From Sneathiellales bacterium (GTDB lineage Bacteria > Pseudomonadota > Alphaproteobacteria > JANQFL01): 64,000 bases of DNA. A program made the translations under genes and the position numbers. The DNA lies in NCBI GenBank assembly GCA_028277845.1, contig JANQFL010000022.1, positions 1 through 64,000 on the forward strand, in the 5' to 3' direction. Each line of letters opens with the position of its first letter. The first letter of the stretch is position 1. A model generated the notes under the pieces. The model was not told where the DNA came from, searched no databases, and saw only the letters and a program-made list of their open reading frames with translations. Shown here piece by piece: positions 1-64,000 of this stretch.

Positions 1-170
1 CCGCCGGATTTGGCGCCAAGACGCCCGTCCCTCCGGGTTTCCAAGCGGCCGCCCCCCACGGCGTCAGACGGCTTGCGCGATGCACCACATCGCGCGGCCC
101 CGTCTTCCTTGTGGATGGGCAGGCCGCTCGAGAAACAGAATGAATTCCATCTAAAGAGGAACTACTCTAA
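1..170. repeat. Palindromic interspersed element, copy 1 (cut by window edge)
   Basis: Right part of the element also found at 3616-3888 and 14651-14948. It shares the TTTGGCGCCAAG box, the stretch from AGCGGCCGCC to CAGACGGCTTG, and the terminal inverted-repeat arm with TTCCATCTAAAGAGGAAC that ends in CTCTAA. The left arm and internal hairpin lie outside the window. The reading frame that stays open in the other copies is interrupted here near its end, where a TGG codon is replaced by TGA in ACAGAATGAATTCC. The complementary-strand stop codon of the acetyltransferase (167-169) lies inside the terminal repeat. Confidence 0.85.
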
Positions 171-637
171 GCCTTTTTCGCGTACATGACAAAACCGGTG
201 TTCACCGCCACCTTGTCGTAGAGCGTCATGGCGGTCTCGTTGGTCTTATGGGTGTGCCAATAGAGCCGCGGGCTGCCCGCCCCGGTCGCTTCCGCCCGCA
301 CGGCGTCGATCAAGGCCCGGCCAACGCCCTTGCCACGCAATGACGCCTCGGTGAACAGATCCTGCAGATAACACGCCCGTTCTATGGATGTGGTGCTGCG
401 GTGATAGAGGTAATGCACCAACCCCACGATTCTGCCGTCCTGCTCGGCGACCATGCCGTACACCAGTTCGCCATCGTCGAAAAACCGGTCCCACAACGCC
501 GCCGTGACGGGTTCCGGCAAGGCCGTCGGTCCATGACGTTCGTAAAACGCGTTGTAGCCATCCCATAAGGGCCGCCACTGTTCGTAATCGGACTTCTCGA
601 TGGGCCGGACGCGGATACCGGAAGAATTTTCGCTCAT
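167..637 (-). CDS. GNAT family N-acetyltransferase
   Basis: A 156-residue acetyltransferase of the GNAT superfamily, which transfers acetyl from acetyl-CoA to an amine. The acetyl-CoA pyrophosphate loop (motif A) is visible as RGKGVGRAL after the strand YLQDLFTEASL, and the C-terminal YWHTHKTNETAMTLYDKV fits GNAT motif B (N-x-x-A-x-x-L-Y). The substrate cannot be told from sequence. The ATG at 637 is preferred over an upstream in-frame TTG at 670, because homologues normally begin close to the IRVRPIEKSDYEQW strand. The TAG stop lies at bases 2-4 of the adjoining repeat element, so the gene ends exactly where the repeat begins. The next gene on the same strand (HerA-like) ends 91 bases upstream of this start. 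Confidence 0.85.
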   Translation of the reverse strand: MSENSSGIRVRPIEKSDYEQWRPLWDGYNAFYERHGPTALPEPVTAALWDRFFDDGELVYGMVAEQDGRIVGLVHYLYHRSTTSIERACYLQDLFTEASLRGKGVGRALIDAVRAEATGAGSPRLYWHTHKTNETAMTLYDKVAVNTGFVMYAKKA

Positions 638-728
638 GAATGCGCTCGCTGGGCCAGAAACACGGGACAAAACCCGCCGAGCGTAGAGCGAACGTCATTC
701 CAAGCGCAACAAAGGAATGTCTGTCCGC

Positions 729-2330
729 CTACTCTTCTCGGTGCTGGCGGCGCCAGCGGTCGATGGTGTCCTCGACGAACGCGGCCTGGCCGCCGCAGCC
801 GTTCCAGGCCTCGGAATACGGCGCGGTGCCGCTGCGTGGGCGGTTTTCCGGCGCCAGATCATTGAATCGGAGCCGCACGGGTACCGGCACGCCCTCGCCC
901 ACGGCGATGCATTCCTGATTACGCAGGGAAGGCAGCGAGTCCAGCAAACCCATGGCCGATTCCGGCAAGGCGCCGCGGACGAACATCTGGTCGCGGTTAT
1001 TGGACATACGCAGGGCGAAGATCGTATTGCACTGTGACAGCACGTTCATGGCCAGTTCCGAAGGCCGCTGACTGACCAGGGCCAACGACACGCCGTACTT
1101 CCGGCCCTCCTTGGCAATACGGGCAATGGCCTTCTTGGTGGGCTCGAAGCCGGCGGTCTCCTCGGCGGGCGCGTAGCGGTGGGCTTCCTCGCAGACCAGC
1201 AGGATCGGCATGGCCTCGTCGCTCTTGGCCCACAGACAGAAATCGAACAGCATGCGCGCCAGGACGGACACGACGACGTCGAGCACTTCCGACGGCACGC
1301 CCGACAAATCGACGATGGTCACCGGCTTGTCGGCCACCGGGATACGCAGGATGTTGGCCAGGATCTCGTCCATGTTGTCGCGCACGACCAGGCCCGGGAA
1401 CATGAAGGCGTAGCGGGGGTCGGTACGCAGGGCTTCAAGCCGGGCCTTGATGCGCTGGTAAGGCGCCGATTTTTCCGGCTTGTCCAGCCGGCCCATGCCT
1501 TCGTCCAACAGGCGCGACAGATCGCCGAGCCGGTAGGGCGTCGGCGTGTCGACCGTGATCGCTTCGTCCTCGCCCTTGGGTCCGAGGAAGCGGATCTTGG
1601 CCTCGACGATCACTTCCTTGAGGATCGCCGCTTCGGCGTCGCGCTCGCGATCGTCCGAGCCCAGCACCTCGAGGATTTCCTCGAAGTTGAGCAGCCAGTA
1701 GGGCAGCTCCAAATTCCCGAGATGCAGTACGTTGGCCCGGTCGTTGAAAGCGCTTTCGTATTCGTTGTGGGGGTCGAGCAAGACGATGTGGCCTTGCGGG
1801 TTCTCGCCCAGGATCGACTGCAGCAGCAGCGTGACCGTGCATGACTTGCCTGCGCCAGTGGTCCCCAGCACGGCAAAGTGCTTGCCCAGCAGGTCGTTGG
1901 TCACGACATAGGCCGGCAGCGAGCGGTCCTGGTGCACCGTGCCGACGCCGACGCACGGATCGGTCGGGCGGGCATAGACCCAGGCCAGTTCATCGCGGGT
2001 GGTGGTGCACAGTTCGGACCCCAGGCCGGGATAGACCGACACGCCGCGTTCGAACGGATCGACGTCGGCGCTGCCGTTGCTCCGGTTTGCCTCGCCCAGC
2101 AACTCGACATCGGCGCGATGGCGTTCCTTGGCGTCGGTGGCCGACAGTTCGATCGCGGGATCGTCGATGTACAGGTTGTTGACCAGCCCGAATACCAGGG
2201 ACGAACCGGTGTCGACCTTGACCAGATCGCCGATCTGCAACGTGGCATCGTCGTCGTTGTCCAGGACCGCCTTGACTTGCGAACCGCCAACGGAGACGAC
2301 GCGGCCTACCCGGGTACCTTCACCGGTCAT
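729..2330 (-). CDS. HerA-like ATP-binding protein (HAS-barrel plus DUF87 ATPase)
   Basis: A 533-residue P-loop ATPase of the HerA/FtsK superfamily. The first 60 residues form a small beta-rich HAS-barrel-like domain. Walker A is GTTGAGKS at residues 156-163, and Walker B is ILLVCEEAH around 376-384, followed by a conserved basic stretch (AKEGRKYGVSLALVSQRPSEL) typical of HerA arginine-finger and sensor regions. Archaeal HerA works with NurA in DNA end resection. Bacterial versions occur in defence systems and as stand-alone proteins. No NurA or other nuclease gene is adjacent here, so the role is unknown and no defence function is claimed. The ATG at 2330 has AAGGAG seven to eight bases upstream, which fixes the start. 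It is divergent from the EamA permease. Confidence 0.85.
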   Translation of the reverse strand: MTGEGTRVGRVVSVGGSQVKAVLDNDDDATLQIGDLVKVDTGSSLVFGLVNNLYIDDPAIELSATDAKERHRADVELLGEANRSNGSADVDPFERGVSVYPGLGSELCTTTRDELAWVYARPTDPCVGVGTVHQDRSLPAYVVTNDLLGKHFAVLGTTGAGKSCTVTLLLQSILGENPQGHIVLLDPHNEYESAFNDRANVLHLGNLELPYWLLNFEEILEVLGSDDRERDAEAAILKEVIVEAKIRFLGPKGEDEAITVDTPTPYRLGDLSRLLDEGMGRLDKPEKSAPYQRIKARLEALRTDPRYAFMFPGLVVRDNMDEILANILRIPVADKPVTIVDLSGVPSEVLDVVVSVLARMLFDFCLWAKSDEAMPILLVCEEAHRYAPAEETAGFEPTKKAIARIAKEGRKYGVSLALVSQRPSELAMNVLSQCNTIFALRMSNNRDQMFVRGALPESAMGLLDSLPSLRNQECIAVGEGVPVPVRLRFNDLAPENRPRSGTAPYSEAWNGCGGQAAFVEDTIDRWRRQHREE

Positions 2331-2603
2331 CGATCACAACTCCTTACCGCCGCCGGGCGGCATGTATTGGCTTAAATTCCTCCTTAGATTTAGCGGCCAA
2401 TGGTGACCAGAACGTCAACGGGTTGCGACAATTTCCCGACAATCATTAACGCCTATAATTCAGTAACTTAGTTGACAATTCTCTGAACCGCTCGGCGGCG
2501 GTTGCCATGCGTCCCGCGGGATGGTGCCCTTCCACATCAGCAGGGACAGGGCCTGTCGCCCGGCCCCACGGCCAGTCTATAGTGGTCAACCCGTCCCCGC
2601 AGA
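2331..2603. promoter_or_regulatory. Divergent intergenic region with a TATAAT box
   Basis: This region lies between the divergent HerA-like and permease genes. A perfect TATAAT occurs at 2454-2459 in a locally AT-rich stretch and reads toward the permease. A weak TTTCCC about 16 bases upstream is the best -35 partner. A TTGACA is visible near 2474. No terminator, operator-like palindrome or small gene was seen. Confidence 0.35.
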
Positions 2604-3539
2604 ATGGAACCCGTCTTGAATCAGCCCCTCGCTTTGTTTCGACGCATTGGCAACGGTATGAGCGCCGAGAGCCGGGGAATCGTGCTGATCCTGATGTCCA
2701 CGGCGACGTTCACGGCGATGCACGCCACCATCCGCCACGTCACCGAGGGTCTGCACCCATTTGAAACCGCGTTCTTCCGCAACCTGTTCGGCCTGGTGGT
2801 TCTCGCTCCGGTATTTTTCCGTGAGGGCCTGGCACCGCTTCGTACGGAGCGCATCAAATTGCATGCCCTGCGTGGCGGCCTGCAGACCGTGGCCATGCTG
2901 TGCTTCTTTACCGCGCTGTCCATCGCCCCGCTGGCGCAAGTCACCGCGCTGAGTTTTACCGCGCCGCTGTTCGCGGCCCTTGGCGCGGCATTGATCCTGG
3001 GCGAAGTCATGCGCATCCGGCGCTGGACCGCTCTGATCATCGGCTTTGTCGGCGCCCTGATCATCATTCGTCCGGGCATCATCGAAATCGACTTCGGGAC
3101 GGTGCTCACCCTTGTGGCGTCGAGCCTCTGGGCCATCGCGATGCTGGTGATCAAGTCCCTCTCCCGCACGGATTCCAGTGTCACAGTGACCCTCTATATG
3201 GGCATCTTCCTGACGCCGTTGACATTCATCGCGGCATTGACGGTATGGACCTGGCCGACGCCGGAACAGCTGCTGTGGCTGATGCTGATCGCCACGTTCG
3301 GAACCGTGGGCCATCTGTGCATGGCCCAGGCCTTCCGGGAAGCCGATGCCTCGGTGGTTCTGCCGTTCGACTTTACCCGGCTGATCTGGGCCAGCGTCTT
3401 CGCCTTCGTCTTCTTTACCGAACTGCCCGACCTATGGACCTGGGTCGGCGGCGCGGTGATCTTCTCGGCGGCCACGTATATCGCCTACCGGGAATCGCGA
3501 CTCAAAGACAAGAAAGTCGAACCCGGCGGCAACCTGTAA
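2604..3539 (+). CDS. DMT-superfamily permease (EamA family)
   Basis: A 311-residue inner-membrane permease of the drug/metabolite transporter superfamily, with about ten hydrophobic segments in two EamA halves. The first half runs roughly from residues 24 to 150 and the second from 165 to 300. Loops contain charged motifs typical of the family, such as FETAFFRNLFGL in the first half and EADASVVLPFDFTRLIWA in the second. Substrates of such permeases include amino acids, purines and metabolites. None can be assigned here. The start is uncertain: an alternative ATG at 2658 (MSAESRG) would give 293 residues and lies nearer the first membrane segment. The gene ends 76 bases before repeat copy 2. 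Confidence 0.85.
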   Translation: MEPVLNQPLALFRRIGNGMSAESRGIVLILMSTATFTAMHATIRHVTEGLHPFETAFFRNLFGLVVLAPVFFREGLAPLRTERIKLHALRGGLQTVAMLCFFTALSIAPLAQVTALSFTAPLFAALGAALILGEVMRIRRWTALIIGFVGALIIIRPGIIEIDFGTVLTLVASSLWAIAMLVIKSLSRTDSSVTVTLYMGIFLTPLTFIAALTVWTWPTPEQLLWLMLIATFGTVGHLCMAQAFREADASVVLPFDFTRLIWASVFAFVFFTELPDLWTWVGGAVIFSAATYIAYRESRLKDKKVEPGGNL

Positions 3540-3615
3540 GCGGGCATTTCCATCCGGCGCGCGCGCCGGTTTTCGGGCACCGGTTCGGTCCCGGCTTTGC
3601 CGGTCATCCAGGCGG

Positions 3616-3888
3616 CTAGAGCAGTTCCTCTTTGGATGGAAACATTCTGACGGAGCGCATTGGCGCCAAGGCCAAGGCTGCCGTCTCGGCCATACCCGGG
3701 GTATGGCCGAGACGGCAGCCGCCGGATTTGGCGCCAATACGCCCATCCCTCCGGGTTTCCGAGCGGCCGCCCCCCACGGCGTCAGACGGCTTGCGCGATG
3801 CACCGCATCGGGCGGCCGCGTCTTCCTGGTGGATGGGCAGGCCCCTCGAGAAACAGAATGGATTCCATCTAAAGAGGAACTGCTCTAG
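3616..3888. repeat. Palindromic interspersed element, copy 2 (complete, 273 bp)
   Basis: Bounded by terminal inverted repeats. The left end begins CTAGAGCAGTTCCTCTTTGG and the right end finishes AAAGAGGAACTGCTCTAG; over 26 bases the arms differ by one base. Inside is a near-perfect hairpin with 21-base arms (3676-3696 and 3700-3720) around a 3-base loop. Two copies of the palindromic box TTGGCGCCAA flank the hairpin. A further GC-rich part carries GCGGCCGCC. A frame opens with the ATG at 3703, on the hairpin's right arm, and stays open to the TAG that forms the element end (61 codons). No transposase, and no clear target duplication beyond the CTAG ends. Confidence 0.9.
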
Positions 3889-3945
3889 AACATATTCCGC
3901 ACCAAATCAGTGAGTTATAGGGAGTGTTTACCGCACCGGAATAGA

Positions 3946-3961
3946 CTCGATTTGTATCGAG
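3946..3961 (+). promoter_or_regulatory. Small inverted repeat upstream of ppk2
   Basis: CTCGAT, a TTGT loop, then ATCGAG: a perfect six-base-arm inverted repeat about 80 bases before the ppk2 start. It lacks a following T-run, so it could be an operator or a leader hairpin. Its function is not known. The ppk2 ribosome-binding site GAGGAG is six bases before the ATG at 4043. Confidence 0.3.
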
Positions 3962-4042
3962 ATTTGAGCCGAATCATGGCGCACATGCCGGATCTGTTGC
4001 AGGTTTGCGGACCGCTCAGACACCGCGACGAGGAGATATCCG

Positions 4043-5164
4043 ATGGCCGAGGCCCCGACGACACCTGTCCGTAAATCAAAGGCCGGCCCTGCCGGCGGCA
4101 ACGGCAAGGCATCCGCCGGCGCTGGGAAGCCGGCCGGCGTGAAGGCCCCGACCAAGCCGGCGGCGCGGACCCGGAGCAAGGCGGTCGGTAAACGCCCGGC
4201 CAAACCTCAAACCGCGACGAACGACGAGGTCGATGTCACGCCGAAGTCCGCCGCGGGAGCGGAAAGCCGGCAGCTCATGCCTCATCGCAACAATCTGCGT
4301 CACGAACTGGCGATGATTCGCCATGACCCCGAGCGCTTGCGTGCGAATTTCCAAAGCGACGTCTACCCCTACCGCAACAAGATGAAGCGCGCGGTCTACG
4401 AGCGCCACAAGGCCGAACTGCAGGCCGAACTCCTCAAGGTGCAGAGCTGGGTCAAGGATACCGGCCAGAAGATCGTTGTGCTGTTCGAAGGCCGCGACGC
4501 GGCGGGCAAGGGCGGCACCATCAAACGGTTCATGGAACACCTCAACCCCCGTGGCGCCCGGGTCGTCGCCCTGGAAAAACCGTCGGAGCAGGAAAAGGGC
4601 CAATGGTATTTCCAGCGCTATGTGGAACACCTGCCGACGGAAGGCGAGATCGTGCTGTTCGACCGCTCCTGGTACAATCGCGCGGGCGTCGAGCGGGTGA
4701 TGGATTTCTGCACACCCATGGAATATCTCGAATTCATGCGCCAGTGTCCGGAGCTGGAACGCATGCTGGTCAACAGCGGCATCCGCCTGTTCAAGTTCTG
4801 GTTTTCGGTGACCCAGGATGAGCAACACCGGCGTTTCAACGCGCGCAAGGTCGATCCGCTCAAGCAGTGGAAACTCAGCCCCATCGACATGTTGTCCCTG
4901 GACAAATGGGACGATTATACGGAGGCCAAGGAAGCGATGTTCTTCTACACCGACACGGCAGACGCGCCGTGGACGGTGATCAAGTCGTCGGACAAGAAGC
5001 GGGCGCGAATCAACTGCATGCTGCACTTCCTTCACAGTCTCGATTACCCCAACAAGGACAAACACGTCGTGCATGCCCCCGACCCGCTCATCGTCGGCGG
5101 CTCCAACCATGTCATCGGCCGCGACAAACACATACTGGGGGTATCCCTGGGCGACAGGAAATAG
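4043..5164 (+). CDS. ppk2: Polyphosphate kinase 2 (PPK2) with basic N-terminal tail
   Basis: A 373-residue PPK2-family phosphotransferase, which interconverts polyphosphate and nucleoside di- or triphosphates. Walker A is GRDAAGKGG (150-158). The Walker B/lid motif LFDRSWYNR follows near 205-213. The rest (YRNKMKRAVYERHKAEL, TGQKIVVLFEG) matches the canonical single-domain PPK2 core of about 290 residues. Unusually, residues 1-75 are a low-complexity Ala/Lys/Pro/Gly tail that resembles histone H1 or AlgP-type tails and is absent from minimal PPK2 enzymes. It may bind polyphosphate or DNA (inference). The start is well supported by GAGGAG upstream. The next gene, convergent, encodes a cyanophycin-synthetase-like ligase. 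Confidence 0.92.
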   Translation: MAEAPTTPVRKSKAGPAGGNGKASAGAGKPAGVKAPTKPAARTRSKAVGKRPAKPQTATNDEVDVTPKSAAGAESRQLMPHRNNLRHELAMIRHDPERLRANFQSDVYPYRNKMKRAVYERHKAELQAELLKVQSWVKDTGQKIVVLFEGRDAAGKGGTIKRFMEHLNPRGARVVALEKPSEQEKGQWYFQRYVEHLPTEGEIVLFDRSWYNRAGVERVMDFCTPMEYLEFMRQCPELERMLVNSGIRLFKFWFSVTQDEQHRRFNARKVDPLKQWKLSPIDMLSLDKWDDYTEAKEAMFFYTDTADAPWTVIKSSDKKRARINCMLHFLHSLDYPNKDKHVVHAPDPLIVGGSNHVIGRDKHILGVSLGDRK

Positions 5165-5204
5165 GCGCCGCGCCGAGCGTTCTCCCGGCCGGCGGATAGG
5201 CGCC

Positions 5205-7367
5205 TCAGGCCTGACGACGATCGGGAAAGGCGGTGATCGCCTCCGGCGGCAATTCCAACCCCACCGCCATGGCGGCGGCGACCACCAGCGCTTTTCGTTC
5301 CTCGCTGTCCTTGGGCGAAACCGTACTAGCCATTTCATGGCTGCGTGTCTCACCCTTGTCGTATACGAGCAACGATGTCCGGCCGTTTTCGCTGGTCAGG
5401 CACACGGCGCGGCCGCCGCGGGAGACATGCTGCGATACGGCCGCACTGTCCTGCTGGCCGGACGCCAGACAAATGGCCTGGCCGCCGGTCTCCGACGCCA
5501 ATCGGAACGCCAGCGGGTCATCCGCATCCAGAACAACCATGCCTGTCGTGATCGCACAGACACGCCGCGCGAACCGCATGGCGCTGTCGCTCAAACCGGT
5601 GAAGGCGGCCACCGTGCAACGGTCGAAACCGGCACCATCGCGCACCAGTTCCTCGTTGGGCAGTTCCAACACGGCGCAGGCGGTTTTCGGATCCCGGAAG
5701 ACCATCTGGGCGCCGTCCCAGTTGGCCCGGTCGCCGTCCGCCACCGGCTCGTTTCCGACCGTTACACCGTTCCTCGAGACACAGGCGACATCGCGCACGA
5801 CATGGCCGATCATGCGGGTCAGCCAGTCCGTCGCCTGCGTGGTCGCGCCGCCGCCGCAGATTACGGCGATCGGTATGCGGCCGGTCGCACCGTTCGGAAA
5901 CAAATGATCGATGACGGGCCCGGCGACATCCCGGTCGGGATTGGCCACTTGGTGCACCCGCAGACCCGGCGACCCGTTGACCTCGCATATGGCGCCGCCG
6001 ATTTCGCGGTAGGACCGGCTGATGTCGGTCGTCAGAAAATCGACGCCGGAAATATCCGCGCCGACCACCCGTGCCGCCCGGACGGCCAGCCGCAGATTGT
6101 CGGGATGCGCCTGCTCCGTCACGTCCTCGGCGGTACCGCCTGTGGCGATGTTGGCGGTCCGGCGGAGAAACACGTCTTCTCCGTTGGCCGGAACGGTCGC
6201 GGGGCCGTATCCCTTTTCGGCCAGCATGGACAAGGCCAAATCGTCCATTTCCATGCGATTGAGTTGTTTTTCAAAGTTCACGCCACGGCGCGGATCCCGG
6301 TTGAGGACGTCAAGCAGTTGCGACACCGTGTGAACGCCATCACCGGTCACCTTGCCCGGTGTGCGCCTGGCCACGCCGATCACCCGGCCACCGACGACCA
6401 GGATGCGGTGATCGTCGCCGTCGATGTGTTTTTCGACCATGACATCGGCATGATATCGGCGCGCGGCGGTGTAAGCGGTGCGGACGTCGCCTTCAGTCCG
6501 CAGACGCAGACTGATGCCAATACCCTTGTTGTAAAAGTTCGGCTTCACGACCACGGGGTAACCGATTTGCTCCGCCACCCGTACCGCCATGTCTTCGTCA
6601 TACACGGTTTCCGGCGCGGTGACCGGCAAGCCGGCGGCTTGCAAGTGCGTAGCCGTGACGACTTTGTCGCTGGTCATCATGCCGGAGATTGTCGACGTCG
6701 TATCCGTCAGTGTCTCATGGATTCGGATGAGGTTCCTGCCGTGCCCCAGTTGTACGAACCGTTTGTAGGGCGAAATCCGAACCCAGGGAATGTTGCGTTT
6801 CTCGGCCGCACCCACCAGTGACAAGGTACTTTGGTCCAGCAAACGGGTGTGCGCCCAATCGACAAAACGGTCCAGCATTTGCCTGGCATCAGCGGTGGAG
6901 ATCTCTTCCGCGCCGTCCCTTAACGAGGACTGAGCCAACGTACGGACGATATCGACCGCGGTTCGGCCCGCGGCAAATCCCGCCTCATCATCGCGGTATC
7001 CGAAAAAAGCCACCTGTTGCTGTTCGGCACCCTTGACCAGGGCACCCCAGATCGGGTTCGGCAAACGCACCATGCGCTGCAATTCCGCCGCCGCCACGGC
7101 GACAACCAAAGCCAGCGGCAAACCGGCATCAGACTGAATGGCTTCGGACACGGTATCTGCCGTATCCGTTCCCATGGGCTGCGACGACAGGCCCGGCAGC
7201 AGCGCCATCAGATTTGCGGCAAACGAATGCCCCAGTTCTGCAGAGCGATACGCCTCAAGACCGGCCAATGCGAGTGCCACCACAATGACAGGCTCCGTCG
7301 CGAGGTGACTCGGACCGCGAAAGACGCGCACCGACCGGATGTTCATTTCAAATGACTGTGGGTTCAT
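5205..7367 (-). CDS. Cyanophycin-synthetase-like ligase with degenerate Mur-ligase half
   Basis: A 720-residue protein that follows the CphA layout. It has an N-terminal domain with RVFRGPS near residue 14, then an ATP-grasp domain (about 230-490) with VVVKPNFYNKGIGI and the metal-binding EVNGSPGLR (462-470), then a Mur-ligase-like region that starts at GRIPIAVI. In active CphA1 this last region opens with a GTNGKTTT P-loop. Here the equivalent (about 504-512) reads CGGGATTQA, with the Lys lost. The following landmarks are still recognisable (QMVFRDP, GAGFDRCTVA, LDADDPLAF, SRGGRAV), but the C terminus is shortened by about 150 residues. This resembles the CphA2 idea, one live ATP-grasp site with a dead Mur site. 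Product unproven. The ATG at 7367 is chosen; a GTG at 7565 would overlap the upstream gene by 106 bases. Confidence 0.75.
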   Translation of the reverse strand: MNPQSFEMNIRSVRVFRGPSHLATEPVIVVALALAGLEAYRSAELGHSFAANLMALLPGLSSQPMGTDTADTVSEAIQSDAGLPLALVVAVAAAELQRMVRLPNPIWGALVKGAEQQQVAFFGYRDDEAGFAAGRTAVDIVRTLAQSSLRDGAEEISTADARQMLDRFVDWAHTRLLDQSTLSLVGAAEKRNIPWVRISPYKRFVQLGHGRNLIRIHETLTDTTSTISGMMTSDKVVTATHLQAAGLPVTAPETVYDEDMAVRVAEQIGYPVVVKPNFYNKGIGISLRLRTEGDVRTAYTAARRYHADVMVEKHIDGDDHRILVVGGRVIGVARRTPGKVTGDGVHTVSQLLDVLNRDPRRGVNFEKQLNRMEMDDLALSMLAEKGYGPATVPANGEDVFLRRTANIATGGTAEDVTEQAHPDNLRLAVRAARVVGADISGVDFLTTDISRSYREIGGAICEVNGSPGLRVHQVANPDRDVAGPVIDHLFPNGATGRIPIAVICGGGATTQATDWLTRMIGHVVRDVACVSRNGVTVGNEPVADGDRANWDGAQMVFRDPKTACAVLELPNEELVRDGAGFDRCTVAAFTGLSDSAMRFARRVCAITTGMVVLDADDPLAFRLASETGGQAICLASGQQDSAAVSQHVSRGGRAVCLTSENGRTSLLVYDKGETRSHEMASTVSPKDSEERKALVVAAAMAVGLELPPEAITAFPDRRQA

Positions 7368-7459
7368 GCCAGGTTCGGAAATGAATTGCCTCTGAATAGT
7401 ATTTGCCAGCGCAGAGTATTGCACAAATGGTTGCGGGAACCTTTCGGTGAAATAGAACC

Positions 7460-8389
7460 TTACGCGCCGTCCACATGAAGCAACAGGGACGTGTTCACAA
7501 ACCGGTTGGTCGGGGTCGGAACGCCGAGTTCCTCTCCCAGCCGCACGACGGCACCGGATAGCCACGGCAGTTCAAGGCGGCGGCCTTGCCGCAGGTCAAT
7601 GGCCATGGAGGCAAACATATCGTGCGGCAGCGCGTCGACCATGGCGATCCGCGTCGACACGATGTCTTCGGGCAGTTCGATCGATTTGGCGCGCGCGACG
7701 GCAGTGGTCTCTTCCATGACTTCCCTTAGCAGTGCGCGCGTATCAGAGAGACCCCGCACCTCGCCGACCGGCCGGCGTGTCAATGCCGTCAGGGCACTGA
7801 CCCCGACGAGGAGGACGAATTTGATCCAGATATCCACCGGGATGCGGTCACTGAGATCGACCTGGATGTTCGACGTGCTCAGGCATTGTTCCAATACGCG
7901 CGCCCGGTCGGTTACACGCCCGTCCATTTCACCGAACCGAATACGGTGAAAGGGGCTCAACTTGTGAATCACCCCGGGCCGGGATACCGACACCGCAATC
8001 TCGGCCACGCCGCCCATGGTGTGCGGCCGGCCTATGATGCCGCCTAAAATGTCCTCCGACTCGACGCCGTTCTGCAAGGAAATGACCGCCGTCTCGGTGC
8101 CGATCATCGGTTTGCAGATGTCGGCCGCCGTTTCCGTATCCCACAACTTGACGCAAAACAGCACGCAGTCGACCGGGCCAACTTCGACCGGAGAGTCGGT
8201 CGCCTCCACCATGACCCTGAAATCATCCACGGGCCCTTCGACCGTCAGCCCGTTTTGACGTATGGCCGCCAGATGTGCACCGCGGGCGATGAAAGTTACC
8301 GGGTATCCCGCCTGCGCGATCCGGGCGCCGAAATAGCCGCCAACACCACCCGATCCCATGATCGCGAATGTGGGGTTCGATTCACTCAT
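7460..8389 (-). CDS. Ketopantoate reductase family protein (ApbA/PanE)
   Basis: A 309-residue NADPH-dependent 2-dehydropantoate 2-reductase-family enzyme. The Rossmann motif GSGGVGGYFG sits at residues 12-21. The family catalytic set is visible: Asn in SLQNGVES, Lys in VDIWIKFVLL and Glu in GRRLELPWLSG. Bona fide PanE makes pantoate for coenzyme A, but many alphaproteobacteria carry several paralogues of unknown substrate, so a pantothenate role is not certain. No other pantothenate gene is adjacent. It is divergent from the DmdA-like gene with a 201-base spacer, and 92 bases ahead of the cyanophycin-synthetase-like gene on the same strand. Confidence 0.82.
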   Translation of the reverse strand: MSESNPTFAIMGSGGVGGYFGARIAQAGYPVTFIARGAHLAAIRQNGLTVEGPVDDFRVMVEATDSPVEVGPVDCVLFCVKLWDTETAADICKPMIGTETAVISLQNGVESEDILGGIIGRPHTMGGVAEIAVSVSRPGVIHKLSPFHRIRFGEMDGRVTDRARVLEQCLSTSNIQVDLSDRIPVDIWIKFVLLVGVSALTALTRRPVGEVRGLSDTRALLREVMEETTAVARAKSIELPEDIVSTRIAMVDALPHDMFASMAIDLRQGRRLELPWLSGAVVRLGEELGVPTPTNRFVNTSLLLHVDGA

Positions 8390-8590
8390 GACAGCCTATC
8401 TCTCCAGCCCGTATCGTGATGGAAACAACAATAGCGGCCTCATGCATCACGGCAACTGTACACCGGTTGAAGACATCCACGATGCAAGACACCGGCAGCA
8501 GTTCGTTTTCGTGGTTTTCGTTGTCGCCTTGCGGCTATCGCGTCGGATTGACGGTTGATAATTCTTGAGTTGAACAGAAATGGGGCCGAC

Positions 8591-9694
8591 ATGTTCGAGA
8601 TCACGCCGACCACGCGCCTTCGCCGCTCACCGTTCTTCGAAGCCACCGTGGCCGAGGGCGTGAGCGGCTTCTCACCCTACAATCACATGCTCATGCCCAC
8701 CGGATACGGAGATCCGGAAGGGGAGTATTGGCGGCTGATCAACGGCGCATCCCAGTGGGACGTGGCGGTGGAGCGGCAAGTGGAATTGACAGGCCCCGAT
8801 GCCGGCCGTTTGGCCCAGATCCTGTCGCCGCGCGACCTGACGAAATGCGTGCCCGGGCAAGGCAAATACGTGGCGCTCTGCAACCATGCCGGCACGCTGA
8901 TCAACGATCCGATCCTGCTCAAACTGGATGACAACCGGTTCTGGCTCTCGATCGCCGACAGCAACATCCTGTTCTGGGCCCGGGCCATCGCCGCCGAGCG
9001 TGGCCTCAATGTCGCCGTGATCGAACCCGACGTCTCCCCCATGGCGGTCCAAGGTCCGAAAGCGGACGACGTGGTCGCCGCCGTGTTCGGCGACTGGGTC
9101 CGCGACTTGAAATTCTTCTGGTTTCGCGAGACGCAGGTCGAGGGAATCCCTGTTGCCGTCGCCCGTTCGGGCTGGTCCAAGCAGGGCGGGTTCGAAATCT
9201 ATCTGATGGACGGTTCCAAGGGCACGGCCCTTTGGAACATCGTCCGCGAAGCCGGCCGCTCCTGGGAGATCGGACCGGGCAATCCCAATCCGGTGGAGCG
9301 TATCGAAAGCGGTCTGCTCAGCTATGGCGGTGACAGCGACGACACAACCAATCCGTTCGAGGTGCGGCTCGAGCGGTACGTCGACCTGGATGTGGCCGAC
9401 GACGTGATCGGTATTCATCCGTTGCGCCGGATCCGCGACGAGGGACCGAAGCGCCACCAATTGGGCATCACACTCGATGGCGACACGCCGGGCGGCCATC
9501 ACGCCTCTTGGTACGACATTACCGTCGGCGGCCGAAAAGTGGGCGACATGACATGCGGGACCTGGTCTTACAGGCTAGGCAGGAACATCGGGTACGCCCT
9601 GATCGACCGCGCCTGCCGGCCCGGCGACAGGGTCGAGGTCCGGAAGGACGGTGAGGCCATCGGAGCGACCTTGTCCGACCTGCCGTTTCTTTGA
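8591..9694 (+). CDS. GcvT-family THF-dependent demethylase, DMSP demethylase (DmdA)-like
   Basis: A 367-residue aminomethyltransferase-fold protein. DmdA moves a methyl group from dimethylsulfoniopropionate to tetrahydrofolate. The N-terminal part (PYNHMLMPTGYG, INGASQWDVAVERQVEL) and the block LINDPILLKLDDNRFWLSIAD match the DmdA-like branch. At the place where glycine-cleavage GcvT has a conserved Asp-Asp pair, this protein has Asn-Asp, which argues against a glycine-cleavage role. The C-terminal barrel has GVxWSYRLGRNIGYALI-like spacing (TWSYRLGRNIGYALI). No gcvH or gcvP is adjacent, nor are dmdB-D. The ATG at 8591 follows GGGGCC. An upstream in-frame ATG at 8555 has no good ribosome-binding site. 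A demethylase for a different methylated osmolyte cannot be excluded. Confidence 0.65.
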   Translation: MFEITPTTRLRRSPFFEATVAEGVSGFSPYNHMLMPTGYGDPEGEYWRLINGASQWDVAVERQVELTGPDAGRLAQILSPRDLTKCVPGQGKYVALCNHAGTLINDPILLKLDDNRFWLSIADSNILFWARAIAAERGLNVAVIEPDVSPMAVQGPKADDVVAAVFGDWVRDLKFFWFRETQVEGIPVAVARSGWSKQGGFEIYLMDGSKGTALWNIVREAGRSWEIGPGNPNPVERIESGLLSYGGDSDDTTNPFEVRLERYVDLDVADDVIGIHPLRRIRDEGPKRHQLGITLDGDTPGGHHASWYDITVGGRKVGDMTCGTWSYRLGRNIGYALIDRACRPGDRVEVRKDGEAIGATLSDLPFL

Positions 9695-9738
9695 ATACCG
9701 TTCGTCCACGCGAACGGAACGACCGATGTCCGTGGCGG

Positions 9739-10536
9739 TCAGGCTGCCGGCTCGACGGCGCGGCGATAGAGATGCCAGGAGGCATGGCCCAGCACCGGCA
9801 GGATGACGAACAGACCGACCAGGCCCGACAACAAGGAAATGCCAACCAATCCGGCGATCACGGCGCACCACACGATCATCACCCGCGGATTGGCCCGGAC
9901 CACGCGCACGCTGGTGACCATGGCGGTCACGAAATCGCAGTCCCTGTCGAACAGCATGGGGAACGACGTCACCGAAAACGAAAACACCGCCAATGCAATA
10001 ACGGCCCCGACGCCGTTACCGATGACAAGCAGCATCCAGCCCGCCGGCGTCGTAAATATCTCCATCAGAAAGTTCTCCGACGACAGCACGTTGATGCCGA
10101 GAAAGCCGAAGAACAACAAGGCCGCGATGTCCATCCATATGAAGAACGAAAAGCCGGTCACCAGGGCCATCCAACCAAGGTCGCGCCGGGCGGAGCGCGA
10201 TATCAACCCGCGGACGGCACTCCAACTCAATGCTTCGTCCCGCTCCAGGCTGTAGGAGACAGCGTAGAATCCGGTGGCGATGAACGGCGCGATCAAGGCA
10301 AACCCCGCAGCCAGCGGATAGACCAGAAACGGCAGGTCGAACTGCAACAACAGCAATATCAGCAACCACCCGCCGACGGCGTAAATCCCGCCGAAGAACA
10401 GTCCGTAACTCGGCGCACGGCGGAAATCCCTGAGCCCCATGCCGACCACGTCCATCAGGTCGTCAAGCCGTACATCGCGAACGTCCGGCCACTGGCTGCG
10501 ACGTTGCGAACTGCTGTTATCGGTAAGATCCGTCAC
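9739..10536 (-). CDS. DUF2189 integral membrane protein
   Basis: A 265-residue protein of the DUF2189 family, with six or so hydrophobic segments after a polar N-terminal stretch. The family signature is seen as a leading Asp/Leu-rich helix and GLRDFRRAPSYGLFFGGIYA, followed by FVTAMVTSVRVVRANPRVM between the last membrane segments. Function is unknown in the whole family. A GTG start at 10536 is preferred because AAAGGAG lies seven bases upstream; the longer frame to 10593 has no ribosome-binding site. It is convergent with the DmdA-like gene and co-directional with the carotenoid oxygenase, 115 bases downstream of it. Confidence 0.8.
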   Translation of the reverse strand: MTDLTDNSSSQRRSQWPDVRDVRLDDLMDVVGMGLRDFRRAPSYGLFFGGIYAVGGWLLILLLLQFDLPFLVYPLAAGFALIAPFIATGFYAVSYSLERDEALSWSAVRGLISRSARRDLGWMALVTGFSFFIWMDIAALLFFGFLGINVLSSENFLMEIFTTPAGWMLLVIGNGVGAVIALAVFSFSVTSFPMLFDRDCDFVTAMVTSVRVVRANPRVMIVWCAVIAGLVGISLLSGLVGLFVILPVLGHASWHLYRRAVEPAA

Positions 10537-10651
10537 GGGACACTCCTTTGGCAACGAGGGCGATATTCTACGCCTGCCTTTGGAAATGCCCAACTACGCT
10601 GATGCAAAAAAATGACGGGCGGCATTCCGGGCCGCCGCCCGCCAATATTTC

Positions 10652-12181
10652 CTACGCGGCCACCCATGTGCCGTGGAAACTGATGGGCAGGCTGTGACCG
10701 AGCCAGGCCATTGCGGCTGGGCCTTGATCGACGGTTTCGGCATCGAATACGGCGATACCGTTGCGTCCCTTGTTGCCGTCGAAAACCTCGCACAACAACC
10801 AGCCCTGGTCGACGTTCCCACCAGGCCGGGCCGCAAACACCGGTTCGCCGACATAGTGGCGTGGACCGAAGTGGAAGCCCTTCTTGGCGCCACTTGTGCT
10901 GTCGACCCGGACGACGCCGTCATGCCACCACGCGCCCGGCCGGGACGCTGAAGCCAGATAACTGACACGGTGCCGCCTGGTCGCGCTTCGCGGGTCGATC
11001 ATGGGAAATTCGAAACTCCCCGTATCGATGACCGTCTCGTTGAGTGTCCCGCTGTCCAGACCGATCACCCAACGCCGGAAGGTACCCGGGCTCTGTCCCC
11101 TGCCGTCCCGGCCGTGCATGACCGTCGCGAACACCGCTTCGGATCCGAGAAAATGATCCGGTTCGTCATAGGCGACGAAGTCGGCGATGATCTCGCCGCC
11201 CGATTCATAGGCGTTGGCGGCATGCCACATCCAGGCGCCGGGGGCTTCGAAGATGCGCGGCTCGCCGGCCCCGTCCTTGCGGACGACCATGACCACGTTG
11301 GCCTTGTCCTTGTTCCAGGTCAGGGCCTGGGTGAAACTTTTTACACCAGCCAGGAAACCGAACGGCGAAAAGTCCGCCGCGTGCAGGTTGATGACGACAT
11401 GATGCTCCGTGGCGAAGAAGTCATGCACATAGGTCTGGTGCGGTGCCGGAACGACAAAATTGTGCTTCAGGCGCCCGTCCCGGCCGTGCACAACAATACG
11501 CAACGACATGGTGCGCCCCATCGCCGGACTGAGCAAAATCCAGTCACCGCTGACCGGGTCCAGTTTGGTGTGGGCCTTGTAGGCGACACTGTCCAACTCG
11601 GGGCCGACCTGCACCTCTCCCAGGGTATCCAGTGTCTCGGCATCGACCTGCCAGGGCAGACCGACTTCATCGAAGGCATACAACTTGCCGCCCCGCCATA
11701 CAGGCGTGACGCCGGCTTGCGATAGCATGTCTCCACCACCCAGGTTGGACAGCACCCCGCCGGGCGCCCGCGTACCCCAGGTGGCGTAGAGGAACTTGCC
11801 TGCCGCCTCTTCCTGCACGAATTTTTCCGTTCTGACGAAACGGTTGCGGAAACGCAATCCCCGGTCGTCGAACTGATAGGCCCGGATCATGCCGTCGCCG
11901 TCCAGCACATGCCCCTTGCGCACACCGTCGCGTTCGAACAGGCTTGGCCCGTTGCGGAACAGCGTGCCTCGAAGCCCTGCCGGCAAATCCCCTTCAACGC
12001 CGGCCCGTTCGTCGATTTCCCGCCTCATGCCGCGCGCCAACGGGGCAAACCAGACATCGCCGGACTGCGCGGCGGACGCCACTCTGGCCGACATCACGCC
12101 TTCGAGTGTCGGAAACGTGCCCGCAATTCCCACCATCGCCAGGCTCGCTCCCATGCCTTTGATCGCCTTACGTCTGTTCAT
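10652..12181 (-). CDS. Carotenoid oxygenase family protein with Tat-type signal
   Basis: A 509-residue non-haem iron dioxygenase of the carotenoid cleavage/lignostilbene family, which cleaves an olefinic double bond with O2. The family's Fe(II) histidines are recognisable in YKAHTKLDP, YVHDFFATEHH, MWHAANAYE and ISFHGTWVAA at the very C terminus. FRNGPSLFERD and GDGMIRAYQFDD are family blocks. The N terminus starts MNRRKAIKGMGASLAM, a twin-arginine signal followed by a hydrophobic stretch and an Ala-rich cleavage area near residue 38, so export of a folded metalloenzyme is predicted. The substrate (carotenoid, apocarotenoid or stilbene) is unknown. It is divergent from the adjacent TetR regulator, which is the likely controller. 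Confidence 0.88.
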   Translation of the reverse strand: MNRRKAIKGMGASLAMVGIAGTFPTLEGVMSARVASAAQSGDVWFAPLARGMRREIDERAGVEGDLPAGLRGTLFRNGPSLFERDGVRKGHVLDGDGMIRAYQFDDRGLRFRNRFVRTEKFVQEEAAGKFLYATWGTRAPGGVLSNLGGGDMLSQAGVTPVWRGGKLYAFDEVGLPWQVDAETLDTLGEVQVGPELDSVAYKAHTKLDPVSGDWILLSPAMGRTMSLRIVVHGRDGRLKHNFVVPAPHQTYVHDFFATEHHVVINLHAADFSPFGFLAGVKSFTQALTWNKDKANVVMVVRKDGAGEPRIFEAPGAWMWHAANAYESGGEIIADFVAYDEPDHFLGSEAVFATVMHGRDGRGQSPGTFRRWVIGLDSGTLNETVIDTGSFEFPMIDPRSATRRHRVSYLASASRPGAWWHDGVVRVDSTSGAKKGFHFGPRHYVGEPVFAARPGGNVDQGWLLCEVFDGNKGRNGIAVFDAETVDQGPAAMAWLGHSLPISFHGTWVAA

Positions 12182-12214
12182 TGCCTTTCTCCAGTGTTAT
12201 CACTGTTAACATAT

Positions 12215-12226
12215 TGACATGTGTCA
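12215..12226. promoter_or_regulatory. Operator-like inverted repeat 1, carotenoid oxygenase/TetR intergene
   Basis: TGACA-TG-TGTCA, a perfect five-base-arm palindrome inside the larger near-palindrome ATATTGACATGTGTCATAT, between the divergent genes. A TetR dimer site here would overlap the start region of both promoters. Inferred from position and symmetry only. Confidence 0.45.
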
Positions 12227-12237
12227 TATGGGAATTA

Positions 12238-12254
12238 TGTTGACACCGTCAACA
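12238..12254. promoter_or_regulatory. Operator-like inverted repeat 2, carotenoid oxygenase/TetR intergene
   Basis: TGTTGACaccGTCAACA, a perfect seven-base-arm palindrome 16 bases before the TetR start at 12270. Its half-site shares TTGACA with repeat 1, so the pair may be two sites for one dimeric repressor. Its presence also argues that the regulator starts at 12270, not at the upstream ATG at 12219. Confidence 0.5.
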
Positions 12255-12269
12255 CCTGGATTCGAACCA

Positions 12270-12890
12270 ATGGCCAGAAGAACTCGACCCGCCGGAAAAC
12301 CCGCCTATCACCACGGCGATTTGCGGACCGCGCTGCTGGATGCCGGCGAGACGTTGCTGGCCGAAAAAGGACCGGCTGCGTTGTCTTTACGCGAATTGGC
12401 ACGGACCTGCGGTGTCTCCCAGGCGGCACCGTACCGGCATTTCAAGGACCGGGACGCCATTCTCAACGCCTTGGCCATCCGGGCCTTCAAGGAATTCGGG
12501 GACGCGTTGACGGCTGCGTCCACGGGCGTAGCGGATCCCGGCAAACGACTGCAGGCACTGGGCCGGGCCTATGTGCATTACGGCCTGGCCCACCCCCACC
12601 GCCTACGGCTGATGTTCGGCACCGACGGTAAGAATCGCATGGTGGATGAACACCTCGCCGAGGTTGCGGGAGCCGGATACGGGCTGCTTGAACAAACCGT
12701 GGCGGAAATCCTGCCTCCACGGTCGAAGAAACTTCGGGCGGCTACCGTTTCCGCCTGGTCCCTCGTACACGGATTTACGGTCCTCAACCTTGACCTGCCA
12801 TCCGAGGCAATGGCGGAGAGTGTCAAGGAGCGTGACTCGTTGCTCGGCACGATCCTTGAGGAATTCACGGCTGGTCTGTCCCGTACCTGA
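12270..12890 (+). CDS. TetR/AcrR family regulator (WHG-type C-terminal domain)
   Basis: A 206-residue TetR-type repressor. The N-terminal helix-turn-helix is clear (AYHHGDLRTALLDAG, then LSLRELARTCGVSQAAPYRHFKDRDAIL, residues about 11-65). The AYHHGDLR opening and the short ligand domain with YVHYGLAHPHRLRLMFG place it in the TetR_C WHG group, whose ligands are mostly unknown. It is divergent from the carotenoid oxygenase with two palindromes between them, so autoregulation and control of that gene are likely. The choline sulfatase lies 234 bases downstream and could also be under its control, but the usual choline-responsive BetI has a different C-terminal domain. Confidence 0.88.
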   Translation: MARRTRPAGKPAYHHGDLRTALLDAGETLLAEKGPAALSLRELARTCGVSQAAPYRHFKDRDAILNALAIRAFKEFGDALTAASTGVADPGKRLQALGRAYVHYGLAHPHRLRLMFGTDGKNRMVDEHLAEVAGAGYGLLEQTVAEILPPRSKKLRAATVSAWSLVHGFTVLNLDLPSEAMAESVKERDSLLGTILEEFTAGLSRT

Positions 12891-13124
12891 CGGCTTCCCA
12901 ACCATTGCCGGTTGTGAACGCTATGTCGTATGCGTAGCGGCTATTGCATGAGCAATACTCTCTGCGAATCGGCTCCGCGGCGAGAATAGAATCCTCCGGA
13001 AAACACCAGGCATCATCACTTGCCAAGACATGGCGTTGTTGGAACATTCGTCACGCGTCGTCACGTGTAGAAATTACCGTACATCCTGGACCAACCACAA
13101 ATTCCTCGCGGAATGGACAGCGTC

Positions 13125-14642
13125 ATGACTCAGAAGCCGAATTTCCTGATCTTCATGGTCGATCAACTTGCCGGAACACTGTTTGCCGACGGACCGGCGG
13201 ATTTTCTGCATGCGCCAGCCTTGCGGCGGCTCAGCAACGAGGCGGTCAATTTCACCAATGCGTATTGCGCGAGCCCATTGTGCACGCCGGCACGGGCGTC
13301 GTTCATGACCGGCCAGTTGCCTTCGCGCAACGGGGTGTATGACAACGCGGCGGAGCTGGCCGCCGACATTCCGACGTTCGCTCATTATCTGCGGCAGGCC
13401 GGGTACCGCACCATGCTCAGCGGCAAGATGCATTTTGTCGGCGCCGACCAGTTGCACGGCTTCGAGGAGCGCCTGACCACCGACATCTACCCGGCGGACT
13501 TCGGCTGGACGCCCGATTGGACACGGCCGGACGAGCGGATCGACTGGTGGTATCACAACATGTCATCCGTCACGAACGCGGGCGTTGCCGCGACGACCAA
13601 CCAGCTCGAATTCGACGACGACGTCGCCTACCAGGCCAAAACCAGGCTCTACAGACTCGCGCGCGAGGATCGGCAGACACCGTTTTGCCTCACGGTCAGC
13701 TTCACCCATCCCCACGACCCGTATGTGGCCCGTCAACGCTTCTGGGATCTGTACGACGACGAAGTTCCGATGCCCCGAACGGGCGAACTGTCCGCGGATC
13801 AACACGATGCCCACAGCCGGCGCCTGCTGGCCGTGTCCGACCGGGCGAACTACACTATTTCCGACGCGCATATCCGCCGGGCGCGGCGTGCCTATTTTGC
13901 CAACGTGTCCTATCTGGACAGCCTGATCGCGGAAATTCTCGAAACTCTCAAGGCGGGCAACTTGGACGAAAACACCGTCATCGTCTTTTGTTCCGATCAC
14001 GGCGACATGTTGGGCGAGCGCGGACTTTGGTACAAGATGAGCTTCCATGAACCGTCCATCCGCGTGCCCCTGTTCGTGCATGCGCCCGGCCGATTCAGGC
14101 CGAGCCGCGTCGACGAGCCGGTCTCCACCCTCGACGTCCTGCCGACCCTGGTCGAGCTTGCCGGCGGCGACGCCGACGACCTCGCCGATGATATCGACGG
14201 CGCCAGTCTGGTACCCCTGTTGAACGGCCGGCACCAGCCCAACCGCACGGTTCTGGCCGAATTTGCGGCGGAAGGGGCGGTCGATCCGCTGATCATGATG
14301 CGCGACGGACGCTACAAATATGTTTTCGGCAATGCCGACGGCGCGCAATTGTTCGACCTCTCCGACGATCCCCAGGAAATGCGCGATCTGGCCGGGCTCG
14401 ACGGGCACACGGCGACCGTGGCCGGGTTCGCGGATGCCGCTGCCGCACGCTGGGATCTGGCGAAATTCGAGGCCGACGTCCTGGCCAGCCAGCGGCGCCG
14501 CCGGCTTGTTTACGACGCCTTGCGCCGGGGCCGCTACCAGCCATGGGATTTCCAGCCCCACGACCCCGCGTCGGAACGCTATATGCGTAATCATCTCGAT
14601 TTGAACGAGCTGGAGGCGCGTTCCCGTTACCCGCGGGAATGA
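13125..14642 (+). CDS. betC: Choline-sulfatase
   Basis: A 505-residue arylsulfatase-superfamily enzyme that hydrolyses choline-O-sulfate to choline and sulfate. The formylglycine-forming motif is CTPAR with the modifiable Cys at residue 53, inside SPLCTPARASFMTGQLPSR. Metal and substrate ligands are visible as MVDQ near 11-14, FCSDHGDMLGERGLWYK and the later HEPSIRVPL. The BetC hallmark stretch around residues 105-130 (GKMHFVGADQLHGFEERL, then TDIYPADFGWTPDW) is essentially complete. Formylglycine maturation would need a sulfatase-modifying enzyme elsewhere. No betA, betB or betI is adjacent. An ATG at 13113 is also possible but has no spaced ribosome-binding site. It ends eight bases before repeat copy 3. 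Confidence 0.9.
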   Translation: MTQKPNFLIFMVDQLAGTLFADGPADFLHAPALRRLSNEAVNFTNAYCASPLCTPARASFMTGQLPSRNGVYDNAAELAADIPTFAHYLRQAGYRTMLSGKMHFVGADQLHGFEERLTTDIYPADFGWTPDWTRPDERIDWWYHNMSSVTNAGVAATTNQLEFDDDVAYQAKTRLYRLAREDRQTPFCLTVSFTHPHDPYVARQRFWDLYDDEVPMPRTGELSADQHDAHSRRLLAVSDRANYTISDAHIRRARRAYFANVSYLDSLIAEILETLKAGNLDENTVIVFCSDHGDMLGERGLWYKMSFHEPSIRVPLFVHAPGRFRPSRVDEPVSTLDVLPTLVELAGGDADDLADDIDGASLVPLLNGRHQPNRTVLAEFAAEGAVDPLIMMRDGRYKYVFGNADGAQLFDLSDDPQEMRDLAGLDGHTATVAGFADAAAARWDLAKFEADVLASQRRRRLVYDALRRGRYQPWDFQPHDPASERYMRNHLDLNELEARSRYPRE

Positions 14643-14650
14643 ATCGCGCC

Positions 14651-14948
14651 TTAGAGCATTTCCTCCTTAGATGGAAGCATTCTGACGGAGCGTATTGGCG
14701 CCAAGGCCAAGGCTGGTGGTGACGGCCATACCGGGGGTATGGCCGAGACGGCAGCCGCCGGATTTGGCGCCAAGACGCCCGTCCCACAAAAGCTCAATGG
14801 GGGTTTCCGAGCGGCCGCCCCCCACGGCGTGAGACGGCTTGCGCGATGCCCGGCATCGCGCGGCCCCGTCTTCCTGGTGGCCATGTGCGTTTCTTGGCAG
14901 GCCGCTCGAGAAACAGAATGGATTCCATCTAAGGGAGGCACGCTCTAA
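14651..14948. repeat. Palindromic interspersed element, copy 3 (complete, 298 bp)
   Basis: Bounded by TTAGAGC and GCTCTAA with imperfect 26-base inverted arms that share TTAGATGGAA. It is 25 bases longer than copy 2. There are two insertions of 12 bases each (after CCCGTCCC, and in the GTGGATGGGC region, here GTGGCCATGTGCG) plus one extra base in the left arm of the internal hairpin. Both 12-base insertions keep the internal frame that starts at 14739 open to the terminal TAA. The hairpin left arm has several mismatches compared with copy 2. The element lies between the convergent choline sulfatase and histidine kinase, and supplies the kinase's stop codon. Confidence 0.9.
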
Positions 14949-17900
14949 CTGTCGAGCGCCTCACGGACCTTGGCGGCGAGGTCGGCCCGACGGAAAGGCT
15001 TCTGAAGCAGGATGACACCCTTGTCGACGCGGCCGTGATGAATGATCGCGTTCTCGGTGTAGCCGGACATATACAGGACGCGGAGATCGGGTTGCCAAAC
15101 CCGCGCCTCGCTGGCCAGGGCGGGACCGTTCATGCCGCCCGGCAAGACGACATCGCTGAACAGCAAATCGACATGCGTATTGTTCTCGATGATCTCCAGT
15201 CCCGACCGTGCGTTTTCAGCGGCATGCACCTCATATCCCAATGAGGTCAGCATGGTCACGGCAAGTTCCCGGACTTCCTGGTCGTCTTCGACCAGCAGGA
15301 TCGTTTCACCTGCCTGCGCAACATGACGCGTATCTTCCGGCTTCGTGCCCGTCACCCGGGCCTGCGGGTCGGTGCGTGGAAGATACAGCTTGACCGTCGT
15401 CCCCTCGCCGGGTTCGCTGTAGATCGCCACATGCCCGCCCGACTGCTTCACGAACCCGTAAATCATGCTCAAACCCAGACCGGTCCCCTCGCCGACGCCC
15501 TTGGTCGTGAAGAACGGCTCGAATACGCGCTCGATGACCTCCGGCGTCATGCCGACCCCGGTATCGGAAACGGCCAGCATGACGTACTCGCCGGGCATCA
15601 CGTCTGAATCCGATGCCGCATAAGACCCGTCGAGCACGACATTCGATGTTTCGATCGTCAGGGCTCCGCCGCGCGGCATCGAATCGCGTGCATTGAGCGC
15701 CAAATTGAGAACGGCGCTTTCCATGTGCGATGGGTCGGCCTCGCACCGCCACAGATCCGCCGTCAATTCGGTCTCGATCTCGATCGTTTCGCCAAGCGTT
15801 CTCTTCAGCATATCGGCCATGCCGGTGAGCCGTTCGTTCAAATCTATGGAAATCGGCTCAAGGGCTTGCCGGCGGGAGAACGCCAACAAACTGTGCGTCA
15901 GATCCGCGCCCCGGTTTGCCGCCTTGATGGCCTTGTGGATGAAAGGAACGTCCAGTCCGTCTTCCTCCAGTTCCTCGGCGGCGAGCTCGAGATTTCCGAT
16001 GACGACAGCAAGCAGATTGTTGAAATCATGCGCGACGCCGCCGGTCAACTGACCGACCGCTTCCATTTTCTGAGCCTGCTGCAATTGCTCTTCCGCGTGG
16101 CGCTTCTCGGAGACATCGACAAACGTCGCCTGAACCGCGCGCTCGCCGTCCCATTCGACTTCTCCGGCATACACGTCGAGCCAAATCTCCCTGCCGTCGC
16201 GCCGGACCCCCTTGAACAGGAAACTGCCCTTGTCATCACCCACCTTTTTCGCAACCCTTTGCCGGTAAACCGCATCTTTTTGACCGGGAGCGATCAAGGG
16301 ATCGGTTGATCCGAGAGCGATAATGTCCTCGGGGCCATCGTATCCGAATATGTCCGCACAGGCCTGATTGGCGAAGATGGGTTTGAGGTTCTGGTGGATG
16401 TAGAGGCCCTGTATGGAGCCATCCACCAGATTGCGAAACCGGGATTCGCTCCGCAGAACGGCTTCCTCCGCGCTTTTTCGTTCCGTGATGTCCTGCACCA
16501 GCACATTGAACGAATCGACGCTGCCGTCCGGGTTGCGAATACAGCGAACGTCCATATTGATGAATATGACCGCGCCGTCCTTGCAAATGTAGCGTTTTTC
16601 CAGCGAATAGCCGTCCTGTTCGCCGGCCATTACCTTGTCGTATTGTTCGGTGTCCTCCTGAACATCGTCCGGATGCGTAATGTCGACCCAGGTCATGGAC
16701 AGCAGTTCTTCACGGCTGTAGCCGAGGATTTTGCACAGCTTGTCATTCACCTCGACCATGTCCTTGCCGGGCACGGACACGGCCATGCCGATCAGGTCCA
16801 GGTCGAAGAAACGGCGCCTGATGTTTTCGGCGCGTTCGAGTGCTTCCCGCGTGAGGACAAGATCGCTGATGTCGGTGCATACGCTCAACAGGCGTTTTTC
16901 ACCGTTCAGTTCGATGACGTCACCGGAGTACAAAATCGGTATTTCCCGCCCCTGTTTCGAGCGAAACAGGGTTTCGTAGTTTCGGATAAAACCGTTCCTG
17001 AGCACTTCGGCTATAATTTCGGCTCGGTGTTCCGGGTTGACCCAGGCCCCGATCTCGAACGCATTTTTCCCGATCACCTCCTCTCGCGAGTACCCGAGCA
17101 CATTGGCATAGGTATCGTTGACGTCGTAAACGAAGGCATCCTCAAAATCGCTCACCGTAATAATGCTCGGGCTGGCGTGGAATATCTTGGCCAGGCGGGT
17201 TTCCATCTGACTGCGTTCGTGTTCCGCCTGCTTCAATTCGGAAATGTCGGTCGCGACGGTCAATAACTGGGAACCGCCCTCGAATTCAATGCTTTCCGTC
17301 GAAATCAACACAGGAACGGCTTCGCCCGATTTGGTGACGAATGTCGACTCGAATCCCGACAGCCGGCCTTCCGCGCGGATGATACCGATCGCCTTCTCGC
17401 GGTCGTCGATATGCCTCCATACCCCGATTTCCATGGTCGTCTTGCCGACGACCTCGGCACGTTCGTAGCCGAGCCTGGCCAGAAAGGCGTTGTTGGCGTC
17501 ATACATGTAGCCCGTTTCCATATCGGTAATGGAAATCAGACTCGGGCCGGCGTGAAACATCTTCGCGAGACGAAGTTCCGTCCGGTCCCGCGCCAGCTCC
17601 GTTTCCTTGTAGTCCGAGATATCCTGCGTGACGCCGATGATTCGAAGCGGATTGCCGGAAGAGTCATACTCGACCTCGCCCAACTCGTAGACGGTGCGTT
17701 GCACACCGTCGGGTCGCACGATACGGTGCTCGCCGGCGATCTGACCCTCTTGAACACCCCGTTCGGCCGTGGCGGCGACATCCGCGCGATCCTCCTCCGG
17801 GATGAAGTTCTGATAGCTCTCCAGGTCGGGTTCATAGGAATCCGGATCGGCGCCGTAGATTTCGAACATCTCCTGCGACCAGGTCAGTTTCCCGGCCACA

Positions 17901-18886
17901 AGGTCCCATTCCCAGTTGCCCATGCGGGCGATGCGTTGCGCGTTGGCCAACCGGGCCTCGCTCTTGGTCAACGCCGATTCGATCGCCTTCAGATCCGTTA
18001 TGTCGGTCGCGATCAGCGTCGCATGCTCGATGACACCGTCTTTTACAATGGGTCCCAGATTGCACCTGAACCAGCGCTTTTCTCCGGTCGGTGACACGAC
18101 CTCCGCTTCGTAGGATGCGAAGTCGCCGGTATCGAACACATGATCGACCGCCGCGCGCGCCCGCGAGCGATGTTCGGCATTCATGTAGGTTCCCAATTCC
18201 GTACCGATGATGTCGTTCTTTTCGAACCCCATTTCGTAGCGGTTGGCGAACTCCATGCTGTAGTTGCGGTCGACCAGAACGATAAAATCGCCCGCGTTGT
18301 CGACCAACGACCGCAAACGCACCTCGCTATCCTGAAGCGCGTTCTGAATGTCCCTGGTTTCGGTGACGTCGCGCGAATTGACGACGATCCCGCGGATGAG
18401 CGGGTTATCCAGGAGGTTGCGGCAGCTGGCTTCAAGGCAGCGCCAGGCGCCGTCCCGGTGCTTCACGCGCATCTCGAACAATTCGACCGACCCGGCTGTC
18501 TTGCCGACATTGCGAATAGCGGACTCCACGCGGCCGACGTCGTCCGGATGTACGATCGACAATATGTTCGAGCCCACCAGTTCGTCCGGCCGGTAGCCGA
18601 GAATGACTTCGACCGACGGGCTTTCGAACATGATCTCGCCGTCGCCGGAAACTACCGTGATCAAGTCCAGGGCGTTTTCGATCAGCGACCGGTAGCGCAG
18701 TTCCGTGTCGTGGGCGGACTCGACGGGTTGCCGAAAATCGGGCTCGAAGTCGGAAGCCGGCGGTCCGTCGACCATATCCTTGAGTTCGGCGAGGCGCCGC
18801 TCGAGATCCGCGATCTCCCGCCGCATGGCGCGCTCCGCAGCGCCGTCGCGCCCTGGCTTTGTCGGGTCAGTCTTCGACGCTGACAC
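14945..18886 (-). CDS. Seven-PAS hybrid sensor histidine kinase
   Basis: A 1313-residue cytoplasmic hybrid kinase without membrane segments. After a short coiled coil (AMRREIADLERRLAELKD), seven consecutive PAS/PAC units follow, each ending in a DIT/DVT-type motif before a linker helix. The DHp phosphoacceptor is His953 in GGVAHDFNNLL, a motif of the NtrB-like HWE/HisKA_4-style kinases with receivers. The ATPase domain (about 1050-1172) shows NLALNARDSM, DTGVGM, EPFFTTK and GTGLGLS. A C-terminal receiver (1194-1313) has its acceptor at Asp1245 (LLFSDVVLP) and Lys in LLQKPF. Signal unknown. A GTG at 18886 is chosen because GGAGG lies six bases upstream; a TTG at 18901 is in frame. No partner regulator is adjacent. 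The TAG stop lies inside repeat copy 3. Confidence 0.9.
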   Translation of the reverse strand: MSASKTDPTKPGRDGAAERAMRREIADLERRLAELKDMVDGPPASDFEPDFRQPVESAHDTELRYRSLIENALDLITVVSGDGEIMFESPSVEVILGYRPDELVGSNILSIVHPDDVGRVESAIRNVGKTAGSVELFEMRVKHRDGAWRCLEASCRNLLDNPLIRGIVVNSRDVTETRDIQNALQDSEVRLRSLVDNAGDFIVLVDRNYSMEFANRYEMGFEKNDIIGTELGTYMNAEHRSRARAAVDHVFDTGDFASYEAEVVSPTGEKRWFRCNLGPIVKDGVIEHATLIATDITDLKAIESALTKSEARLANAQRIARMGNWEWDLVAGKLTWSQEMFEIYGADPDSYEPDLESYQNFIPEEDRADVAATAERGVQEGQIAGEHRIVRPDGVQRTVYELGEVEYDSSGNPLRIIGVTQDISDYKETELARDRTELRLAKMFHAGPSLISITDMETGYMYDANNAFLARLGYERAEVVGKTTMEIGVWRHIDDREKAIGIIRAEGRLSGFESTFVTKSGEAVPVLISTESIEFEGGSQLLTVATDISELKQAEHERSQMETRLAKIFHASPSIITVSDFEDAFVYDVNDTYANVLGYSREEVIGKNAFEIGAWVNPEHRAEIIAEVLRNGFIRNYETLFRSKQGREIPILYSGDVIELNGEKRLLSVCTDISDLVLTREALERAENIRRRFFDLDLIGMAVSVPGKDMVEVNDKLCKILGYSREELLSMTWVDITHPDDVQEDTEQYDKVMAGEQDGYSLEKRYICKDGAVIFINMDVRCIRNPDGSVDSFNVLVQDITERKSAEEAVLRSESRFRNLVDGSIQGLYIHQNLKPIFANQACADIFGYDGPEDIIALGSTDPLIAPGQKDAVYRQRVAKKVGDDKGSFLFKGVRRDGREIWLDVYAGEVEWDGERAVQATFVDVSEKRHAEEQLQQAQKMEAVGQLTGGVAHDFNNLLAVVIGNLELAAEELEEDGLDVPFIHKAIKAANRGADLTHSLLAFSRRQALEPISIDLNERLTGMADMLKRTLGETIEIETELTADLWRCEADPSHMESAVLNLALNARDSMPRGGALTIETSNVVLDGSYAASDSDVMPGEYVMLAVSDTGVGMTPEVIERVFEPFFTTKGVGEGTGLGLSMIYGFVKQSGGHVAIYSEPGEGTTVKLYLPRTDPQARVTGTKPEDTRHVAQAGETILLVEDDQEVRELAVTMLTSLGYEVHAAENARSGLEIIENNTHVDLLFSDVVLPGGMNGPALASEARVWQPDLRVLYMSGYTENAIIHHGRVDKGVILLQKPFRRADLAAKVREALDS

Positions 18887-18926
18887 ACTCGGCCTCCGCA
18901 AATCCTACCGGTCGCCGGAACAGTTG

Positions 18927-19026
18927 TTGTCCATCCCGTTTACCATCAAACCAGTTTCAGTCCCGGATTGTCCATAACGGCAAATAGGAACATGTTGTCC
19001 AATTCGCGACCGTACCGTCTGTCCAT
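18927..19026. promoter_or_regulatory. Four TGTCCA repeats upstream of the histidine kinase
   Basis: TTGTCCAT at 18927-18934 and 18968-18975, TTGTCCAA at 18995-19002, and CTGTCCAT at 19019-19026, all in the same orientation and spaced 41, 27 and 24 bases. On the coding strand of the kinase they read ATGGACAA. They occupy the kinase leader/promoter region and could be activator half-sites. The rest of 18887-19226 shows no gene. Confidence 0.3.
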
Positions 19027-19226
19027 GAGCGGGTTTTGACCGCTCCCGCACGGAAAGCTGTTTCGCCTGGGATTTGGACGGGAAAACTCTAGCGAAAATG
19101 TGTTAACCGAAGCCTGCGAACGCGTCCCGCGCCCGGCCTTCCAATGAATTGCTGCAACGCAAAAGAACAGTCAGTCATTCTGACGCGCCGGTGAAATATT
19201 TCGTCCGACGCCCCCTTCCCGCACGA

Positions 19227-19259
19227 ATGATTTGCGGAATACAAATCCGCTGTAATCAT
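19227..19259. promoter_or_regulatory. Long nested inverted repeat upstream of leucine dehydrogenase
   Basis: The outer arms ATGATT (19227-19232) and AATCAT (19254-19259) enclose the inner arms GCGGA (19234-19238) and TCCGC (19246-19250) around ATACAAA. It lies about 105 bases before the leucine dehydrogenase start in an otherwise AT-rich, gene-free leader. An operator for a dimeric regulator of amino-acid catabolism is plausible; no regulator gene is adjacent. Confidence 0.4.
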
Positions 19260-19363
19260 CGGTCTTTTTCTTCAACTCTTGTTTAGTTCATTGATTCTCA
19301 ACGCTTTTTCCACAAACTACTAGGGTAGATACAAGTATTCTTTTGGAAACGCCAAGGTCAATC

Positions 19364-20428
19364 ATGTCAGTCTTCACGTCCCGTAGTTTCGCCGATCACG
19401 AAGAAGTCGTCTTTTGCAACGATGTCGATACCGGGCTCAAGGCCATTATCGCCGTGCATGACACGACGCTCGGCCCCGCCCTGGGCGGTTGCCGCATGTG
19501 GCCCTACGCCAGCGAGGACGAAGCGCTCGAGGACGTGTTGCGATTGTCCCAGGGCATGACCTACAAATCCTCCGTCGCCGGGTTGAACCTGGGCGGCGGC
19601 AAGACCGTGATCATCGGCGATCCGCGGGCGGACAAAACCCCCGAACTGTTCGAAGCGCTCGGCCGGTTCGTCAACAAACTGGGCGGCGCCTACGTGGTCG
19701 CCGAGGACGTCGGCACGTCGGTCGCGGACATGGAGTCGGTGCGCCAATCCACCCGCTTCGTCGCCGGCACGTCGGAAGGCGGCGTCGGCGATCCCTCGCC
19801 CGCCACGGCCTGGGGCGTGTTCCACGGCATCCGGGCGTCGGTGCGCCATGCCCTGGGCAAGGACTCGCTGCAGGACGTCTATGTCACGGTCCAGGGCCTG
19901 GGCCATGTGGGCTACATTCTCTGCAGCCACCTGCATGAGGCCGGCGCCAAGCTGATCGTCAGCGACATCCACGACGACGTCATCGAGAAGACCCGCGCCG
20001 ATTTCGGCGCCGAGGTGGTCGCCCCGGACCAGGTCTACGCCGCCGACGCCGACGTGTTCGCCCCCTGCGCCCTGGGCGCCGTCATCAACGACGACACCAT
20101 TCCCCAGTTGAAGGCGCGCATCGTCGCCGGTTCGTCCAACAACCAGTTGGCCGAAGACCGGCACGGACTGGCCCTGCGGGAGCGCGGCATCCTGTACGCA
20201 CCGGACTACGTCATCAACGCCGGCGGCATCGTCGTCATCAGCCACGAAGGGCCGGATTACGACGAGGAGGCCGCCATGGACCACGTCGCCACCATCGGCG
20301 ACCGTCTCAGCGATATCTTCGTCCGCGCCGACGGCGAAAACAGCCCGACCAACGTCATGGCCGACCGCATGGCCGAGGAACGCATCGCCGCCGTCCGGGC
20401 CGCCCGCTACGGTGTCGCCGCCGAATAG
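19364..20428 (+). CDS. Leucine/valine-type (Glu/Leu/Phe/Val family) dehydrogenase
   Basis: A 354-residue NAD-dependent amino-acid dehydrogenase of the leucine/phenylalanine/valine branch, which oxidatively deaminates branched-chain amino acids to 2-oxo acids. Family blocks are [10 protein letters not shown] (residues about 38-47), the catalytic-lysine region [16 protein letters not shown], and the nucleotide-binding GLGHVGYIL. The length matches the leucine dehydrogenase group (about 340-365) and is well below hexameric glutamate dehydrogenases (about 450). The ATG at 19364 follows CAAGG; an upstream ATG at 19343 is less likely. It lies tail-to-tail with putA, the last gene of the leucine-degradation operon. 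It would supply 4-methyl-2-oxopentanoate for that pathway. Confidence 0.9.
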
Positions 20429-20440
20429 GGCCTGCCCGGT

Positions 20441-23400
20441 CTAATCGTCGGATTCTTCCAAGGACAGCAAGGCGGCATTGCCGCCGGCCGCCGTCGTATC
20501 GACGCTCTGCGTGCGTTCGGTGGCGAAGCGGTGCAGATAGCGCGGGCCGCCCGCCTTCGGGCCGGTGCCCGAAAGCCCCTCGCCGCCGAACGGCTGCACG
20601 CCGACCACCGCACCGATCATGTTCCGGTTGACGTAGGAGTTGCCGGCCCGGATGCGCGAACACACGTGCTGCGCCGTGGCGTCGATGCGGCTGTGCACCC
20701 CCAGGGTCAACCCGTATCCGGTGCCATTGACCGCATCGCAGACGGCATCGAGATCGGACGCGTTGTAGCGGATGATGTGCAGCACCGGGCCGAACACTTC
20801 ACGGGTCAGCAGGTCGAGGCGGTCGATTTCATAGGCCCGGGGGGCGAAGAAGGTACCGTGGGCGCACGTAGCCGGCAGTTCGACCCGGCGCACCAGCTTG
20901 GCCTCCGCGTCCATGCGCACGGCATGATCGTCGAGGACCTTGAGTGCCTGAGCGTCGATCACCGGGCCCACATCCGTCTTCAGATGGGCCGGGTCGCCCA
21001 CATCCAACTCGTCCATCGCGCCGGCCAACATGGCGATGATCTTGTCGGCCACCACGTCCTGGACGAACAGCACCCTAAGCGCCGAACAGCGCTGGCCGGC
21101 TGAGGCGAAGGACGACAGCACCACGTCGCGCACGACCTGTTCCGGCAGCGCCGTCGAATCCACCAGCATGGCGTTCTGGCCGCCGGTCTCGGCGATGAAC
21201 GGCACGATGGGTCCGTCCTTGGCCGCCAGGGTGCGGTTGATCAGCCGGGCGGTCTCGGTCGACCCGGTGAAGGCGACGCCGGCGATGTCCGGATCGCCGA
21301 CCAGCGCGGCGCCGACCGTCGGTCCGTCGCCGGGCACCAGATGCAGCACGTCGCCTGGAATACCGGCCTCGTGCATCATCTGCACCGCCCGAGTGGCGAT
21401 CAGGGACGTTTGCTCCGCCGGCTTGGCGATGACGGCATTGCCGGCCGCCAGCGCCGCGGACACCTGCCCGGTGAAGATGGCCAAGGGAAAGTTCCACGGA
21501 CTGATGCAGGCGAACACGCCGCGGCCATGCAGCGAGATTTCGTTGCGCTCGCCGGTCGGTCCCGGCAGTGCCACCGGACCGCCGAAGTCGGCCCGCGCCC
21601 GCGCCGCGTAGTAGCGGCAGAAATCCACGGCCTCGCGGATCTCAGCGACGGAATCGACGATGGTCTTGCCCGCCTCGCGCACGCACAGGGCCATCAGTTC
21701 GGCGGTGTGTTCCTCGTACAGGTCGGCGACCCGGTCCAGACAGGCGGCCCGTTCCACGGCCGGCCGGCGATCCCAATCGGGTTGCGCCGCATCGGCCCGG
21801 GTTATCGCCGACCGCACCGTCTCCCGGTCCGCCGGGACCACCGATCCGACCTGATGCCGGTTGTCGGCCGGGTCGCGCACCGGAAGCGCATCGCCGTCGA
21901 TGGTCTGTCCGCCGACGATAGGCGCTGCCTGCCACGGCGTTTCCGCACATGCCTCCATGGCGCCCGCAAGGTCGTTCAGGCCGAAATGGTCGGACAGATC
22001 GATACCGCGGGCGTTGCGCCGTTCGTCCCCGAACATGGCCTTGGGCAGCGGGATGCGCGGGTGCGGCACCTGGTTAAGCGCGGCCACCTCGTCGACCGGA
22101 TCGGAAATGATGCTCTCGATCGGCAGCGATTCGTCGACGATGCGGTTGACGAACGATGTGTTGGCGCCGTTCTCCAGCAAACGGCGCACCAGGTAGGCCA
22201 ACAGATCCTCATGACCACCGACCGGGGCATAAACCCGGACGGGAATATCCCATTTGTCCGGCCCGACCACCTGGTCGTAGAGTTCGGCCCCCATACCGTG
22301 CAGGCGTTGAAACTCGAAGTGCTCGGGTCCGGCGCCCGCCGTGTCCGCCAGGGTCTTCACGGCGGCGACCGTGTGGGCGTTGTGTGTGGCGAACTGCGGA
22401 TAGAAGTGGCCGATGTCGCTGAACAGGCGCTTGGCGCAGGCCAGATAGGACACATCGGTCGACGGCTTGCGGGTAAACACGGGATAACCGTCCAGCCCCA
22501 ATTGCTGGGCCAGCTTGATTTCCGTATCCCAATAGGCGCCCTTGACCAGACGCACCGGAATACGCCGGCCTTGCTCGGCGGCCTGTTCCGCCAGCCAATC
22601 AAGCACGGCCAGCCCGCGCTTCTGATAAGCCTGCACGACAAACCCGAAGCCGTCCCATCCCTTGACGCCGTCGGTATTGGCGACGGCATCGAAGACGTCG
22701 AGCGACAGGTCCAGGCGGTCGGCTTCCTCGGCATCCACCGCGACGCTGACCGACACCTCGCGCGCGTGCTTGACCAGGGATTCGAGCCTGGGCACCAGTT
22801 CGTTGGCGACCCGGGTCCTTTTGGCGTGTTCGTAGCGCGGATGCAGGGCGGACAGTTTGATGGAAATGCCCGACCGTTGAAACAGGGTCTGTCCATTGCC
22901 GCCGTTTTTACCGATGGCGGCGATGGCGGCGTCGTAGGACTCGAAATAGCGGTCCGCGTCCTCCTGCGTGCGGGCCGCCTCGCCCAGCATGTCGAAGGAA
23001 TAACAATAGCCGTGCGTCTGGCCGACGGCCGCCCGTTCCAGGGCTTCCTTGACAGTACGCCCGAGGACGAACTGGCGGCCGAGAATGCGCATGGCCTGAA
23101 CCAGGGCCTGCCGGATGATCGGCTCGCCGGAGCGCGACACCAGCCGCCCGACGGCCTGATTGACGCCGGCCTTTTCAGGCCGGCCCAGGCGGATGACCCG
23201 GCCGGTCAACATCAGCCCCCAGGTTGAGGCGTTGACGAAGACCGAATCGCTCCGGCCCAGATGTTCCTCCCAGGCCGCGTCGGAAAGCTTTTCCTGGATC
23301 AACCGGTTGGCGGTTTCGGCGTCAGGCACCCGCAACAGAGCTTCGGCCAGGCACATAAGCACGATGCCCTCGCGGCTGGACAGACCGTATTCGTGCAGGA

Positions 23401-23620
23401 AGGCATCCAACCCGCCGCTGCGGCGCTGGGTTTCCCGCACCCCTTCGACCAGCGAACGCGCCAGTGCTGTCGTGCGCGCCTTTTCGGCGGTGGAAAACCG
23501 GGCCTTGGCCAACAATTCCTGTACGGCCGCCGTTTCGTCCTTGTGGTAGCGCTCGTTGATGGCCTGGCGGAACGGGTTGTCCTGCACGTAACGGTTTTCG
23601 AAGATCATCGTGCGCGTCAT
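20441..23620 (-). CDS. putA: Bifunctional proline dehydrogenase / glutamate-semialdehyde dehydrogenase
   Basis: A 1059-residue PutA that converts proline to glutamate in two steps through a flavin-dependent proline dehydrogenase and an NAD-dependent aldehyde dehydrogenase. The PRODH barrel spans about 170-480 ([56 protein letters not shown]). The ALDH half runs from about 540, with [17 protein letters not shown], catalytic Glu in [10 protein letters not shown] and catalytic Cys in [10 protein letters not shown] near residue 840. The N terminus lacks the ribbon-helix-helix DNA-binding domain of E. coli PutA, so it is an enzyme-only form and regulation must come from elsewhere. It is the last gene of the operon, 20 bases after the DUF1489 gene. 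Confidence 0.96.
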
Positions 23621-23640
23621 TGGGCCCCCGGCTCGGTATG

Positions 23641-24075
23641 TTACAGCAGGCCGAGCTCACGCAATTCGGCCCTCAATTCCGGCGGCATTTCATCGTCGGT
23701 TGTCTGCGAAGTCAACAGGTCCGGTGGCGCATCCCTGGGTTCAAGGTAGCGCCAACCCTGATGCGGGCGGCGCGGCTGCAATTCGGTCCGCACCAGTTCG
23801 GGATCCAGCACCAGTCCGCACTTGCGGCCGTTTTCCGTTTCGACCGTTTCCAGGCCGATGATGCGCTGGCGCACCTGCACGAGGCCACGAATCACCCAAT
23901 ACAAAGAACCGCCGTCCAGCACGTCTGCTTCGCGGCGCGGCCGGTGACGGGTGACATGGCGCAGTTTCGGCGTCTGCCCGGCCTTGCCCATGGCCGCCAG
24001 CCGGCGGCGCTGGAACGTTTCCAGTTGCTCGATATGGTCGACGCCAACGCAGAGTTTGAGGATATGAACGGTCAT
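23641..24075 (-). CDS. DUF1489 family protein
   Basis: A 144-residue cytoplasmic protein of the DUF1489 family, which is largely restricted to alphaproteobacteria and has no known function. The N-terminal signature MTVHILKLCVGVDHIEQLETF is typical. The middle VTRHRPRREADVLDGGSLYWVIRGLVQVRQRI and the downstream DPELVRTELQPRRPHQGWRYL are the conserved core and fit reported family members in length. It is tightly packed between the SLC13 carrier (16 bases) and putA (20 bases), so it is co-transcribed. That gives no functional clue by itself. Confidence 0.8.
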   Translation of the reverse strand: MTVHILKLCVGVDHIEQLETFQRRRLAAMGKAGQTPKLRHVTRHRPRREADVLDGGSLYWVIRGLVQVRQRIIGLETVETENGRKCGLVLDPELVRTELQPRRPHQGWRYLEPRDAPPDLLTSQTTDDEMPPELRAELRELGLL

Positions 24076-24091
24076 ACTGTGTACTCCGTCG

Positions 24092-25468
24092 CTATCCTAA
24101 CAATCCCAGCGCGCGCCACCACAACCAATCGAGTGGCATGAGGATGAAAATCGAGACGGCGGCGGAGACCAGGCATAGCTTGATGGCCCGTGTTGCCGGA
24201 ATGTCGGCCATGTGCAGCGCGACGATCACCGGGGGCGCCTGATAGGGCAGAACGAGAGTGGAAAACCCGACGACGATCATCATCAGGACGGTGGTCAATG
24301 GGACGCCGGATGCGGCGGCGATATCGCCGGCCAACGGTACCATTACGGCGGGAATACCGGGCTGCGTGCTGATCAGGCCGAGCGCCGCCGACACCAGGGA
24401 GACGACCCCGAATGTGTAACCGTCCTGGTTCGGTTCCAACCCGGCCGTTCCCAGCAGCCACGCCGACAAATGATCGCCCAGGCCGCTGGCGGACACCAGA
24501 TTACCGACGCCGAGAATACCGGCCAGGTAAATGATGGACCCGAAGTTGACCTTCTCGATGAAGGCCTTACCCGGCACCAGGTCGACGCCCGGCATGAGGC
24601 AGATGATGGCCGCCGCCAACGCCACCCAGGCCGGCGAGATGTGATGGATCGAATCCGTCGACCACAGGGCCAGCGCCGCCAGCAATAGCACGGACAGGAT
24701 GGTCTCATCGCGCGACAACGGTTCGAGCGAGGTGCGTTCCACCGAGACCTTCAAGCGGTTGGGGTACATCCAGACGATCAACAGCACCACCATGACGGCC
24801 TTGAGCAACCCGAGCACGGGAAAGTGCAGCAGCAGATAACTGCCGTACTGCAGGAATACACCGTGCACGGACTCGCTGGTGCCGATCAGCACCATGTTGG
24901 GGATGTTGGCCGGCAGGATGCCCATGGCCGGAAGGAAGTTGCCCAGGGCGACGGCCATGACCATGCCGAAAAAGCCGTTGCTTTCCGCCTCGAAGCCAAG
25001 GCGCTTGGCCAATGCCATCACCAGCGGGATGAGCAGCACGCAACGGCTCATGGCCGACGGCATGACGAAGGAGAGCAGCACGCTGACCAGAACAATGCCG
25101 CCGATCACGCCGAAATAGGTGGTGGTGAACCGCCGCGCCAGGGTTTCCGCGATGCGCGCACCCAAACCGGTGCGACCGACCGCCACGCCGATGATCAACC
25201 CGGCGAACACCAGCCACAGGGCCGTGCTCTGGAAGCCGGAAAAAACCACCGTCGCCGGCGCGACGGAAAACAGCATGCCGAGGAAGAAGAACATCAACGC
25301 GGCCAGGAATTCCGGCACGACGGCGGTGGCCAGAAGGCCGACGGTGAACACCGCCAACGCGGTGGCGTGGCTGACCTCCGGCCCCCACCCTTCGGGCGGA
25401 AAGACGACCAGCGCCAGTGCGGCCACGGTGGTTCCCGCGGCGACGATTTTCGGAACGGCGATCGCCAT
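24092..25468 (-). CDS. SLC13/DASS-family anion transporter
   Basis: A 458-residue inner-membrane carrier with about eleven to twelve hydrophobic segments. It belongs to the divalent anion:sodium symporter (SLC13/ArsB-NhaD-like) group, which imports dicarboxylates, sulfate or related anions. Re-entrant-loop-like motifs are seen in SFVMPSAMSRCVLLIPL and, in the second half, in LISTQPGIPAVMVPLAG and LPYQAPPVIVAL. The canonical SNT sodium motif is not obvious, so the coupling ion and substrate are uncertain. Its place in a leucine/proline-catabolic operon suggests uptake of an organic acid used by that pathway, such as an oxo- or hydroxy-acid (inference). It starts 24 bases after HMG-CoA lyase ends. 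Confidence 0.82.
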   Translation of the reverse strand: MAIAVPKIVAAGTTVAALALVVFPPEGWGPEVSHATALAVFTVGLLATAVVPEFLAALMFFFLGMLFSVAPATVVFSGFQSTALWLVFAGLIIGVAVGRTGLGARIAETLARRFTTTYFGVIGGIVLVSVLLSFVMPSAMSRCVLLIPLVMALAKRLGFEAESNGFFGMVMAVALGNFLPAMGILPANIPNMVLIGTSESVHGVFLQYGSYLLLHFPVLGLLKAVMVVLLIVWMYPNRLKVSVERTSLEPLSRDETILSVLLLAALALWSTDSIHHISPAWVALAAAIICLMPGVDLVPGKAFIEKVNFGSIIYLAGILGVGNLVSASGLGDHLSAWLLGTAGLEPNQDGYTFGVVSLVSAALGLISTQPGIPAVMVPLAGDIAAASGVPLTTVLMMIVVGFSTLVLPYQAPPVIVALHMADIPATRAIKLCLVSAAVSIFILMPLDWLWWRALGLLG

Positions 25469-25492
25469 CGGTGTCAGAACAGCGGTTTCACG

Positions 25493-26407
25493 TCAGCCGG
25501 CCGCGCGGGACTTGCCGCGCATGGCCCTGGCGACACTGGAGACCGGGTCGCGGCCCAGCGCGTCGGCAATGAACCAGGCGGTCTCGACCAGGGCATCCAA
25601 ATCGACCCCGGTGCCGATGCCCATGCCGTGCAGCATGTAGACCACGTCGTCGGTGGCCACGTTGCCGGTGGCGCCGGGGGCATAGGGGCAGCCGCCCAGT
25701 CCGCCGACCGAACTGTCCACCGTCGCCACGCCCAGGTCCAGGACCGCCAGGATGTTGGCCAACGCCTGGCCATAGGTGTCGTGAAAATGCGCCGCCAGCC
25801 GGTCGACCGGCACCCGCGCTGCCACGGCCTCAACCATGGCCCGGGCCTTCTCCGGCGTGCCAACGCCGATGGTGTCGCCCAGGCTGATCTCGTAACAACC
25901 CATGTCCGTCAGGCGTTCGGCGACGTCGGCCACCGCCTGGGGCGCGATGTCGCCGTCGAACGGACATCCCAGCACGCAAGAGATGTAGCCGCGAACCCGG
26001 ATATTCCGTTCCTGGGCGGCGTCGCAGACCGGTTGGAATCGTTCCAGGCTTTCGGCGATGGAGCAGTTGATGTTCTTCTGCGAAAAGCCTTCCGACGCGG
26101 CGGCGAAGATCGCCACTTCCTCCGCGCCTGCCGCCATGGCGGCGTCGAAACCCTTCATGTTCGGCGTCAGCACGGGATAGACCGTGCCCGGCTTGCGGCT
26201 GATTCCGGCCATCACGTCGGCGTTGTCCGCCATTTGCGGCACCCATTTCGGCGACACGAAACTGGTCGCCTCCACCACCGGCAGGCCGGCGGCGGACAAG
26301 CGGTCGATCAGGGCAATCTTGGTTTCGGTCGGGACCACGCCTGGTTCGTTCTGCAGGCCATCCCGCGGTCCCACTTCGACGATACGCACCTGCTTGGGAT
26401 AGGCCAC
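25493..26407 (-). CDS. mvaB: Hydroxymethylglutaryl-CoA lyase
   Basis: A 304-residue TIM-barrel lyase that cleaves 3-hydroxy-3-methylglutaryl-CoA to acetyl-CoA and acetoacetate, the last step of leucine degradation. It opens with the HMGL signature [12 protein letters not shown], carrying the catalytic Arg and the metal-binding Asp. [17 protein letters not shown] follows. The flexible catalytic loop [15 protein letters not shown] holds the essential Cys, and [12 protein letters not shown] provides the two metal-binding histidines. All key residues are present. The spacing to the upstream biotin carboxylase gene is four bases, so translation is probably coupled. Confidence 0.96.
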
Positions 26408-26411
26408 CGTT

Positions 26412-28430
26412 TCAGTCTCCCGCCAGTTCCAGCACGATGATCTCGTTGCCTTCCTCGACCTGGTCGCCCGCCGCGACGGAAATCTGCGTCACCTTGCCGT
26501 CGCCCGGCGCCGAGACGGTGTGCTCCATCTTCATGGCCTCCAGGATGATCAACGGGTCGCCCTTGGCGACCTCGTCGTCCTCGGCGACCAGGACCTGGAT
26601 GATCTTGCCCGGCAACGGCGACGCGATGGCGCCACCGGCGGCCTCGTCGTCACCGAACGCTTCCAGCGGATCGAACAGCACCAGCCGGTGACTGTGGCCA
26701 TGGGTGATGACGGTCAGTTCATTGCCGTTCTGAACCACCGCCGCCGAAGACCGCCGGCCGCCCAGATCAATGGTCAACGTGCCGTCGGCTTCCCGTTCGC
26801 CACGCATGGTGACCGACCCGTCCGGCAGGTCGACGACGTAGGCATCGGCCGCGTAATGCACCGTGATATCAATGGCTTGTTCGTCGTCCTTCAAGTGCAC
26901 GACCTGGTGCCCCTGGTCGTTCAGGCGCCAACCGTCGGAGCGGTGCCAGGGGGAATACGGGTCATTGGACTGTGCTGCCTGAACCTGCCTCTCCGCTGTC
27001 TGATCGAGCAGCACGGAGAGGCAGGCGACGGCGAGTATATCGTCCGAGGCCGGTACGGATTCAGGCACCAGGTCGTCGCCATAGCGGTCGATGAAGCCGG
27101 TCTCGACGTCGCCGTTCATGAACGCCGGATGTTCGGCGACCCGGCGCAGAAAGGCGATGTTGGTGGTCGGCCCCACCACCTGATACTGGGCCAGGGCCGA
27201 CGACATACGCCGCAACGCCGAGGCCCGGTCGTGGTCCCACACCACCAGCTTGGCAATCATGGGATCGTAGAACGGTGTCACGGTGTCGCCTTCCCGCACG
27301 CCGGTGTCGATGCGCACATGCGGCCCTTCGGCCGGCGCCCGCAGGCGCTGCAGTTTGCCGGTGGAGGGCAGGAAGCCCCGGGCCGCGTCCTCTGCGTAGA
27401 CGCGGGCCTCGATGGCGTGGCCGGTGATGGTCAGATCGTCCTGGCCGCAGGGCAAGGCGCCGCCGGCGGCCACCTGCAATTGCCAGTCGACCAGATCCTG
27501 GCCGGTGATCAGTTCGGTCACCGGGTGTTCGACCTGCAGCCGGGTGTTCATTTCCATGAAATAAAACGGCGCGCCGTCCAGGCCGTTGCTGACGTCGACG
27601 ATGAACTCGACCGTGCCGGCGCCCTGATAATCGATGGCCTTGGCGGCCGCGACGGCAGCGTCACCCATGGCCGTACGCATTTCGGCCGACACGTCGGGTC
27701 CGGGGGCTTCCTCCAGCACTTTCTGGTGGCGGCGCTGGACCGAGCAGTCCCGCTCGAACAAGTGCACGGCATTGCCGTGGCCGTCGGCAAAGACCTGGAT
27801 CTCGATGTGGCGCGGTTTGACCAGGTATTTTTCCAGCAATACCCGGTCGTCGCCGAACGCCGCCTTGGCTTCGCGCTGGGCGCCGGCCAGCTCGGCTTCG
27901 AAGGCATCAGCCGAATCGACCCTGCGCATACCCTTGCCGCCGCCGCCGGCAACGGCCTTGATCAATACCGGATAACCGATCTTTTCGGCCTCGGCGATCA
28001 GCAGGTCCGTGTCCTGGGCATCGCCGTGATAGCCCGGCACCACCGGCACGTCGGCGTTTTCCATGATCTTCTTGGCCGCGTCCTTCAGGCCCATGGCGCG
28101 GATGGCGTCGGGCGGCGGGCCGATGAAGGTAACGCCGGCCTTGGCGCACGCCTCGGCGAATTCGGCGTTCTCGGCCAGGAAGCCGTAGCCCGGATGGATG
28201 GCCTGGGCGCCGGTCTTGACGGCGGCGTCGATGACCCGGTCAGCGACGAGATAGCTTTCCCGCGCCGCAGGCGGACCGATGTGCACGGCCTCGTCGGCCA
28301 TGGCCAAGTGGCGCGAATCGGCATCGGCGTCGGAATAGACGGCCACCGTGCGAATGCCCATGCGGCGCGCCGTGGCCATGACGCGGCAGGCGATTTCCCC
28401 GCGATTGGCGATCAGGATCTTTTCGAACAC
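26412..28430 (-). CDS. mccA: Methylcrotonyl-CoA carboxylase, biotin-carrying alpha subunit
   Basis: A 672-residue biotin-dependent acyl-CoA carboxylase subunit. It has a biotin carboxylase domain (1-445; [16 protein letters not shown]-grasp loop [26 protein letters not shown]), a linker BT domain, and a C-terminal biotinyl domain with the biotinylated Lys634 in EAMKMEH. Assignment to methylcrotonyl-CoA rather than propionyl-CoA rests on its operon: mccB, methylglutaconyl-CoA hydratase and HMG-CoA lyase. A distinct propionyl-CoA carboxylase pair lies at 44-48 kb. The protein carboxylates 3-methylcrotonyl-CoA together with mccB. It starts 10 bases after the hydratase gene stops. Confidence 0.93.
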
Positions 28431-28440
28431 AGGTCTATCC

Positions 28441-29232
28441 TTACTGAATCCAATCCGGTTTGCGCTTGTTAAGGAACGCGTCGATGCCTTCCTGTCCCTC
28501 TTCCGTCGCGCGGCGTTCGGCGATGCGCTTGGCGGTCATGGAGACCAGCGCCTTGTCGATAGGCCGGTTGGCCAGGTCGAAGACCAGGGCCTTGCTGTCG
28601 GACACGGCGCCCGGGGCGTTCTGCATCAGCACCTTGATGAAATGGGCGCGCATCTCGGTCAGGCCGGACGCGTCGTCGACCACTTCATTGACCAGGCCGA
28701 TCCGTTGCGCTTGCTCGGCGTCGAAGCGTTCGGCGGTGAGGAAATAGCGCCGCGCCTGTTTCATGCCCATGGCCGCGACCACGTAGGGGCCGATGGTGGC
28801 CGGCAGCAGGCCGAGCTTGACCTCGGACAGCGAAAACTTCGCCGAACGGACCGCCACGGTGATGTCGCATGACGCCACCATGCCGACACCGCCACCATAG
28901 GCCGGTCCCTGCACCAGGCCGATGGTCGGATGACGCAGCGTGTTCAGCCGGTACAGCATGGTGCCGAGCGCCTCGGCGTCCTGGCGATTTTCCTCGAACG
29001 TGTAGTTGGCCGCCTGGCGCATCCAGTTGAGGTCGCCGCCGGCGCAGAAACTCTCGCCGGTCGATTCGATAAACACGGCACGGATGTCATCCTGCTTCGA
29101 CAGGTCGTCAAAGAGGTCCGACAGGCGTTCGATCACGTCGTCGTTGAAGGCGTTGTGCACCTCCGGCCGGTTGAGGGTGATGGTGGCGATGCCTTCGGGC
29201 GAGGCGGAAAAGAGTACGGGATCGTCTGACAT
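28441..29232 (-). CDS. liuC: Methylglutaconyl-CoA hydratase (enoyl-CoA hydratase family)
   Basis: A 263-residue crotonase-fold hydratase that adds water to 3-methylglutaconyl-CoA to give HMG-CoA. Crotonase markers are ITLNRPEVHNAFND, the oxyanion-hole segment SFCAGGDLNWMRQ and, for the second oxyanion glycine, VQGPAYGGGVGMVASCDI. The acid/base Glu pair normally on the following helix is represented by SLSEVKLGLLPATI. Substrate is assigned from context, sandwiched between the two subunits of methylcrotonyl-CoA carboxylase. It starts three bases after the mccB stop. The nonspecific alternative is a general enoyl-CoA hydratase. Confidence 0.9.
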   Translation of the reverse strand: MSDDPVLFSASPEGIATITLNRPEVHNAFNDDVIERLSDLFDDLSKQDDIRAVFIESTGESFCAGGDLNWMRQAANYTFEENRQDAEALGTMLYRLNTLRHPTIGLVQGPAYGGGVGMVASCDITVAVRSAKFSLSEVKLGLLPATIGPYVVAAMGMKQARRYFLTAERFDAEQAQRIGLVNEVVDDASGLTEMRAHFIKVLMQNAPGAVSDSKALVFDLANRPIDKALVSMTAKRIAERRATEEGQEGIDAFLNKRKPDWIQ

Positions 29233-29235
29233 GGG

Positions 29236-30843
29236 TTACATCCTGAATACGCCGAATTTGGTCTGTTCGATAGGGGCATTGAGGGACGCCGATATGCCCA
29301 AGGCAAGCACGGTGCGGGTGTCGGCAAAATCGACGATGCCGTCGTCCCACACCCGGGCCGAGGCGTAGTAGGGGTGCCCCTGGGTTTCGTATTGTTCGCG
29401 GACCGGGGCGCGGAAGGCTTCCTCTTCCTCGGCGCTCCATTCCTCGCCGCGCAGTTCCATGGCGTCGCGCTTGACCGTCGCCAGTACGCTGGCCGCCTGT
29501 TCGCCGCCCATCACGGAAATACGCGCGTTGGGCCACATCCAGAGAAGCCGCGGGCTGTAGGCCCGGCCGCACATACCGTAATTGCCGGCGCCGAAGGAGC
29601 CGCCGGTGATCAGGGTGAACTTGGGCACCTTGGCGTTGGCCACGGCCATCACCATTTTGGCGCCATCCTTGGCAATGCCGCCGGCTTCGTACTTGCGGCC
29701 GACCATGAAGCCGGTGACGTTCTGCAGGAACAGCAACGGGATGCCGCGCTGGGAGCACAGCTCGATGAAGTGGGCGCCCTTCTGGGCCGATTCGGAGAAC
29801 AGGATACCGTTGTTGGCGACGATGCCGACCGGATAGCCGTGGATGTGGGCGAAGCCGGTGACCAGGGTGGTGCCGTAGAGCTTCTTGAATTCGTCCAGTT
29901 CGCTGCCGTCGACCAGCCGGGCAATCACCTCGCGTACGTCGTAGGGCACGCGCACGTCCTGGGGGATCAGGCCATAGAGCTCCTCGGGGTCGTAGAGCGG
30001 CGCACGCGGTTTCTTGAGGTGCATCTGCGCCGGTTTGACCCTGTTGAGGTTGCCGACGATGCGCCGCGCCAGCGACAGAGCATGGGAATCGTTCGTCGCA
30101 TAGTGGTCGGTGACGCCCGAGGTGCGCGAGTGTACGTCGGCGCCGCCGAGATCCTCGGCCGAGACCTCCTCCCCCGTCGCCGCCTTCACGAGCGGCGGAC
30201 CGCCAAGAAAGATCGTACCCTGCTGGCGCACGATGATGCTTTCGTCGCACATGGCCGGCACGTAGGCGCCGCCCGCGGTGCACGAGCCCATGACCACGGC
30301 GATCTGCGGAATGCCGGCCGCCGACAGGTTGGCCTGATTGTAGAAGATGCGGCCGAAGTGGGTCTTGTCGGGAAACACCTCGTCCTGATTGGGCAGGTTG
30401 GCGCCGCCGGAATCGACCAGATAGATGCACGGCAGGTTGTTTTCGGCAGCGATCTCCTGGGCCCGCAGGTGTTTCTTCACGGTCAGCGGATAATAGGTGC
30501 CGCCCTTGACCGTGGCGTCGTTGCAGACCACGACGCATTCGCGCCCCATGACGCGGCCGATGCCGGTGATCACGCCGCCCGACGCGATATCGCCGGAATA
30601 CATGCCGTAGGCGGCCAGCTGGCTGAGTTCGAGGAACGGCGAACCGGGATCGAGCAGCGTACGCACGCGCTCGCGCGGCAACAGCTTGCCGCGGGCGAGA
30701 TGCTTCTCCCGCGCCCGTTCTCCGCCGCCCAGTTTGACCTCGGCCAGTTTGGCGCGCAGGTCGGCGACCAGTTCCCGGTTGAAGCGATCGTTTTGCTTGA
30801 AATCGTCGCTTCGGGTATTGAGGGATGATTTAAGAATGGACAT
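29236..30843 (-). CDS. mccB: Methylcrotonyl-CoA carboxylase, carboxyltransferase beta subunit
   Basis: A 535-residue carboxyltransferase that transfers carboxyl from biotin to 3-methylcrotonyl-CoA. The N-terminal half has the CoA-binding crotonase-like fold ([19 protein letters not shown], the MCC-typical form of the acyl-CoA carboxylase motif) and the C-terminal half has the biotin site ([32 protein letters not shown]). [14 protein letters not shown] distinguishes it from propionyl-CoA carboxylase, whose counterpart reads SGGARIQEG. It is the first gene of the seven-gene minus-strand operon that runs to putA. A 143-base divergent spacer separates it from the SDR gene and must hold the operon promoter. 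Confidence 0.95.
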
Positions 30844-30986
30844 TCTGGTCCGGCACCCTGTTGCCTGTGGAATAGGAAAAGAACTTGAAACGTCCCGCCG
30901 GAACCGGCAAGGACAAAATCGGACGCGGACGAACGGCCTGTCCGGCGTTCGGGTAACAACAATCGACGATTTGGAGGCACCCTATC

Positions 30987-31769
30987 ATGGCCCAGTCACC
31001 CTTCGACCTCAGTGGAAAAGTCGCCCTCGTCACCGGCGGTAACGGCGGCATCGGGTTGGGCTTCGCCGACGCCATGGCCCAGGCCGGTGCCGACGTCTGC
31101 ATCTGGGGCACCAACGCCGACAAAAACGCGACTGCGGTCGAGCAGCTGCTGGCCCATGGCGGAAAAGCCGTGGCCTTTCAATGCGATGTCGGTGACTCCT
31201 CGGCCGTCGATGAAACCTTTGCCAAGACGTTGGAGGCCATGGGCCGGGTGGATTCCTGCTTCGCCAACGCCGGTGTTTCCGCCCGCAACGCCTCGTTCCT
31301 CGATATCGACGACGCCGAATGGGACCGGGTCATGCGCATCAACCTGGACGGTGCCTTCTACACCATGCGCGCCGCCGTCAAGCACATGGTCGAGCGGGCC
31401 GAGGCCGGCGACCCGGGCGGCCGCCTGGTCGGCACCGCCAGCCTCGCCGCCATCTCCGGCGCCGCCCGCAACGAACACTACGCCGCCACCAAGGGCGCGC
31501 TGATTTCCATGATCCGTGCTTTGGCCGTCGAGTATGCCCGTTACGGCATCACCGCCAACGCCATCCTGCCCGGCTGGATCGAGACGGCCATGACCGAGGG
31601 CCTGGTGCAATGGCAGAAGTTTTCCGACGCCGTGCTGCCGCGCATTCCCATGCGCCGCTGGGGCACGCCCGAGGACTTCGGCGGCATGGCCGTTTATCTC
31701 GCCAGCGATGCCTCCCAGTACCACACGGGCGACACCATGCTGATCGACGGCGGCTATTTCCTGTTCTAG
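30987..31769 (+). CDS. Short-chain dehydrogenase/reductase (SDR)
   Basis: A 260-residue classical SDR with the cofactor motif TGGNGGIG (residues 16-23), the NAG motif FANAGVSA, the catalytic Ser in ASLAAISGA and the YAATK catalytic Tyr/Lys pair. The C-terminal PGWIETAMTEG and MLIDGGYFLF are standard. The Asn-containing CIWGTNADKN after the second strand is consistent with NADP- or NAD-use but is not decisive. Substrate unknown. GGAGG ten bases before the ATG supports the start. It is divergent from the leucine operon, so it could share control with it, but this is inference. Confidence 0.9.
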   Translation: MAQSPFDLSGKVALVTGGNGGIGLGFADAMAQAGADVCIWGTNADKNATAVEQLLAHGGKAVAFQCDVGDSSAVDETFAKTLEAMGRVDSCFANAGVSARNASFLDIDDAEWDRVMRINLDGAFYTMRAAVKHMVERAEAGDPGGRLVGTASLAAISGAARNEHYAATKGALISMIRALAVEYARYGITANAILPGWIETAMTEGLVQWQKFSDAVLPRIPMRRWGTPEDFGGMAVYLASDASQYHTGDTMLIDGGYFLF

Positions 31770-31780
31770 GGAATGTCGGA

Positions 31781-32308
31781 TCATTTCTTTCTGGCCCGGT
31801 TCCTCGGTAGGTATTGCTGCAACTTGTCGACCAACGCGTTGATCTCAAATCCTTCTGCAGCCAATCGTTTGGGAACGACGTGGTAAATCAGGGGTTGGGA
31901 ATAGACGATCACCGAATTCTTATCTTCGTTCCACTTGTGAACTCGTTCCCACTTGAGGTCAGAAACTGAGTCTTCTTGTTCGAAACGCAAACCATCTGAA
32001 TTGAGTTTTACCGTTAGCGGTAAGGTGAAACATCTACTCCTTCGATAGATCCAGCGAAAAAGAATCGGGTTAAACACAAACCTTATAAGTAGAATAGAAA
32101 CAACAACAAGAATGCTGACCAATAAGAATAGTAATATATCTTCACCGTAGGACTTTTTGTCTGCACCTTCGACCAACAAGAAGGTATGAGAGAGTTTTAG
32201 TATTAAGAACACGACCGGGGCATAGTAAAAGAGTTTCATTTTTCCACGCCCGGCCAATTTAGCTGCGGCAATGAAATCTTTTTCCTTTATCTGATACACA
32301 ACGTTCAT
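31781..32308 (-). CDS. YcxB-like membrane protein in a low-GC patch
   Basis: A 175-residue protein with two hydrophobic segments (about residues 28-46 and 58-78), then a cytoplasmic C-terminal half with KLNSDGLRFEQEDSVSDLKWERVHKW and SVIVYSQPLIYHVVPKRL. This layout and the final VPKR-like motif match the YcxB-like (YcxB C-terminal domain) family, which has no established function. Its base composition is much more AT-rich than the neighbours, with runs such as AAACAACAACAAGAATGCTG, suggesting recent transfer. No mobile element flanks it. The ATG at 32308 is preceded by GGGGGAG. It lies 11 bases from the SDR stop, tail to tail. Confidence 0.7.
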   Translation of the reverse strand: MNVVYQIKEKDFIAAAKLAGRGKMKLFYYAPVVFLILKLSHTFLLVEGADKKSYGEDILLFLLVSILVVVSILLIRFVFNPILFRWIYRRSRCFTLPLTVKLNSDGLRFEQEDSVSDLKWERVHKWNEDKNSVIVYSQPLIYHVVPKRLAAEGFEINALVDKLQQYLPRNRARKK

Positions 32309-32424
32309 CTGCTCCCCCTCGCGTCAAAATCTATCTCTATCAGATTCATTCAACTTAATAGAGATTACAACCGAGGTTGCTGTAGCCTCCGAGGGGGAAA
32401 CAAAGAAACTCACTTCGCCAGCAC

Positions 32425-33030
32425 TCACCAGCCGCCGGTCTCGAGCCAGCGGTCGACCTGGGCCAGGCGGTCGCAGCCCCAGAACGGTTCGCCGTCGACG
32501 AAGAAATAGGGCGCGCCGAAGACGCCGCGGTTTTGAATGGCGTCGTCGGTGACGTCCTTGACCTTCTGTTTGATGTCGGGCTGCTGGATGCCTTCGGCGA
32601 CGGCGTCACCATCCAAGCCGACCGACTTGGCCAGTTCGATGACCGTGTCGGGCTGGCTGATGTCGCGGCGTTCGCCGAAGTAGGAGTGGAACAAGGCCTT
32701 GGCCAGCGCCACTGCTTTGCCAGGATCGTTCTGCTCCGCCCAGTAGAACGCCCGCGCGCCGGCCAGGGTGTTGTGGGGGAAGCCGTCGGGCAGGTCGAAG
32801 GGCACGCCGAAATCGCGGGCCGTGCGGTCGAAGTCGTGCTTGGAATAGTCCGACTTCAGCGGCACGTCGGTCAGCGGCGCCGTGCCGGCCACCTTGAACA
32901 CCGCCCCCAGCATCATCGGCCGCCAGGCGACGGCACGGCCGTGTTTCTCGGCGATCTTCTCGATCTGCGTACTGGCCAGATAGGCATAGGGCGACGCCAG
33001 GTCGAAATAGAACTCGATCGGATCAGCCAT
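32425..33030 (-). CDS. 2-Hydroxychromene-2-carboxylate isomerase (DsbA-like fold)
   Basis: A 201-residue glutathione-dependent isomerase-family protein of the DsbA/kappa-GST fold. The N-terminal signature FYFDLASPYAYLAST holds the active-site Ser that replaces the DsbA cysteines. Other family landmarks are WRPMMLGAVFKVAG and the cis-Pro region FGAPYFFVDGEPFWGCDRL. In aromatic degraders this enzyme acts on naphthalene intermediates, but in most bacteria it is a generic glutathione-linked enzyme. Here the divergent neighbour is a GST and no aromatic ring dioxygenase is present, so detoxification is more likely (inference). Confidence 0.88.
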   Translation of the reverse strand: MADPIEFYFDLASPYAYLASTQIEKIAEKHGRAVAWRPMMLGAVFKVAGTAPLTDVPLKSDYSKHDFDRTARDFGVPFDLPDGFPHNTLAGARAFYWAEQNDPGKAVALAKALFHSYFGERRDISQPDTVIELAKSVGLDGDAVAEGIQQPDIKQKVKDVTDDAIQNRGVFGAPYFFVDGEPFWGCDRLAQVDRWLETGGW

Positions 33031-33113
33031 GGTTCGCTCCCCTAGTGGTCCCCGGATGCACAGGCGCCCGGCCCGTGGTATGAATGCGCCCCATAAGAAC
33101 AGTGTGAGGCATC

Positions 33114-33716
33114 ATGAGTCGGTTGAAGATTTACGGCGTCAGCCATTCCCGGGCGCAGCGCACGCTGTGGATGGCCAACGAGTTGGGCCTGGACTACGAG
33201 AACATCCCGGTCAACTTCATGGGCGGCGAAACCCGCACCGAGGAATTCCTCGCCATCAATCCCAACGGCCGCATCCCGGCCATTGACGACGACGGTTTCG
33301 TCTTGTGGGAATCCATGGCCATCAACCTCTATCTCGCCCGCAAGCACGGCAAGCTGTGGCCCGACAGCCTCAAGGGCGAGGCCCTGGCCTACCAGTGGAG
33401 TTTCTGGGTCATGACCGAGGTCGAGAAGCCCATCATCTACGTTCTGTTCAACCGTGCCCTGTTTCCCGAAGGTAAACGCGATGCCGATTTCGCCGCGGCC
33501 CAGGAAGAAAAAGTCCATCCGCCGTTCAAAGTGCTCGACGCCGCCCTGGCCAAATCGCCCTATCTGGCCGGCGATACGTTCACGGTGGCCGATCTCAACG
33601 TCGCCTCGATCATTGCCCTGTGCCCGCCGGCCAAGATCGACCTGACAGCGTATCCCAACATCGCCGACTGGCTGGGGCGCTGCGCGGCGCGTCCGGCGGC
33701 GCCCAAGAACTTGTGA
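33114..33716 (+). CDS. Glutathione S-transferase
   Basis: A 200-residue cytosolic GST. The thioredoxin-fold N-terminal domain (1-78) has the catalytic-region Ser in YGVSHSRAQRTLWMANEL and the glutathione-binding IPAIDDDGFVLWESMAINLYLAR, with cis-Pro and ES motif. The helical C-terminal domain contains the N-capping box FTVADLNVASI. The beta/theta-like Ser version is common in proteobacteria. Substrate unknown. It is divergent from the isomerase gene with an 83-base spacer and convergent with the acyl-CoA dehydrogenase gene 14 bases away. Confidence 0.92.
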   Translation: MSRLKIYGVSHSRAQRTLWMANELGLDYENIPVNFMGGETRTEEFLAINPNGRIPAIDDDGFVLWESMAINLYLARKHGKLWPDSLKGEALAYQWSFWVMTEVEKPIIYVLFNRALFPEGKRDADFAAAQEEKVHPPFKVLDAALAKSPYLAGDTFTVADLNVASIIALCPPAKIDLTAYPNIADWLGRCAARPAAPKNL

Positions 33717-33730
33717 TCGCCCCATAACCA

Positions 33731-34864
33731 TCAGTCCGCCATCAACGCCCGGCTGATCACCAGCCGCTGCACGTCGCTGGTGCCTTCGTAGATCTGGCAT
33801 ACCCGCACGTCGCGGTAGATGCGCTCGACCGGGAAGTCGGCCAAATAGCCATAACCGCCGTGAATCTGGATGGCGTCGGAGCAGACCTTTTCGGCCATTT
33901 CCGAGGCGAACAGCTTGGCCATGCTGGCTTCCTTCAGGCAGGGCTGGCCGGACTGCTTCAACCGGGCGGCGTTGTGCACCATCAAACGCGCCGCCTCGAT
34001 CTGCGTCGCCATGTCGGCCAGCCGGAAACCCACCGCCTGGTGTTCGATGATCGGCTTGCCGAACGCCGTGCGCTCCTTGGCGTAATCGAGCGCCGCCTCA
34101 TAGGCTGCACGGGCCATGCCGACGGACTGGGCACCGATGCCGATGCGGCCGGTCTCCAGGTTGGCCAGCGCGATCTTGTAACCCTGCCCTTCCTCGCCCA
34201 GCATCAGGTCGGGCGTGATCTCGCAATCCTCGAGCACGATCTGGCAGGTGTCCGAGGCCTTCTGTCCGAGCTTGCGTTCGACGCTGGCCACCGTGTAACC
34301 CGGATTGTCGGTCGGCACCAGGAAGGCGGTAATGCCGCGCTTGCCCGCCTCCGGATCGGTCACGGCGAAGACCATGGCCACCCCGGCGATGGAACCGGAC
34401 GTGATGAACTGCTTGGTGCCGTTGAGCACGAAGACATTGCCGCGCCGGTCCGCCTTGGTGCGCAGGTTGGCGGCGTCGGACCCGGCCTGGGGTTCGGTCA
34501 GGCAGAAGGCGCCGATCATCTCACCGGCGGCCAGCGGCTTGAGGAAGCGTTCCTTCTGTGCGTCGGAACCGAAATTGTTGATGGCGGCGCAGACCGGCGA
34601 GTTGTTGACGCTCATCACCGTCGAACAGCCGCCGTCGCCGGCGGCGATTTCCTCCAGCGCCAGGACATAGGAGACGAAATCGGTCTCCGCGCCGCCCCAC
34701 TCGGACGGAATGGTCATGCCCATCAGGCCCAATTCACCCATTTCGGCCAGCGCGTCGCGCGGCACTTCGCCGCTTTGATCCCACGCCGCCGCGTTGGGCT
34801 TCAATCGGTCGGCGGCGAAGCTGCGCGCCATGTCGCGGATCATGCCCTGTTCTTCCGTCAGCAT
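33731..34864 (-). CDS. Acyl-CoA dehydrogenase, short-chain type
   Basis: A 377-residue flavin enzyme that oxidises acyl-CoA to enoyl-CoA, passing electrons to electron-transfer flavoprotein. FAD and CoA motifs are visible ([56 protein letters not shown]). The catalytic Glu is at the short-chain/butyryl position, [13 protein letters not shown], unlike the isovaleryl enzyme at 37 kb. As the last gene of a leucine-linked operon it may act on isobutyryl-, 2-methylbutyryl- or butyryl-CoA. The exact substrate is not fixed. It starts 25 bases after the RidA gene stops. Confidence 0.92.
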
Positions 34865-34889
34865 CGTGCCGCTCCCTTCCTGCCTCGCC

Positions 34890-35279
34890 TCAACCCGACC
34901 AGCGGTGCGCGGTGACTTCGATCTCGATCTTCATGGCCGGGTCGACAAGCTGCACGATCACCGCCGTCGCCGCCGGCCGCGCCGTCGCGAAGTATTCGCC
35001 GAAGATCGGCGCCACGTCCTTGAAGTGGGCATGGTCGGTCAGGTAGTAGCGCGCCCGCACCACGTCGTTCAGCGACGCCCCCGCCTCCGCCAGCGCTGCC
35101 GCGATGTTGCGGAAGCACTGGTGGGTCTGCGCGACCACGTCGTCGGCGATGGTGTGGGCCGCATAGTCGTAGCCCGTGGTGCCCGAGACATGCACCCAGT
35201 CGCCGTCGACCACCGCCCGGCTGTATCCGGCCAGGTCCTCGAACCGGGAACCCGAAGAAATCAGCCGCCGGTTGGTCAT
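34890..35279 (-). CDS. RidA family protein (YjgF/YER057c/UK114)
   Basis: A 129-residue RidA-family protein. Typical members deaminate reactive enamine/imine intermediates made by PLP enzymes. The fold blocks are [55 protein letters not shown] and the C-terminal [17 protein letters not shown]. The invariant Arg of the archetypal RidA subgroup is at VRARYYL; the conserved C-terminal Glu is in IEIEV. Its ATG overlaps the thiolase TGA as ATGA, so the two are translationally coupled. It probably protects the pathway from oxo-acid or imine by-products (inference). Confidence 0.9.
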
Positions 35280-36463
35280 TGCATCCTCTCGAACGCCATG
35301 GCCGTGGCTTCGCCGCCGCCGATACACAGGCTGGCGACGCCCTTATTCAGCCCGTTTTTCTGCATGGCCGACAGCAGGGTGACGACGATGCGGGCGCCCG
35401 AGGCGCCGATGGGATGACCGAGCGCACAGGCGCCGCCGTGGACGTTGACCTTGTCGTGGGGCAGGTCCAGTTCACGCATGGCCGCCATGGCAACAACGGC
35501 AAAGGCTTCGTTGACCTCAAACAGATCGACGTCACCGGCCTGCCAGCCTGCCTTTTCCAGGACCTTGGACACCGCCGTCACCGGGGCCGTGGTGAACCAG
35601 GCCGGTTCCTGGGCATGGGTGGCATGGGCGACGATGCGGGCGAGCGGCGACAGGCCGCGCTTCTCGGCCTCGGACTGCCGCATCATCACCAGCGCCGCGG
35701 CGCCGTCCGAGATGGAACTGGAATTGGCCGCCGTGACCGTGCCGTCCTTGGCGAAGGCCGGGCGCAGGTTGGGGATCTTCTCCGGCGCGGCGGTCAGGGG
35801 CTGCTCGTCGTTTTCCACCGTGCGCTCGCCCTTGCGGCTTTTCACCGTCACCGGCGTCGTCTCGGCGGCGAACGAGCCGTCCTCGACGGCGGTCTTGGCC
35901 CGGCGCAGGGATTCGATGGCGTAGGCGTCCTGGGCGTCGCGGGTGAACTGGTAGTGCTGGGCCGTGTTTTCGGCGAAGGTGCCCATCAGGCGGCCCTTGT
36001 CGTAGGCGTCCTCGAGGCCGTCGAGGAACATGTGGTCCTTGACCTCGCCATGGCCGAGCCGCAGGCCCTCGCGGGCGCGGGGCAGCAGGTAAGGCGCGTT
36101 GGTCATGCTTTCCATGCCGCCGGCCACCATGACGTCGTTGGTGCCCGCTGCCAGCAGGTCGTGGCTGAGCATGGCGGCCTTCATGCCCGAGCCGCACATC
36201 TTGTTGATGGTGGTGCAGCCGACCGAATCGGGAATGCCGGATCCGAGCGACGCCTGGCGCGCCGGCGCCTGGCCCTGACCGGCAGGCAGGACGTTGCCCA
36301 TGATGACTTCCTCGACCTGGTCGCCGGGCACACCGGCCCGTTCCAGGGCCGCCGAAATGGCTACTGCGCCGAGCTCGGACGCGGTGACGTCCTTGAGGTC
36401 GCCCTGAAACCCGCCCATGGGGGTGCGGGCCATGCCGACGATGACGATGGGATCCGTGCTCAT
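35276..36463 (-). CDS. Acetyl-CoA C-acetyltransferase (thiolase)
   Basis: A 395-residue thiolase that interconverts acetoacetyl-CoA and two acetyl-CoA. Catalytic residues are all visible: nucleophile Cys in NKMCGSGMKAAML, His in GGACALGHPIGASGARI, and the second Cys in SLCIGGGEATAMAFER at the C-terminal end. Length and motif set match biosynthetic/degradative thiolase II. It closes leucine breakdown by thiolysing acetoacetyl-CoA once acetoacetate is activated. The ATG at 36463 follows GAGGAGG; the frame extends to 36490 without a better start. It is 42 bases after the cupin gene. Confidence 0.93.
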   Translation of the reverse strand: MSTDPIVIVGMARTPMGGFQGDLKDVTASELGAVAISAALERAGVPGDQVEEVIMGNVLPAGQGQAPARQASLGSGIPDSVGCTTINKMCGSGMKAAMLSHDLLAAGTNDVMVAGGMESMTNAPYLLPRAREGLRLGHGEVKDHMFLDGLEDAYDKGRLMGTFAENTAQHYQFTRDAQDAYAIESLRRAKTAVEDGSFAAETTPVTVKSRKGERTVENDEQPLTAAPEKIPNLRPAFAKDGTVTAANSSSISDGAAALVMMRQSEAEKRGLSPLARIVAHATHAQEPAWFTTAPVTAVSKVLEKAGWQAGDVDLFEVNEAFAVVAMAAMRELDLPHDKVNVHGGACALGHPIGASGARIVVTLLSAMQKNGLNKGVASLCIGGGEATAMAFERMQ

Positions 36464-36505
36464 GATGTTCCGTCCTCCTCTGCGCCCCAACGGCGCACAA
36501 ACAAT

Positions 36506-36985
36506 TCAATAGGGTGTGCCGTCCTTGCGGACGAACCGGTAGTCGCCTTCGCCATCCGGGACCGCGCGCATGTCGATGTCGGAATACTCGACCGCGTCGT
36601 CGGGATGCCGGTCGCCCACTTCCAGAAAGACCGCGTCCCGGTCGCTGCGGTTGATCAGGGCGTGGCCGTCGCCGTTGCCGGCCGGAAAACCGGCCGCCAT
36701 GCCCACCGTCAGCACCTGTTCCCCGGCGTCGGTCTGCAAGACCAGTTCGCCTTCCAGCACGTAGACGAATTCGTCCTCGTGGCTGTGCCAGTGGCGCTGC
36801 GACGACGTGCAATGGGCCGGCATACGCACGAGATTGACGCCGAAGTGCGTCAGGCCGACGGCGTCAGCCAGCATGCGTTTCTCCCGCCCGGATACGTCCT
36901 GGTCGAACGGCGGCGGGTACGATGACCCGACGAGGGGTTCCAACGCCGCCGGATCGATCGCCTTGTTTTTGGGGGCACCGGCCAT
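36506..36985 (-). CDS. Cupin-domain protein
   Basis: A 159-residue cupin-fold protein. Cupin motif 1 is seen as SQRHWHSHEDEFVYVLEGEL (three His and one Glu for metal binding), motif 2 around GFPAGNGDGHALINRS. It matches the widespread small cupins of unknown function that often sit in catabolic operons. The ATG at 36985 overlaps the isovaleryl-CoA dehydrogenase stop as TGATG, so it is translationally coupled. Metal use is likely because the histidines are intact; substrate unknown. Confidence 0.85.
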   Translation of the reverse strand: MAGAPKNKAIDPAALEPLVGSSYPPPFDQDVSGREKRMLADAVGLTHFGVNLVRMPAHCTSSQRHWHSHEDEFVYVLEGELVLQTDAGEQVLTVGMAAGFPAGNGDGHALINRSDRDAVFLEVGDRHPDDAVEYSDIDMRAVPDGEGDYRFVRKDGTPY

Positions 36986-38157
36986 CAAGCGGTTTCCTTG
37001 TACAATTCACGGCCGATCAGCATACGGCGGATTTCGCTGGTGCCGGCGCCGATCTCGTAAAGCTTGGCGTCGCGCAGCAACCGGCCGGTCGGCGATTCGT
37101 TCATATAGCCCATGCCGCCCAGGCACTGGATCGCCTCCAGGGTCATCCAGGTGGCCTTCTCGGCGGCATAGAGAATGGCGCCGGCGGCATCCTTGCGGCT
37201 GGTCTCCTTGCGGTCGCACGCCTTGGCCACGGTGTACACATAGGACCGGGCGGCATTCATGGTGGTGTACATGTCGGCCAGCTTGCCCTGCATGAGCTGG
37301 AATTCGCCGATCGGCTGGCCGAACTGCTCACGCTGGTGGACGTAGGGAATGACGATGTCCATGCACGATTGCATGATGCCCAGCGGACCGGCCGCCAGAA
37401 CGGCGCGCTCGTAGTCCAGGCCGCTCATCAGCACGTTCACACCGCGGCCCAGGCCGCCGATGATGTTTTCCTCCGGCACCTCGCAGTTCTCGAACACCAG
37501 CTCGCAGGTGTTGGAGCCGCGCATGCCCAGCTTGTCCAGCTTCGGCGACGTCGAGAACCCGGCGAACCCGCGCTCGACGATGAAAGCGGTGATACCGCGC
37601 GGACCGGCGTCCGCGTCGGTCTTGGCGTAGACGACCAGGGTGTCGGCGTTGGGACCGTTGGTGATCCACATCTTGTTGCCGTTGAGGACGTAGCGGTCGC
37701 CCTTCTTCTCGGCCTTCAGGCGCATCGACACGACGTCCGAACCGGCGCCCGGTTCCGACATGGCCAGCGCGCCGATATGCTCGCCGGATACCAGTTTCGG
37801 CAGATATTTCCGTTTCTGCTCCTCGGTGCCGTTGAGGCGGATCTGGTTGACGCACAGGTTCGAGTGGGCGCCGTAGGACAGGCCGACGGACGCCGAAGCC
37901 CGGCTGACTTCCTCCACGGCGATGCAGTGCTCCACATACCCCATGCCGGCGCCGCCATATTCCTCCTCGACGGTGACACCGAGAATGCCCAGGTCGCCCA
38001 TCTTGCCCCACAAGTCGGCGGGAAAATCGTTGTCCTCGTCGATCGCGGCCGCGCGCGGGGCGATTTCGTCGGCGGCGAAGGAGCGGACCGAATCCCGCAA
38101 CATGTCGGCATTGTCGCCGAGGTCGAAGTTCAGTGTCGGATATTCATTGGGGATCAT
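36985..38157 (-). CDS. ivd: Isovaleryl-CoA dehydrogenase
   Basis: A 390-residue acyl-CoA dehydrogenase that oxidises isovaleryl-CoA to 3-methylcrotonyl-CoA, the substrate of mccAB. The catalytic Glu is at the isovaleryl position, [18 protein letters not shown], and Gly replaces the usual short-chain Glu in the C-terminal [15 protein letters not shown]. This pattern and [21 protein letters not shown] are diagnostic. FAD motifs include [16 protein letters not shown] and [11 protein letters not shown]. It is the first gene of the second leucine operon (then cupin, thiolase, RidA, acyl-CoA dehydrogenase). The operon is split from mccB by about 6 kb, unlike the contiguous liu layouts of some bacteria. 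Confidence 0.95.
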
Positions 38158-38235
38158 GTCGAAAGTCCTCTATCTGGTCCCTTGTGGGGTAACGTATACA
38201 CTTGTTCGCATGGGCCGGGAGCTGCGTTCCTTGCT

Positions 38236-38706
38236 TCAGGCGTCGGACACGGCACCCGCCTTGTCTTCCTTTCCGTGCAGGCACAGCATGGTCGCCAGCA
38301 TATGCGCGACGGCGGTTTCCTTATCCCCGTCACGGGCAAACACATCCGCCTCAACGACGGTCAGGGTCCGCCCCGGTTTCTTGACCCGCGCCCGGGCGAT
38401 CAAGGCATCGCCCTTGGCCGGTGAAATCAGATTGATCTTGTATTCCGTCGTCAGGATGGTCGCGTCCGCGGGCATCAGGCTGAAGGACGCATATCCCGCC
38501 GCGTTGTCCGCAATGGCGCCGGTGATACCGCCGTGGAAAAATCCGTGCTGCTGGGTCAGTTCCGGTTTGAATGGCACGACCACTTCGCAATAGCCGGGCT
38601 CGACCGTTTCGATGCGGGCGCCGATAAAATCCATGAACTTCTGGCGGCTGAAACTGTCGCGAACACGGTCCGAAAAATCGGGATCCTTGGGTGTAAATTT
38701 GCTCAT
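38236..38706 (-). CDS. PaaI-family hotdog thioesterase
   Basis: A 156-residue hotdog-fold thioesterase. The PaaI-type catalytic segment is HGFFHGGITGAIADNAAGYAS, with the conserved HGG followed by Asp. It ends in VFARDGDKETAVAHMLATMLCL. Such proteins hydrolyse phenylacetyl- or other acyl-CoAs, often as housekeeping. The ATG at 38706 overlaps the MFS gene stop as ATGA, indicating coupling to the efflux gene upstream. It lies 78 bases upstream of the isovaleryl-CoA dehydrogenase start. Confidence 0.85.
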   Translation of the reverse strand: MSKFTPKDPDFSDRVRDSFSRQKFMDFIGARIETVEPGYCEVVVPFKPELTQQHGFFHGGITGAIADNAAGYASFSLMPADATILTTEYKINLISPAKGDALIARARVKKPGRTLTVVEADVFARDGDKETAVAHMLATMLCLHGKEDKAGAVSDA

Positions 38707-39872
38707 GCCGTCACCGTTACCCGTTTGGTCTTGAGTGCGGCCCACATGCCCAGCAAGCTAAAGCCGACCATGGCGACCGGAAAGTCGATCAGCGGCGGCA
38801 GATCGATCGCCGCCACGGCAAGGGTCCCCACCGCGGCGCCGCCCATCTGAAGAAACCCCATCAACGCCGACGCCGTCCCGGCTTGGTGCTTGAAGGCCTG
38901 CATCGCCGCGGCGGACGCAACCGGAATGACCAGGCCCATGCCGGTCACGAAGACCATCATCGGTGCAATGGTGAACCAGACGCCGTGATAGCCCGCCAAG
39001 GCGAGGGCCAGCATGATGACGGACCCCATCAGGGCGATCATGGTTCCGGCCCGTACCATGGCGCTTTCGGGCCAGATCCCGGCTTTCTGGCGGGCCAGCA
39101 TGTTGCCGATGACGAAGCCGACGATCGAGAGGGACGGAAACAGTCCATAGATACTGGGCGCGAGCCCCAATTCGCCGATCAGGGCCTGCGGTGCACCGGC
39201 GAGAAACCCGAACAGCGCCGCCATGATCAACGAGGTCGTGCCGCAATAGCGGATAAAACTCGGCGTCGTCAGGACCGACCAATATGCACCGAAAAAGTGC
39301 TGTAACCGTAGGCGGGACAAGCGCACCTCGATGGTTTCGGGCAAGCGCCAGAGCGAGGCAACAAGAACGCCGACACCGAACACCACGGTCGCGACGAACG
39401 ACGCCCGCCAGCCGACGAATTCCTGCATCAGGCCGCCGATGAACGGCGCAAGCGCCGGGACGGCGGAAAACGCCAGGGTCATAACGGCGAAAACCCGCAC
39501 CATTTCGGCACCGTCATAGAGGTCCCGGACGATGGCGCGGGAGACGACCACCCCGGCACAGGCGCCGATGGCCTGGAAGAACCGTCCGACAATGAGCGTG
39601 TCGAGTGTCGGCGCGAAGACGCACAGTACGCTGCCGGCGATATACACCAGAATGGACGGCAACAGCACGCTGCGGCGGCCGAAACGGTCGGTCAATGGAC
39701 CGTATATCAACTGTCCGGCCGCGAATGCCGCCAGCGCAACGGTCAGGGTCAACTGTACGGCCGAAGGCGTCGCACCGAACTCCTCGCCGATGGCCGGAAA
39801 CGACGGCGTGTAGACACTGGTCGCGAATTGACCCAGCGCCGACAACACCGTCAGGAGTATGACCAGGAACAT
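38703..39872 (-). CDS. Bcr/CflA-type multidrug MFS transporter
   Basis: A 389-residue drug:proton antiporter of the major facilitator superfamily with twelve hydrophobic segments. The motif A loop after TM2 reads GPLTDRFGRRSVLLP, and the antiporter motif C-like glycines occur in ALAPFIGGLMQEFVGWRASF. The start (MFLVILLTVLSALGQFATSVYTPSFPAIGEEFG) follows the Bcr/CflA N-terminal pattern. Substrates in the family include bicyclomycin and chloramphenicol; the actual one is unknown. Its stop overlaps the thioesterase start. The gene begins 28 bases after the 4HBT thioesterase gene ends. Confidence 0.9.
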   Translation of the reverse strand: MFLVILLTVLSALGQFATSVYTPSFPAIGEEFGATPSAVQLTLTVALAAFAAGQLIYGPLTDRFGRRSVLLPSILVYIAGSVLCVFAPTLDTLIVGRFFQAIGACAGVVVSRAIVRDLYDGAEMVRVFAVMTLAFSAVPALAPFIGGLMQEFVGWRASFVATVVFGVGVLVASLWRLPETIEVRLSRLRLQHFFGAYWSVLTTPSFIRYCGTTSLIMAALFGFLAGAPQALIGELGLAPSIYGLFPSLSIVGFVIGNMLARQKAGIWPESAMVRAGTMIALMGSVIMLALALAGYHGVWFTIAPMMVFVTGMGLVIPVASAAAMQAFKHQAGTASALMGFLQMGGAAVGTLAVAAIDLPPLIDFPVAMVGFSLLGMWAALKTKRVTVTA

Positions 39873-39900
39873 CCGTTCTTCACGCTTTCGAGGTTAAACT

Positions 39901-40314
39901 CTACTCACACAGGCTACTCTGGGAGGCCGGCAAACCTTCGGGAAACGCCACGGCCCGCCGGGTGGTGCGGTCCAAATGTACGCCGACCAGCTTCGTCGTC
40001 GCCGCCACGTCGCCGGTTTCGGCGTTGATCATTTCGTGCATGAACGTGACGCTTTTCGAACCCTGCTCCAGCAGACGGGAACGGATCGTCAGCATTTCGC
40101 CGGCGACGACCTCCTGTTTGTACTCCGTTTCCTGATGGGCCGCGACCATTCCCCGGTCGTTTTCCTTCAGATAGGTCGGCGTCAGGCCGATGCCGGCAAA
40201 AAAGCGCCATGTGGCTTCGTCGAACTTCCCCGTATAGAAGCGGACGTTCATGTGATCCATGTGATCCAGTTCCCATGGATAGACGACGCCCATGAACGTG
40301 GTAACCCATTCCAT
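39901..40314 (-). CDS. Acyl-CoA thioesterase, 4HBT family
   Basis: A 137-residue hotdog-fold thioesterase. The 4HBT signature is VVYPWELDHMDHMNVRFYTGKFDEA, where the Asp of the DH(M)N motif is the usual catalytic residue (classically VRYxExDxxGHVNNxxYxxxxExA). The start at 40314 is favoured over the ATG at 40332 because GGGGAGG lies between them at the right spacing for 40314. Divergent from the LysR regulator with a very AT-rich spacer, so LysR probably controls it and the downstream pump. Substrate unknown. Confidence 0.85.
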   Translation of the reverse strand: MEWVTTFMGVVYPWELDHMDHMNVRFYTGKFDEATWRFFAGIGLTPTYLKENDRGMVAAHQETEYKQEVVAGEMLTIRSRLLEQGSKSVTFMHEMINAETGDVAATTKLVGVHLDRTTRRAVAFPEGLPASQSSLCE

Positions 40315-40411
40315 CCTGACCTCCCCTGCCATGACGCGCGCACTGTACGGGAAACCGATATATAGATTAAATCATTTCTTTGCATAGAATTCATAGGTAT
40401 TGTCTATAGAT
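40315..40411. promoter_or_regulatory. AT-rich divergent regulatory region with palindromes
   Basis: This spacer between the thioesterase/MFS operon and the lysR gene is far more AT-rich than the surroundings. It contains TCTATAGA, a perfect palindrome just before the lysR start, and near-symmetric blocks around GAATTC (CATAGAATTCATAG) at about 40383-40396. This arrangement is what a LysR-type regulator of divergent genes normally binds. The exact T-N11-A site was not proven. Confidence 0.4.
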
Positions 40412-41332
40412 ATGGAACTGTACCAAATCCGCTATTTTCTGGCTCTGGTCGAACAAGGATCGTTCGTCAAGGCCGCCGAAAAGTGCTTCGTATCGCAACC
40501 CACTTTGTCATCCGGCATCAAGAAGCTGGAGGATGATCTTGGTGTGCGGTTGTTCGACCGCACAGGCCGCACCACCACCACGACCAGCGCGGGCGACCGG
40601 TTTCTCAGCCACGCCAGAACCATCGCAGCGGAGATGGCCGCCGCCCGCGTCAGTACGGGCCGCAGCGATCAGGAAACCGAATTGGTTCTGGGCGTCCCAC
40701 GCAGCCTGCCGTCGGAGCATCTGGCCAGGCTTTTGGCATCGTTCCAGGCGGCAAACGGACAAACCCTAGTGTATCTCAGGGATGGAACGGCCAGCGAATT
40801 GGCGCACTGGCTGCAGCGGCGGCGCATCAATGCCGCCATCATGGCGCCCGGCGCATCCGGCTCGGCGCTCGATCCTGCGTTCGACCATCAGGTGCTGTTT
40901 CGATCGCGTCTCATGCTGGCGATGCATGAGGACCACCCCCTGGCGCGGCGCAATCAAGCGGACCTGCCCCAACTGGACGATCTGCGCATGATCGGGCGCA
41001 ACCACTGTGAGTTCATGCCGGATATCCGCCGCATTCTGAAAGACCGGCACATCCGGCCACGGGTCGTCTACCGCACCGACCGGGACGATTTCGCCCTTGC
41101 GGGGGCTCAATCCGGACTTGGCGCCGTGCTCGTGCCGCACAGGCTGCGCCGGCGTGGATTGAAGCTACTGCCGGTACGGGGATTGGATATGGTGCGGGAC
41201 GTATTGCTGGTCCGGCACCCGGATGACGGCAACCCGGCCCTTCCACTTCTGACCGAGCATCTGGGCCGCTTCGACTGGCAGGCGCGGGAGCGTTCCCGGT
41301 CCGCCGGCGAAGGCCTGCCCTGGGCGCACTGA
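40412..41332 (+). CDS. LysR-family transcriptional regulator
   Basis: A 306-residue LysR-type regulator. The winged helix-turn-helix covers the first 60 residues (MELYQIRYFLALVEQGSFVKAAEKCFVSQPTLSSGIKKLEDDLGVRLFDR split by the recognition helix QPTLSSGIK). The periplasmic-binding-like effector domain follows from about residue 90. OxyR-like features such as GxxxRHCEF (GRNHCEFMPDIR, residues about 196-207) are seen but the redox cysteine pair is not clear. The effector is unknown. It is divergent from the thioesterase/MFS operon, its probable target. It stops two bases before the MgtE stop, tail to tail. Confidence 0.9.
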   Translation: MELYQIRYFLALVEQGSFVKAAEKCFVSQPTLSSGIKKLEDDLGVRLFDRTGRTTTTTSAGDRFLSHARTIAAEMAAARVSTGRSDQETELVLGVPRSLPSEHLARLLASFQAANGQTLVYLRDGTASELAHWLQRRRINAAIMAPGASGSALDPAFDHQVLFRSRLMLAMHEDHPLARRNQADLPQLDDLRMIGRNHCEFMPDIRRILKDRHIRPRVVYRTDRDDFALAGAQSGLGAVLVPHRLRRRGLKLLPVRGLDMVRDVLLVRHPDDGNPALPLLTEHLGRFDWQARERSRSAGEGLPWAH

Positions 41333-41333
41333 G

Positions 41334-42749
41334 CTAAAGCAGAAGCAGCGCCGCCAGTCCGAGAAATGCGAAGAAACCGACCACATCGGTAATCGTCGTG
41401 ACAAAGACGCTGGATGCCACCGCCGGATCGATCCCCACCCGGTCCAGGCCAAGCGGAATAAGAATACCGGACAAGGCGGCCACGACCATGTTGATGACCA
41501 TTGCCGCCGCCAAAACGCCGCCCAACGCGATGTCTTGAAACCACACCGCCGCCACCAGGCTGATCAGGAACGCGAACAATAGCCCGTTGACCAAGCCGAC
41601 AAGGGTTTCCTTGTTGACGACCCGGAATGCATTGGTCGCCGTCAGTTCACGTGCCGCCAGCGACCGTACGGCCACCGTCAAGGTCTGCGTACCGGCATTG
41701 CCGCCCATGCTGGCGACGATGGGCATGAGGATGGCCAGCGCCACAATCTGCTCGATGGTGGCGTCGAATAGGGCGATGACGATGGACGCCAGAATGGCCG
41801 TGCCCAGATTGACCAGCAGCCAAGTGAACCGCGTGCGGGTGGTATCGAGCACGGAATCGTACAGGTCCACTTCGCCGACACCGGCCAGGCGCATGATGTC
41901 CTCTTCGGCTTCTTCCTCGATGACGTCCATCACGTCGTCGGCGGTGATCATGCCGACCAGGCGGCCATTGTCGTCGACCACCGCCGCCGACAGCAGGCTG
42001 TACTGGCTGAACATGTAGGCGACCTCTTCCTGGTCCATGTCGACCGGGATGAGTTTTTGCTCCGTATCCATGATCTGGCTGACCTGGACGGGCCGCTTGG
42101 TCCGCATGGCCCGGTTGAGCGCCACGGTACCGACCGGCCGGAATGCCGGATCGACGACGAAGATTTCGTAGAATTCGTCCGGCAGGTCGTCGCTCTCGCG
42201 CATGTAGTCGATGGTCTGGCCGACAGTCCAGTACTCGGCAACGGCGATGAAATCCCGCTGCATGAGGCGGCCCGCGGTATCTTCGGCGAAGGACAGGCCT
42301 TCCTCGACGGCCGCCCGTTCCTCGGCGGGCACGGAGCGCAATACCTCCGCCTGCTCGTCGGGTTCGAGATCTTCGAGAACGTAAACCGCGTCGTCGGTTT
42401 CCAGTTCGGTAACGGCCGCGGCCAGGTCGGTCGGGTCGATCTGCGCGACGACCTCGTCACGCACGGCCTCTTCCAGCTCTGCCAGAACCTCGGGCTCCAG
42501 GTCCTGCCCCAGCAGGTCAATCAGCCGGGTGCGTTCATCGGGTTTGATGAGGCCAATGAGATCCGCCAGATCGGCGGCGTGCAGGCCGATGACCCGCAGC
42601 CGGACCTGGTCTTCGTCGCCCTCGTCGAGGGCCTCGGTGACGGTCTTGACGAACTCGGGCGTCAGGACGAACGCATCGTCGGCAATGGTGGATTGTTCCG
42701 TCTCGGCAGCGGGGACGTCGTCGTGCTGTTCTGGGGTGGCTTCATTCAT
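41334..42749 (-). CDS. mgtE: Magnesium transporter MgtE
   Basis: A 471-residue Mg2+ channel/transporter. The N-terminal superhelical MgtE_N domain (about 25-150) has LEPDEQAEVLRSVPAEERA. Two CBS domains follow (about 155-285; DFIAVAEYWTVGQTIDYMRE and VVDDNGRLVGMITADDVMDVIEEEAEED). The five-helix membrane domain runs to the C terminus with the pore signature LAILMPIVASMGGNAGTQTL. Length and organisation are normal. Regulation by cytoplasmic Mg2+ through the N and CBS domains is known for the family. The ATG is at 42749. A tRNA terminator lies directly upstream and no leader riboswitch fits in the space. Confidence 0.95.
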   Translation of the reverse strand: MNEATPEQHDDVPAAETEQSTIADDAFVLTPEFVKTVTEALDEGDEDQVRLRVIGLHAADLADLIGLIKPDERTRLIDLLGQDLEPEVLAELEEAVRDEVVAQIDPTDLAAAVTELETDDAVYVLEDLEPDEQAEVLRSVPAEERAAVEEGLSFAEDTAGRLMQRDFIAVAEYWTVGQTIDYMRESDDLPDEFYEIFVVDPAFRPVGTVALNRAMRTKRPVQVSQIMDTEQKLIPVDMDQEEVAYMFSQYSLLSAAVVDDNGRLVGMITADDVMDVIEEEAEEDIMRLAGVGEVDLYDSVLDTTRTRFTWLLVNLGTAILASIVIALFDATIEQIVALAILMPIVASMGGNAGTQTLTVAVRSLAARELTATNAFRVVNKETLVGLVNGLLFAFLISLVAAVWFQDIALGGVLAAAMVINMVVAALSGILIPLGLDRVGIDPAVASSVFVTTITDVVGFFAFLGLAALLLL

Positions 42750-42808
42750 GGCTGGACCCCGATCTATCGGCCGGCGATTGTTTCCGCGCGACTACCCTCT
42801 GCTAAAAT

Positions 42809-42840
42809 CAAAGCCCGCCGGCTGAGGCCTACGGGCTTTG
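42809..42840 (-). terminator. Rho-independent terminator after tRNA-Leu
   Basis: On the minus strand CAAAGCCCG and CGGGCTTTG form a nine-base stem around about 14 bases, followed by ATTTTAG. It sits seven bases after the tRNA CCA end and just before the MgtE start, so MgtE must have its own promoter here. Confidence 0.75.
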
Positions 42841-42846
42841 CAAAAA

Positions 42847-42934
42847 TGGTGCGGTCGAGAAGACTCGAACTTCCACGGGATATTATCCCACAGCGACCTC
42901 AACGCTGCGCGTCTACCAATTCCGCCACGACCGC
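42847..42934 (-). tRNA. tRNA-Leu (anticodon GAG), CCA encoded
   Basis: The minus strand folds as a class II (long variable arm) tRNA. The acceptor is GCGGTCG/CGACCGC, the anticodon stem CAGCG/CGCTG encloses TTGAGGT giving anticodon GAG, the variable arm carries TGGGATAATATCCCG, and the T arm has the GTTCGAGTC loop with stem AAGA/TCTT. The discriminator base is A and CCA is encoded at 42847-42849. It decodes CUC/CUU leucine codons. Confidence 0.95.
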
Positions 42935-43005
42935 GAATAACCCGGGGGAAATAGCAAATCCGGGCATGCGGCGCAAGGGCGCACGGCCCAAATCAAAAAA
43001 GGAAA

Positions 43006-43239
43006 TCACGTATTTGGGATGGTCAGATCGGTGATGGCGACACCGACATTTTCGCCCACCACGACGATCTCGCCTTTGGCCACCGGTTGATTGTTGGCCA
43101 GCACCTCTGCGTCGCTGTCGATCTGCGAGTCCAGTTCGATAACGGCGCCGCGGCCCATCTTCAACAATTGGTGGATCGGCATGGTCGCCTTACCCAGGAC
43201 AACCGCAATCTCCACATTGACGTCGTTAACAGCTTTCAA
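43006..43239 (-). CDS. fliN: FliN-like flagellar motor switch (SpoA) protein, minimal and orphan
   Basis: A 77-residue protein that is nearly all SpoA/FliN C-terminal domain. VNVEIAVVLGKATMPIHQLLKMGRGAVIELD leads into VLANNQPVAKGEIVVVGENVGVAITDL, the standard FliN core (normally preceded by 30-60 acidic residues that are absent here). It forms part of the C-ring that binds CheY-P in flagellar systems, or the sorting platform in injectisomes. No other flagellar gene is nearby. It starts with TTG at 43239, supported by GGAGAG seven bases upstream. An ATG start would cut into the conserved domain. It is divergent from lipB. Confidence 0.8.
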   Translation of the reverse strand: MKAVNDVNVEIAVVLGKATMPIHQLLKMGRGAVIELDSQIDSDAEVLANNQPVAKGEIVVVGENVGVAITDLTIPNT

Positions 43240-43328
43240 CGCAACTCTCCTGTCTGCTGCGACAAAGGATGGTGGATGACGGTTAGGAATGGGTTAACCG
43301 TAACCGCAAGAGTTGCTATTTTCCGAGC

Positions 43329-43967
43329 ATGAGCACCGTGGAATGGCAGATTTCCGAGGAATACGTTCCTTACACCGACGCGATATCCTTCATGGAAGAC
43401 CGCATTGCCGGGATCCGGGCGGGTACGGCACAGGAGATGGTCTGGCTGCTGGAACATCCGCCGCTTTATACAGCCGGGACGTCGTCGGACCCGGCGGAGT
43501 TGCTGTCCGCCGACCGTTTTCCGGTCTATCAAACCGGACGGGGCGGCCGCCATACCTATCACGGCCCCGGACAACGGGTTGCTTATGTCATGCTCGACCT
43601 GAAGCGCCGCGGCGCCGATGTCCGCGCCTATGTGCACAACCTGGAGCGCTGGGTGATCGAGACCCTGGCGGTATTTTCCGTCGCCGGTGAGATCCGGCCG
43701 GACCGGGTCGGAGTCTGGGTCGACCGCGGCAACGGACGGGAAGACAAGATCGCCGCCATCGGCGTCCGGGTCCGCAAGTGGGTGACCTACCACGGGATCT
43801 CGATCAACGTGGAGCCGGACCTGGAGCATTTCACCGGCATCGTGCCGTGCGGTATCGAGGAGCACGGCGTGACCTCGCTGGTCGATCTCGGACTGCCGGT
43901 CACGATGGCCGATCTGGATGCCCAACTGAAAGCCAGCTTCGCCGACGTATTTGGCCAAACTTCCTAA
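43329..43967 (+). CDS. lipB: Lipoyl(octanoyl) transferase LipB
   Basis: A 212-residue octanoyltransferase that moves octanoyl from ACP to the E2/H lipoyl domains. The active site is present: the [21 protein letters not shown] block with its His residues, the catalytic Lys in [24 protein letters not shown], and the nucleophile Cys in [17 protein letters not shown]. Length is standard. It supports 2-oxoacid dehydrogenases, including the branched-chain keto-acid dehydrogenase that the leucine pathway needs, but the latter is not in this window. Its last bases overlap the acylphosphatase stop by four bases. Confidence 0.95.
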
Positions 43968-44260
43968 AGTGTCGGCAACTGCCGGAATCCGACGCCCGCG
44001 TCCTCCATCCGGGCGGCATCAACATCGATGTGGGTGACATTGGCCAGCGAGGGCCCGCGTTGACATGCGGCCAGTAAGCTGTCGATGCGGCCCTTCGGCC
44101 CCACCGCGAGCAGTTCGACCGTTGCATCGGACCGGTTGCGAACCCAACCGTGCAATCCCAGGGCATTGGCTTGTCCGACCGTCCAATAGCGATAACCGAC
44201 GCCGGTGACGCGGCCGTGAATACGGGCCCTTACCGCAATGCGCTTGTCATCGTCGGTCAC
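43964..44260 (-). CDS. Acylphosphatase
   Basis: A 98-residue acylphosphatase, hydrolysing acyl phosphates such as acetyl phosphate. The catalytic Arg is in the signature [11 protein letters not shown] and the catalytic Asn is in [16 protein letters not shown]. The standard small ferredoxin-like fold fits in length. It starts with GTG at 44260. It is 31 bases downstream of pccA in the same direction... the pccA stop at 44292 precedes it, so the two may be co-transcribed. Convergent with lipB, overlapping by four bases. Confidence 0.92.
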
Positions 44261-44291
44261 GACGCCCTCGATCAGAGTTTACGGGTGCCGG

Positions 44292-46277
44292 TCAGTCGAA
44301 CTCCAGGATCACCTGATCGACAGCCAGACTGTCGCCCGCCTTGGCGCACACGTCCTTGACCACGCCGTCACGTTCCGCGCGTAGGACGTTTTCCATCTTC
44401 ATGGCTTCAACCACGGCCAGGACCTGCCCTGCCTTGACCTCTTCACCTTGCTCCACATCGACGGAGACCACCAGTCCGGGCATGGGACACAACAGGAACT
44501 TGGACAGATCCGGCGGCTCCTTGTAGGGCATCAGCGCCGCCAACTCGGCCGCCCGCGGTGTTCTGACCGCAACCGGCACTTCGGCGCCGCCATGGCTGAG
44601 CAGATAACCGTCGTCGCGGCGGCCGATCTGTACGGCAATGGCCCTGCTGTTCACTTGCCCGACGAACAAGGCCTCGCCCGGAAACCAATCGCTGCGCACG
44701 GCATAGGTTTTACCGTCGAACGACACATCGCATCCATCGACGCCGTCGCCGACCACGGCCTCGTGGTTGTCGCCGTCGTAGCTGACCACCCAATGTTCGC
44801 CGCTGTTGCGATCGACGGAGGTCAGACGGCCGCTGATAGCACCCTCGCGGGCCACGTTGCGGCGATGGATTAATACGGCCGACGCCATCATGGCGGCTTG
44901 TTCCTCAGGCCCGAGATCGGCGCCGAGATAGCCGTCCGGGTATTCCTCGGCGATGAAATTGGTCGACAGGCGGCCTTCCTGAAACCGGGGGTGGGCCGCC
45001 ACGGCCGACAGAAACGGAATGTTGTGGGAAATGCCGGTGATGCGGTATTCGTCCAGCGCCTCGCGCAACCGGGCGATGGCGTCGTCCCGTGTCGTGCCCT
45101 TGGTGCAGAGCTTGGCGATCATCGGATCGTAGTAGATGGAAATCTCGCCACCCTCGAAAACGCCGGTATCGACCCGCACGTGGTCGTCTTCCCTGGGCGC
45201 CTGATAGCGCACCAGCCGGCCGGTCGACGGCAGAAATCCGCGATAGGGATCTTCGGCATAAACACGGGCTTCCATCGCCCAGCCACGCAGTTCCACGTCA
45301 TCCTGCGATATGGACAGTTCTTCGCCCGACGCCACCCGGATCATCTGCTCGACCAAGTCCAGTCCCGTAACCAGTTCCGTCACCGGATGCTCGACCTGCA
45401 AACGCGTATTCATTTCAAGGAAGTAGAAGTTCTTGTCGGCATCGACGATGAACTCGACCGTGCCCGCCGAACTGTAGTTCACAGCCTTGGACAAGGCGAC
45501 AGCCTGGGCGCCCATGGCCGCCCGGGTTTCGGGGTCGAGGAACGGGCTGGGCGCCTCCTCGATGACCTTCTGGTGGCGGCGCTGGATCGAGCACTCACGT
45601 TCGCCCAGATGGATGGCGTTGCCGTGTTTGTCGCCCAGCACCTGGATTTCGATGTGGCGTGGTTCCTCGATGAACTTCTCGACGAACACGCGGTCGTCGG
45701 CGAAGCTGGAACGCGCCTCGTTGCGGGCCGACTGGTAGCCTTCCCGCACTTCCTCGTCATTGCGGGCGACCCGCATGCCCTTGCCGCCGCCGCCGGCGGA
45801 GGCCTTGATCATCACCGGGTAGCCGATGTCCTGGGCGATCTTGATGGCTTCGTCGTCGGTTTCGATTTCACCAAGGTATCCCGGGATCGTGTTGACGCCG
45901 GCATCCTTGGCCAGCTTCTTGGATTCGATCTTGTCGCCCATCGCGCGGATGGCGTCGGGCCGCGGGCCGATGAACGTAATGCCCTTGGCATCCAGCGCCT
46001 CGGCGAACTCGGCCCGCTCGGACAGGAAACCGTAGCCCGGATGCACGGCATCGGCGCCGGTCTTTTCGATGGCGTCGAGGATGGTATCGATCACCAGATA
46101 GCTTTCCGACGCAGGCGGCGCACCGATAAAGACCGCTTCATCGGCCTGTTCCACGTGTAGGGCATTGCGGTCGGCTTCCGAATACACGGCCACCGTTTCG
46201 ATACCCATCAGCCGCGCCGTCCTGATGACACGGCAGGCGATTTCCCCCCGGTTGGCGATAAGAATTTTCTTGATCAT
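44292..46277 (-). CDS. pccA: Propionyl-CoA carboxylase alpha subunit (biotin-carrying)
   Basis: A 661-residue biotin-dependent carboxylase subunit. The biotin carboxylase half ([56 protein letters not shown]) precedes the central linker and the C-terminal biotinyl domain with biotinylated Lys627 in EAMKMEN. Together with pccB it makes methylmalonyl-CoA from propionyl-CoA, the product of valine, isoleucine, methionine and odd-chain fatty acids. The name rests on the adjacent PCC-type carboxyltransferase. No methylmalonyl-CoA epimerase or mutase is in the window. It is 53 bases after pccB. ATG at 46277. Confidence 0.93.
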   Translation of the reverse strand: MIKKILIANRGEIACRVIRTARLMGIETVAVYSEADRNALHVEQADEAVFIGAPPASESYLVIDTILDAIEKTGADAVHPGYGFLSERAEFAEALDAKGITFIGPRPDAIRAMGDKIESKKLAKDAGVNTIPGYLGEIETDDEAIKIAQDIGYPVMIKASAGGGGKGMRVARNDEEVREGYQSARNEARSSFADDRVFVEKFIEEPRHIEIQVLGDKHGNAIHLGERECSIQRRHQKVIEEAPSPFLDPETRAAMGAQAVALSKAVNYSSAGTVEFIVDADKNFYFLEMNTRLQVEHPVTELVTGLDLVEQMIRVASGEELSISQDDVELRGWAMEARVYAEDPYRGFLPSTGRLVRYQAPREDDHVRVDTGVFEGGEISIYYDPMIAKLCTKGTTRDDAIARLREALDEYRITGISHNIPFLSAVAAHPRFQEGRLSTNFIAEEYPDGYLGADLGPEEQAAMMASAVLIHRRNVAREGAISGRLTSVDRNSGEHWVVSYDGDNHEAVVGDGVDGCDVSFDGKTYAVRSDWFPGEALFVGQVNSRAIAVQIGRRDDGYLLSHGGAEVPVAVRTPRAAELAALMPYKEPPDLSKFLLCPMPGLVVSVDVEQGEEVKAGQVLAVVEAMKMENVLRAERDGVVKDVCAKAGDSLAVDQVILEFD

Positions 46278-46330
46278 GGCAGATATTTCTTTTTGTCAGT
46301 TCTCAACAACACTCGTCTAATGCATTGATA

Positions 46331-47863
46331 TCAAAGCGGAATGTTGCTGTGCTTCTTCCAGGGGTTTTCCAGTTCCTTGTCGCGCAGCATGGCCAGCGAC
46401 TTGGCGATGCGCCAGCGCGTGTTGTGCGGCATGATGACGTCGTCGATGAACCCACGATGGCCGGCAATGAACGGATTGGCGAACTTGGTACGGTATTCCT
46501 CTGTGCGTTCCTCGATCTTCTCCGAGTCGCCGATTTCGCTGCGGAAAATGATTTCCACCGCGCCCTTGGGACCCATGACCGCGATCTCGGCCGTCGGCCA
46601 GGCGAAGTTGACGTCGCCGCGCAAGTGCTTGGAACTCATGACGTCGTAGGCGCCGCCGTAGGCCTTCCGCGTAATCACGGTCACCTTCGGCACCGTTGCC
46701 TCGGCATAGGCAAACAACAGCTTGGCGCCGTGCTTGATGATGCCGCCATATTCCTGCGCCGTGCCCGGCAGGAACCCGGGGACGTCGACGAATGTGACGA
46801 TCGGGATATTGAAGCAATCACAGAATCGCACGAAGCGCGCGCCCTTACGCGAACTGTCGATATCCAGACAGCCGGCCAGCACCATCGGCTGGTTGGCGAC
46901 GATGCCCACCGGCGCACCGTCGACGCGGGCGAAGCCGACGACGATGTTCTTGGCGAAATCGGGTTGGATCTCGAAGAAGTCCCCTTCGTCGACGACTTTC
47001 TCGATCAGTTCCTTCATATCGTAGGGTTTTAAAGGGTCGGTCGGGATCAGCGTGTCGAGCGACATTTCCACCCGTTCTATGGTGTCCGACGTGGGCCGTT
47101 CCGGCGGCCGTTCGCGATTCGACGCCGGCAGGAAGTCGAACAGGCGCCGTGTCTGTTCCAGCGCAGCCACATCGTTCTCGTAAGCCAGGTCGGCGACCGA
47201 GGATTTGGTGGTGTGGGTCACCGCGCCGCCCAGTTCCTCCTGGGTCACGGTCTCCTGTGTCACGGTCTTCACCACTTCCGGGCCGGTGACGAACATGTAG
47301 GACGTGTCCTTGACCATGACGATGAAGTCGGTCATGGCCGGCGAATACACGGCCCCGCCGGCGCATGGCCCCATGATGACGGACAATTGCGGCACCACAC
47401 CGGATGCCATGACGTTGCGCTGGAAGACCTCGGCGTAACCGGCCAGCGAGGCGACACCTTCCTGAATGCGGGCGCCACCCGAGTCGTTCAGACCGATCAC
47501 CGGCGCGCCCACCTTCATGGCCTGGTCCATCACCTTGCAGATTTTCTCGGCGTGGGATTCGCTCAGGCTGCCGCCGAAGACGGAAAAGTCCTGGCTGAAG
47601 ACGAAGACCAACCGGCCGTTGATGGTGCCGTAGCCGGTGACCACGCCGTCGCCGGGCACGGTCTGTTCGCTCATGCCGAAATCATTACATCGATGCTCGA
47701 CGAACATGTCCCATTCCTCGAACGATCCTTCGTCCAGCAGAAGCTCGATCCGTTCCCGGGCCGTCAACTTGCCCTTGGCATGCTGGGCGTCGATTCGCCG
47801 CTGGCCACCACCCAATCGCGCCGCCGCGCGTTTCTCTTCGAGCTGGCGGATGATTTCTTGCAT
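46331..47863 (-). CDS. pccB: Propionyl-CoA carboxylase beta subunit
   Basis: A 510-residue carboxyltransferase. The acyl-CoA site block [24 protein letters not shown] and [21 protein letters not shown], and in the second half [19 protein letters not shown], identify the propionyl-CoA type and separate it from the methylcrotonyl enzyme at 29 kb. The Asp residue usually discussed for substrate choice in this family (about residue 420) cannot be assigned with confidence by eye. It is the first gene of the pccB-pccA-acylphosphatase run. The upstream 142-base spacer (47864-48005) holds no gene and probably carries the promoter. Confidence 0.94.
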
Positions 47864-48005
47864 AAGCCTCCCCTTCGGACGCAGAAACTGGCCGATTTTT
47901 CGCGCCGTTGGGATAGCACCAAAACGCCCCCAATGCTAGTGGTGGAGGGCCGGCTTGGCGCAAGTGTCGCAGGGGAATCCTGCCTCCGCACCCGCAAAGA
48001 TGGAT

Positions 48006-48701
48006 TTATGGGCGGCTTAGGCGGAAAAATTGCAACGCATGGGACAATTCGTCCCGCAGGGAGCGTTGCCGTTGCGCGGCTTCCCGGTCCTCGCCCCATT
48101 TTTCCGCCTGGAAATGCTCGTCGACCGAACTGGCGGCCCAAGCCGCTTCATCGTCCAGACGGCCTTCCAACAGCGCCAACCCGATGATCAGCGATCCCGA
48201 GACGGTAACGGCGGTGTGCAGGGCGACCAGGGCATAGCTGTCGTAACCGGCGACCGCGTCGTGCAACGCCTGCAAGGCGGTGTCATCCTGTTGAACATGG
48301 ACAATGCCGGACGTGACTTTGAGAACGGCGCCGTATCGTTCACCGGCCCATTCGACCAGCGGCTGCCAATGAACGGCTTCCCGTTCCTGCAGTTCCTGCG
48401 GGTCCGTTGACCGGTAACACACCAGGTCCGTTCCGCCATAGGCGGCGATTTCTTCTACGACAGCCTCGAACTGCGTGTCGACCCGATCGATCGCCGTGCT
48501 CGCCATGCGCATCATCGGCATATCAGCGGGCACGATCTCGTCATCTTGGGCGTCCCATTCCGCAGCGATGGCGTCCGCCAAGGCCCGGGTGGCAACGGTC
48601 AGGGATTGTTTCGCCGGAGTCCGGACAGGCCGGCCGTCCAGCGTGACCGCAAAACCTTGGTCATTGGGGGCGCTTTGCGCCGATTTGTAGAATCGCTTCA
48701 C
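48006..48701 (-). CDS. ATP12-family F1-ATPase assembly chaperone
   Basis: A 231-residue ATP12 homologue. In mitochondria Atp12p binds the F1 alpha subunit before assembly, and alphaproteobacteria carry the same gene. KRFYKSAQSAPNDQGFAVTLDGRPVRTPAKQSLTV is the conserved N-terminal block; DLVCYRSTDPQELQEREAVHWQPLVEWAGERYG and the later LALLEGRLDDEAAWAASSVDEHFQAEKWGEDREA are the central and C-terminal signatures. It is the last gene of the run that starts with the HAD phosphatase, 43 bases after AsmA. Confidence 0.92.
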   Translation of the reverse strand: MKRFYKSAQSAPNDQGFAVTLDGRPVRTPAKQSLTVATRALADAIAAEWDAQDDEIVPADMPMMRMASTAIDRVDTQFEAVVEEIAAYGGTDLVCYRSTDPQELQEREAVHWQPLVEWAGERYGAVLKVTSGIVHVQQDDTALQALHDAVAGYDSYALVALHTAVTVSGSLIIGLALLEGRLDDEAAWAASSVDEHFQAEKWGEDREAAQRQRSLRDELSHALQFFRLSRP

Positions 48702-48744
48702 GGAGTATCACCAGGACTAGAACCGAAATGCTCGGCCTGATGCT

Positions 48745-50781
48745 CTAATCCTTCCCGAGCGTATTGCCAAGGGTTTTGCCCAATCCCTTGATCAGGCCGC
48801 CAAGCCCGCCCTCGTCTTTCTCCTGCGGCTGTTCGGCGGACGTCTTGCCGCCCTTGCCGCCTTTACCTGCCGCCGCCTGGACGCAAGGATTGTCCTCGCT
48901 GTCGAGCGCGCCGACGACCAAAGGCGCCAGGGCCACAAGCGGATTGACGAACGTAAGTGCGGCGCCGGCGGCGGCCTTGGCCGTACCGGCCGGATCGGGC
49001 CCGAAGCTGGGTTCGGCCAGGGTGCCGCCGGCCAGGATCGGGATCGACAGGTTCATCAACGAGGTTTCTTTCGGCTGCGGCGTGAATTTCATGTCCAGCT
49101 CTTCCGTGGCCAGATTGATAGTCCCTTCCCCGCTGATGGTCAGGGTTTCCGTGTCAATAATCAGGCCTTTGCTGGTGGCCATTCCCTTGCGGATGTCGAA
49201 ACGCGTCACCATGCAATTGACGACCGAGGCATCCTTCTTTTCGAGAAACGGCGTAATCGACCCAAGGACATCGGCCGACGCCAGCGCCAGATAGTCGTTC
49301 TTGATGCGGCCCTTGCCGGACACCAACTCAACGGTTCCGTTCAAACCGGCCATCAACTCCCGCACCGATGCGCCGCTGCCCGTCAACTTGATGCGCCCAT
49401 TGGCGACACCGGCCACTTCGTTCGTGACGTCCATTTCCTTCAAAAGCTGGCCGAAATCCAGCTTGGCGATGGCCGATTCGGCGTCTAATTGCAGTCCCCC
49501 GTCGCCAGCCTTCAACACGGTCTGGTTGGAAATCGTTCCGTTGGCGACGGATGCACTGAACGGCTTGATGGCGAGGGTGCCATCTTTCAGGGTCAACGTC
49601 ACGGCAACGTCTTTCAGGGATGCCTTGCCTGCGCGCACTTCGCCACCATTGAACTGGATATCCGCATTCGCCGCGTGCAAACCGTCGAGCGGAAGCGGAT
49701 CGGCGGGAAACACACGCTTCCCGGCCTTGTCCGACGGCTGTTCGGCCTCGTTCCCGGCGGACTCGGGTGCCCCGCCCGGCGGCACCAGTCCGTCCACATC
49801 GATCAAGGACGACGTCAGTTTGGCGGCAATGTGCGGCTTGGGACCATCCAGCGCGATGGTGGCCTCGCCGGCCAGATTGCTGTCGCCCAACGCCGATTGC
49901 ATGCCGCTCAACGTGATGCGCTTGTCCGAACCGCCGACATGAGCGGCCAAACGGTAGCGGACCGGGGGCAGTGCCGTTCCGGCCATGGCGCCCAGATCGG
50001 CCAGGTTTTCACCATTGGCCGAGACATCGGCGTCGAACGTTACCCCGTCCGCCATGGTCGCCGAGCCCTTGAGGGCGATCTTTGCGCCGGCCACCTCGAA
50101 CGACGTGTCGTAAGGAAACGGCTGATCGCCACCGAGGGCCGACAACGCGCCCGTGGTGCCCTGGCCGGAAAACGCCTGATCGTTGAACGTGCCGGCCAAT
50201 TCGAAGGACAACGGGTCGTTCCGCCCGTCCGAGCGTCCGACGAGCCGGTCCAGGGCGAACGTCATGGTGTCGCCCGAGGTGCCGTCCCGGTACCGCACCC
50301 GAAGGTTCTGAATTTCGACGATGCCGATCCAGGGCAGCGCCGCGGCGCCCCCGTCTGCCTGGTCTTCCGTCGTCGCATCCTCAGCGCCGGCGTCGAAGAC
50401 CCAGTTGCCTTTGCCCGCGTCATCGGTTTCGAGCAGCACATCGACATCCCGCAGGATCAGCTTGTTGACCTGAATATCGCCGAACAGCAGCGGAAACAGC
50501 GATACCTCGACCGAGGCATGGCCCAGTTTGGCCAGATCGGGCCCGCTGCCCCATTGGGCGTTGGCGAAACGGACACCGTCCACGGTGATTGCGGGGGAGA
50601 GCGAAATCGACAAGTCCATCTGACCGTCGATGTTGAGGTCCCGCCCGGTCGCGGCTTTCGCCTGTTCGGCGATATCACCGCGGTATTCGTTGACGTCGAT
50701 GGACGAAACGATGGCAATGCCGGTCGCGATCACCGCGACGACAGCAACCGCCAGAATCTTCAGGACCGTCGCCACTCGCAT
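48745..50781 (-). CDS. AsmA family protein
   Basis: A 678-residue inner-membrane-anchored protein of the AsmA/TamB-like superfamily, linked to lipid movement and outer-membrane assembly. Residues 6-28 form a signal anchor. The AsmA N-terminal domain has RDLNIDGQMDLSISLSPAITVDGVRFANAQWGS and FPLLFGDIQVNKLILRDVDVLLETD. The C-terminal AsmA block has FDIRKGMATSKGLIIDTETLTISGEGTINLATEELDMKFTPQPKE and ends in a Gly/Lys-rich low-complexity tail (AAGKGGKGGKTSAEQPQEKDEGGLGG). The rest is the repetitive beta-groove type. It sits 24 bases after the HAD phosphatase gene. Confidence 0.9.
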   Translation of the reverse strand: MRVATVLKILAVAVVAVIATGIAIVSSIDVNEYRGDIAEQAKAATGRDLNIDGQMDLSISLSPAITVDGVRFANAQWGSGPDLAKLGHASVEVSLFPLLFGDIQVNKLILRDVDVLLETDDAGKGNWVFDAGAEDATTEDQADGGAAALPWIGIVEIQNLRVRYRDGTSGDTMTFALDRLVGRSDGRNDPLSFELAGTFNDQAFSGQGTTGALSALGGDQPFPYDTSFEVAGAKIALKGSATMADGVTFDADVSANGENLADLGAMAGTALPPVRYRLAAHVGGSDKRITLSGMQSALGDSNLAGEATIALDGPKPHIAAKLTSSLIDVDGLVPPGGAPESAGNEAEQPSDKAGKRVFPADPLPLDGLHAANADIQFNGGEVRAGKASLKDVAVTLTLKDGTLAIKPFSASVANGTISNQTVLKAGDGGLQLDAESAIAKLDFGQLLKEMDVTNEVAGVANGRIKLTGSGASVRELMAGLNGTVELVSGKGRIKNDYLALASADVLGSITPFLEKKDASVVNCMVTRFDIRKGMATSKGLIIDTETLTISGEGTINLATEELDMKFTPQPKETSLMNLSIPILAGGTLAEPSFGPDPAGTAKAAAGAALTFVNPLVALAPLVVGALDSEDNPCVQAAAGKGGKGGKTSAEQPQEKDEGGLGGLIKGLGKTLGNTLGKD

Positions 50782-50805
50782 CGTTGTCCTCCCGTCGATT
50801 TCCCG

Positions 50806-51483
50806 CTAGCCGATAAGCGTATCGACCAGGTTGTTGAGTTCGTCGAACCGTTCGATCACACGGTGTGCGCCGGCCCGATGCAGTTCCTCCACCGGATGAT
50901 AGCCCCACGACACGCCGACCGACGCGACACCGGCATTGCGCGCCATTTCCATGTCGAAACTGGTATCGCCGACCAGGATCGTGGTCTCCGGCGCGGCACC
51001 CGCCTCATCCATGGCCTGCAGCAGCATGCCGGGATGGGGTTTGCCGGGCGCGATGTCGGCGGTCTGGATGGTGACGAACCGGCCGTCCAGACCGTGGCGC
51101 GCGATGGTCGCATGCATGCCGCGCAGGGACTTGCCGGTGGCGATGCCCATCAGCCAGCCATTGCCGTCGAGATACTCCAGCACGTCGTGCACGCCGGGAT
51201 ACAACGCTTCACTGTGGTCCGGCCGTTGCCGGATTTCCATGAACGCATCCCGGTATCCGTCGACCAGCGCCTCGTGATCGGTCCGCTCCGCTTCCGGCGC
51301 CAGGACCTCCATGGCGTGGAGCAACGACAATCCGACGATACGCCGGGTCGATTCCGCCGACGGCGGGGCGCGGCCGACGCTTTCGAAGGCCCGGGTCATG
51401 GCTTCGACGATGAGGTGCTGGCTATCGACCAATGTGCCGTCGCAGTCGAAAACCACCAGCCGTGTCGAACCGTTACTCGCCAT
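50806..51483 (-). CDS. HAD-IA family phosphatase (phosphoglycolate phosphatase-like)
   Basis: A 225-residue haloacid-dehalogenase-fold phosphatase. HAD motif I is VVFDCDGTLVDSQHL (catalytic Asp pair), motif II is MGIATGKSLRG, motif III the Lys in APGKPHPGMLLQAM, and motif IV TILVGDTSFDMEMARNAG. The cap inserted after motif I is the small helical C1 type. This is the Gph/PGMB-like group, where substrate cannot be judged by eye. Alphaproteobacterial neighbourhoods frequently place such a gene with the RluC-type synthase and ATP12, as here. Confidence 0.9.
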   Translation of the reverse strand: MASNGSTRLVVFDCDGTLVDSQHLIVEAMTRAFESVGRAPPSAESTRRIVGLSLLHAMEVLAPEAERTDHEALVDGYRDAFMEIRQRPDHSEALYPGVHDVLEYLDGNGWLMGIATGKSLRGMHATIARHGLDGRFVTIQTADIAPGKPHPGMLLQAMDEAGAAPETTILVGDTSFDMEMARNAGVASVGVSWGYHPVEELHRAGAHRVIERFDELNNLVDTLIG

Positions 51484-51597
51484 GAATACGTCTCCTGCTT
51501 CCGGCCGGCCGCTGTATCAGACTAGCGTTGGCCTCTTGTGACAATGCGTAATGTCGCGTATGCCGCTACGCGTCCAACATGGGAAATGTTGGGTGAT

Positions 51598-52020
51598 TCA
51601 GCGCGGGCGGCAAGCCGAAGCCCGGCCGCCCCTCAGGACGACCGGTATATCCTTATCCGCCGCCGCCGTTTCCTTGCCGCGGCCCGTCACCGAAACATCG
51701 GCGGAATAGTGCCCTTCCCGCCCGGCCCGGCGAATTTTCGAGAGAAACGCCTTCTTTCCCGGCGCAAGTGCCGGAGAGGCCACGGCGGCATACAATCCGC
51801 ATTGCGGCTTCAACGGTTTGCGTTCAACGGTCCGCGGCGTGACGCTGACGACGGCCACGTGCCCGAACCAGAGCTTGACCGCAGCCGTGACCTTGCCTTC
51901 GCCCGACACGCTGATGATATCCGCTTCGTAGGGGCCGGGCAAAATCGTCGTCGCCATCGTCGGCGCCGCCGACAACGCCATGATGCCGATTGCGAACAGG
52001 GTTGTCCTTGTCAGTGTCAT
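51598..52020 (-). CDS. Secreted thermonuclease-like (SNase-fold) protein without catalytic residues
   Basis: A 140-residue protein with an N-terminal signal peptide (MTLTRTTLFAIGIMALSAAPTMAT, cleavage near residue 24). The mature part resembles an alphaproteobacterial micrococcal-nuclease-like (SNase) domain in order of landmarks: LPGPYEADIISVSGEGKVTAAVKLWFGH matches the strand-turn-strand in which active enzymes have DGDT, and VSVTPRTVERKPLKPQCGLY matches RxxGIDTPE...C. Here DGDT is GEGK and GIDTPE is TPRTVE, so the nuclease chemistry is lost. The start chosen is the ATG at 52020 before the signal sequence; an ATG at 52050 lies in frame. Function unknown. It follows the RluC-type gene by 32 bases. 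Confidence 0.6.
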   Translation of the reverse strand: MTLTRTTLFAIGIMALSAAPTMATTILPGPYEADIISVSGEGKVTAAVKLWFGHVAVVSVTPRTVERKPLKPQCGLYAAVASPALAPGKKAFLSKIRRAGREGHYSADVSVTGRGKETAAADKDIPVVLRGGRASACRPR

Positions 52021-52052
52021 GCGTGCATCGTAGCCAGGAACCTGCCGCACCG

Positions 52053-53036
52053 CTAGAGCTCCAGTTCCTCAAACGGATCGTCTTGCGGATTGGGATCGAA
52101 CCCAAAGAACGCCCAGGTTTTTTGCATATGATCGGGCAGCGGCGCGGTCACGTGCAGGGTGCCGCCGCCTGGTCGGGGGACGCGGATTTCCCGCGCGTGC
52201 AGGTGCATCTTGCGGCTGACCGAGCCTTCGAGAAATGCCTCGGCGCCGCCGTACTTGCCGTCGCCGACTATGGGCACGCCGATATCGGCGCAATGGGCCC
52301 GCAACTGATGAGTGCGCCCAGTGACCGGCATCAGCGCCAGCCACGAAACGCGGGGCGGCGCCGTATCCAGGGTCGTGTAGTAGGTGATCGCCCGGTCGCC
52401 GTCTTCCGTCACGTACATGCGTTCGGCCCAGCGCGCGCCGCTTTTCGCCAACGGCCGGTCGATCTTGCCCCGGCGCGGCCGGGCGATGCCGTTGACCAGC
52501 GCCCAGTAGGTCTTGCGCACGGACCGGCCGCGGAACGCCGCCGTCAGCGAGCCCGCCACCGACGGCGAACGGGCCAGCACCAACACGCCGGACGTATCCT
52601 TGTCGAGCCGGTGTACCAGCCGGGGACGGTGCGGCCGGTCGAACCGCAAACCGTCCAGCAGCCCGTCCAGATGGCGCACGGACTTCGTGCCGCCCTGCAC
52701 CGGGAGGCCGGGCGGCTTGTTGAGCACGATGACGTCGTCGTCCTGATGAATGACCCACGAGCGGACTTCATACCGGTCCTCATCGCTGAGCCGTATGGTG
52801 TTGTTTTTCTTGGCAGGTTTATCCGGAGCCGGACCCAGCGGCGGCACCCGGACGGTCTGTCCCGTTTCCAGCCGGACATTGTTCTTGGACCGTTTGCCGT
52901 CGACGCGGATCTGTCCCGTGCGCAACAGTTTTTCCAGCCGGCCGCGGGGCAGGTCCGGGTAGTGGCGCTTGAACCAGCGGTCCAGGCGGATGCCGTCGTC
53001 ATCGGCGTCAACGGTGACTTGAACCACGTCGGTCAT
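52053..53036 (-). CDS. RluC/RluD-type 23S rRNA pseudouridine synthase
   Basis: A 327-residue rRNA pseudouridine synthase. The N-terminal S4 domain (residues about 10-70, GIRLDRWFKRHYPDLPRGRLEKLLRTGQIRVDG) precedes the catalytic domain. The catalytic Asp is in RLVHRLDKDTSGVLVLAR (RLD motif). GRTHQLRAHCADIGVPIVGDGKYGG is the other signature block. RluC is the probable target class (23S positions 955/2504/2580) but RluD cannot be excluded. The ATG at 53036 overlaps the crcB TGA as ATGA, so a longer frame that reads back into crcB is rejected. Confidence 0.93.
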   Translation of the reverse strand: MTDVVQVTVDADDDGIRLDRWFKRHYPDLPRGRLEKLLRTGQIRVDGKRSKNNVRLETGQTVRVPPLGPAPDKPAKKNNTIRLSDEDRYEVRSWVIHQDDDVIVLNKPPGLPVQGGTKSVRHLDGLLDGLRFDRPHRPRLVHRLDKDTSGVLVLARSPSVAGSLTAAFRGRSVRKTYWALVNGIARPRRGKIDRPLAKSGARWAERMYVTEDGDRAITYYTTLDTAPPRVSWLALMPVTGRTHQLRAHCADIGVPIVGDGKYGGAEAFLEGSVSRKMHLHAREIRVPRPGGGTLHVTAPLPDHMQKTWAFFGFDPNPQDDPFEELEL

Positions 53037-53413
53037 GTCAAAATCGTCCGCGCGCCGTAGAGCCCGAGAAACAGCCCGGCGAACGCCAATCCCACCGAGG
53101 CCGCGGCGTAGCACGCCGCCAAATACATGTTGCCCCGTTCGATCAGGATCGCGATATCGAGGGAAAACGTCGAAAACGTGGTGAAGCCGCCCAGCAGGCC
53201 GGTGATGATGAAGGCACGGGCTTCCAGCCCGATCGACCATCGCAGCGCCATGACCTCGACGAGAAACCCGAGGGCAAACGATCCCAGCACATTGACGGCC
53301 AGCGTGCCCCAGGGGAAACCGGTGCCGAGCACGTGCATGACCTGGCGCGACACCAAATGGCGGCCGACGGCGCCGACGGCGCCGCCCAAGGCGATGGCAA
53401 TCATCAGCTTCAT
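53033..53413 (-). CDS. crcB: Fluoride exporter CrcB/Fluc
   Basis: A 126-residue four-helix membrane protein of the Fluc family. Fluc channels work as dual-topology dimers that export fluoride. The signature GGAVGAVGRHLVSRQV and the FGTLxVNxxGSFxLG-like GTLAVNVLGSFALGF, then GLLGGFTTFSTFSLD, carry the conserved Asn, Phe and Thr-rich pore residues. A fluoride riboswitch is not visible; the gene is inside an operon 12 bases after rarA. Confidence 0.95.
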   Translation of the reverse strand: MKLMIAIALGGAVGAVGRHLVSRQVMHVLGTGFPWGTLAVNVLGSFALGFLVEVMALRWSIGLEARAFIITGLLGGFTTFSTFSLDIAILIERGNMYLAACYAAASVGLAFAGLFLGLYGARTILT

Positions 53414-53425
53414 ACCGCGAACCGA

Positions 53426-54757
53426 TCAGTCATCGGATGGTTCCTGCTCCTGTGCGCCGTCCGCCTGGCTGCGCAAACGAGACCAATAGCTCAACCGCTT
53501 CGCGACCTCCCGTTCGAACCCCCGGTCCCCCGGGTTATAGAAGCGCGCGCGGGGCATTTCCTCGGGAAAATAGTTCTGACCGGAGAAACCGTCCTCGGTG
53601 TCGTGGTCGTACATGTAATCCTTGCCGTATCCCAAATCCTTCATCAACCGGGTCGGGGCATTGAGAATGTGCTTGGGCGGCATCAGGGAGCCGGTTTCCC
53701 GGGCGGCCCGGCTCGCGGCACCGAACGCCTTGTAGGCGGCATTGGATTTCGGCGCGGAACCCAAGTAGATCACTGCCTGGGCCAACGCCAACTCCCCTTC
53801 CGGCGAGCCGACGAAGTCGTAGGCCTGCTTGGCCGCCAGCGCCTGCACCAGCGCCTGCGGATCGGCGAGCCCGATATCCTCCGAGGCGAACCGCACCAGA
53901 CGCCGGGCGACGTAGAGAGGGTCCTCACCCGCGACCAGCATACGCGCCAGCCAGTAAAGTGACGCATCCGTATCCGAGCCGCGCAGGGACTTGTGCAGGG
54001 CGCTGATCAGATTGTAATGCCCTTCCTGCGCCTTGTCGTAGACCGGCGCCCGCTTGTGGATGGCGGACACCAGGGCCGCCGTATCGAGCGCGCTCCCGGC
54101 GTTCAGCGCAAACAGTTCCTCGGCCAGGTTCAACAGGTACCGGCCGTCGCCGTCCGCCATGGCGCGCAGGGACGACCGGGCATCGTCCGTGACGGGCAAG
54201 GCCTTTCCCTGCACCTCTTCCGCCCGCTTGAGCAGGTGTTCCAACGCCGTGTCGTCCAGCCGGTTGAGCACCAGGACCTGGCACCGGGACAACAACGCGG
54301 CGTTGAGTTCGAACGACGGGTTTTCGGTCGTGGCCCCGACCAGAACCACGGTGCCGTCTTCCACATAGGGCAGAAACCCGTCCTGCTGGCTGCGGTTGAA
54401 ACGATGAATTTCGTCGACGAACAACAGTGTTCCGCGGCCATCCTGGCGCCGGGATTTGGCGGCATCGAACACCTTGCGCAGATCGGCGACACCGGAAAAC
54501 ACGGCGGACAGTTGCACGAACTCCAGGTCGATGCTCTGGGCCAGAAGCCGTGCGATCGTCGTTTTTCCCGTTCCCGGCGGGCCCCATAGGATCAGAGATG
54601 CCAGGCGGCCGCTGGCCACCATGCGGCCGAGCGGACCGCTGCCGGCCAACAGATGGTCCTGGCCGACCACATCCGCGAGGGTGTCGGGCCGCAGCTTCTC
54701 CGCGAGCGGCTTGGGCGCCGCGTCATCCAACCCAGCTGCCGAAAAAAGATCGCTCAC
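53426..54757 (-). CDS. rarA: Replication-associated recombination protein RarA (MgsA)
   Basis: A 443-residue AAA+ ATPase of the RarA/MgsA/WRNIP1 family that works at stalled replication forks. Walker A is GPPGTGKTTIARLL after the N-terminal PLAEKLRPDTLADVVGQDHLL, Walker B is TLLFVDEIHRFNRSQQD, and sensor 1/arginine-finger regions follow. The C-terminal tetramerisation block DASLYWLARMLVAGEDPLYVARRLVRFASEDIGLADPQAL is present. It starts with GTG at 54757, overlapping the HtrA stop as GTGA, so it is translationally coupled to the protease. Length is normal. Confidence 0.95.
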   Translation of the reverse strand: MSDLFSAAGLDDAAPKPLAEKLRPDTLADVVGQDHLLAGSGPLGRMVASGRLASLILWGPPGTGKTTIARLLAQSIDLEFVQLSAVFSGVADLRKVFDAAKSRRQDGRGTLLFVDEIHRFNRSQQDGFLPYVEDGTVVLVGATTENPSFELNAALLSRCQVLVLNRLDDTALEHLLKRAEEVQGKALPVTDDARSSLRAMADGDGRYLLNLAEELFALNAGSALDTAALVSAIHKRAPVYDKAQEGHYNLISALHKSLRGSDTDASLYWLARMLVAGEDPLYVARRLVRFASEDIGLADPQALVQALAAKQAYDFVGSPEGELALAQAVIYLGSAPKSNAAYKAFGAASRAARETGSLMPPKHILNAPTRLMKDLGYGKDYMYDHDTEDGFSGQNYFPEEMPRARFYNPGDRGFEREVAKRLSYWSRLRSQADGAQEQEPSDD

Positions 54758-56181
54758 CCTTTGATGACCAGGTTGTAGAGTTTGTTGCGCCGCCGCAGGA
54801 CCAGTTTCATTTCACCCGACGCGTTTTTCAGTGCCGCGTTCACATCGTCGACTGTTTTCAGGGTTGTGCCGTCCAACGCGACCAGAATATCTCCCGGCCG
54901 CAGACGCATGCGGTTGGCTCGGCTGCCGCGACGGATCTTGAGCACCACCACGCCGGATATCATGGAATCGATACCGAGTTCCTCGGCGAAGGCAGGCGAC
55001 AGATTGCCCACCAGCATGCCGGACAGCGGATGATCTCCTTTCAGTTCCGTAATATTACGGCCGGGTGTCTCCGGCGCGCCCTTCAATTCAATGTCCAGAT
55101 CCATCGTGTCGCCCTGACGCAACACGGAGACCGTCGCAAATTCTCCAACCGGCCGCGTCGCGATGCGGAAGCGCAGGCCTTGGGCGTCGATGATCTCCTT
55201 GCCGTCAACCGCGACGATCACATCGCCGATTTTCAATCCCGCGTGATCCGCGGGACCGCCGGGAAACACCGCGTTGACGAGAACGCCCCCCGGCCGGTCA
55301 AGCCCGAGGCCGGAAGCCACATCGGACGTGACGGGTTGACCCGATGCCCCGAGCCAGGGCCGGATGACGCGTTTGCCGTTTTCCGCCGAGGCCAGGACTG
55401 CGGCGACCATGTTGGCCGGGATGGCAAATCCGATACCGACGGAACCGCCGCTGCGGGAATAGATGGCCGTATTGATGCCGACGACCTTTCCATCCATGGA
55501 GATCAAAGCGCCACCCGAATTTCCGGGATTGATGGCCGCATCGGTTTGAATGAAAAACTGATAGTCGGACACGCCGATACGGGTGCGTGCAAGAGCCGAG
55601 ATAATCCCACTGGTCACCGTTTGTCCGACGCCAAACGGGTTGCCGATGGCCAGAACCAGGTCACCGACCTCCAAGTCGTCGGAATCACGTAATTCCAATG
55701 CCGGCAATGTTTTGCCGCCCGTGTCGACCCGCAGGACCGCCAGATCCGTGCGTTCGTCCGCCAGCACCAATTCGGCCGCGAATTCCCGCCGGTCCGACAA
55801 GGCAACCGTGATCTCGTCCGCTCCGGCGATGACATGATTGTTGGTAACGATGATACCCTCGGGATCGACAATGACACCGGAACCGAGCGAGTTCTGGACC
55901 TTCTCCCGCTTGGGGCCAAAAAACTGCTCGCCGAAGAAGTGCTTGAAGAACGGATCATTGAACAACGGCGATCGCCGGCGCTGCGCAACCACCTTTTTCG
56001 TGTAGATGTTCACCACCGCCGGCGCGGCATGCCTGACCAGAGGCGCATAGGACAATTGAACCTCGGCGGCCGAACGCGGAAGAACCTTGGACTCACTTTC
56101 CGCCCAAGCCTGATCGCTCAGAGCCGGGGCCGACAAGGCCACGGCCAGCATCAGATAGATCATTGTGAGCAGTCGTTGCAT
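54754..56181 (-). CDS. DegP/HtrA-type periplasmic serine protease
   Basis: A 475-residue Do-like serine endoprotease that degrades or refolds damaged envelope proteins. The signal peptide (about 1-27, ending ALSDQAWAES) is followed by the trypsin-like domain. The catalytic triad is visible as NNHVIAGADEI (His), ERTDLAVLRV (Asp) and INPGNSGGALI (Ser). Two PDZ domains follow (about 270-360, and 380-475 with VVLKIRRGSRANRMRLRPGDILVALDG). It is first in the run htrA-rarA-crcB-rluC. RarA's GTG overlaps its stop by four bases. Confidence 0.95.
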   Translation of the reverse strand: MQRLLTMIYLMLAVALSAPALSDQAWAESESKVLPRSAAEVQLSYAPLVRHAAPAVVNIYTKKVVAQRRRSPLFNDPFFKHFFGEQFFGPKREKVQNSLGSGVIVDPEGIIVTNNHVIAGADEITVALSDRREFAAELVLADERTDLAVLRVDTGGKTLPALELRDSDDLEVGDLVLAIGNPFGVGQTVTSGIISALARTRIGVSDYQFFIQTDAAINPGNSGGALISMDGKVVGINTAIYSRSGGSVGIGFAIPANMVAAVLASAENGKRVIRPWLGASGQPVTSDVASGLGLDRPGGVLVNAVFPGGPADHAGLKIGDVIVAVDGKEIIDAQGLRFRIATRPVGEFATVSVLRQGDTMDLDIELKGAPETPGRNITELKGDHPLSGMLVGNLSPAFAEELGIDSMISGVVVLKIRRGSRANRMRLRPGDILVALDGTTLKTVDDVNAALKNASGEMKLVLRRRNKLYNLVIKG

Positions 56182-56256
56182 CGCGTCTCGCCTGTTACGT
56201 GACAGTTTAGCGCTACATGGCGATGGGTGCGACCTACGCCAAGCGATAGAAACGTG

Positions 56257-56283
56257 AAAAGGGCAGCCATCGGACTGCCCTTT
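56257..56283 (-). terminator. Rho-independent terminator of the ribosomal operon
   Basis: On the minus strand GGGCAG and CTGCCC, extended by AAA/TTT pairs, form a nine-base stem around an eight-base loop, followed by TTTT. It lies about 45 bases after the rplQ stop. HtrA then starts about 76 bases further on from its own promoter. Confidence 0.85.
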
Positions 56284-56327
56284 CCAATTACGCGCCGTCG
56301 AATCGACGGCCGGGAAGCGACCAGCCG

Positions 56328-56756
56328 CTATGCAGCTGCTTCTTCCTCGTCATCTTCGTCAACCAGAACCGGGCCGGAATCCTGGCCCTTGGCGTCGGGA
56401 TCGCGGTCCACCAACTCGATCACCGCCATCGGTGCCGAGTCGCCGTAGCGATAACCGGCCCGCAACACGCGGGAATATCCGCCGCTGCGTTCGGCGTAGC
56501 GTTCCGCCAGATCGGAAAACAGCTTCTGAACGACCTTTTCGTCCGTCAGTTGGGCAATGGCCTGGCGGCGGGCATGCAGACTGCCGCGCTTACCCAAGGT
56601 GATCAGCTTGTCCACGATCGGCTTCAGTTCCTTGGCCTTGGGCAAGGTGGTCTTGATTTGCTCGTGCTTGAGCAAAGCCGCCGCAAGATTGGCGAACATC
56701 GCCTTGCGGTGTGCGCTGGTCCGGTTCAGTTTGCGGCCACTCATTCTGTGACGCAT
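56328..56756 (-). CDS. rplQ: 50S ribosomal protein L17
   Basis: A 142-residue bacterial L17. [47 protein letters not shown] is the standard N terminus. The C-terminal extension beyond the core (about 118) is strongly acidic ([12 protein letters not shown]), a feature of alphaproteobacterial L17. It is the last gene of the alpha operon, 34 bases after rpoA. Confidence 0.98.
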
Positions 56757-56790
56757 GGTACTAGTCTCCTACAAACTTTAGCGAGAATCC

Positions 56791-57807
56791 TTAGAACGGT
56801 TCCTCAAGGCGCTTCGCCAGTTCTTCAATGTTCTCCGGCGGCCAGTTCGGGACTTCCATACCCAGGTGCAGTCCCATCTGTGCCAACACTTCCTTGATCT
56901 CGTTCAACGACTTGCGGCCGAAATTTGGCGTCCGCAGCATTTCCGCTTCGGTCTTCTGAATGAGATCGCCGATATAGACAATGTTGTCGTTCTTCAGGCA
57001 GTTCGCCGAACGGACAGACAACTCCAACTCGTCGACCTTGCGCAGCAGATTGCGGTTGAACTCGGGTTCGGCCGGCGCCGACTCCGCGCGCTCCGCCTGC
57101 GGTTCCTCGAAATTGACGAACAGTTGCAGCTGATCCTGAAGAATACGCGCGGCCAGCGCCACGGCGTCCTCGGGCATGACCGTACCGTCGGTCTCGAGGG
57201 TCATGGTCAACTTGTCGTAGTCCAGCTTCTGGCCTTCACGGGTATTCTCGACTTTGTAAGCCACGCTGGTGATCGGGCTGTACAGCGCATCGACCGGGAT
57301 GAGGCCGATCGGCGAGTCTTCCTGACGGTTTTGCGCGCCCGGGACATAACCGGTCCCCGTGTTGATGGTGATTTCCATCGACACGGTTTCACCTTCGTCC
57401 AGATGGAACAAGGTGAGGTCCGGGTTCATGATTTCGATGTCGTGACCGGCTTCGATCATGCCGGCCGTTACTTCGCCCGGCTTCTCGACACGCAGTTGCA
57501 TCCGCTTGGGACCTTCGCTGTGCAATTTGACGGCCAAGGACTTGAGGTTCAGGACGATATCCGTCACGTCCTCGCGGACGCCCGGAATCGACGAGAACTC
57601 GTGCAAAATGCCGTCGATCTGGATCGACGTCACCGCGGCGCCTTGCAGCGACGACAGCAGCACGCGTCGCAATGCGTTGCCGAGCGTCAGACCGAACCCG
57701 CGTTCCAGCGGTTCGGCCACGATTACGGCTTTGCACTTCGGGTCGTCGCCCGCCTCGATTTCCAGCTTGGTCGGCTTGATCAATTCCGTCCAGTTCTTCT
57801 GTATCAC
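56791..57807 (-). CDS. rpoA: DNA-directed RNA polymerase subunit alpha
   Basis: A 338-residue alpha subunit. The N-terminal assembly domain has [31 protein letters not shown] and [27 protein letters not shown] flexible linker leads to the C-terminal domain that contacts UP elements and activators ([47 protein letters not shown]). The length is normal. The gene before it is rpsK with no rpsD between, the alphaproteobacterial arrangement. Confidence 0.99.
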
Positions 57808-57907
57808 GTGTATGACCTCACGCTTTCGGCCGGATTAGCGTCCGACCGCTACACTGTTTCTATCTCGACTTCGAGGCGCCGGATGGGATACCGGCGCCCA
57901 AATCACT

Positions 57908-58300
57908 CTAGACGCGGCGGCGTTTCGGCGGCCGGCACCCGTTGTGCGGGATCGGCGACACGTCGCGAATAGAGGTAATGACGAATCCGACGGACTGCAA
58001 AGCACGCAGCGCGGATTCACGGCCCGAACCGGGGCCTTTGACTTCCACTTCCAGGGTCTTCATGCCATGTTCCTGCGCCTTGCGGCCGGCATCTTCGGCG
58101 GCCATCTGGGCGGCATACGGCGTGGATTTGCGCGATCCCTTGAAACCGCGGGAACCGGCGGACGACCACGAGATCGCGTTGCCCTGTGCATCGGCAATGG
58201 TGATCATCGTGTTGTTGAAGGTGGCGTTGATGTGCGCCACGCCGGACGTGATGTTCTTCCGTTCGCGGCGGCGTACGCGTGCTGTTTTGTCCTTGGCCAT
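57908..58300 (-). CDS. rpsK: 30S ribosomal protein S11
   Basis: A 130-residue S11, with conserved [16 protein letters not shown] and the C-terminal [20 protein letters not shown] that includes the RNA-binding PHNGCRPPK. It begins 12 bases after rpsM ends and is followed by a 100-base spacer before rpoA. Confidence 0.99.
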
Positions 58301-58312
58301 AACCGGTCTCCT

Positions 58313-58690
58313 TTACCGCGTGGCTTTCTTCTTACCGGCAATCGGCCGTGCCGGGCCCTTGCGGGTCCGGGCGTTGGTATGGGTCCGCTGGCCACGCACC
58401 GGCAGGCCACGGCGATGGCGCAATCCGCGATAGCAGCCCAGATCCATCAAACGCTTGATATTCATGGCAGTTTCGCGGCGCAGATCACCTTCCACGTTGT
58501 AGTCGTTGTCGATGATCTCGCGGATCTGAATGACCTCGGCGTCCGACAGTTCATTGACCCGCTTTTCCACCGGCAGACCAGCCTTGTCGCAGATTTCCTG
58601 CGCCTTTTTCGGACCGATTCCGTAGATATAGGTCAGCGCAATCGACACCCGCTTGTTTGTCGGAATATTTACACCAGCTATACGCGCCAC
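58313..58690 (-). CDS. rpsM: 30S ribosomal protein S13
   Basis: A 125-residue S13. [26 protein letters not shown] is the standard start; [26 protein letters not shown] is the RNA-binding C-terminal block. The gap to the upstream adk gene (58691-58788) contains no rpmJ, again as in alphaproteobacteria. Confidence 0.99.
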
Positions 58691-58788
58691 GTCGTTTTCT
58701 CCTCATCAGCCCAATCGGCTGAGTTTTCCACTGTCTACACCCGGGCAAAGCGCCGGATTATAGGACCAGGCGGCCCTTAGTCAACTGA

Positions 58789-59435
58789 TCAAGTCGCCTT
58801 CATAACCTCTTGAATGGCCTGGGTAACTTCACCGATGTCGGCCATGCCGTCCACGGTTCTGAGAACACCCTTGCCTTCGTAATATGGAAGCAACTGCGCG
58901 GTCAGCTCGTAATACACGCCCAACCGCGCTTTCACCGTTTCTTCCTTATCGTCATCCCGGCGGGTGAACTCCGTCCCGCCGCAATTGTCGCAAATACCGT
59001 CCTTGGCCGGCTGCTTGAACCGGTCGTGATATCCTTCACCACACATGGCGCAGGTATATCGTCCCGTGATCCGGGACACCAATTGATCGTCATCGACGGT
59101 CAACTGGATCACCTGATCTATTTTCAGGCCGCGTTCGGCCAGCATGCTGTCCAGCGCCTCGGCCTGAGCCACCGTGCGCGGAAAGCCGTCAAAAATGTAA
59201 CCACCCGCCGGGCGGCTTCGATCGATCCGCTCGGCGATGACACCCACCATCGTTTCGTCGTCGACCAGATCGCCGCGTTCCAGAACCGCCTCGACCCGCT
59301 TGCCCAGCGCCGTCCCCTGGGCGATGGCGGACCGCAGCAGATCACCCGAAGACAGGTGCTCCATGCCCATGGTGTCCACCAGGGTTTTGGCCTGGGTGCC
59401 CTTGCCGCAACCGGGTGGTCCGATCAAGACGATGG

Positions 59436-59439
<4 letters not shown>
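58789..59439 (-). CDS. adk: Adenylate kinase
   Basis: A 216-residue adenylate kinase, which balances ATP, ADP and AMP. The P-loop is GPPGCGKGTQAK. The AMP site is LSSGDLLRSAI and FDGFPRTVAQAEAL. The LID is the long, metal-binding type with two CxxC pairs (YTCAMCGEG and GICDNCGG) near 130-152. It starts with GTG at 59439, overlapping the secY TGA as GTGA. Confidence 0.98.
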
Positions 59440-60782
<1,343 letters not shown>

Positions 60783-60803
60783 ACGAGTTCTCCGGTCCGG
60801 CGG

Positions 60804-61310
60804 TTATTCCGCGCCGGCATCCTCCGCTTTGTCCGCAGCAGCAGGCTGTGTCTCGGCAACAATGGTGACCTTGCCGCCAGCCTTTTCGACTGCAGCCACG
60901 GCCGACTTGGACGCGCCGGACACTTCGATCTCGATCTTGGCGGTCAATTCGCCGTTACCGAGAAGACGAACGCCGTCGCGCACGCGGCCCACGACGCCAG
61001 CTTCCTCCAAGGTGGTGGCTGTGATGGCCTTTTTCGAGTCAATCTTTTTGTCGTCGATGGCCTTCTGCAGCCGGCCCAGGTTGACCGTGGCGAACTGCTT
61101 GCGGAAAATGTTGTTGAAGCCGCGCTTCGGCAAGCGCCGGTGCAGCGGCATTTGACCGCCTTCAAAGCCCTTGATCGCGACGCCCGAACGGGACTTCTGG
61201 CCCTTCATGCCGCTGCCGCAGGTTTTGCCCTTGCCGGAGCCGATCCCCCGGCCGACCCGGGTCCGGCCCTTGTGGGCGCCGGCATTGTCACGCAGATCGT
61301 TCAAACGCAT
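60804..61310 (-). CDS. rplO: 50S ribosomal protein L15
   Basis: A 168-residue L15 with the classic N terminus [43 protein letters not shown]. The C terminus is extended and Ala/Glu-rich. It is 28 bases after rpmD. Confidence 0.98.
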
Positions 61311-61338
61311 TGTTCTGTTCCTTCAACCGGTCAGAGTC

Positions 61339-61530
61339 TCAGCTTTCGCCTTCGACCCGTACCATGTGGGAGACTTTGTTGATCATGCCGCGGACGGCGG
61401 GCGTGTCTTCCAGCTCCCGCGTACGGTGCATCTTGTTCAGGCCCAGGCCGATCAAGGTCTGACGCTGCGACTTTTCACGGCGAATCGGGCTGCCGATCTG
61501 GGTGACCCGAAGCGTTTTCTTCTTAGCCAT
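61339..61530 (-). CDS. rpmD: 50S ribosomal protein L30
   Basis: A 63-residue L30 ([37 protein letters not shown] and [11 protein letters not shown]). The ATG at 61530 overlaps the rpsE stop by eight bases, with GAGGAGAAGG upstream. A longer TTG-start version at 61533 is not needed. Confidence 0.97.
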
Positions 61531-62074
61531 CAACCTTCTCCTCGGAGCGGCGTCCGACCACCTCGCTGACCTTCTTGCCGCGCTTCGACGCCACCATGCG
61601 CGGCGACTCGATCCGCTGCAGGGCGTCCAAAGTCGCTTTGATCATGTTGTACGGGTTCTGCGACCCGATCGACTTGGTGACCACATCGGACACGCCCAGC
61701 GATTCGAACACCGCGCGCATCGGGCCGCCGGCAATGATACCGGTACCGGGAGGCGCCGCACGCAGGACCACACGGCCGGCGCCGTGGCGTCCGGTCACGT
61801 CGTGGTGCAGGGTCCGGCCTTCCCGCAACGGGACGCGGATCAGGTTACGCTTGGCGGACTCGGTCGCCTTGCGGATCGCTTCGGGCACTTCACGGGCCTT
61901 GCCCTTGCCGTAGCCGACGCGTCCCTTCTGGTCGCCGACGACAACCAGCGCGGCAAAACCGAAGCGTCGGCCACCCTTGACCACCTTGGCGACACGGTTG
62001 ATGTGAACCAACTTGTCGATCAGTTCACCTTCGGTCCGATCCGACTGTTCGCCGCGTTGCATGTTGCGTTGCAT
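61523..62074 (-). CDS. rpsE: 30S ribosomal protein S5
   Basis: A 183-residue S5 with the double-stranded RNA-binding N-terminal part ([31 protein letters not shown]) and the [15 protein letters not shown] block. The downstream gene rpmD starts inside its last codons. It is 13 bases after rplR. Confidence 0.98.
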
Positions 62075-62087
62075 CGGTTACCTTCTC

Positions 62088-62450
62088 CTAAAACGAAAGA
62101 CCGCTTTCACGCGCGGCGTCGGCCAAAGCCTTGACCCGCCCGTGATAGCGATAGCCGCCGCGATCAAACACGACCTGTTCACATCCGGCTTTCAGCGCCC
62201 GTTCGGCAATCAGCTTGCCGACCGCGGTCGCTGCGTCGACGTCGGCTCCGGTCTTGAGACCGCTGCGTACGTCCTTCTCGAGCGTACCGGCGGAGGCGAG
62301 CGTCTTGCCGCTGCGGTCGTCGATGACTTGCGCGTAGATATGCTTGGACGACCGGAACACCGACAGCCGGGGACGACCGTCTGCAACTTTGCGAATGCGG
62401 TTCCGGATACGGAACTTGCGTCGCGCCATTTTTGCTTTTTCGTTCTTCAT
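62088..62450 (-). CDS. rplR: 50S ribosomal protein L18
   Basis: A 120-residue L18. [45 protein letters not shown] is the 5S-rRNA-binding region; the C terminus [21 protein letters not shown] is standard. The start at 62450 is kept because L18 usually has such a short basic lead. Confidence 0.97.
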
Positions 62451-62457
62451 CGTCGGC

Positions 62458-62991
62458 CTACTTCTTCTTACCTTCCTTGCGGAGGATGTGTTCGTCGGCG
62501 TACTTCACGCCCTTGCCCTTGTAGGGTTCGGGCTTGCGATAGGCGCGAATCTCCGCCGCGACCTGCCCCACCCGCTGCTTGTCGGCACCGGATACGGTGA
62601 TCTGGGTCGGACTGCCGCATTTGATCTCGATCCCCTCAGGGATGGGATACTGCACGTCGTGGCTGAAACCGAGCTGCAGGTTCAGGGTCTTGCCCTGGAC
62701 CGAGGCACGATAGCCGACACCGTTGATCTGCAGCTCCCGCGAGAATCCGTCGGAAACGCCGGTCACCAGGTTCTGCACCATGGTGCGCTGCATGCCCCAC
62801 ATGCTGCGGGAACGTTTCGACTCGTCACGCGGCGAGACGGTGATCTTGCCGTCGTCCATGGACGCGATGACGTCGTCGACCAACGTCATGCTCAGCTGGC
62901 CATTCTTGCCCTTGGCCGTGATGTTGGCGCCGTCGAGTTTGACCTCGACGCCACTCGGCACTTCGACGGGGTTTTTTCCGATACGGGACAT
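62458..62991 (-). CDS. rplF: 50S ribosomal protein L6
   Basis: A 177-residue L6. [35 protein letters not shown] is the canonical start at 62991. A frame extending to 63105 would read back into rpsH and is rejected. The C-terminal [31 protein letters not shown] is standard. Confidence 0.98.
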
Positions 62992-63001
62992 GTTCAGGTC
63001 C

Positions 63002-63400
63002 TCAGAATACGGTGCAGAGGACTTCGCCGCCGACGTTCTGGGAACGGGCGTCGAGATCGGACATAACACCGCGCGGCGTCGACAGGATCGAAATACCCAG
63101 TCCATTACGGACCCGGGGCAGATCCTTGACCGAGGAGTAGACCCGGCGGCCCGGGGTCGAAACGCGCTTGATTTCGCGAATAACCGGCCGGCCTTCGTGG
63201 TATTTCAGCTCGATGGTCAATTCGGCTTTGCCGCCATCCATATCCATCCGGCTGTAGCCGCGGATATAACCTTCACTCTGCAGAACGGACAGAACGTTGG
63301 CCCGCAAACGCGATGCGGGGCTAACGATAGCGCTTTTACCCGCCTGTTGCCCGTTGCGGATACGTGTCAGCATATCCCCCAAGGGATCGCTCATTGCCAT
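63002..63400 (-). CDS. rpsH: 30S ribosomal protein S8
   Basis: A 132-residue S8 ([19 protein letters not shown]-terminal [36 protein letters not shown]). It is 10 bases before rplF and 13 bases after rpsN. Confidence 0.98.
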
Positions 63401-63413
63401 ATCCTATTCTCCC

Positions 63414-63719
63414 TCACCAACTGGACTTGACCATGCCGGGGATCTGACCGTGCGAGGCCAGCTCGCGCAGCGCAATCCGCGACATTTTCAGTTTCCGATA
63501 CACCCCGCGCGGCCGTCCGGTGACACCGCACCGGTTGCGTACGCGGGTCGACGAGCCATTGCGGGGCAAGGCCGCCAATTTCAAGCGGGCAGCGAAACGC
63601 TCTTCGCCCGACAAGCTCTGATCTACCGCCTGGGCCTTCAGCGTCGCACGCTTGGCCTTGTGTTTCTCAACCAGGCGGCGGCGCCGTTTGTTCTTCTCGA
63701 TCGCACTCTTCTTAGCCAT
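63414..63719 (-). CDS. rpsN: 30S ribosomal protein S14 (zinc-free long form)
   Basis: A 101-residue S14 of the long type without the CxxC zinc pairs. The C-terminal [43 protein letters not shown] is standard. No zinc-responsive paralogue is visible. Confidence 0.98.
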
Positions 63720-63741
63720 GCTCTCTTCTCCCTACGGCGCC

Positions 63742-64000
63742 TTACTGGGCAAACGGCATGTCGAAGGCCGCCAACAATTCGCGGGCTTCTTCATCCGTAT
63801 TTGCCGTCGTGCAAATCACCACGTTCATTCCCCGAATATCGTCGACCTGGTCGTAATCGATTTCGGTGAACACGATCTGTTCCTTGAGGCCGAGGGAATA
63901 GTTCCCCCGCCCGTCGAACGACTTGTCCGACACGCCGCGGAAGTCACGCACCCGCGGCATGGCGATGTTGATCAACCGGTCGAGAAACTCGTACATGCGG
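63742..64000 (-). CDS. rplE: 50S ribosomal protein L5 (C-terminal part, cut by window end)
   Basis: About 85 C-terminal residues of L5 ([72 protein letters not shown]). A Met early in the visible part is internal, not the start; the N-terminal half lies beyond the window. Confidence 0.97.

Follow-up and report, generated by a model that had tools for sequence, protein, structure and literature searches.

An alphaproteobacterial cyanophycin synthetase-like protein with a retained ATP-grasp site and a lost Mur site, and the inversely damaged paralog that may be its partner

A contig of a Sneathiellales bacterium carries a CphA-type gene, P0001, whose product appears sound in its ATP-grasp (G) half and has lost the P-loop of its Mur ligase (M) half. 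Does such a protein work alone, and on what substrate, or is it one part of a larger enzyme? We analysed the 64,000-nucleotide stretch of DNA that holds the gene (the window, to which all positions at this locus refer), the rest of the genome, and CphA-like proteins from other genomes. A first-pass annotation made from the sequence of the window had likened the protein to CphA2, in a host that is indeed not a cyanobacterium (Alphaproteobacteria), and had proposed a substrate other than cyanophycin.

The N terminus of P0001 can be aligned with that of CphA1 from Met8 onward (Table 1). The protein matches the NCBIfam cyanophycin synthetase models NF010623 (E=2.7e-165; 552 bits, curated cut-off 877) and TIGR02068 (E=1e-146; 490 bits, curated cut-off 850) across nearly all of their N-terminal 700 positions; the scores against both CphA1 models fall far short of the cut-offs, and P0001 does not pass as a family member. 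By Pfam, P0001 has the CphA N domain and an ATP-grasp domain, with no match to Mur_ligase_M or Mur_ligase_C. The C-terminal lid has truly been deleted: the convergent polyphosphate kinase gene ends so close to the P0001 stop codon that no space is left for a lid hidden by a frameshift.

Table 1. Features of the P0001 locus (window positions; residues in P0001 numbering)
Feature	Position	Strand	Remarks
Polyphosphate kinase 2 (PPK2) gene	4043..5164	+	Convergent; end 40 nt from P0001 stop
CphA-type gene P0001	5205..7367	-	720 aa open frame; 713 aa if the start is Met8 (window 7346)
Mur M core remnant, about residues 498-720	5208..5876	-	Catalytic residues gone, lid deleted; confident fold in model
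Destroyed Mur P-loop ICGGGATTQA, residues 503-512	5832..5861	-	
G domain (ATP-grasp), about residues 176-497	5877..6842	-	Conserved K235, K275, R321, R335, N406, D443, E462, N464, R470
G-domain phosphate loop NFYNKGI, residues 277-283	6519..6539	-	K281 = TeCphA1 H267; I283 = TeCphA1 R269
N domain, about residues 8-173	6849..7346	-	Pfam PF18921, 32.8 bits
Ketopantoate-reductase (ApbA/PanE) gene	7460..8389	-	Upstream, same strand, 92 nt from P0001; putative functional link

No Rfam elements were found in window positions 1-20000, and there was no defence-system match. A ~270 nt repeat is interspersed between genes and occurs three times within the first 15 kb (1-169, 3617-3887 and 14652-14880); its pieces are 92-95% identical, and the frames running across it look like false ORFs. 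Two further stretches (27697-28429 and 45544-46276) are paralogous, in register for ~700 nt with pieces 72-83% identical; they probably represent ATP-grasp genes of biotin-carboxylase type belonging to two carboxylases.

The TeCphA1 and SuCphA1 papers (PMC9427784, PMC9262961) supplied the catalytic positions, which we mapped onto an alignment containing TeCphA1; the ATP-grasp part of this alignment also took in two solved CphA2 proteins as output by the structure search. The G site retains TeCphA1 K220, K261, R309, R323, N394, D431, E450, N452 and R458, and is substituted at four positions (E215M, H267K, R269I and S396A). Among the retained residues, in P0001 numbering, are the ATP lysines (K235 and K275), the Mg ligands D443 and E462, R321, which binds the carboxylate, and three residues that bind aspartate (R335, N406 and R470). 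Apart from the four substitutions, then, the ATP-grasp half does keep its key motifs as annotated, the careful alignment showing that these residues hold, and the domain is predicted to be catalytically competent. The N domain, as the residue table shows, lacks the endo-cyanophycinase motif C-x19-HxxEH.

The M site has fared differently from the G site. In TeCphA1 numbering it shows K499T, T522R and R561N with D585 and H586 lost, so that only E558 and T500 are left of the features of an active site. Both the destroyed P-loop and the short C terminus seen in the first pass are borne out: beyond the P-loop Lys column P0001 has only 211 residues, where full-length proteins have 380-433, which means that the Mlid is gone. 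An AlphaFold2 model (41 sequences; mean pLDDT 86, pTM 0.82) has a confident M core. Foldseek ranks CphA1 first against it (E 1e-59 to 1e-54) and CphA2 next (4e-39). An intact alternative nucleotide site in the Mur half, which might have offset the loss of the P-loop, is not what emerges: the predicted fold is that of CphA1, and the nucleotide-binding residues are absent from the sequence.

CphA1 (AbCphA1 7lgm, TmCphA1 7lgn, SuCphA1 7lg5 and TeCphA1 7wac) is thus the closest known system in fold (E 1.3e-59) and also in sequence (E 1.3e-124), and shares with P0001 the N-G-M order, the G catalytic residues and Arg458. P0001 differs in the loss of the M site and lid, in E215M and H267K, in an N domain without HxxEH, and in a genome without cyanophycinase. 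CphA2, which lacks P-loopM and Mlid (PMC9427784), shares the module pattern of P0001, with a single live G site, and the two solved examples (Gloeothece 7ta5 and Stanieria 8fxh/8fxi) also share Lys267 and Ile269 of the G loop and the absence of the N-domain motif (PMC9262961). The likeness to CphA2 therefore stands for the modules. It does not extend to kinship: CphA2 is cyanobacterial, the free tree places P0001 in a separate lineage, and a joint clade is disfavoured (AU p=0.033, moderately strong only). With Arg458 kept as well, membership of P0001 in CphA2 was rejected. P0001 might instead have converged on the CphA2 reaction, polymerising a ready-made dipeptide as cyanobacterial CphA2 does with beta-Asp-Arg; the module losses, identical to those of CphA2, and the shared G-loop residues would fit. 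We consider this improbable, since P0001 keeps (as Arg470) Arg458, a ligand of the aspartate alpha-carboxylate that is replaced by Phe or Tyr in both solved CphA2s, and has Met (Met230) at position 215, where both have Asp. Its fold is nearer CphA1, and the genome offers no cyanophycinase as a supplier of dipeptide.

Position 215 also bears on the product. In TeCphA1, E215 anchors the side chain of the Arg in the final unit (PMC9427784, PMC9262961); because this residue is Met in P0001, the side group is probably not Arg. The first pass had seen no adjacent cyanophycinase or dipeptidase gene, and the whole genome likewise has none that passes: there was no match to cyanophycinase TIGR02069, Peptidase_S51 or the IaaA family PF01112, and only weak amidohydrolase matches, far short of the cut-off, to IadA TIGR01975. 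Degradation genes are common, not universal, in genomes with CphA1. Their loss together with that of E215 speaks for either a side group other than Arg or a product other than stored cyanophycin, and the polymer is probably not cyanophycin, in agreement with the substrate proposed earlier. Residue 215 varies (Met, Trp, Ser and others) across the subfamily, complete members included, which suggests that the whole subfamily labelled cyanophycin synthetase may make something else.

A whole-genome search found three CphA-type genes, the other two of which the first pass had missed. P0005 (contig C8, 878 aa) is a complete protein whose loop, GTDGKTTTT, is intact. P0004 (contig C93, 809 aa) carries the inverse damage: it retains the P-loop (GTNGKSTTT), T522, E558, R561 and the DH pair, and its G site is altered by K220E, K261L, R309A, a deletion across N394-S396, D431G, E450D and R458A. 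Pfam content follows suit, with N and ATP-grasp in P0001, N, Mur_M and Mur_C in P0004 (no ATP-grasp match) and all of these in P0005. Percent identities to five Pelagibius-type proteins (N/G/Mcore) are 26/51/32 for P0001, 27/28/50 for P0004 and 29/51/51 for P0005. Since each live domain matches P0005 in identity and the dead domains have drifted, P0001 and P0004 have each kept constraint on the domain lost by the other.

Our preferred reading, to which we give a probability of about 0.45, is that P0001 supplies the ATP-grasp half, and a paralog the other half, of one CphA-like synthetase. P0001 and P0004, with or without P0005, would form a hetero-oligomer of the CphA1 type; P0001 would extend the chain by phosphorylating its C-terminal carboxylate and joining on an Asp-like amino acid, and P0004 would then ligate the side group by its Mur step. 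The dead M core of P0001 may be retained as a scaffold, because in the CphA1 tetramer, which has inter-protomer G contacts, the M core touches the N domain and three G cores (PMC9427784). Mixing of sites between protomers is physically possible, given that engineered SuCphA1 heterodimers with inactive and active sites in different protomers assembled and were active, although it was the N site that was shifted between protomers in the combinations described, rather than G relative to M (PMC9262961). Several findings count against a split pair: P0001 and P0004 are unlinked (contigs C123 and C93), the complete P0005 makes a pair unnecessary for the P0005 product, and a clade of P0001 with P0005 is not rejected (p=0.10). 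The placement of the N domain and N+G remnant of P0004, and the genomes with M-dead genes and no M-live CphA (both described below), weigh on the same side.

The complete paralog and the drift of the N and M parts of P0001 could also be read to mean that P0001 merely modulates P0005 without catalysis, or is slowly heading for loss. This we regard as very improbable: its frame is intact across 720 codons, its fold is confident, its G catalytic residues are intact, and its G domain matches that of P0005 in conservation.

Trees place the two inversely damaged proteins beside the same relatives. In N+G trees P0001 is sister to the Pelagibius-type CphA-like proteins (L064, L065 and kin; 99/97 and 99/92; with more rows, 86/87 and 92/92), and in M-domain trees P0004 is likewise sister to this clade (99/97, 98/96 and 99/98). 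These proteins share with P0001 the loss of E215, H267 and the N-site and, unlike it, are bifunctional with M site and lid intact, encoded by single or tandem complete genes: Pelagibius litoralis carries a lone bifunctional gene, and in the relatives G388 and G391 complete genes stand in tandem pairs. Around Pelagibius-type CphA genes no conserved neighbour is connected with cyanophycin. In a further genome (G448, L183 8349-13102) a complete CphA-like gene is followed in tandem by an M-dead one, their frames overlapping at the same bases, and the two are probably translationally coupled.

The simplest reading of these trees would be a single duplication followed by reciprocal loss in P0001 and P0004. 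The N domain of P0004 is unplaced in the N-domain tree and so gives no confirmation of an origin in common with P0001; the N+G remnant of P0004 groups with the G-dead protein of genome G504 (98/97), on long branches. An origin of P0004 as a copy of P0005 was rejected (P0004+P0005 clade, p=0.006).

Mur-only paralogs occur at other cphA loci. At canonical loci (L143 8832-10568, L044, L045, L046 and others) a 'Mur ligase family protein' regularly follows cphA, and its M domain branches inside the CphA M-domain family. Such a protein (e.g. Ruegeria WP_152460471.1) is comparable to P0004 in lying beside CphA as a Mur-only paralog; unlike P0004, it has no CphA N domain by Pfam, and its M domain forms a clade of its own.

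Proteins with a dead M site are present across many alphaproteobacterial families, and each has lost the lid at about the same place, as in CphA2 (PMC9427784). One origin for all of those in Alphaproteobacteria was rejected (AU p=7.7e-5), and at least seven changes of M state are needed on the tree; M sites were lost several times independently. A single M-dead clade of P0001 with L083 is neither supported nor rejected (p=0.107), and their grouping in the M tree, which drew a long-branch warning, was left out of use. A G080 protein (L047 1256-3814) has the P-loop GTSGKTTT and has lost T522, E558, DH and the lid, and looks like an intermediate in M-site loss. In genome G246 two CphA-like genes (L041 5780-7636 and 7677-10085) adjoin end to end, one on each strand; one is M-dead, and the other apparently retains neither site. 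A literature search, with subscription journals mostly outside its coverage, found no paper describing M-dead or split CphA in proteobacteria.

The inverse condition, G-dead and M-live, was found in four genomes, namely the present one (P0004), G078, G504 and G636. Three of the four also carry a G-live, M-dead protein, so that inverse pairs exist in two other alphaproteobacteria (G078 and G636). The two genes of the G078 pair are adjacent on the same strand, and their N domains are sisters (96/82) with the complete paralog as outgroup. No partner of the G504 gene was found in 20 of that genome's contigs.

Other genomes point to M-dead proteins that may act without a pair. In six with M-dead genes (G183, G207, G166, G263, G038 and G246) no M-live CphA was found at E<=1e-60, the number of candidates scored in each being small; some M-dead enzymes thus seem to act independently. 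P0001 may likewise be an autonomous single-site ligase that joins an amino acid or peptide to another acceptor, giving a conjugate or a homopolymer; most of its M-dead relatives in Alphaproteobacteria would have to act in this manner, and the loss of Glu215, His267 and the N-site would fit such a change of substrate. A homolog on a Microvirga ossetica plasmid (L142 8755-11769), in which N, ATP-grasp and a dead Mur part are fused to a PGA_cap (CapA) domain, adjoins ABC/HlyD export genes and genes with a lysyltransferase domain; the system possibly makes an exported amino-acid polymer, and the fusion and its export neighbours speak for autonomy. Still, we hold it unlikely that P0001 acts on its own, in view of the exact inverse paralog in the same genome and the conservation of both live domains. 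Nor do the neighbours of P0001 and other M-dead genes indicate one common pathway, the neighbourhoods of M-dead relatives having no conserved neighbour beyond genus-level synteny (e.g. a chromate-transporter-like gene).

Taken beyond this genome, the split-enzyme reading becomes a wider and more doubtful proposal: that in Alphaproteobacteria a bifunctional CphA-like synthetase has been divided repeatedly, through gene duplication and the reciprocal loss of sites, and that the resulting pairs assemble as hetero-oligomers whose product is a side-chain-branched polyamide distinct from cyanophycin. CphA1 is the model enzyme for alternation between two active sites that lie far apart. If the proposal is true, a natural set with one site per paralog, encountered repeatedly, would amount to the inactive-site heterodimer experiment done by nature, and the need for coupling of CphA sites in cis would become directly testable. 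The repeated loss of M site and lid, as in CphA2, means that CphA proteins with a single site are not confined to cyanobacteria. The primer pocket is altered as well, which points to a polymer or conjugate outside the known ones, currently annotated simply as the work of cyanophycin synthetase.
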